DNA of 25,278 nucleotides from a virus: positions 1-25,278 of the IMG/VR virus record IMGVR_UViG_3300025695_001264, one strand, 5' to 3'. Below the pieces are notes generated by a model, which worked only from the letters and a program-made list of their open reading frames with translations, was not told the DNA's origin and searched no databases. The position numbers and the translations under genes are program-made. Below are positions 1 to 25,278 of the stretch, piece by piece; the stretch's first letter is position 1; each line of letters begins with the position of its first letter.

Positions 1-1158
1 CGTTCTGTTGAACCTCACATTTTCTTACAACAGTCTTATCCCGAAGATTTCCACGTAGATATAGATTACGAACCAAAAGTTAATGATATTAACTATTGGA
101 AACAGTATGATATGGTATGTTACCATAGGTCTATCGGTAGAGACCCTGTTGCCTCTGTTCAAATTGTTCAGATGTTAAATAAGATGGGTATCGTAACTGT
201 AATGGATTTAGATGATTATTGGTTACCAACAAAGGAACACCCAGCACATAATCTTGTCGTTAAAAACGAATTACATAAAAAGATTGTAGATAATTTGAGA
301 GTCGCTCAATATGTGACAACCACCACTACTATTTTTGCCGAAGAGATTAAGAAAATTAATAAGAATATTTTTATCTTACCAAATGCAATTAATCCAAAAG
401 AACCTCAGTTTATGGCTGAGACAAAACCGTCAGACAAATTAAGATTCGGATGGTTGGGAGGTTCATCTCACTTACATGACTTAAAAATTCTTAAAGATGC
501 TTTTGGAAAATTAAATTCACAAAAAGACAACTTCAATGTTTATTTATGTGGATTTGATACTCGTGGAACAATTACTGAGATTAACCCTCAGACGGGAGAA
601 CAAAAACAAAGACCCATCCAACCTCACGAAACAGTATGGGCACAATATGAACAAATATTTACCAATAACTACAATTTGGTAACACCTGAACATAAGGAAT
701 TCCTAACAAAATATGTTCAAGAACCATATACCTTAGAAGAAAATCCATTCTATACTCGTGTGTGGACAGAACCTGTAACATCATACGCTAAGAATTATGC
801 GAACTTTGATGTGTCATTAGCACCACTTAAAAATCATATCTTTAACCGAGTAAAATCTCAGTTGAAAGTGATTGAGGCTGGTTTTTACAAGAAGGCACTT
901 ATAGCATCTAACATTGGTCCGTATACTATCGACTTGAAACATTCACTTCAAAATGGTAACTTTGTTGATGGTAACGCACTATTAGTCGAGGAAAGAAGAA
1001 ATCACTCTGATTGGGCAAAGTGGATGAAGAAACTTATTGACAACCCATCATGGGCTGAGGATTTGGGTGAAAGACTTTATGAGACGGTATCAAAAACATA
1101 TGACTTAAATATAGTAACAGAAACAAGAGCACAAATTTATAAGGAGATTGCAAAATGA
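1..1158 (+). CDS. Glycosyltransferase, GT4/GT1-like (5' truncated by window edge)
   Basis: The reading frame is open from base 1 to the TGA at 1156-1158, so the N-terminus lies outside the window; the first internal ATG is at 112. The visible 385 residues have the look of a GT-B glycosyltransferase. An N-terminal half carries a DLDDYW segment. A linker follows with a stretch of threonines and FILPNAIN, the usual end of the first Rossmann domain. The second half starts with the FGWLGGSSHLHDL segment typical of the nucleotide-sugar-binding domain. A later segment (SLAPLKNHIFNRVKSQLKVIE) resembles the donor-binding E-containing motif of GT4 enzymes. Donor and acceptor cannot be told. The stop overlaps the next start (ATGA), so translation is probably coupled. 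It is the first visible member of the glycan gene set. Confidence 0.75.
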   Translation, partial: RSVEPHIFLQQSYPEDFHVDIDYEPKVNDINYWKQYDMVCYHRSIGRDPVASVQIVQMLNKMGIVTVMDLDDYWLPTKEHPAHNLVVKNELHKKIVDNLRVAQYVTTTTTIFAEEIKKINKNIFILPNAINPKEPQFMAETKPSDKLRFGWLGGSSHLHDLKILKDAFGKLNSQKDNFNVYLCGFDTRGTITEINPQTGEQKQRPIQPHETVWAQYEQIFTNNYNLVTPEHKEFLTKYVQEPYTLEENPFYTRVWTEPVTSYAKNYANFDVSLAPLKNHIFNRVKSQLKVIEAGFYKKALIASNIGPYTIDLKHSLQNGNFVDGNALLVEERRNHSDWAKWMKKLIDNPSWAEDLGERLYETVSKTYDLNIVTETRAQIYKEIAK

Positions 1159-1858
1159 TAAATGTACCAAAGACAAAACTATTATTTTTTGACTTAGAGA
1201 CTGTTGGGATTGAGCAGGACTACAAGACATTGAAAAAGAACAAACCCGAACTTGCAAAATTGTTTGAGTCTTATCAAAATTGGATTGTAAAACGATTCCC
1301 CGAAGAGGAAGGTAATTCTGTTGAAGAGATGTTTTACAATAAGGCTGCACTCATTCCTGAGTTTGCCAAGATAATAGTGGCGTCTTTTGCCTTTTATGCC
1401 CCTGATGGTAATATACACAAACAAACATTCTCTTCTGACCAAGAGATTGAAGTGTTACAAGAAATCAAAAACTTACTCACCAAAGTTGGTAAGTTAGATT
1501 TTTACCTTTGTGGTCATAATATTAAAAACTTTGACATTCCAATGATGGGTAAACGTATGATTATTAATGGAATGAAACCACCATCAATCTTACCACAATA
1601 CGACACAAAACCGTGGGAGATGAGAGCAGTGGACACCATGGAGATTTGGAAGTTTGGTAACAACTTCTCAATGGCATCATTAGAATTAATGTGTGTATCC
1701 ATGGGAGTTACCTCACCCAAAGATGGTGAAGTAACAGGAAACATCGTTCACCAAACATATTGGGAAACAGAAGCTTTAGACCCAATCGCGACTTACTGTG
1801 AAGAAGATGTGGATGTATTAGCAAAATTAATGGACAAACTTTATAACTTAGTATAATG
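1155..1858 (+). CDS. DEDDy 3'-5' exonuclease (DnaQ/PolB-exonuclease-like)
   Basis: A 233-residue protein with the three exonuclease motifs in order. Exo I is FFDLET with D13 and E15, Exo II is GHNIKNFD near residue 120, and Exo III is YCEEDVD near the C-terminus, where the Y-x3-D spacing marks the DEDDy subtype. These four acidic residues bind two metal ions and hydrolyse 3'-terminal nucleotides. The small stand-alone size and the GHN.K.FD form resemble the predicted exonucleases related to the PolB proofreading domain. The role could be DNA repair, proofreading in trans or host DNA recycling. It starts with ATGA overlap on the upstream glycosyltransferase, and its stop shares one base with the dUTPase start (TAATG). 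The stop codon is TAA at about 1855-1857. Confidence 0.82.
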
Positions 1859-2452
1859 GGAAAATTTAAAGATATGACAGACGGTCTTAAGATGTTAAAA
1901 GACCTTCAAAAAAGTATGGGTAGTATGGACCTTAACGACCCACAAAAATTATTAGATTCAATGAATCTCGATATGGACAAATTAAATGATTCTTTCATGG
2001 AACAGATGACGCCAAAAACTATATTGAGGTATTCATTGAAATCCGTAAATAAAGAACCTGATTATGCATATCCTACAGATTCGGGATTTGACCTACGTTC
2101 CAATATGAAAGTAACACTCGGACCATTAGAAAGAGAATTAGTTCCAACAGGACTTTATTTAGACATACCTGAAGGTTTTGAAGTTCAAGTAAGACCTAAG
2201 AGTGGTTTAGCAATTAAAAAAGGACTGTCAGTGGTTAATACACCGGGGACGGTAGACCAAGGATATACTGGTGAAATTCAGGTTATTCTTATCAACCTAA
2301 GTAATGAGACTCACACCATAGAAATTGGTGATAAGATTGCACAGGCGGTTTTAAGTCCTGTGATGGTAGGAAAACATGTAACCCTACAAAGGGTATTAAA
2401 CGTAGATGATAAAGACCGTGGTGATAACGGATTCGGTTCAACAGGAAATTAA
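1856..2452 (+). CDS. dut: dUTPase (deoxyuridine triphosphatase) with N-terminal extension
   Basis: Hydrolyses dUTP to dUMP and pyrophosphate, keeping uracil out of phage DNA and feeding dTMP synthesis. All five motifs of the trimeric dUTPase family are present: DSGFDL at 75-80, RPKSGLA at 113-119, the GTVDQGYTGEI segment at 131-141 with the catalytic Asp (D134), KIAQAV at 160-165, and the P-loop-like RGDNGFGSTG at 188-197. The family core begins at about residue 51 (MTPKTIL). Before it sits a Met- and Asp-rich, helical-looking extension of 50 residues that dUTPases normally lack. The start at 1856 is chosen because it overlaps the preceding stop by one base and leaves no gap. An internal start at 2006 would give a standard-length enzyme, so the extension could be artefactual. 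Confidence 0.93.
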   Translation: MGKFKDMTDGLKMLKDLQKSMGSMDLNDPQKLLDSMNLDMDKLNDSFMEQMTPKTILRYSLKSVNKEPDYAYPTDSGFDLRSNMKVTLGPLERELVPTGLYLDIPEGFEVQVRPKSGLAIKKGLSVVNTPGTVDQGYTGEIQVILINLSNETHTIEIGDKIAQAVLSPVMVGKHVTLQRVLNVDDKDRGDNGFGSTGN

Positions 2453-2453
2453 T

Positions 2454-4934
2454 ATGATTACAATTGGATATAGTACAAAAAAAATTAACCCTGAATTTAG
2501 AGAATACATTGAGAAATCATGTGGACTGAGAGGTGTCGAAGTCATACCATTCGAAAATCCAGGGACGCATTCATTAACCGAAGCTTATAATATCATTCTT
2601 GATAAATCAACGAATGATATTGTTGTGCTTTGTCATGATGACATATATTTTGAAAAAGGTAATTGGGGTAATAAACTTATCAAACACTTTAAGAGAAACC
2701 CTGAATATGGGATATTGGGTGTTGCTGGTTCAACAAAATTACCTTCCTCAGCAAAATGGTGGGAAGACCCTCGTAGGATGAGAGGTATTGTAAACCATGA
2801 ACATGAAGGTAAAAAATGGGAGTCAAAATATTCACCAAGTTCAGGTAATAAGATTGATGACGTAGTTTTAGTGGACGGTTTGTTTATGGTTTTAAACAAA
2901 AAGAATATTCAAAAAAACTTTAATGAAGAAGTAAAAGGATTTCATTTATATGATGTAGACTTCTGTTTTAGAAATTACATTGAAGGTGTAAAGATTGGTG
3001 TTCTATATGATATTCGTATAACACACCTATCAATCGGTCAAACCAATCAACAATGGGAAGACAATAGAGAGGAATTTGCACAAAAGAATAGTGATAAATT
3101 ACCCATAAAAATATCACCTAATTTAAACATAAACTCACCAATTAAGGTATTATTATCTTCATTATTCTTTAAAGAATTTACAGGTTCTGAAATGTATGTT
3201 TTTGAATTAGCAAAAGAGTTAGTGAAACTTAATTGTGACGTAACTGTATTATCTGATACTAATGGTCCTCTTTCAAAAATTGCAAATCAATACAAAATAA
3301 AAACCTTATCCCATAATAACCCTCCTGGTTATATCATGGGTGACGGTATTATGAGATTTAACACACCTCAAGGTATTATTAAGACCGAACCGGGTAAGTT
3401 CTATAGAAATGGAATATATGATTTTGATATTATCCATGTTCAACACAAACCAATCACTGAACGTTTACTACAACTTTATCCCGACCTCCCTAAAGTTTCA
3501 ACTATTCACTCAGAAGTAATTTCATTGGAAGACCCTGTTAAAGACGAAACTATTATGAAATATATCACTATAAGACCTGAGATTAGTAATAAAATAATAA
3601 ATAATGATGGTATCGAGTCCGATAAGGTAAAATTGATATATAACCCAGTAGATATGAACAGGTTTAACACTAAAGGTATCTCAGACAAAAACTATATACT
3701 TTTTGTTGGTACTATTGATTACCTGAGAGAAAAGACGATTAAAGATGTGTCCGATTATGCAAAGTCTGTTGGTAAAGAATTTTGGATAGTAGGTGAAAAT
3801 AAATCCAACTATTTAGATGAACTATTAAAAGAATCTCATATTAAACATTACCCTTCAACACAAAGAGTTGAAAAATTCGTTAAAGAGTGTTCTGAAACTG
3901 CTGGTATTCTTCTTGGTAGGACAACTATTGAAAGTTGGTTATGTAATAAACCATCGTGGATTTATCAAGTTAATGATAAAGGTGACATTCTTTCAAAGGA
4001 AAGAACCACACCTCCTGACGATATAAATAAATTCTACTCTTCAGAGGTGGCTAAACAAATCAAAGAAGTATATATTGAATCAATGAAAAAATGGGAACAA
4101 AACTTAGATTTGGAAGAAAAGAGAAAACACCAAAGAATGATTTTCAATGGTAGGAAAATAATCCCTAACAATACTAAAAACTGGGGTGACTTAGTCCCAT
4201 TTAATATCATCGATAAGTTATTCAATAATCATGGATTAAATGAAACTGATGTTTTTAATGTTAAAAATCCTGGTAAACAATATAAAGTATATTCTACAGG
4301 TAGTGTTATGCATTTCACTAAACGAAACAGTATTGTTTGGGGGACAGGTTGTATAGATAAAGGAGCTATTGGAGATATACCACAGAAGGTATATGCGGTT
4401 AGAGGTCCCTTAACACGAGATGAGTTATTAAAACGAGGTATTGAATGTCCTGAAATTTATGGTGACCCAGCTTTACTTTATCCGATGATATACAATCCAA
4501 AAATCGAGAAGAAATATAAATGGGGTATCATTCCTCATTATATTGAATTTGAGTCAGATAAAGATATCGACATATTAAAAAATTTAGAACAATTAGGATT
4601 TAAAATTATAGATATTTCTTCAGGTGAAGAAGAGTTTATTAATCAAGTATTAGAAGTTGAAAATGTTATATCATCAAGTCTACACGGGTTGATTATTGCA
4701 GATGCATATGGTATACCGAACGCAAGAGTTAATATATCAAACAAACTAATTGGTGGTGATTTTAAATTTAAAGATTATTGTATGTCTGTAGGTAGAGAAA
4801 TTGACTTAGGTTTTCAACTTCATGAAAACACCACATTAGAAGAAATATTAGAGTTACATTTTAATAAATCTATTAAATTTAATTCGCTTAAACTATTAAA
4901 CTCGGCTCCGTGGGGTATTAAATATGTTCACTGA
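2454..4934 (+). CDS. Trimodular glycan enzyme: GT2-like + GT4-like + polysaccharide pyruvyl transferase
   Basis: An 826-residue fusion. Residues 1-215 look like a GT-A (GT2-type) transferase, with VLCHDDI (HDD at 61-63) as the metal/nucleotide-sugar site and YDVDFCFR at 166-173 as the acceptor-side acidic motif. Residues 229-570 look like a GT-B (GT4) enzyme, beginning KVLLSSLFFKEFTGSE and containing IYNPVDMNRF and ILFVGTIDYLREK. Residues 576-826 are a polysaccharide pyruvyl transferase: NWGD at 576-579, WGTGC at 629-633, VRGPLTRDELLKRG at 649-662, YGDPALL at 669-675 and SSSLHGLIIADAYGIP at 740-755. This last family puts a pyruvate ketal on a sugar using phosphoenolpyruvate. A longer reading from an ATG at 2406 is open but overlaps the dUTPase by 47 bases, so 2454 is preferred. 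The stop overlaps the next gene by 11 bases. Confidence 0.82.
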   Translation: MITIGYSTKKINPEFREYIEKSCGLRGVEVIPFENPGTHSLTEAYNIILDKSTNDIVVLCHDDIYFEKGNWGNKLIKHFKRNPEYGILGVAGSTKLPSSAKWWEDPRRMRGIVNHEHEGKKWESKYSPSSGNKIDDVVLVDGLFMVLNKKNIQKNFNEEVKGFHLYDVDFCFRNYIEGVKIGVLYDIRITHLSIGQTNQQWEDNREEFAQKNSDKLPIKISPNLNINSPIKVLLSSLFFKEFTGSEMYVFELAKELVKLNCDVTVLSDTNGPLSKIANQYKIKTLSHNNPPGYIMGDGIMRFNTPQGIIKTEPGKFYRNGIYDFDIIHVQHKPITERLLQLYPDLPKVSTIHSEVISLEDPVKDETIMKYITIRPEISNKIINNDGIESDKVKLIYNPVDMNRFNTKGISDKNYILFVGTIDYLREKTIKDVSDYAKSVGKEFWIVGENKSNYLDELLKESHIKHYPSTQRVEKFVKECSETAGILLGRTTIESWLCNKPSWIYQVNDKGDILSKERTTPPDDINKFYSSEVAKQIKEVYIESMKKWEQNLDLEEKRKHQRMIFNGRKIIPNNTKNWGDLVPFNIIDKLFNNHGLNETDVFNVKNPGKQYKVYSTGSVMHFTKRNSIVWGTGCIDKGAIGDIPQKVYAVRGPLTRDELLKRGIECPEIYGDPALLYPMIYNPKIEKKYKWGIIPHYIEFESDKDIDILKNLEQLGFKIIDISSGEEEFINQVLEVENVISSSLHGLIIADAYGIPNARVNISNKLIGGDFKFKDYCMSVGREIDLGFQLHENTTLEEILELHFNKSIKFNSLKLLNSAPWGIKYVH

Positions 4935-5616
4935 TTTAAACATAGATAGACCAATTAATCTCATACAAGAAGTAAGGACATTACACTCACTTTGTGAGAA
5001 TGGTGTGTCTTTGTATTGTGATTCACACAACTATCAAAAATTACTACCCTTAAAAGAGTTTTTCGATTGTAATATTAACTTGGGATTAAATCCTTCAGGT
5101 AAAAGTTTTAGTGAGGTAGTATCAATAATACATCATGAACCAACCACAAAAATTGATAATATTGTTAAAAATTTAATTTTTCCAAAGTCTTTAATAGATT
5201 TCTGTCAAGAAGAAAATGATAATAAATTAGATGAAATCTATTTCAGGGGATTAATAACTGGTAAAAGAGAGAAAAGTATTGAAAAACTTAAAAGTATAAC
5301 TAATAAAACAATCACTATAGATTCATCAAATAAAGGAAGAAAATTCCCATTAAAAACATTTGATAAAGATTATTTTGATGAAATGAAAAAATACAGATTT
5401 GTATTTTGTCCTGATGGTGATTTTGTTTGGTCATATAGATTTTTTGAAACTATAATGTGTGGGGCAATACCAATAGTTGAAAACGAATCTGCACTTTTTA
5501 GTGGTTTTTATTATTATAATTTAAAGTCCGATTTAAACTCTATAGAGTGGAATAAAGAATGGGTAATAAAAAATTTAGAACTTTTAAAACAAAATTTTAC
5601 ATATGAAATTAATTGA
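4924..5616 (+). CDS. Probable glycosyltransferase, exostosin/GT47-like
   Basis: A 230-residue protein whose C-terminal half reads like the donor-binding half of exostosin-type or related GT-B transferases. The key stretch is YRFVFCPDGDFVWSYRF followed by FETIMCGAIPIVENE; the conserved glutamate and the CGAIPI turn contact the nucleotide sugar in this superfamily. The N-terminal half is not recognisable and is shorter than usual, so this may be a reduced enzyme or one half of a pair. The gene is very AT-rich (16 of 60 G+C in the line starting at 5101), more so than the epimerase gene downstream. It overlaps the trimodular enzyme by 11 bases and nadE by 14 bases, so the three are probably co-translated. 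Substrate unknown. Confidence 0.6.
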   Translation: MFTDLNIDRPINLIQEVRTLHSLCENGVSLYCDSHNYQKLLPLKEFFDCNINLGLNPSGKSFSEVVSIIHHEPTTKIDNIVKNLIFPKSLIDFCQEENDNKLDEIYFRGLITGKREKSIEKLKSITNKTITIDSSNKGRKFPLKTFDKDYFDEMKKYRFVFCPDGDFVWSYRFFETIMCGAIPIVENESALFSGFYYYNLKSDLNSIEWNKEWVIKNLELLKQNFTYEIN

Positions 5617-6346
5617 AAAGATTACCGAATGGATTAAAAATTATGCAGAAGAGAATAGAATAAGTTCTTTAGTTGTTGGTGTATCAGGAGGCGTAGACTC
5701 TGCACTGGTTTCTACATTATGCGCAAAAACAGGGTTACCGACACACTGTGTATTAATACCAATACATCAAGACCCATCACATACTGAGAGAGGTATGAAC
5801 CATGTGAGATGGTTACAGAAAGACCACGACTTGGTGGGGTTACATGAGTTTAATTTAACCGATGTTTATGACAAATTTGTAAATACTATGGAATACGCGT
5901 CTTCACCACTTGGTTTTGCGAATTCTCGTTCACGACTACGGATGGTTACGTTATATCAATTGGCAACTACCGTTAATGGTTTGGTTGTCGGTACCGGTAA
6001 TAAAGTTGAAGACTTTGGTGTGGGTTTTTACACAAAGTATGGTGATGGAGGGGTGGACATTTCACCCATTGCAGATTTAATGAAAACCGAAGTCTACGAA
6101 CTAGCCGAAGAATTAGGTATAAATCAAGAAATATTAGATGCCCAACCAACAGACGGTCTATGGGGTGATGATAGAAATGATGAAGACCAAATCGGGGCCA
6201 CTTACCCTGAATTGGAATGGGCAATGGGATATGTCGGTGACGGGTCTGATTTAGATAGTAGACAACAAAGAGTATTAGAAATCTACGAAAATTTTCACGA
6301 AAAAAATAAACATAAAATGGAACCGATTCAGGTATTTAAAAAATGA
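5603..6346 (+). CDS. nadE: NH3-dependent NAD+ synthetase
   Basis: Amidates nicotinic acid adenine dinucleotide to NAD+ with ATP and ammonia, the last step of NAD synthesis. The 247 residues carry the N-type ATP-pyrophosphatase P-loop SGGVDS at 28-33, NSRSRLRM at 107-114, the family signature GTGNKVEDF at 130-138, the TKYGDGGVDISPIADL stretch near 144-159, and the C-terminal PTDGLW...DEDQIGATYPELE segment typical of NadE. The length fits the ammonia-using form with no glutaminase domain. It lies inside the glycan block, overlapping the gene before it by 14 bases and the NAD-dependent sugar dehydrogenase after it by 4 (ATGA). That suggests supply of NAD+ for sugar oxidation; a part in offsetting host NAD+-depleting defences is an alternative. 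Confidence 0.92.
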   Translation: MKLIEKITEWIKNYAEENRISSLVVGVSGGVDSALVSTLCAKTGLPTHCVLIPIHQDPSHTERGMNHVRWLQKDHDLVGLHEFNLTDVYDKFVNTMEYASSPLGFANSRSRLRMVTLYQLATTVNGLVVGTGNKVEDFGVGFYTKYGDGGVDISPIADLMKTEVYELAEELGINQEILDAQPTDGLWGDDRNDEDQIGATYPELEWAMGYVGDGSDLDSRQQRVLEIYENFHEKNKHKMEPIQVFKK

Positions 6347-7509
6347 AAAAAATAGGAGTAATTGGTGTTGGGAAGTTAGGTCTATCTTTCGCACTTTTAG
6401 CTGAACATAAAGGATACGAGGTTATTGGTTCAGATATATCAAAAGAGTATGTTGACCAACTTAACCATAAAACACTTAAGAGTAACGAACCTTATATTGA
6501 GGAATTTTTAAAAGAGTCCAGTAAATTTTATGTGACCACACATAATGTTGAAGTTATTGAAAACACGGACATCATTTTCACTTTTGTTCCTACACCTTCA
6601 CTTCCAACTGGTGAGTATAATCACGAATATGTGGAACAGGTGGTTGAGTCTTTTGAGATGATGTATAACAATGGTCATGATTTGGTTGGTAAAATTTTAG
6701 TAGTTGGATGTACAACCAACCCTGGTTACGTAGATACCATCACGGAAAGATTGAGTAAGTTCGGTATGGACGTCTGTTACAACCCTGAGTTTATTGCTCA
6801 AGGTGATATTGTGAATGGGTTAAAATACGCCGACATGGTGTTAATTGGAACCTCATCAATGGTGGAAGTTGAAAGGGTAAAAGACATCTATAAGATTTTG
6901 ATGGATGATGAAAATCCAAAGTTCAACGTAATGTCCAATACCGCAGCTGAAATAACTAAGATTTCAGTTAACTGTTACCTAACTACAAAAATATCATTTG
7001 CCAATATGATTGGTGAGATTTGTCATAACACGGGTATTGGTGAAGAAGTTGAGACCGTATTATCCGCAATAGGTGATGATACAAGAGTTGGTAAAAAATA
7101 TTTGAACTATGGATTTGGTTTTGGTGGTCCTTGTCTTCCACGTGATAATAGAGCACTCGGTGTACATGCTGAGAAAGTAGGTTTAGAAATCAATTTACCA
7201 TTAGAAGTGGATAAGTTTAATATTGAACACCACAAATATTTGGTAAACAAATTTGTTATGGAGAATCCAAACCGTAATACAACATTTGTTTTCAATTCAG
7301 TGACCTATAAAAAAGGAACGGACCTGCTTATTGAATCACAACAATTAAATCTTTTACTTTCATTATTGACTGAAGGGTATAGATGTGTTGTTATTGATAT
7401 CGATGAAGTTAGAGAACAATTAGAAAACCCACTCACTAAAACATACGGTAATAAAATAAAATTCCAACCTATTGGTACGACCGCAGAAGGGGTAAAAATT
7501 ATACTTTAA
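6343..7509 (+). CDS. UDP-glucose/GDP-mannose dehydrogenase family protein (UDP-glucose 6-dehydrogenase-like)
   Basis: Oxidises a nucleotide-activated hexose twice at C6 with 2 NAD+ to give a uronic acid donor. The 388-residue length is close to the family norm. Visible elements are the N-terminal Rossmann loop GVIGVGKLGL (GxGxxG, residues 5-14), FVPTP at 81-85, YNPEF at 146-150 with the conserved Glu149, the linker-helix lysine K206 in AAEITKISVN, and the active-site FGFGGPCLPRDN with catalytic Cys264. The C-terminal domain (VTYKKGTDLLIESQQLNLL) is the usual nucleotide-sugar-binding half, where family members more often have KxxTdDxRESps. UDP-glucose, UDP-HexNAc and GDP-mannose cannot be distinguished by eye. 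It overlaps nadE by 4 bases, a logical pairing because the enzyme consumes NAD+. Confidence 0.87.
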   Translation: MKKIGVIGVGKLGLSFALLAEHKGYEVIGSDISKEYVDQLNHKTLKSNEPYIEEFLKESSKFYVTTHNVEVIENTDIIFTFVPTPSLPTGEYNHEYVEQVVESFEMMYNNGHDLVGKILVVGCTTNPGYVDTITERLSKFGMDVCYNPEFIAQGDIVNGLKYADMVLIGTSSMVEVERVKDIYKILMDDENPKFNVMSNTAAEITKISVNCYLTTKISFANMIGEICHNTGIGEEVETVLSAIGDDTRVGKKYLNYGFGFGGPCLPRDNRALGVHAEKVGLEINLPLEVDKFNIEHHKYLVNKFVMENPNRNTTFVFNSVTYKKGTDLLIESQQLNLLLSLLTEGYRCVVIDIDEVREQLENPLTKTYGNKIKFQPIGTTAEGVKIIL

Positions 7510-7514
7510 ACATT

Positions 7515-8366
7515 ATGATAACATTTTCATCACTCGGTAAATATGGTCGGTTAGGTAATCAACTATTTCAATATTCCATATTAAAATCAGTATCACTTCA
7601 AACCAATTATGAAATAGTTTTGAACAAAAACATTTTTAATTTTGTTTGGCACGGTCAAAAATGTTTATTAAATAATTTTAAATTAAAAAGTGCAAATTAT
7701 GGTAACCCTAAACCTGAACATTATTATAGAGAAAAAATGGACTCAACAATATTAAGTCCAAAAATGTATGATAAAAACGTGTATAATGTTTTAGATAATA
7801 CTGATTTTTTTGGGTATTTTCAAAACGCAAAATACTATGAAGATATAAGAATATTATTAAGAGATGAGTTAGAAATGAGTGACCGATATGAAGATTATGC
7901 AAAAAATTATCTTAGTAAATTTAATAATCATACAGTATCTTTACATGTAAGGAGAGGAGATGTGTCTAATGGTACTAATAAAAATTGTGATTGGTCAAAT
8001 GATTTTAGTGAGGGTTCAACATTAAAAAATTATTATCAAGAGGCACTGAATAATGTACCGGAAGATAGTAGTATCATTTTGTTTACTGGTGGGAATAGAA
8101 ATAATGATAATACTATGGATTACGAATGGTGTAAAAAAAACTTTAACGATAATAGGATAATAATGACTGAAGAAATGGATGAGTTAGAAACATTTTCAAT
8201 AATGACAAAAGTTGACACTAATATTATCGGATTCAAGTCAACTTTTAGTTGGTGGGGAGGGTTTTTAAATAAAAATGAGAGTGTAATTGCTCCTAAAAAT
8301 TTTAATCCAACGATAGATACACCTGAAAATATCGAAGTATACCCATCGTATTTTAAAACAATTTAA
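7515..8366 (+). CDS. Alpha-1,2-fucosyltransferase-like glycosyltransferase (GT11)
   Basis: The 283 residues carry the hallmarks of family GT11: GRLGNQLFQY at 11-20, the donor-binding HVRRGDV at 144-150 (HxRRxD motif), and STFSWWGGFL at 242-251. Known members transfer L-fucose from GDP-L-fucose to the 2-position of a galactose. No GDP-fucose synthesis genes (GDP-mannose 4,6-dehydratase, fucose synthase) are visible here, but a GDP-mannose 3,5-epimerase lies 1.3 kb downstream. Its product, GDP-L-galactose, is GDP-fucose with an extra 6-hydroxyl, so the true donor may be GDP-L-galactose. There are 5 bases between the dehydrogenase stop and this start. The gene is strikingly AT-rich: the line at 7621 has 12 of 60 G+C, a hint of separate origin. 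Confidence 0.9.
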   Translation: MITFSSLGKYGRLGNQLFQYSILKSVSLQTNYEIVLNKNIFNFVWHGQKCLLNNFKLKSANYGNPKPEHYYREKMDSTILSPKMYDKNVYNVLDNTDFFGYFQNAKYYEDIRILLRDELEMSDRYEDYAKNYLSKFNNHTVSLHVRRGDVSNGTNKNCDWSNDFSEGSTLKNYYQEALNNVPEDSSIILFTGGNRNNDNTMDYEWCKKNFNDNRIIMTEEMDELETFSIMTKVDTNIIGFKSTFSWWGGFLNKNESVIAPKNFNPTIDTPENIEVYPSYFKTI

Positions 8367-8378
8367 AACTTTAAAATT

Positions 8379-8993
8379 ATGTTAATAGATTTAAGAAAAC
8401 TAAATAAAAAATACAATTTAAATATTGATGGTGTAATACATATTGGTGCACACTATGGTGAAGAAAATAATGTTTACAGAGAATTAAATATCGATAATAT
8501 CATCTATGTAGAACCAATCAAATCAACATACGACATATTGGTCGATTCGACAAAGGATAATAAAAACACACTATACTTTAACACCGCCTTAGGGAATTTT
8601 AATGGTAAAACTATGATGAATATGTCATCAAACAGAAATACATCAGCATCAATATTAAAACCGAAAAATCATCTTTATCTAAGTCCAAATGTTAAATTCC
8701 AAGGTGAAGTAGAAGTTAATATAGATTTACTTGATAACTTAGAATTTAATAGACAAGATTATAATATGATTAATATTGATGTACAAGGTTATGAGCTTGA
8801 AGTATTTAAAGGAGGTAAAGACACTTTAAATGGTATTGATTATATTATGGCAGAAATAAACCGAGATGAGGTCTATGAAGACTGTGCACAGTTAGACGAA
8901 CTAATAGAATTTTTGTCACCTTATGGTTTTGAATTAGTGGAAACTAATTGGGCCGGTCGTGAATGGGGTGATGGATTTTTTATTAAAAGATAA
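8379..8993 (+). CDS. FkbM family SAM-dependent methyltransferase (first of a pair)
   Basis: The 204 residues match the FkbM methyltransferase pattern. GVIHIGAHYGEE at 18-29 is the SAM-binding glycine loop, YVEP at 43-46 holds the acidic residue for the ribose, and MINIDVQGYELEVFKGG is the characteristic second half (ID.QG.E...L.G). FkbM enzymes usually O-methylate sugars or polyketides, which fits the glycan setting. The C-terminus (GREWGDGFFIKR) is the typical end. Next comes a second, different FkbM gene after 4 bases. The region is AT-rich like the GT11 gene. The substrate sugar and position are unknown. Confidence 0.85.
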   Translation: MLIDLRKLNKKYNLNIDGVIHIGAHYGEENNVYRELNIDNIIYVEPIKSTYDILVDSTKDNKNTLYFNTALGNFNGKTMMNMSSNRNTSASILKPKNHLYLSPNVKFQGEVEVNIDLLDNLEFNRQDYNMINIDVQGYELEVFKGGKDTLNGIDYIMAEINRDEVYEDCAQLDELIEFLSPYGFELVETNWAGREWGDGFFIKR

Positions 8994-8997
8994 TATT

Positions 8998-9624
8998 ATG
9001 AATTTGATTTTTGATATAGGAGGTAACAGAGGTAAAATGACTAATGTGTTTAGTGAAAAATCAGTAAAGGTTATAGTATTTGAACCAAATCCAAAATTAG
9101 TAACCCTACTTAATAATAATTTTCAAACGCCAGATGTAATAATTGATAATAGGGCAATATCAGACACTAAAGGTTTTAAAACTTTCAATATATCTAACGC
9201 AGATACAATATCTACTTTTTCGTATCAATGGATTGAAAACTCTAGATTTACCGGTAAATATAAATGGGACAAAACGATTGAAGTAGAAACCTTAACATTA
9301 TCTGATGCAATTAATGAATATGATATTCCTGACTATATTAAAATAGACACGGAAGGTCATGAATATGATATATTAATAAATTTCCATCAATTATTACCTA
9401 ATACTATTTTTTCTTTTGAATGGGCTGAAGAACAAAAAGATAAAATAAAAAAAATATTGAATCATATGTATTCATTAGGTTATACCAAATACTCATACAC
9501 ATATGGAGATAAAATTTTATTTGATGAAGAAATCTCATGGGTTGAGTATCAAAATTTAAAATTATTAGATAACTTAGATGAGAATAGAATGGAGAAATGG
9601 GGAATGCTGTATTTTAAAAAATAA
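8998..9624 (+). CDS. FkbM family SAM-dependent methyltransferase (second of a pair)
   Basis: A 208-residue protein with IFDIGGNRGKM at 4-14 as the SAM glycine loop, VFEPNP at 27-32, and YIKIDTEGHEYDIL in the middle, the form typical of classical FkbM domains (KIDTEGHE). It differs clearly from its upstream neighbour outside these motifs, so the pair is not a recent duplication. The start at 8998 is preferred; the frame is open further up to 8959 but would overlap the preceding gene and would place extra residues before a perfect N-terminal strand. Six bases separate its stop from the epimerase start. The expected role is O-methylation of a second sugar or position on the same glycan. Confidence 0.83.
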   Translation: MNLIFDIGGNRGKMTNVFSEKSVKVIVFEPNPKLVTLLNNNFQTPDVIIDNRAISDTKGFKTFNISNADTISTFSYQWIENSRFTGKYKWDKTIEVETLTLSDAINEYDIPDYIKIDTEGHEYDILINFHQLLPNTIFSFEWAEEQKDKIKKILNHMYSLGYTKYSYTYGDKILFDEEISWVEYQNLKLLDNLDENRMEKWGMLYFKK

Positions 9625-9630
9625 TATAAT

Positions 9631-10725
9631 ATGAAAAACATAGTAATATTAGGTGGTGGTGGTTTTATCGGAGGTCACCTCGCAAAAAGATTAAAAGACG
9701 AAGGAAATAAAGTCACCATTTGTGACATCAAAGAACACGAATATTGGAATCACGAGGATATTTGCGATGAGTTTATAGTTGGAGACCTCAGAAACCCCGT
9801 TGTTGTCGCCAGTGTTATCGGAAAAGGTGTAGATGAGGTTTATCAACTTGCCGCGGATATGGGAGGTGCTGGTTACATTTTTACAGGTGATAACGATGCT
9901 AACGTAATGCACAATTCAGCACTTATCAATTTGAATGTCGTACATGAATGTACAAAGAAAAAAGTAGGTAAAGTATTCTACTCTTCTTCGGCGTGTATGT
10001 ATCCTGAACATAATCAGTTGGACCCCAACAACCCTAATTGTGAGGAATCGTCTGCATATCCAGCAAACCCTGATTCAGAATACGGATGGGAAAAGTTGTT
10101 CTCAGAAAGATTGTTCTTAGCTTTTAACCGTAATTACGGATTGGATGTGAGGGTAGCTCGTTTCCACAATATCTTCGGACCTATGGGTACGTGGACAGGT
10201 GGAAAGGAAAAGGCACCGGCAGCAATGTGTAGAAAAGTTGCTGAAGTACCTGAAGGTGGTGAGGTTGAAGTGTGGGGTGATGGTCATCAAACACGTTCAT
10301 TCTTGTATGTTGACGAATGTGTTGAAGCGGTATTAAGACTTATGGAATCCGAATTTTTAGGACCAGTAAATATTGGTTCGGAAGAGATGGTGACTATCAA
10401 TGAGCTAGCACAGATGGCTATTGATATCTCAGAAAAAGATATTAAGATTAACAATATAGGAGGACAAGATTTCATTGACAAATACGGGTTTACTTGTCCT
10501 GTAGGTGTTAGAGGTCGGAACTCTGATAATAAACTTTATAATGAAAAAGTGGGATGGGAAGTATCTCAACCCCTTAGAGTAGGAATGGAAAAGACTTATC
10601 AATGGATTAATGAACAAGTAGAAGAAAGTAAAAAGACTTATATCTATGAAAGCCCTGATAAAGGTGAAACTGTATATAGAAGAGAGTTTGGTGCTGACCA
10701 CAACACAAGAGAACTTGTTAAATAA
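9631..10725 (+). CDS. GDP-mannose 3,5-epimerase-like extended SDR enzyme
   Basis: The 364-residue protein closely follows the plant GDP-mannose 3,5-epimerase, which makes GDP-L-galactose (and GDP-L-gulose) from GDP-D-mannose. It has the NAD-binding GGGGFIGGHLA loop (8-18), AADMGGAGYI (74-83), SSSACMYPE (118-126), YGWEK (151-155), RFHNIFGPMGTW (177-188), GGKEKAPAAMCRK (190-202), WGDGHQTRSF, and VRGRNSDN near the end. Cys122, Tyr151, Lys155 and Lys194 occupy the same relative spacing as catalytic C145, Y174, K178 and K217 of the Arabidopsis enzyme as I remember it. A family-typical tail follows. The gene is richer in G+C (27 and 30 of 60 in the lines at 9841 and 10141) than the GT11 and FkbM genes before it. 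A different NDP-hexose epimerase of the same family cannot be fully excluded. Confidence 0.87.
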   Translation: MKNIVILGGGGFIGGHLAKRLKDEGNKVTICDIKEHEYWNHEDICDEFIVGDLRNPVVVASVIGKGVDEVYQLAADMGGAGYIFTGDNDANVMHNSALINLNVVHECTKKKVGKVFYSSSACMYPEHNQLDPNNPNCEESSAYPANPDSEYGWEKLFSERLFLAFNRNYGLDVRVARFHNIFGPMGTWTGGKEKAPAAMCRKVAEVPEGGEVEVWGDGHQTRSFLYVDECVEAVLRLMESEFLGPVNIGSEEMVTINELAQMAIDISEKDIKINNIGGQDFIDKYGFTCPVGVRGRNSDNKLYNEKVGWEVSQPLRVGMEKTYQWINEQVEESKKTYIYESPDKGETVYRREFGADHNTRELVK

Positions 10726-10742
10726 TTTAATTAAAAAAATTA

Positions 10743-11453
10743 ATGGCTACTAAAGGTAGAAGAAGTGAACAAAACCCTAAAAAATCACGCAAAGAGATTA
10801 TCAGGGAAATAATTGGGAGGACCCCAAGAAAGAAGTTTCTTTCTGAAAGTCAAAAAGTTTATTACCAAACACTTTGTGACAGTGAAATAACAATTTGCAC
10901 AGGACCTGCGGGTGTTGGTAAATCATATGTTGCGATGAGTGCTGCTGTTCAACTATTGTTAGACGAGAGTAACTCTTACGAGAAAATTATCATCGTTAGA
11001 CCAGCAGTTGAGGCTGAAGAAAAACTCGGAGCATTACCAGGTAACTTAGAGGAAAAGTTAGACCCATACATTTTTCCATCATATTACCTACTGAATAAAA
11101 TTATAGGTAAAGAGGCAAGAGAAAAACTAAAAGAACATGACATCATTGAAGTGTTCGCATTGGCATACATGAGGGGTATGAACATTGATAACTCAATTCT
11201 AATTTTTGAGGAAGCTCAAAACTCTACACCCTCACAGATGAAACTATTATTGACAAGGATTGGGTTCAATAGTAAGTTTTTCATATCGGGAGATATTGAC
11301 CAGACTGACCGATATAAAGATAAAACACACTCGGGTTTATATGACGCGATGAGTAAGTTCACCGATTTAGATGAGGTGGGTACTTTTGACTTTGGTACGG
11401 AAGATATAATCAGAAATCCAATCATTAGTAAAATATTAAAGAAATACGAATGA
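10743..11453 (+). CDS. phoH: PhoH-like P-loop ATPase
   Basis: The 236 residues have Walker A GPAGVGKS at 54-61, RPAVEAEEKLGALPG at 86-100, and Walker B ILIFEEAQN at 152-160, followed by the SGDIDQTD motif (182-189). All are typical of the PhoH family, widespread in marine phages. PhoH proteins are ATPases of unsettled function, linked to phosphate stress and possibly RNA metabolism. The protein begins with a basic, Lys/Arg-rich segment (ATKGRRSEQNPKKSRK). An AT-rich gap of 17 bases precedes the ATG, without a Shine-Dalgarno sequence. The stop overlaps the next start (ATGA). Confidence 0.93.
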   Translation: MATKGRRSEQNPKKSRKEIIREIIGRTPRKKFLSESQKVYYQTLCDSEITICTGPAGVGKSYVAMSAAVQLLLDESNSYEKIIIVRPAVEAEEKLGALPGNLEEKLDPYIFPSYYLLNKIIGKEAREKLKEHDIIEVFALAYMRGMNIDNSILIFEEAQNSTPSQMKLLLTRIGFNSKFFISGDIDQTDRYKDKTHSGLYDAMSKFTDLDEVGTFDFGTEDIIRNPIISKILKKYE

Positions 11454-12049
11454 AAATAGCATTTGAAGTTAATGGTGTGTTGAGAAATACTTTTGGTAAA
11501 GCTGAGGAAGTTTATCAAAAGTTTTTCATTGATGACTACGTTAAAGGAGAAGAAGAGGAAGAGTTTGAATTCAAACTAAACCTACCCATTACCTCAACCA
11601 CTTTGAGTAATCATTTTGTATTTCAAGATGAGGAAAGATTAATGGAGTTTTTCTATGTGGATTTTCCAATGAATATCTTTGGTCACTCACAATCAATGGA
11701 GAATTCTACTTTTCATGACTTAAATGACATCTATAAAGACTTAAGAGACGACCACGAATTGGTCATCATATCTAATGAGATTGAAAAGTCTAAACCCGCA
11801 ACTTTGTTTTTCTTATCTAAGTTCGGATGTATGTTTGAGAAGATTATTTTCTATAATCAATTTACTGAAGATGAGGTGTTGTCTGAGTTTGATTTAATTA
11901 TATCAGCACAACCACAAATTTTAGACAAAGAACACGACTATAAAACTGTAAAGTATAAAACCACATATAATGAAAGTGTTGATTCAGATTTCGAAATAGA
12001 AACACTGAAAGAGTTCAAAGATTTATATGAAAAACTTGATTTGAAATGA
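11450..12049 (+). CDS. HAD-like protein with degenerate catalytic motif
   Basis: A 199-residue protein that begins like a haloacid-dehalogenase phosphatase: MKIAFEVNGVLRNT aligns with the usual x(D)x(D)GVL motif I, but the nucleophile position is Glu6 and the second Asp is Asn8. Downstream, HELVIISNEIEKSKPATLFFLSK fits motif II (hydrophobic run then Ser/Thr) and motif III (Lys), and the FDLIISAQP region sits where motif IV would be, without its DD pair. Loss of the Asp nucleophile argues against normal phosphatase activity. It overlaps the PhoH gene and the following small gene by 4 bases each (ATGA). I infer a binding or regulatory role; assignment to the HAD fold rests on motif shape alone. 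Confidence 0.5.
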   Translation: MKIAFEVNGVLRNTFGKAEEVYQKFFIDDYVKGEEEEEFEFKLNLPITSTTLSNHFVFQDEERLMEFFYVDFPMNIFGHSQSMENSTFHDLNDIYKDLRDDHELVIISNEIEKSKPATLFFLSKFGCMFEKIIFYNQFTEDEVLSEFDLIISAQPQILDKEHDYKTVKYKTTYNESVDSDFEIETLKEFKDLYEKLDLK

Positions 12050-12330
12050 TAGACATTTTAGGACACATGTATTACATCGACATGGATGTATTGGAGGAAT
12101 TTGTAGAATTAAAGGACTTCAAACCGACTCAGGAAGACGATAAAGAACACCAACATTTTTCAATTATCAAATTTGAATTAATCAAGATGATGATTGAAGT
12201 AGTTTTAACAGAAAGAATGGACGATATGGATGAAAACTTAGGTATACATAATGCCAAAAGCACAAGTATTCCCTTTCGTATAGCATTTAATACATTATTA
12301 AGACATAACATTATTAAATATATTGACTAA
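12046..12330 (+). CDS. Small protein of unknown function
   Basis: A 94-residue, moderately acidic protein, not recognised. The sequence looks largely helical, with a central segment (HFSIIKFELIKMMIEVVLTE) that could form a hydrophobic helix but is too charged for a confident membrane span. The C-terminal half (STSIPFRIAFNTLLRHNIIKYI) looks like a second amphipathic helix. There is no signal peptide or metal site. It is real by context: ATGA overlap with the HAD-like gene and TAATG overlap with the next glycosyltransferase. Confidence 0.7.
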   Translation: MIDILGHMYYIDMDVLEEFVELKDFKPTQEDDKEHQHFSIIKFELIKMMIEVVLTERMDDMDENLGIHNAKSTSIPFRIAFNTLLRHNIIKYID

Positions 12331-13394
12331 TGGACCAAGATACTATTAAAAAGATTGAAGAATCAATCCAAAAATTAAAAGACAAAACGTCGAGAATTTA
12401 CCTTATGGTTCAAGATACCAAAGGTAACGCAAGAGCCGGTATTAGATTTACCTATCACATGGCAATGGCATTAAAGAATGGTGGTTATAACCCAATCATC
12501 CTTCATGAATCTAAAGACTATTCAGGTGTTGGTTCATGGATGGGTGAGGAATATATGGAAATTTCTCATCAACCAATCGAAGGGGAGAATCTACAAATTA
12601 AACCTGAAGATTTCGTAATCGTACCTGAATTATATGGTCACGTAATGGACCAAATTAAAGGTTTAACCTGTGGTAAAATTGTTTTATGTCAGGCATACGA
12701 TTACATGTTAGAAACATTACAACCAGGTATGAATTGGGCAAGTTACGGTTTCTTAAAAGGAATCACCACTAACGAAACACAAAAAGAGTTCATCAAAGGA
12801 ATTATGAAGAATACATCATTAGATGTTATTACTCCTTTAATCCCTGAAATGTTTAGTGAGAAAACTGTACCAGCTAAACCTATTATTGCAATTCACACTC
12901 GTGACCAAAGAGACACTTCTAAAATCATCAAATCATTCTACTTAAAATACCCTCAATTTAGATGGATTACTTTCCGTGATATGAGAGGATTATCTCAAGA
13001 AGAATTTGCTGAAACGTTACAGGAGTGCTTTGTTTCTGTATGGATTGATGATATCAGCGGTTTAGGGACATACCCTCTTGAGAGTATGGCGTGTGGAACA
13101 CCTGTAATCGGTAAAGTACCAAATATGAAACCTGAATGGATATCAGATAGTAACGGTGTTTGGACTTACGAATCAAACAATATGGTTGATATCATTGCAG
13201 AATACACACAAAATTGGTTAGAGGATAATATCTCTGAATCACTATACCAAGCTGGTATTGATACGGCAAAAACATATCAAGATAAAGATAGTTTCGAGTC
13301 TGAGGTGATTACCGCATTCGACACATATCTTACTACGAGATTGGAAGCATTTCAAACACAAATAGATAAACTTAAAGTAGAAGAAACAGTTTAA
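12330..13394 (+). CDS. Glycosyltransferase, GT4/GT1-like
   Basis: A 354-residue GT-B-type enzyme. The first half has RIYLMVQDTKGNARAGIRF with the glycine-containing acceptor loop. The second half has IIAIHTRDQRDTSKII at the start of the donor domain and the conserved donor-binding stretch GLGTYPLESMACGTPVIG (E...CG.PVI), a clear GT4-family sign. A C-terminal tail of about 50 residues with coiled-coil character (EAFQTQIDKLKVEE) follows. It begins on the last base of the preceding stop and ends two bases before the next glycosyltransferase, so the two are likely co-expressed. Donor and acceptor are not predictable. Confidence 0.8.
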   Translation: MDQDTIKKIEESIQKLKDKTSRIYLMVQDTKGNARAGIRFTYHMAMALKNGGYNPIILHESKDYSGVGSWMGEEYMEISHQPIEGENLQIKPEDFVIVPELYGHVMDQIKGLTCGKIVLCQAYDYMLETLQPGMNWASYGFLKGITTNETQKEFIKGIMKNTSLDVITPLIPEMFSEKTVPAKPIIAIHTRDQRDTSKIIKSFYLKYPQFRWITFRDMRGLSQEEFAETLQECFVSVWIDDISGLGTYPLESMACGTPVIGKVPNMKPEWISDSNGVWTYESNNMVDIIAEYTQNWLEDNISESLYQAGIDTAKTYQDKDSFESEVITAFDTYLTTRLEAFQTQIDKLKVEETV

Positions 13395-13396
13395 TT

Positions 13397-14194
13397 ATGA
13401 AAGATATTTCAGTTATTCTCCCAGTTGAGAGTTCAAAACACAAAAATTTTACTGAGTTGTTTACAAACTCGATTATGTCGATTACTAAACAATCAGTTCA
13501 ACCTAAAGAATTAGTCTTAGTTCACACTAATGAAGAAAGTTTAGTATCATACTTAAACGATTTTGATTTTAGTGGTCTTACCGTAAACATGGTGGAAAAC
13601 AAGGGTGAGTCTGACTTCGCATCTCAAATGAATTTGGGTGTTGAAAAGGCCACTTCCGAGTGGGTTTCATTTTTAGAGTTCGATGATGAGTATTCATCTA
13701 TTTGGTTTAAGAATGTTCAGACATATATTCACGCACATCCATCAGTAAGTGCGTTCTTGTCACTCGTTGTTGATGTTGATGAGAAAGGGACATTCGCAGG
13801 ATTCACAAACGAAGCCACATTTGCAGCTTCGATGAATAGTGAAATCGGTTACTTAACAAATGAAGTATTACTTGATTACCAAAACTTCCAAAGTGCTGGT
13901 ATGGTGATTAAGAGAGATACGTATAAAGAATTAGGTGGTTTTAAACCATCAATCAGATTAACGTTTGTTTATGAATTCTTATTACGTTTGACTTACAACT
14001 CAGTTAAAATTATGACAATCCCAAGAATTGGTTACAAACACTTGAACATGAGAGAAGGTTCAATTTTCTGGAACTATAAGAATGGTGAAAATAAAGTAAC
14101 AGATGACGAAGTTAGGTTTTGGTTAGACAGTGCGAAGAAAGAACATTTCTTTGTTGACGACAGAAACATAAAATATGAACCTGAGAACGTTTAA
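13397..14194 (+). CDS. Glycosyltransferase, GT2 family-like
   Basis: A 265-residue GT-A enzyme. DISVILPVESSKHKNFTELF opens the nucleotide-binding half, the SITKQSVQPKELVLVH segment is the usual second strand, and WVSFLEFDDEYSSIWF holds the DxD-like metal site (FDDEY, near residue 92). NFQSAGMVIKRDTYKELGGFKPSIRL is the acceptor-side part common to GT2 proteins, and the C-terminus is short with no membrane segments. It probably acts in the cytoplasm. Its stop shares one base with the sigma-factor start (TAATG), so the glycan block and the late regulator are directly linked. Confidence 0.82.
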   Translation: MKDISVILPVESSKHKNFTELFTNSIMSITKQSVQPKELVLVHTNEESLVSYLNDFDFSGLTVNMVENKGESDFASQMNLGVEKATSEWVSFLEFDDEYSSIWFKNVQTYIHAHPSVSAFLSLVVDVDEKGTFAGFTNEATFAASMNSEIGYLTNEVLLDYQNFQSAGMVIKRDTYKELGGFKPSIRLTFVYEFLLRLTYNSVKIMTIPRIGYKHLNMREGSIFWNYKNGENKVTDDEVRFWLDSAKKEHFFVDDRNIKYEPENV

Positions 14195-14973
14195 TGTTTT
14201 TATCAGGAAATACATCGGAACCTACCCCCAAAAAAAGGGGTAGGAAACCGAAGACCACGACAAACTATTTTGACGTCAGAGAAGAAAATGCTGTCAAGAT
14301 GTTTTTGTCTGCATCCACATATGAAGAAAAAAATGAAATTTATAATGAATATCTAAGGGCACCCTTAGATAAGATGATTGAGTCAATCATCAGACGTTAT
14401 AAATTATATCGTAAAGGAATGGAATTCAAAGAAATTCATGTCGATACACATTCTTTTCTTATCACAAAAGTAGATAAATTCAAACCAGCCAAAGGAAAGA
14501 AGGCTTATTCTTATTTTGGTACGATTTGTAAAAATTATCTAATGGGTCAAATTATAAAAGACCAAAAAGAACAAAATAGAAAAATATCTTATGAAGACAT
14601 TTCAAGTTCATTAGAAAACCGTCCTGACTTAATTTATCACTTAGAATATGATAAAATTGAGCCGAATCAAGTTATTCTACATTTCTTAGCCGAAATGGAA
14701 AAGTTCATGGAGGAATCGCCTTCCGAAATGGAAAAGTTCATGGAGGAATCGCCTTTAAATAAGAATGAGGTTAAATTGGGTTATGCTTTGATGGAGTTAT
14801 TTGAAAATTATGAGACAATATTCATCGGGACCGACAACAACAAATTCAACAAAAATATTATTCTACTTTCTTTACGTGAAATGACTAATATGTCAACTAA
14901 AGAAATTAGAACGTCAATGAAGAAATACAAAGTTTTATATTACGAATTGGTCAAAAAAATTAATAACCTATAA
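14194..14973 (+). CDS. 55: Late-transcription sigma factor, T4 gp55-like
   Basis: A 259-residue protein resembling T4 gp55. Residues 55-125 look like sigma region 2: LDKMIESIIRRYKLY, then DTHSFLITKVDKFKPAKGKKAYSYFGTI, then KNYLMGQIIKDQKE. T4 gp55 has the corresponding FDETKYKNPHAYI...VQRIKKERKE. The C-terminal 70 residues (LSLREMTNMSTKEIRTSMKKYK) look like a helix-turn-helix, suggesting a region-4-like module that T4 gp55 (185 residues) lacks. A basic GRKPK patch lies at 16-20. It directs host polymerase to late promoters. Its position between the glycan genes and the structural genes supports this. It contains an exact 33-bp tandem duplication (residues 167-188) and a strong hairpin in codons 10-17. 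Confidence 0.65.
   Translation: MFLSGNTSEPTPKKRGRKPKTTTNYFDVREENAVKMFLSASTYEEKNEIYNEYLRAPLDKMIESIIRRYKLYRKGMEFKEIHVDTHSFLITKVDKFKPAKGKKAYSYFGTICKNYLMGQIIKDQKEQNRKISYEDISSSLENRPDLIYHLEYDKIEPNQVILHFLAEMEKFMEESPSEMEKFMEESPLNKNEVKLGYALMELFENYETIFIGTDNNKFNKNIILLSLREMTNMSTKEIRTSMKKYKVLYYELVKKINNL
14221..14244 (+). repeat. Perfect 8-bp hairpin inside the 5' end of the sigma-factor gene
   Basis: CCTACCCC and GGGGTAGG form a perfect 8-bp stem around an 8-base loop (C plus seven A). It starts 28 bases into the coding sequence. There is no T-run after it, so it is not a standard terminator on the + strand. It could pause transcription or slow translation. Confidence 0.6.
14690..14755 (+). repeat. Exact 33-bp tandem duplication in the sigma-factor gene
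   Basis: Two identical 33-base copies, 14690-14722 and 14723-14755, in frame. They encode two 11-residue copies of EMEKFMEESP plus S or L. The flanking bases on both sides differ, so the boundaries are sharp. Perfect identity points to a recent event or an assembly artefact. Confidence 0.97.
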
Positions 14974-14988
14974 AACTTCGTAAAAAGA

Positions 14989-14998
14989 TATTTATAGT
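14989..14998 (+). promoter_or_regulatory. TATTTATAGT motif before the 15000 start (possible late promoter)
   Basis: The 10-mer TATTTATAGT lies in the short gap before the ATG at 15000 and is repeated exactly at 19115-19124 before another structural gene. Its first eight bases are the reverse complement of the T4 late box TATAAATA. Direction and function are not settled; in an AT-rich genome single copies can occur by chance. Confidence 0.35.
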
Positions 14999-14999
14999 T

Positions 15000-15377
15000 A
15001 TGGGACGACCTAAGAAAAAAGAAATTGTTTTAAGTAAAGATTCTGTTTTGAGTCTTATGCAGGAAATCTACAATGAACTTGTAGAACAAAGAGGAACTGC
15101 TGTAAGAATTCAAAATAAGATGCTTGCAATGTTGAAAGACCCAAAAGATATGACCGTTATTGGTCCTGTCATTAAAGAACAACAAAAAATAATTAACGAT
15201 ACCATAGAGAAGAAATTATCCCTTTCAAAACTACAATCAAGTATTTGGGAAAAATCTCAAAGTGGTAATGAAGAGTCGTTCAGTATTTCTGATATGGACG
15301 ATGATGTATTATCAGCATTAATTGATAAGGATTCTAATACGGACAAGGGTAACTCAGAAGGATATAAATTAGATTAA
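15000..15377 (+). CDS. Small basic/coiled-coil protein of unknown function
   Basis: A 125-residue protein beginning with a basic GRPKKKE patch, followed by long helices likely to form coiled coils (LSLMQEIYNELVEQRG; QQKIINDTIEKKLSLSKLQ) and an acidic C-terminus (MDDDVLSALIDKDS). It is not firmly recognisable. Position right after the gp55-like gene and before structural genes makes a late-transcription co-activator (gp33-like) or a small terminase subunit conceivable, but no motif proves either. It starts three bases after the TATTTATAGT motif. The gap to the next gene is 13 bases. Confidence 0.7.
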   Translation: MGRPKKKEIVLSKDSVLSLMQEIYNELVEQRGTAVRIQNKMLAMLKDPKDMTVIGPVIKEQQKIINDTIEKKLSLSKLQSSIWEKSQSGNEESFSISDMDDDVLSALIDKDSNTDKGNSEGYKLD

Positions 15378-15390
15378 AATAGATATCATC

Positions 15391-17364
15391 ATGGGTACGG
15401 ACTTGAATCAAGATTACAAAAAGGTTAAAAGCACAGTTCAGGCGTATAAGACTACTACTGAAGCTAAAAAGGATATTCAGCAAAACATTAAAAACAATGC
15501 TGGTGACAACTTTACTAAATCAAAAGATAAGTTCTTTAGTAATCTAAATGAATGGGGTCAAACAACGGAAGGTGTTACACAACAAAAGAAAAAACAATTT
15601 CAAGACAAGGCTAAAAACCAATTAGACCAACTTACAGAAATCTTTATGATATCTGCAAAATCCGCAAGGTCTGAAGCCGGTCCTATTGCCAATAGTAAAT
15701 CAGTCGATAAGTTAGTTGAAATTTATAAAGAAACTATTCTTAACACTAAAGATAGGATTAGAGAGATATTCATTAAAGAAACTATCTCAGCATTGGGTTG
15801 TTCTGAAGAACAAACATTCTCCACATCACCATTATATGTTAGAGTTCAGTCTGTCGACCTTTTTAAGAAACTATTAAATAACCCTGATGGTGATACTCAA
15901 GCATTATTATTTGAAAAGGACACCACACCAAATGGATTTATTCCATATTCAATGAATAGAGAGTTATATAATAGAACTCAAAATTTAGGGACATCCTTTA
16001 ATCAAGAATACGGAAACAATTATGTGGGTGCATCTAAAAACTCAATAATGAATATCAGTTATGTCGACCAAGATAATAATGGTAATCTTGGTGACTACTT
16101 CAAAGTTGAACTCAATCAAAGTGCCAATAAGATTAGTAGTGTCACTCAATTCTTACAGGATTATTACACATCGATAGATATGATTGATATCGATGAATTG
16201 ATAACAGTAATTTTAGACAACTTAACAAACTCAGTTTCATTTGATTTAGGTGTTGATGTTGGGTTTAAAGAACAACAAGGTAAATTTGCAAAGTTATTAC
16301 AGAGAATTTTGGGACTTTGTTTCGATAACACAAAAGAGATTGATGTATCAGGTATTTCTAAGTTATCTGTTTTAGATAATATAGATGAAAGTTTTTTCGA
16401 ATTCACAAACAATGATTTAAGAATTATAGAAAACGAACTAGATAACTTTCAAAAAGGTGTGACTGAGTTTACTGACTGTGATAATGTAAAATTACCCGTA
16501 GATAATCAAGCAGTCATTAACTACATTAAAGAAGCCAGAGACGAAGATACTTCTATAAAAAAATTAGATAAACTTATCGAAACAATAGATAAATTATCTG
16601 AAAATGAGGAATGGAGATTAAAACTACCAAATTCTATTAATATCAACGCAGCTATTAAGTTTGATTTAATGAAATGGATTCCACTTAGTATAATGCAGGT
16701 TCTATTATCACCTAAAAATCTTCTTGGTTTTATGACGATGTTTAAAGCAATTCAAAATAACATCGTAGACCTAATTGAAGATTTACAAGAATTCTTAAGA
16801 AACTTTAAGGACTTTATAATTGAAGTGATGAGTAAAATAGGTGCCATCTTTGTTGAAGAGTTGTTTGAGGCTATAAAAAGAAATATTTCTGAATTAGTAA
16901 GACTTCTAATCTCTGAAATCGCCAAAGAAGCTAGAGATGCAAGAGCCCGAATGATTTTTACGGTTTTAGAAACTGTTCTTGTATTATCTGAAGGATTCCA
17001 AGATTGGAGACGATGTAAATCAGTGGTGGATGAACTATTTGCTCTCCTAAAAATTGCAGGTAGACAAATCGCCTCAGGATTACCTCCTTTTACTCTCGGT
17101 CTATCTCAATTTTTACCGGGTATGTCAGAAACTAGAGTTTTTGCAAACTACATAGAAGAATTACAGAAAATGGGTTTACCAACTGGTGACTTACCTGATG
17201 GTTCACCTAACCTTATGATACAAGCTAACTTGTCATCAATTAAAGGACAATTTAAAGAAATGCATGAAAACGGTAAAACAGAAATTTTCATACCACCATT
17301 ATCAGTTGTTGCGCTGGGTGCTGGAACGACATTACCAACAAAAGCAGTAGGTAAATCATATTAA
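15391..17364 (+). CDS. Large virion/baseplate structural protein candidate
   Basis: A 657-residue protein, not recognised by family. Residues 1-100 are Lys/Gln-rich and coiled-coil-like. The middle has alternating charged and hydrophobic stretches, and around 430-520 there is a long helical region rich in Ile/Leu (IPLSIMQVLLSPKNLLGF; FKAIQNNIVDLIEDLQEF) that could be membrane-active or a buried helical bundle. The tail ends KTEIFIPPLSVVALGAGTTLPT. There is no signal peptide and no enzyme motif. It lies directly upstream of a small protein and the gp5-like hub gene, so a baseplate or tail part is the best guess. One base separates its stop from the next start. Confidence 0.6.
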   Translation: MGTDLNQDYKKVKSTVQAYKTTTEAKKDIQQNIKNNAGDNFTKSKDKFFSNLNEWGQTTEGVTQQKKKQFQDKAKNQLDQLTEIFMISAKSARSEAGPIANSKSVDKLVEIYKETILNTKDRIREIFIKETISALGCSEEQTFSTSPLYVRVQSVDLFKKLLNNPDGDTQALLFEKDTTPNGFIPYSMNRELYNRTQNLGTSFNQEYGNNYVGASKNSIMNISYVDQDNNGNLGDYFKVELNQSANKISSVTQFLQDYYTSIDMIDIDELITVILDNLTNSVSFDLGVDVGFKEQQGKFAKLLQRILGLCFDNTKEIDVSGISKLSVLDNIDESFFEFTNNDLRIIENELDNFQKGVTEFTDCDNVKLPVDNQAVINYIKEARDEDTSIKKLDKLIETIDKLSENEEWRLKLPNSININAAIKFDLMKWIPLSIMQVLLSPKNLLGFMTMFKAIQNNIVDLIEDLQEFLRNFKDFIIEVMSKIGAIFVEELFEAIKRNISELVRLLISEIAKEARDARARMIFTVLETVLVLSEGFQDWRRCKSVVDELFALLKIAGRQIASGLPPFTLGLSQFLPGMSETRVFANYIEELQKMGLPTGDLPDGSPNLMIQANLSSIKGQFKEMHENGKTEIFIPPLSVVALGAGTTLPTKAVGKSY

Positions 17365-17365
17365 T

Positions 17366-17563
17366 ATGGAAAATAAATTACAAGACATTATATCTAATTA
17401 CAAAAATAAGGGTAATTCAGATTTGAAATTTGCACTCTCAGAACTAAGCCAAGATTTTGAAGAAACAAAGTCATTATTAATTAAACTTACAAATCATTTA
17501 GATTCGACTGAAAAAATTTATAATGATATTCTAACTGAATATAAAAAAAGAGGTAATCAATGA
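17366..17563 (+). CDS. Small coiled-coil protein upstream of the hub gene
   Basis: A 65-residue, strongly charged and almost certainly all-helical protein (LSQDFEETKSLLIKLTNHLDSTEKIYNDIL), unrecognised. It begins one base after the 657-residue gene and its stop overlaps the gp5-like start by 4 bases (ATGA), so its synthesis is probably coupled to that of the hub. It could be a chaperone or linker for baseplate assembly; this is inference from size and place only. Confidence 0.68.
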   Translation: MENKLQDIISNYKNKGNSDLKFALSELSQDFEETKSLLIKLTNHLDSTEKIYNDILTEYKKRGNQ

Positions 17564-19113
17564 GTAATCAAGGAAACTTCGGAGGAGCATTAGACGATTT
17601 ACCAACTAACTATAGGCAAATTATCTATCAGGGAACTGTAGTAGATAATGAGGACCCATTTATGCTTGGTAGAATCAGGGTTTATCCTGAGGACCAAAGT
17701 ATTTCAAACCGACTTGGTTCGATTCCCAATTGGAATGAATCTAAAGATAAATGGACCGATAAAGACCCTTTTATTTTTATACCATTACTACCATACTTTC
17801 TTTATCAAACACCTAAAGTTGGGGAATATGTTCACGTCATATACACTAACCCTGGTCAAAAAACATTAAAAAACCAATATTATATTCAGGGTCCTTTTTC
17901 TTCTCCGACTACGACATTCTTTGAAGACTCAGATTCCGCCAAAACATTTTTAAATTCTGGAACTCAGAATAAAAAATACGAACCACTTAAAAACAAACAA
18001 GGAGAACTATCTAACCCTAAGACTGAAGGAATTTATCCACATCCAGGTGATATTGCTATATTAGGTAGAAATAATAGTGATATAGTATTAAAAGAAGGTG
18101 AAGTATTATTAAGAGCCGGTAAACATAATAGATTTAATAGAAAACAGTTACCGACGGCCAAAGATTCAAGAGCGTTCCTACAATTATCACAGTATAATAC
18201 CAAAGAACGATATGCTCAGTTACAAACAAAATACACTATTCAAGAAGAAGACCCTAATTTAAAAAAGATTATTGAGTATGTTATTTACAACCCTGAAAAC
18301 ACTCAAAATATGTTGAGAGGGGCAATTAATCTTTATAATGTTATTCCTGATGAACTATCAGGTTCAACAAGAGCGTCGAATGTTACCACAACCTCAAATA
18401 TCGAAAACTTCAAAAGACTTCAATATACACAAGAATTTGAAAATCAGTCGATTGATGGTGTAGCCAAGTTAGTGAATGTCTTTATTAATAATGTAATGAA
18501 AGGTAAAATGGATAATGGGTTATTGATAAACAATCAATTCCCTTTTTACTTTAGACCGAACATTTTGAATTCTAATACAGTTAGAGACTTTAATGAAGAT
18601 ACTGATGTTGAATCTTATGCTAACTTGATTGTTGTTTTTAGTTTAATTAAACCAACCGAATTTACAAATATCATCAGTGGTAGTGGTTTGGTTTATAATA
18701 AAAAAGGTAAATCTACATTACCTAAAAAAGTAGTTAAGGAAAAGTTTAGACCTAAACAAGTGTTGAACCAAGACAATACCGTGGGTATTATGGGTGCCAA
18801 TCAACTATATTTCCTTTCTCACGATTCAGTAAATCCGAGTAAATCTAAGATTAATTTGGCCGATACATTATACGGTATTGACCAAACAAAACTTGTAGAT
18901 GAAATTCAACCAAAGACCTCATCAATGGTTAGAGGTGAAGAGTTACTACAACTCATAGAACTAATAGTTAGATACTTAACAACACATGTTCATCCATACC
19001 CTGGTTTACCACCAGTACCTGTTTCACAAGATGGAACAAGAGTAGATGATTTACTAAAAGAACTATTAGACGCAACTTCAAAAATTTTAAATAAAAATAT
19101 TCGTATAAACTAA
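17560..19113 (+). CDS. Baseplate central-spike/hub protein, T4 gp5 N-terminal-like (no lysozyme domain seen)
   Basis: A 517-residue protein. Residues about 20-100 match the OB-fold start of gp5/VgrG/gpV-type spike proteins: YQGTVVDNEDPFMLGRIRVYP, then FIFIPLLPYF and PKVGEYVHVIYTNPG. Near 160-190 comes PHPGDIAILGRNNSDIVLKEGEVLLRAGK, a stretch I associate with gp5-like proteins of marine T4-like phages. Close to the C-terminus is THVHPYPGLPPVP, like the H-x-H-x(n)-G-P segments of phage baseplate assembly proteins. No T4-lysozyme catalytic signature or repetitive beta-helix motif is visible. It would sit at the tip of the tail tube. It overlaps the small coiled-coil gene by 4 bases. Confidence 0.68.
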   Translation: MSNQGNFGGALDDLPTNYRQIIYQGTVVDNEDPFMLGRIRVYPEDQSISNRLGSIPNWNESKDKWTDKDPFIFIPLLPYFLYQTPKVGEYVHVIYTNPGQKTLKNQYYIQGPFSSPTTTFFEDSDSAKTFLNSGTQNKKYEPLKNKQGELSNPKTEGIYPHPGDIAILGRNNSDIVLKEGEVLLRAGKHNRFNRKQLPTAKDSRAFLQLSQYNTKERYAQLQTKYTIQEEDPNLKKIIEYVIYNPENTQNMLRGAINLYNVIPDELSGSTRASNVTTTSNIENFKRLQYTQEFENQSIDGVAKLVNVFINNVMKGKMDNGLLINNQFPFYFRPNILNSNTVRDFNEDTDVESYANLIVVFSLIKPTEFTNIISGSGLVYNKKGKSTLPKKVVKEKFRPKQVLNQDNTVGIMGANQLYFLSHDSVNPSKSKINLADTLYGIDQTKLVDEIQPKTSSMVRGEELLQLIELIVRYLTTHVHPYPGLPPVPVSQDGTRVDDLLKELLDATSKILNKNIRIN

Positions 19114-19114
19114 G

Positions 19115-19129
19115 TATTTATAGTAAAAA
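19115..19129 (+). promoter_or_regulatory. TATTTATAGTAAAAA motif before the 19136 start
   Basis: TATTTATAGT (19115-19124) repeats the motif before 15000, and TATAGTAAAAA (19119-19129) occurs again on the - strand at 22516-22506, ahead of the gene starting at 22487. It lies in a 22-base gap after the hub stop. It may be part of a late promoter. Confidence 0.35.
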
Positions 19130-19135
19130 CGAATA

Positions 19136-20599
19136 ATGTCAATTCTTAAGTCATATTTCAAACGTAACGATACGTTAATCTATAATTCATACACCAACAC
19201 AGGTAGAAACCCTGTCGTTGAACTTTTCTTTGGTAGGGTAGACAATTTAAACTCACCAAAAGGTTATTCTCGTTTCATCTTTGACTTGGATTTAGAATTA
19301 CTCCAATCTAAATTAAGTAGTGGTCAAATATCTACAGGTTGTACTGCCGATATGACACACACTTTAAGGATGACAAATACATCATCCTTCGACGAAGAGT
19401 TATTAAACACCACTTGGTCAAACGGACGTAGAAGGGCGACTTCATTTGATTTGGTTCTATTCCGTATACCGAAAGTGTCAGGTTCTACTGGCGATTCTCA
19501 AACATGGGATGAAGGTGTTGGACAAGACTATTATAATGTAAATGATGTGTATGAAGGTAACAAGGCGTTTTCAGATAGACCGGCAAGTTGGTTCCAAAGA
19601 AATACAATCAATAATTGGTCAACTAATGGTATATATGACAACACTAACTCAAACTCAATCTCAGGACTAAACTATTCAGGTCTTACTATTGTAGACACAC
19701 AACATTTTGAATTTGGTAATGAAGATATTGAATTTGATATGACTAATGAAATTAATAATATCCTTTCAGGGGCAACAACAGGTGTTACTGGGTGGGGTGT
19801 TGCGTTTGTTCCTGATGTTGAAAACATTACAGGAATGACAGAGAACTATTCTGTAGGTTTCTTCTCACGTCATACACAAACGTTCTATGAGCCATTTTTA
19901 GAAACATCATACGATGACCTTATCTTAGATGATAGATACACATTCTATGAAAAAGTTTCTAATAAATTATACCTTTACACATATGTAAATGGTAACCCAA
20001 TTAAATTAGACAACGACCCTGTTGTTGAGATTTACGACTCAAACGATGATTTAGTTGAAACATTAACTGCGTGTACCAGAGACTTAGGAGTCTACGAGAT
20101 TACCGTTTCACCAATTACTGCCACTACAGTTCCATGTATGTATTATGATAAATGGACTCAGTTAACTTACAATGGTGATTCTATTAGTGACGTAGAAAAT
20201 GAATTTGTAGTTAATTCAAATGACGGTTACTTTACCATTGGAACAAGAACTGAAGAACCATCAATATACGGATTTAATTTCAGTGGAATTAAACAGAATG
20301 AGAAGATTCTTAACACTGATGTGAGAAAAGTTAATGTAGACATTAAAAAAGCATACACAGCCAAAGAAGTACTTAAACATGTAAATTGCTACTACAGAGT
20401 TTACGTGAAAGAAGGTAGTACTGAGGTTCAGGTTCAAGATTGGACACAAATCAACAGAACAGCAGACGGATACTACTTTGTATTTGATACGACAGACAAG
20501 ATACCAAATGAATATTTTATTGATATTAAGGTGAACACCGACCGCGAAGTGAATACTTATAAAAGAGAACTACAATTCCAAATCGTTAACAAGAAATGA
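19136..20599 (+). CDS. Virion surface/adhesin-like structural protein candidate
   Basis: A 487-residue protein, predicted mostly beta by its alternating polar and aromatic residues. Residues 1-260 (GYSRFIFDLDLELLQ; WSNGRRRATSFDLVLFRIPK; DIEFDMTNEINNILSG) look like a jelly-roll of the kind found in surface carbohydrate-binding or virion modules. The second half looks like one or two Ig-like domains (NPIKLDNDPVVEIYDSND; VYEITVSP), ending with another beta-rich segment. There is no signal peptide, so it is not a secreted host protein. It follows the hub gene and overlaps the next small gene by 4 bases (ATGA). A tail or baseplate attachment role is inferred, with no family named. Confidence 0.6.
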   Translation: MSILKSYFKRNDTLIYNSYTNTGRNPVVELFFGRVDNLNSPKGYSRFIFDLDLELLQSKLSSGQISTGCTADMTHTLRMTNTSSFDEELLNTTWSNGRRRATSFDLVLFRIPKVSGSTGDSQTWDEGVGQDYYNVNDVYEGNKAFSDRPASWFQRNTINNWSTNGIYDNTNSNSISGLNYSGLTIVDTQHFEFGNEDIEFDMTNEINNILSGATTGVTGWGVAFVPDVENITGMTENYSVGFFSRHTQTFYEPFLETSYDDLILDDRYTFYEKVSNKLYLYTYVNGNPIKLDNDPVVEIYDSNDDLVETLTACTRDLGVYEITVSPITATTVPCMYYDKWTQLTYNGDSISDVENEFVVNSNDGYFTIGTRTEEPSIYGFNFSGIKQNEKILNTDVRKVNVDIKKAYTAKEVLKHVNCYYRVYVKEGSTEVQVQDWTQINRTADGYYFVFDTTDKIPNEYFIDIKVNTDREVNTYKRELQFQIVNKK

Positions 20600-20856
20600 G
20601 AAAAGTAAAAATTACAGAGGCACAGTTAGAAGAAATCGTCAGAAGAGTTATTGACGAAAAGAAAAAATCTAAGAAGAAAAAGAAAAAGAAAGATACGACG
20701 TTATGTTCTCGTGGTAAAAACGCTGCAAAAGCAAAATATGATGTTTACCCATCCGCATATGCCAATGGTTATGCGGTCCAAGTCTGTAAGGGTAAGATGC
20801 CTGGATTGGACGGGGAAAAAAGATGTTCAGGAAAGTATTGTTCAGGTAAGAAATAA
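20596..20856 (+). CDS. Small Lys/Cys-rich protein
   Basis: An 86-residue protein. A short helix (ITEAQLEEIVRRVIDEKK) is followed by a run of lysines, then a Cys-bearing module, CSRGKNAAKAKYDVYPSAYANG with a further VQVCKGK and a C-terminal CSGKYCSGKK. Four cysteines could form a small zinc site. I recall similar CSRGK...YPSAYANG modules in marine phage proteins of unknown function. High positive charge suggests nucleic acid contact, perhaps packaged with DNA. It overlaps the upstream structural gene by 4 bases. Confidence 0.75.
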   Translation: MRKVKITEAQLEEIVRRVIDEKKKSKKKKKKKDTTLCSRGKNAAKAKYDVYPSAYANGYAVQVCKGKMPGLDGEKRCSGKYCSGKK

Positions 20857-20868
20857 TTCTTATCTTTG
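20838..20868 (+). promoter_or_regulatory. Bacteroidota-type promoter (TTG-N20-TATCTTTG)
   Basis: TTG at 20838-20840 and TATCTTTG at 20861-20868 (consensus TAnnTTTG) are separated by 20 bases, matching the -33/-7 pattern of the primary Bacteroidota sigma factor. The box lies 22 bases upstream of the ATG at 20891. Confidence 0.6.
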
Positions 20869-20890
20869 TGTTTGTAAAAAAATTTGTGTC

Positions 20891-21073
20891 ATGTCATATA
20901 TCTCTACAACCTATCAGTTGAAGCATAAGAAGGATAATAAAGTCATCATGGAAGTAAGTGCAAGTTCCGTAGAAAGAGCTATGGATTATATTTATGAATC
21001 TATGCCTGAAGCATATAGTCCTGACTATATGATTACACCGAGACCTCTAAGTACTACACCTTCTTTTAATTAA
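20891..21073 (+). CDS. Small protein of unknown function
   Basis: A 60-residue protein starting MSYISTTYQLKHKK and ending in a Pro/Ser/Thr tail. The frame is open further upstream to 20651, but that longer reading crosses the Lys/Cys-rich gene in another frame and the promoter; the ATG at 20891 fits the promoter and the start of sensible sequence. The middle (VSASSVERAMDYIYESMPE) looks like a strand-helix unit. Unrecognised. Its TAA at 21071-21073 overlaps the stop of the convergent cupin-like gene, with no terminator between them. Confidence 0.6.
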   Translation: MSYISTTYQLKHKKDNKVIMEVSASSVERAMDYIYESMPEAYSPDYMITPRPLSTTPSFN

Positions 21074-21603
21074 CGAACTAACGAGTTGATTACCCACTCG
21101 TAACCTTTAAGACCCCCATAAGATAGATAAGTAATATTGTCCTTATCATTTTGGGGGTTTCTGCTTTCTGTAATATAAGACTTATCACAAAAAGATTTGA
21201 TTTTCTCTAATACCTCTCTTGAAACATACTGACTTTCCAAAAGTGTATGGGCAATTTTCATATCAACACCTGATTTTTTAAGTCTATATAAGTTCTTCTT
21301 AACCGATTCTCTAACTACTTTAGGGACTCTAAATTTATCAAACCCCTCATCGATAGTTATTTTAAGGTCACCAGTCCCTTTAATTACTCTATGATATACC
21401 ATCTTAGGGATGAAGTATGTTTGTCCTTCCTGCAAGACCTGAGGTAGTTCCTCGTCCATTTGCAACATCCAACCGTTACTCTCTTCAACAAAAACCTGAC
21501 GGTCACTTCTGTCTCTATGCCATATCAATTCCTCAGAGTCCACATTTTCAGTGAACACTCTTTTGAACTTATAATTACTAATATTTTCTTGACTATACAC
21601 CAT
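21070..21603 (-). CDS. Cupin-like small phage protein
   Basis: A 177-residue protein. Residues 20-90 resemble a single cupin barrel: WHRDRSDR, then QEGQTYFIPKMVYHRVIKG with a possible metal-binding His pair (WHRD and YHRV). The rest is helical (VVRESVKKNLYRLKKSGVD) and unrecognised. The reading is open to a TTG at 21609, but the ATG at 21601-21603 shares one base with the stop of the gene upstream (TAATG) and is preferred. It is probably co-transcribed with the Lys/Cys-rich gene before it. Its function is unknown; cupins bind metals, sugars or small molecules. Confidence 0.62.
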   Translation of the reverse strand: MVYSQENISNYKFKRVFTENVDSEELIWHRDRSDRQVFVEESNGWMLQMDEELPQVLQEGQTYFIPKMVYHRVIKGTGDLKITIDEGFDKFRVPKVVRESVKKNLYRLKKSGVDMKIAHTLLESQYVSREVLEKIKSFCDKSYITESRNPQNDKDNITYLSYGGLKGYEWVINSLVR

Positions 21604-22487
21604 TACCAAAATCTTCCTGGTACATTCTTACCAAAATCTTTATGTGCTCTACACGCCCAATATCCCGCCTTAGTTTTATCTTTCTTTTTCTCACACTGAT
21701 GTCTTGCCGCAAATGATTTACGAGCCGCTGGGTCATTCCACTTAGCTGTCATAACAGGAGAACCGTAACTTACCTTCTTAATCTTACCCGTCTTTGGGTT
21801 ACGAACATAAACATACCACTTTTTAGGTCCACCTGATTTAGGTTTGTTAAGTTCAACCTTTTTACCCTTATACTCGGCTTCATTTACCATAGGAAAATCT
21901 AAAGGTAACCTCTCACCTTCATAGATGAAGAATTTACCTCTTTCCGATTCTAATAATTCGATATCTTCCTCAGACCACTCACCAAAACCTTTCTTATATA
22001 GTTCACGAGCTTCATTGATAACCTCAAAATACTTTGGACTACCATGTCTAAACGCGTTTTCAGTCAAACTAACATTATTATCAATATGATATTGTAAGTT
22101 TTCAGATATCATAGATTTAGTACTGATATACTCTTGTAAAATATTCTGAATCATATTAGTATCTATCGACTCTTTTTTGTAGTTCTTAACTTTAATACGT
22201 GTTGGCTTTTGACCTTTACCTGTTTGAGGGTCTTTCTTTTCTTTTTCTCTCTTTCTACGACATGCAGAGTCTTTCTCTGATTGAGACATCTTTCCCGCAA
22301 CACCAGCACCTCGACATACCGGGTATCCACCCTCATCGGCATCTTTTCTTCCACAAGGTGGATGACCCCCACCCTTTTTCTTCTTACATATGTTAACCCA
22401 AGGACCCTTTGGTTGTGAAGAACCCTTCTTCTTTTTCTTTTTCCCGAACCATACTGCTAAATCCTCACTTAAAATGTATTTACTCAT
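21603..22487 (-). CDS. Lys/Cys-rich modular protein, possibly capsid- or DNA-associated
   Basis: A 294-residue protein of three parts. Residues 15-105 begin with a lysine run, then WVNICKKKKGGGHPPCGRKDADEG; C34, C45, C58 and C76 could form a zinc site. Residues 105-215 are a helical, acidic stretch. The last 75 residues form a second module with KKWYVYVRNPKTGKIKKV, AKWNDPAARKSFAARHQC and GYWACR (C265, C279). I recall such modules in many marine T4-like phages without a known function. Position between structural genes and gp23 hints at a virion or head role. It is transcribed from the divergent region at 22488-22553. Confidence 0.72.
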   Translation of the reverse strand: MSKYILSEDLAVWFGKKKKKKGSSQPKGPWVNICKKKKGGGHPPCGRKDADEGGYPVCRGAGVAGKMSQSEKDSACRRKREKEKKDPQTGKGQKPTRIKVKNYKKESIDTNMIQNILQEYISTKSMISENLQYHIDNNVSLTENAFRHGSPKYFEVINEARELYKKGFGEWSEEDIELLESERGKFFIYEGERLPLDFPMVNEAEYKGKKVELNKPKSGGPKKWYVYVRNPKTGKIKKVSYGSPVMTAKWNDPAARKSFAARHQCEKKKDKTKAGYWACRAHKDFGKNVPGRFW

Positions 22488-22495
22488 AACTTGAC

Positions 22496-22516
22496 TATAG
22501 TATATTTTTTACTATA
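22496..22516. repeat. 7-bp inverted repeat in the divergent intergenic region
   Basis: TATAGTA (22496-22502) and TACTATA (22510-22516) are perfect inverted copies separated by 7 bases, between the divergent genes starting at 22487 (-) and 22554 (+). It could be two outward promoter elements or an operator. Confidence 0.55.
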
Positions 22517-22521
22517 CATAA

Positions 22522-22529
22522 TATAAATA
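22522..22529 (+). promoter_or_regulatory. T4-type late promoter box TATAAATA
   Basis: An exact match to the T4 late -10 consensus, in the intergenic gap 25 to 32 bases before the ATG at 22554. It fits recognition by the gp55-like factor encoded at 14194-14973. Chance matches to this 8-mer are possible in AT-rich DNA; one also falls inside the coding sequence at 4022-4029. Confidence 0.5.
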
Positions 22530-22553
22530 TCAACAAAACAAAGAATTCACAAT

Positions 22554-22883
22554 ATGTCTGAAGAAGTTCAAAACAACGAAGAGGTTACACAACCAATCCA
22601 AGAAGAAACAACTGAACCACAAGGGCCACAACCTCTGGGTCAATTATTTAACGTCATTAACTACAATAACGTAGATGACCTAAATACCTTTATTACCAAC
22701 ATGACGCCAGACCAAGGTCTATACATTCTTGTTCAGGCCGCAAGAGCGGCTCACACTAGAGGTATCTTTAGTATGGAAGAAGCCGAGACTGTTTCAAAAG
22801 CAATCAGAACCATTACTTCTACCACTGAGACACCTCAAGAACCTGAAGATTCAGGAGAGCCAAATGAAACAATGGCCAAATAA
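22554..22883 (+). CDS. Small acidic protein, probably virion-associated
   Basis: A 109-residue protein with Glu/Gln/Pro/Thr-rich, probably disordered ends and a helical core, LGQLFNVINYNNVDDL ... YILVQAARAAHTRGIFSMEEAETV. The RGxFxxxExxxV pattern is one I associate with small proteins common in marine T4-like phages, function unknown. It sits close to gp23, with a TATAAATA box ahead and a terminator behind, so it forms a one-gene unit. That would suit a protein needed in quantity late in infection; this is inference. Confidence 0.7.
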   Translation: MSEEVQNNEEVTQPIQEETTEPQGPQPLGQLFNVINYNNVDDLNTFITNMTPDQGLYILVQAARAAHTRGIFSMEEAETVSKAIRTITSTTETPQEPEDSGEPNETMAK

Positions 22884-22901
22884 TTTTTAGTTTAGTTGGA
22901 G

Positions 22902-22923
22902 ATGGGGAGTTTTTACTCCCCAT
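22902..22923 (+). terminator. Rho-independent terminator after the 22554 gene
   Basis: ATGGGGAG (22902-22909) and CTCCCCAT (22916-22923) form a perfect 8-bp stem with a 6-base loop, followed by TTTTT. It lies 18 bases after the TAA. Confidence 0.85.
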
Positions 22924-22959
22924 TTTTATGCTAAAAAAATTTGCTTAAAAATTTATAAT

Positions 22960-23133
22960 ATGGCGGATAAAGAAATGACTAAACGTATAATCGAAATAGA
23001 AATGATTATCAGAAAGGCAATGTCTGAGGGACATACACCTTCAGATATTGACCAATTCCAATCCCTTCGTGTTGAAAGGGATATTCTAAAAATGTTATCT
23101 GTTAAAGATTATAGACCAAAACCATGGAAATAA
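22960..23133 (+). CDS. Short protein of unknown function (57 residues)
   Basis: ATG at 22960 to TAA at 23131-23133. The 57 residues start MADKEMTKRIIEIEMIIRKA and end in a Pro/Lys-rich KDYRPKPWK. Helical in appearance, possibly two helices joined at EGHTPSDID. It lies after one terminator and just before another, so it has its own unit or is reached by read-through. It is plausible as a gene because the frame fills the gap, but there is no family match. Confidence 0.55.
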   Translation: MADKEMTKRIIEIEMIIRKAMSEGHTPSDIDQFQSLRVERDILKMLSVKDYRPKPWK

Positions 23134-23136
23134 AAA

Positions 23137-23158
23137 AAGGGGACCGAATGGTCCCCTT
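23137..23158. terminator. Bidirectional terminator between convergent genes
   Basis: AAGGGGACC (23137-23145) and GGTCCCCTT (23150-23158) form a perfect 9-bp stem with a GAAT loop. Seven A on the left give a T-run for the - strand (gp23 transcript); on the + strand the T-run is weak. It separates the 57-residue gene from gp23. Confidence 0.87.
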
Positions 23159-23180
23159 CTTGTATCTAATAAGATATTGA

Positions 23181-24947
23181 TTATCTCAATTCTCTTAAGT
23201 CGAAAGTTCTAACACCATCAACTGTAATCTTACCGTAGAAACGGTTGTTCACCATCTTCTTAGCGTATCTCGTCATGATACCTTTGATTGGTGTAAAGTT
23301 GAATGGGTTATACATTGTAGGAGTCAACTGTAGTGGTACATATGGTGCGTAAACGTAACCTGTATCCAATAAAGATGAACCTTTGTGACCTAACAATACT
23401 GTGTTTGGTGGGAAGTAAGGGTCACGGTAAACTTGATATCTACCTGATAACGTACCTACTCTCTCAATACCCATGTTGTATTGGTCTTGGTCTGGTGCCG
23501 CGTTAGATACGTGGAAGTATTCTAAGTCGTCGAAGATTGCAGAAATTTCAGAAGAAACTACAATCCAGTTAGCACCACCTCTTAATGTTGATTTGTGAAT
23601 TTGAGCTGAGATTTGGTTAATCGCAGTAATCAATGTTTGGTTCCAATCTTTTTGATTGTAGTTTACAGAACCGTTAGAAACTCTCTTCCAACCGTTGTAA
23701 TCCCATCTCAATGACCATGCAGCACCTTTTCTCAAGTCTCTTAAGATTTCACGGTCAATTTCTGCTGCCACTTGCTCAGACAATAAAGCTGTCAATTCAG
23801 CTTCAGCGTCGATGTTGTGGAATGCAGAAACGTCTTGTGCCAATTCTGGAGACCATTGTGCTCTTAGTTTTCTTTCTGTTACAGAAACAGTAACTGCCTC
23901 TAAATCAAAAGAAACTTCACCGATTTCATCTTCAAATTCTAAAGTTTTGTAGATTCTGTAAGATGCCTCGAACGTATCACCTGAGCCTACTGTTGAACCT
24001 GTGTATCCGTCCAATGAAGTTGAACCGATAGCCGCTGGAGTAGAAAAATCAAGTTCTAAATAGATTTTACCATCTGCGTTACAGATATCTTCATACTTAC
24101 CACCTGGATATACAGTAGAAGCTTCAGAACCGTATTCTACGATACCTTTACCGTACTTCTGAGTAACAACTCTGAAATTGTAATAGTTAGTAGTACCTGA
24201 TTCGTAAGTTTCTAAAGATGCTAAAAACTCTTCAGTATCCATTTCTTGACCGTCAGGACCAATTAATTTACCAGCACCACCACTTTGGAAACCTGATAAT
24301 TCAAACATTAACGCTTTTACGTTACCTGATGCAATTGGTGTAGTGTCACCATTCACAGCCATCGCTAATGCTTCATCTAAGTCAACCTCAGTTAATGAAC
24401 CACCTGACCAAATAACTGGTGTTAATTCTTTTGTCATTGCAGAGTAAGCACCTTTTGAGTAATCAAAAAGACCAGCTGGGTCAGAGTTTGGAGTTGACCC
24501 TTCGTAGAAACGGTCATACAAGTTTTTATCGTTTGCACCGTAGCCTTCGTCTGTTGTTGAAGGACCTCCTGGTGCACCGAATGGTGCAATGTGCTCGTTA
24601 GACGAGTTTCTGCTTTGAATTTTAGGTACAAAGTAGAACAATTTACCGATTGGTAAGTTCATAGCTTGTACTGATACGATATCGTTAGCTAATAATTTAG
24701 AGAATACTCTTCTAACGATAGGAAAGACTACAGTTTCGAATGAACCTGAGTCAGAAGCGTTTGCCGCTTCGTTAATTAAGTGAGACGCTTGGTTTTCGTA
24801 CAATTGTGCCACGTTTTCTTTTAAGTGACCTTTCAAACCGTCCAAGAAACCTAGTTTGTCCCATTTGTTGATTGTGTCTTCTTTGATAACTTTTAAGTGC
24901 TTAAGACCGATGTTACCTACAAGACCTGATTCTAATAATGCTCCCAT
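23181..24947 (-). CDS. 23: Major capsid protein, T4 gp23-like
   Basis: A 588-residue protein (T4 gp23 is 521). It shows the gp23 pattern: VVFPIVRRVFSKLLANDIVSVQAMNLPIGKLFYF near 73-106, the central TERKLRAQWSPELAQDVSAFHNIDAEAEL, then AAEIDREILRDLR, GRYQVYRDPYFPPN and DTGYVYAPYVPLQLTPT near the end. A likely prohead-protease cleavage site of the (L/I)-x-E form lies at I58-N59-E60, before A61, matching the T4 site L-T-E before Ala. Mature protein would start near residue 61. The start at 24947 follows a TTAAATAGTATTAAAA leader and no Shine-Dalgarno. Upstream is a 51-bp duplication that also contains its first codons. Confidence 0.95.
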   Translation of the reverse strand: MGALLESGLVGNIGLKHLKVIKEDTINKWDKLGFLDGLKGHLKENVAQLYENQASHLINEAANASDSGSFETVVFPIVRRVFSKLLANDIVSVQAMNLPIGKLFYFVPKIQSRNSSNEHIAPFGAPGGPSTTDEGYGANDKNLYDRFYEGSTPNSDPAGLFDYSKGAYSAMTKELTPVIWSGGSLTEVDLDEALAMAVNGDTTPIASGNVKALMFELSGFQSGGAGKLIGPDGQEMDTEEFLASLETYESGTTNYYNFRVVTQKYGKGIVEYGSEASTVYPGGKYEDICNADGKIYLELDFSTPAAIGSTSLDGYTGSTVGSGDTFEASYRIYKTLEFEDEIGEVSFDLEAVTVSVTERKLRAQWSPELAQDVSAFHNIDAEAELTALLSEQVAAEIDREILRDLRKGAAWSLRWDYNGWKRVSNGSVNYNQKDWNQTLITAINQISAQIHKSTLRGGANWIVVSSEISAIFDDLEYFHVSNAAPDQDQYNMGIERVGTLSGRYQVYRDPYFPPNTVLLGHKGSSLLDTGYVYAPYVPLQLTPTMYNPFNFTPIKGIMTRYAKKMVNNRFYGKITVDGVRTFDLRELR

Positions 24948-24956
24948 TTTTAATAC

Positions 24957-24964
24957 TATTTAAG
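24957..24964 (-). promoter_or_regulatory. Late-promoter-like CTTAAATA before gp23 (copied at 25008-25015)
   Basis: On the - strand CTTAAATA matches TATAAATA at six of eight positions (core TAAATA), 9 bases before the gp23 ATG. A second copy lies 51 bases upstream in the duplicated unit. Tentative; the very short leader would be unusual. Confidence 0.35.
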
Positions 24965-24998
24965 GAATTACAAGACCTGATTCTAATAATGCTCCCAT
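24960..24998 (-). CDS. Twelve-residue mini reading frame from the duplicated gp23 start
   Basis: The upstream copy of the duplicated unit keeps an ATG and reads MGALLESGLVIP then TAA, ending 12 bases before the true gp23 ATG. It would be a leader peptide if translated. It is a by-product of the duplication and could equally be non-functional. Confidence 0.25.
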   Translation of the reverse strand: MGALLESGLVIP

Positions 24999-25023
24999 TT
25001 TTAATACTATTTAAGGAATTTGT

Positions 25024-25278
25024 TTATTTAATTATTTTCGTCATCAAATCCTTCATTCTCATGAACTGAGGATTTTCATACGTTTTGTTCTCGATAAGAT
25101 TTGCAGATGAACCTTTAACTGGACTCTTAGATACTTTCTCAGAAACTGATTCTGAAATTGTATTAGCTTCCTTGCTTCCGAATTCTTCTTTCAAAGTCTT
25201 ATACAAGTTTTGAGATTCTTTCAATGTTTCTACTGAATCGAATCTTCTAAGGATGTTGATTTTCTCTTGCTTCGTTGT
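25024..25278 (-). CDS. 22: Prohead core scaffold protein, T4 gp22-like (C-terminal part; runs off window)
   Basis: The - strand frame is open from the right edge to the TAA at 25024-25026, giving the last 84 residues of a larger protein. It is charged, helical and Lys/Glu/Ser-rich (ILRRFDSVETLKESQNLYK; EANTISESVSEKVSK), and ends YENPQFMRMKDLMTKIIK, like the NPxMxxYxxxL ends of gp22 scaffold proteins of T4-like phages. Its place directly upstream of gp23 fits the conserved gp20-21-22-23 order. A possible protease site LIE lies near its C-terminus. Only the last part is visible. Confidence 0.62.
   Translation of the reverse strand, partial: TTKQEKINILRRFDSVETLKESQNLYKTLKEEFGSKEANTISESVSEKVSKSPVKGSSANLIENKTYENPQFMRMKDLMTKIIK

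Follow-up and report, generated by a model that had tools for sequence, protein, structure and literature searches.

A predicted three-module glycan-assembly enzyme and the apparent exchange of its modules in a T4-like aquatic phage

Can a single phage gene encode three glycan enzymes that act one after another, and if so, which glycan do they build? The question is raised by an open reading frame in a virus record of 25 kb, analysed here at its full length of 25,278 nucleotides (the window). The window carries a T4-type major head protein, and because the nearest named phages by this protein, which infect Microcystis and Flavobacterium, share about 42% identity with it, the host is uncertain, though probably a member of the Bacteroidota. 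The gene product is probably a cytoplasmic three-module glycan-assembly enzyme of a large T4-like aquatic phage that would add two sugars and a pyruvate cap, with a constant head, a remainder exchanged as a cassette and a host-surface glycan as its presumed target. The context of exchange in which the gene lies is more interesting than the fusion itself.

The gene and its fused form

The reading frame is intact and runs without interruption from 2406 to 4934 in the open reading frame list of the window. The ATG at 2454, just after the end of the dUTPase gene at 2452, is the likely start, since relatives share that methionine as first residue, and gives a protein of 826 residues. The original prediction had described three glycan-enzyme domains with motifs at HDD (residues 61-63), FVGTIDYLREK (417-427) and SSSLHGLIIADAYGIP (740-755), all of which were located at these positions. 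Pfam matched PF13712 (residues 28-208; 98.2 bits against a cut-off of 27), PF13439 (244-403; 38.7 against 28.5) and PF04230 (647-760; 40.3 against 25.3) in that order, each above the gathering score, so that none of the three domain predictions failed. Judged from these matches and from modelling, the protein is an intact chain of a GT-A domain, a GT4-like GT-B domain and a domain of the ketal-pyruvyltransferase family (PT).

Structure prediction of the full protein, proposed as a check, was confident for GT-A and GT-B (pLDDT mostly >85) and of low confidence for the pyruvyltransferase part, because just six alignment rows cover that part; for the same reason the full-length model gives no domain packing. 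A mixed alignment of full-length and PT-only rows placed the N-terminal half of the PT rows onto GT columns and was excluded from folding. Folded with its own deep alignment, PT reached a pLDDT of 89.7.

The same fusion was found in five further contigs when viral metagenome contigs were scanned (L002, L003, L083, L084 and L085), giving six with the window, all with the linker at the same position. Thus, the suspicion that separate proteins had been joined by an assembly error was not borne out, and the PT domains of the fusion proteins, at 65-92% identity, have diverged too far to be one single joined sequence. The usual form is shorter, with the gene stopping after GT-B at 541-552 residues, near the linker, in 78 of 80 loci. 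Eight phage records of 121-317 kb that carry this two-domain form hold no PF04230 gene anywhere, and a separate PT gene in such phages was rejected. A conserved internal start yielding free pyruvyltransferase found no support either: Met562 is present in the window and three relatives, L084 has a TTG-type codon and L085 a Leu codon there, and there is no good Shine-Dalgarno sequence. All scans of contigs are lower bounds.

Among 296 Bacteroidota genomes the GT-A/GT-B/PT order is absent. Six of their 63 PF04230 open reading frames exceed 600 residues and are fused to GT2, radical SAM, methyltransferase or other domains, and the GT-A relatives in Bacteroidota are single-domain proteins of about 300 residues. 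Most bacterial relatives of PT are Bacteroidota, and cultured phages matched the PT part only. Bacterial proteins with this PT type fused to MatE-like flippase, radical SAM, methyltransferase or uncharacterised domains were also seen (L154 3360-5774, L093 3037-5160, L172, L173 and L175).

A constant head with exchangeable modules

In related phages the GT-A head stands at the same locus, after dUTPase and before PhoH, with variable parts behind it (Table 1). A scan with the head gave 306 relatives, of which 80 were read. Among these 80 the head was followed by GT-B (45), GT2 (14), GT-B and PT (4), GT2 and PT (3), a short remnant (6; about 363 residues) or about 400 residues that match no Pfam family (7), and stood alone once. 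A scan with the C-terminal motif region of PT gave L189, L191 and L193, in which the GT-A head (75-78% identical) and PT (70-73% identical) flank a GT2 domain (PF00535) in place of GT-B; the L189 and L191 proteins are identical to each other.

Table 1. Features of the fusion gene and its surroundings in the window (positions of the window; residues and codons of the fusion protein)
Feature	Position	Strand	Basis
Upstream glycosyltransferase, phrog_7162, conserved flank of the locus	112..1158	+	PHROGs, related loci
3'-5' exonuclease, conserved flank	1155..1856	+	PHROGs, related loci
dUTPase, conserved flank directly upstream of the fusion gene	1856..2452	+	PHROGs, related loci
Three-domain protein GT-A/GT-B/pyruvyltransferase, 826 residues	2454..4934	+	ORF, Pfam, relatives' starts
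GT-A head, residues 1-212, PF13712, HDD at 61-63; constant module of the locus	2454..3089	+	Pfam, alignment, model
Recurrent recombination edge, codons 214-216	3093..3101	+	Four pairs: L021/L083, L005/L207, L237/L240, window/G311
GT-B (GT4-like) module, residues 226-545	3129..4088	+	Pfam, model; GT2 substitutes in L189/L191/L193 and others
Charged helical linker, residues 546-561	4089..4136	+	Relatives, predicted structure
Pyruvyltransferase module (PT), residues 562-826, PF04230	4137..4931	+	Pfam, alignment, model
NWGD, residues 576-579 (NxGD signature)	4179..4190	+	Alignment; signature from PMC10629545
RGPLT, residues 650-654 (RxxxS/T signature)	4401..4415	+	Alignment; signature from PMC10629545
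SSSLHG, residues 740-745; His744 corresponds by motif to WbbZ His226 / CsaB His308	4671..4688	+	Alignment
GT47/exostosin-like gene, overlaps the fusion-gene end; slightly under the Pfam cut-off	4924..5616	+	ORF, Pfam
NAD+ synthase (nadE)	5603..6346	+	
Nucleotide-sugar dehydrogenase	6343..7509	+	Pfam
GT11-like glycosyltransferase	7515..8366	+	Pfam
FkbM methyltransferase	8379..8993	+	Pfam
FkbM methyltransferase, second	8959..9624	+	Pfam
NAD-dependent sugar epimerase/dehydratase	9631..10725	+	Pfam
PhoH, downstream anchor of the variable sugar region	10743..11453	+	PHROGs, related loci

The clearest view of an exchange comes from two phages, G301 (locus L083) and G310 (locus L021), which are 98.0% identical over 3.9 kb up to codon 214, a stretch that holds the upstream GT, the exonuclease, dUTPase and the GT-A head. 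Beyond this codon the DNA is unrelated, in frame, for 5.0 kb in one and 7.3 kb in the other, and identity then resumes at 97.4% over 8.7 kb from the start of a nucleotide-sugar dehydrogenase gene just before PhoH. The replaced stretch comprises GT-B and PT followed by sugar-tailoring genes (assigned by eye) in one phage; in the other it holds a GT-B just 47% identical to that of the window, no PT and a different set of sugar genes (by eye). Because the two diverge in frame at the end of GT-A, the left edge of the exchangeable sugar cassette lies inside the fusion gene. The window and L004 switch at codon 275.

Along the GT-A tree there are 15 changes of architecture label; for GT-B+PT, at least four changes are required by supported branches. 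The fused proteins occupy two separate supported places in the GT tree, and their PT domains form one clade (98/89). Between the two fusion groups GT-B is 53-57% identical versus 65-69% for PT, whereas inside the first group the order is mostly reversed, with GT better conserved than PT; this contrast fits movement of PT with or without other parts. Repeated loss of PT may be an alternative to its movement.

These data, all from metagenome assemblies without reads, suggest that related phages keep the first module and trade the second and third, swapping parts to change the sugar coat that they make. A further reading, which we put forward tentatively, is that the locus is a diversification system in which the constant GT-A head serves as in-frame acceptor of interchangeable modules (a second GT, an optional pyruvyl cap and matching sugar genes) recombined at one domain boundary, which would let a phage switch its glycan product in one step.

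Several other features of these loci were observed. The 621-residue head protein of L219 (3001-4866) resembles a fusion of the 363-residue gene of L240 (3001-4092) with the following gene of 263 residues (4085-4876), so fission and fusion appear to continue at the locus. Between dUTPase and the fusion gene, L083 (1923-2363), L193 (1680-2108), L084 and L085 have an extra open reading frame of 142-162 residues, absent in the window, with the motif YLIDIDGTI, which looks phosphatase-like by eye. The NAD+ synthase of the sugar region adjoins the NAD-dependent nucleotide-sugar dehydrogenase, and 12 related loci also carry it, again downstream of the GT gene. Elsewhere in the window, at 14194-20856, several open reading frames of 86-657 residues without a Pfam match are probably virion or late-gene proteins; those at 14194, 15391 and 17560 have no PHROGs match either.

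Predicted activities and target of the enzyme

HDD, the acidic metal motif of GT-A, is invariant in 40 alignment rows, and the GT-A model matches the UDP-bound GT-A structure 2qgi (E 1.1e-10, TMt 0.67). Characterised pyruvyltransferases share a signature of NxGD, RxxxS/T and His (PMC10629545); in PT, N576, G578, D579, R650 and H744 are invariant in 69 rows and T654 completes the signature, the whole of which is invariant or nearly so. Lys771 is Lys in 67 of 69 relatives. Ser742 occupies the position of the phosphate-contacting Arg337 of Pvg1p and of R306 in CsaB, and every one of the 69 rows that cover this column has Ser; an Arg two residues before the His is absent from the signature residues listed in PMC10629545. 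In a Foldseek search with the PT model, Pvg1p and WbbZ were weak matches (TM about 0.35, E 0.06-0.17) ranked below UDP-GlcNAc 2-epimerases, enzymes with which WbbZ has likewise been confused (PMC10629545), and a PDB sequence search with a PT profile gave no match even at E 10. PT is under purifying selection, with dN/dS of 0.04 and 0.15 in the two pairs with unsaturated dS.

The consecutive steps of the original prediction (sugar, sugar, pyruvate ketal) are a reasonable inference by analogy. The GT-A head would add a common first sugar, the exchangeable second GT would add a cassette-specific sugar, and PT would use phosphoenolpyruvate to place a ketal on that terminal sugar, which would block further extension and add negative charge. 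A module swap behind the constant head would alter what is made and leave the first step as it is. The target may be a glycan of the host surface, which the phage would remodel in the course of infection to change receptors or to exclude other phages. This target is favoured by the known pyruvate ketals and by the tested phage WbbY/WbbZ pair.

The next most likely target, in itself rather unlikely, is the virion, whose capsid or tail proteins would be glycosylated in the cytoplasm, so that swapping would vary the sugar coat of the virion and not that of the host. Virion glycosylation retains this share of probability because the window genes tested included none that could be recognised as coding for a lipid carrier, a flippase or export, a point against a host-surface target. 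The modules also look cytoplasmic, the sugar genes share 25 kb with the major head protein gene, and virion glycosylation has been described for mycobacteriophages (Freeman 2023, as cited in PMC12619734). However, the pyruvate ketals that have been characterised belong to glycans that are secreted or part of the cell envelope (PMC6801904, PMC10629545), and host O antigen is the substrate of the sole phage-encoded pyruvyltransferase to have been tested (PMC10629545).

A different doubt concerns the middle module. In its EX7E motif, which departs from the GT4 consensus, the first Glu is replaced by Ile485 (invariant in 40 rows), and for this reason GT-B activity is less certain; Thr420 replaces the Arg expected after Gly419 in the Gly-rich turn and is Thr in nearly all of the 40 relatives. 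These substitutions, and the truncated remnant that is all some phages carry of it (in proteins of 363 residues), would fit an enzyme in which just GT-A and/or PT is active and GT-B is a catalytically altered scaffold or acceptor-binding domain. Such an arrangement seems doubtful, however, given that E493, the second Glu of EX7E, and many other GT-B residues are invariant in the same rows, that dN/dS of the GT part is about 0.08 (two pairs with unsaturated dS), and that GT-B is replaced by another complete GT and not by filler.

Glycosylation of phage DNA bases as in T4, with PT capping a base-linked sugar, is very improbable. The fusion gene does lie beside dUTPase and exonuclease genes in a T4-like phage, the GT-B model resembles T4 alpha-glucosyltransferase too, and multi-sugar DNA modification by viral GTs has been reported (Pyle 2024, as cited in PMC12619734). 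Nevertheless, in four phages of the group the proteins that resemble thymidylate synthase carry the Asn of true ThyA and are not dCMP hydroxymethylases, which makes DNA unlikely as a target and led us to reject modification of the hmC type for these four relatives, a set outside which the window's own phage, a fragment, falls. Furthermore, the matches of the GT-B model are headed by GT4 enzymes that act on polysaccharides or small molecules (HepE and MshA are examples), and the partner genes of the cassette make and tailor sugars. That fusion and swaps are artefacts of metagenome assembly is hardly credible: every copy does come from assembled contigs and two of the proteins (L189 and L191) are identical, but one fusion with one linker position recurs in six contigs, each junction that was inspected keeps the frame and falls at a domain boundary, and the PT domains have diverged to 65% identity.

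Relation to known systems and significance

The closest comparison for a host-surface glycan enzyme is found in Klebsiella, where WbbY, a dual-GT polymerase, and WbbZ, which adds the pyruvyl cap, build and cap the O1 antigen, and the pyruvyltransferase stops chain growth (PMC10629545). Phage BK049963 carries a WbbY/WbbZ pair that is functional on host O antigen (PMC10629545), the one tested example of phage-encoded pyruvylation that was found. Compared by modules, each system has two GT modules beside a pyruvyltransferase, whose signature residues are the same in both. However, WbbZ is made on its own, from a gene that is divergently transcribed, whereas PT is fused in six contigs here, and no module swapping has been described for WbbY/WbbZ. 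In the O-antigen systems of Klebsiella O12 and O7, coiled-coil polymerase-terminator fusions likewise unite a chain-terminating enzyme with several GT modules in a single protein, but their terminator has another chemistry (in O7 a methyltransferase-kinase) and sits at the other end, and they have a long coiled-coil ruler where the phage fusion has about 16 linker residues (PMC11231755).

Within PF04230, PT resembles CsaB, WbbZ and Pvg1p in family score and in the NxGD, RxxxS/T and His signature, and may share their Rossmann-type fold; it differs from Pvg1p and CsaB at Ser742, where they have Arg, and in being fused behind two GTs. Related PTs do occur in other single-chain fusions, each with one GT: a GT2-PT protein of Marinilabilia salmonicolor (L104) and, in reversed order, a protein of Lak phages (TAG read as Gln) of about 735 residues, with PT followed by a C-terminal domain that is GT-like by eye (L090 3257-5476, L091 3344-5551). 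The earlier statement that no enzyme with the GT-A/GT-B/PT order is known agrees with our searches, in which neither this order nor in-frame exchange behind a constant GT head was described in the open-access literature. Another phage has tandem pyruvyltransferase genes (L196 and L197, 2690-3502 and 3512-4270) amid genes that by eye resemble those of sialic-acid-type sugar synthesis.

The host-recognition or hypervariable islands of T4-like aquatic phages likewise combine glycosyltransferases with sugar genes and are thought to remodel host LPS (PMC7029224), and a recent large lineage of aquatic Bacteroidota phages has four core GT families (PMC12619734). In those islands the edges lie between genes (PMC7029224), whereas the edge here lies inside an open reading frame at a domain boundary. 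If the proposal is correct, phages would go beyond collecting glycan genes in variable islands: they would remake a single multi-module enzyme through in-frame exchange, and the partner sugar genes would move with it. The locus would then offer natural domain combinations for testing how GT modules cooperate and for making pyruvate-capped glycans, and such exchange would explain the fast switching of phage-made surface or virion glycans.
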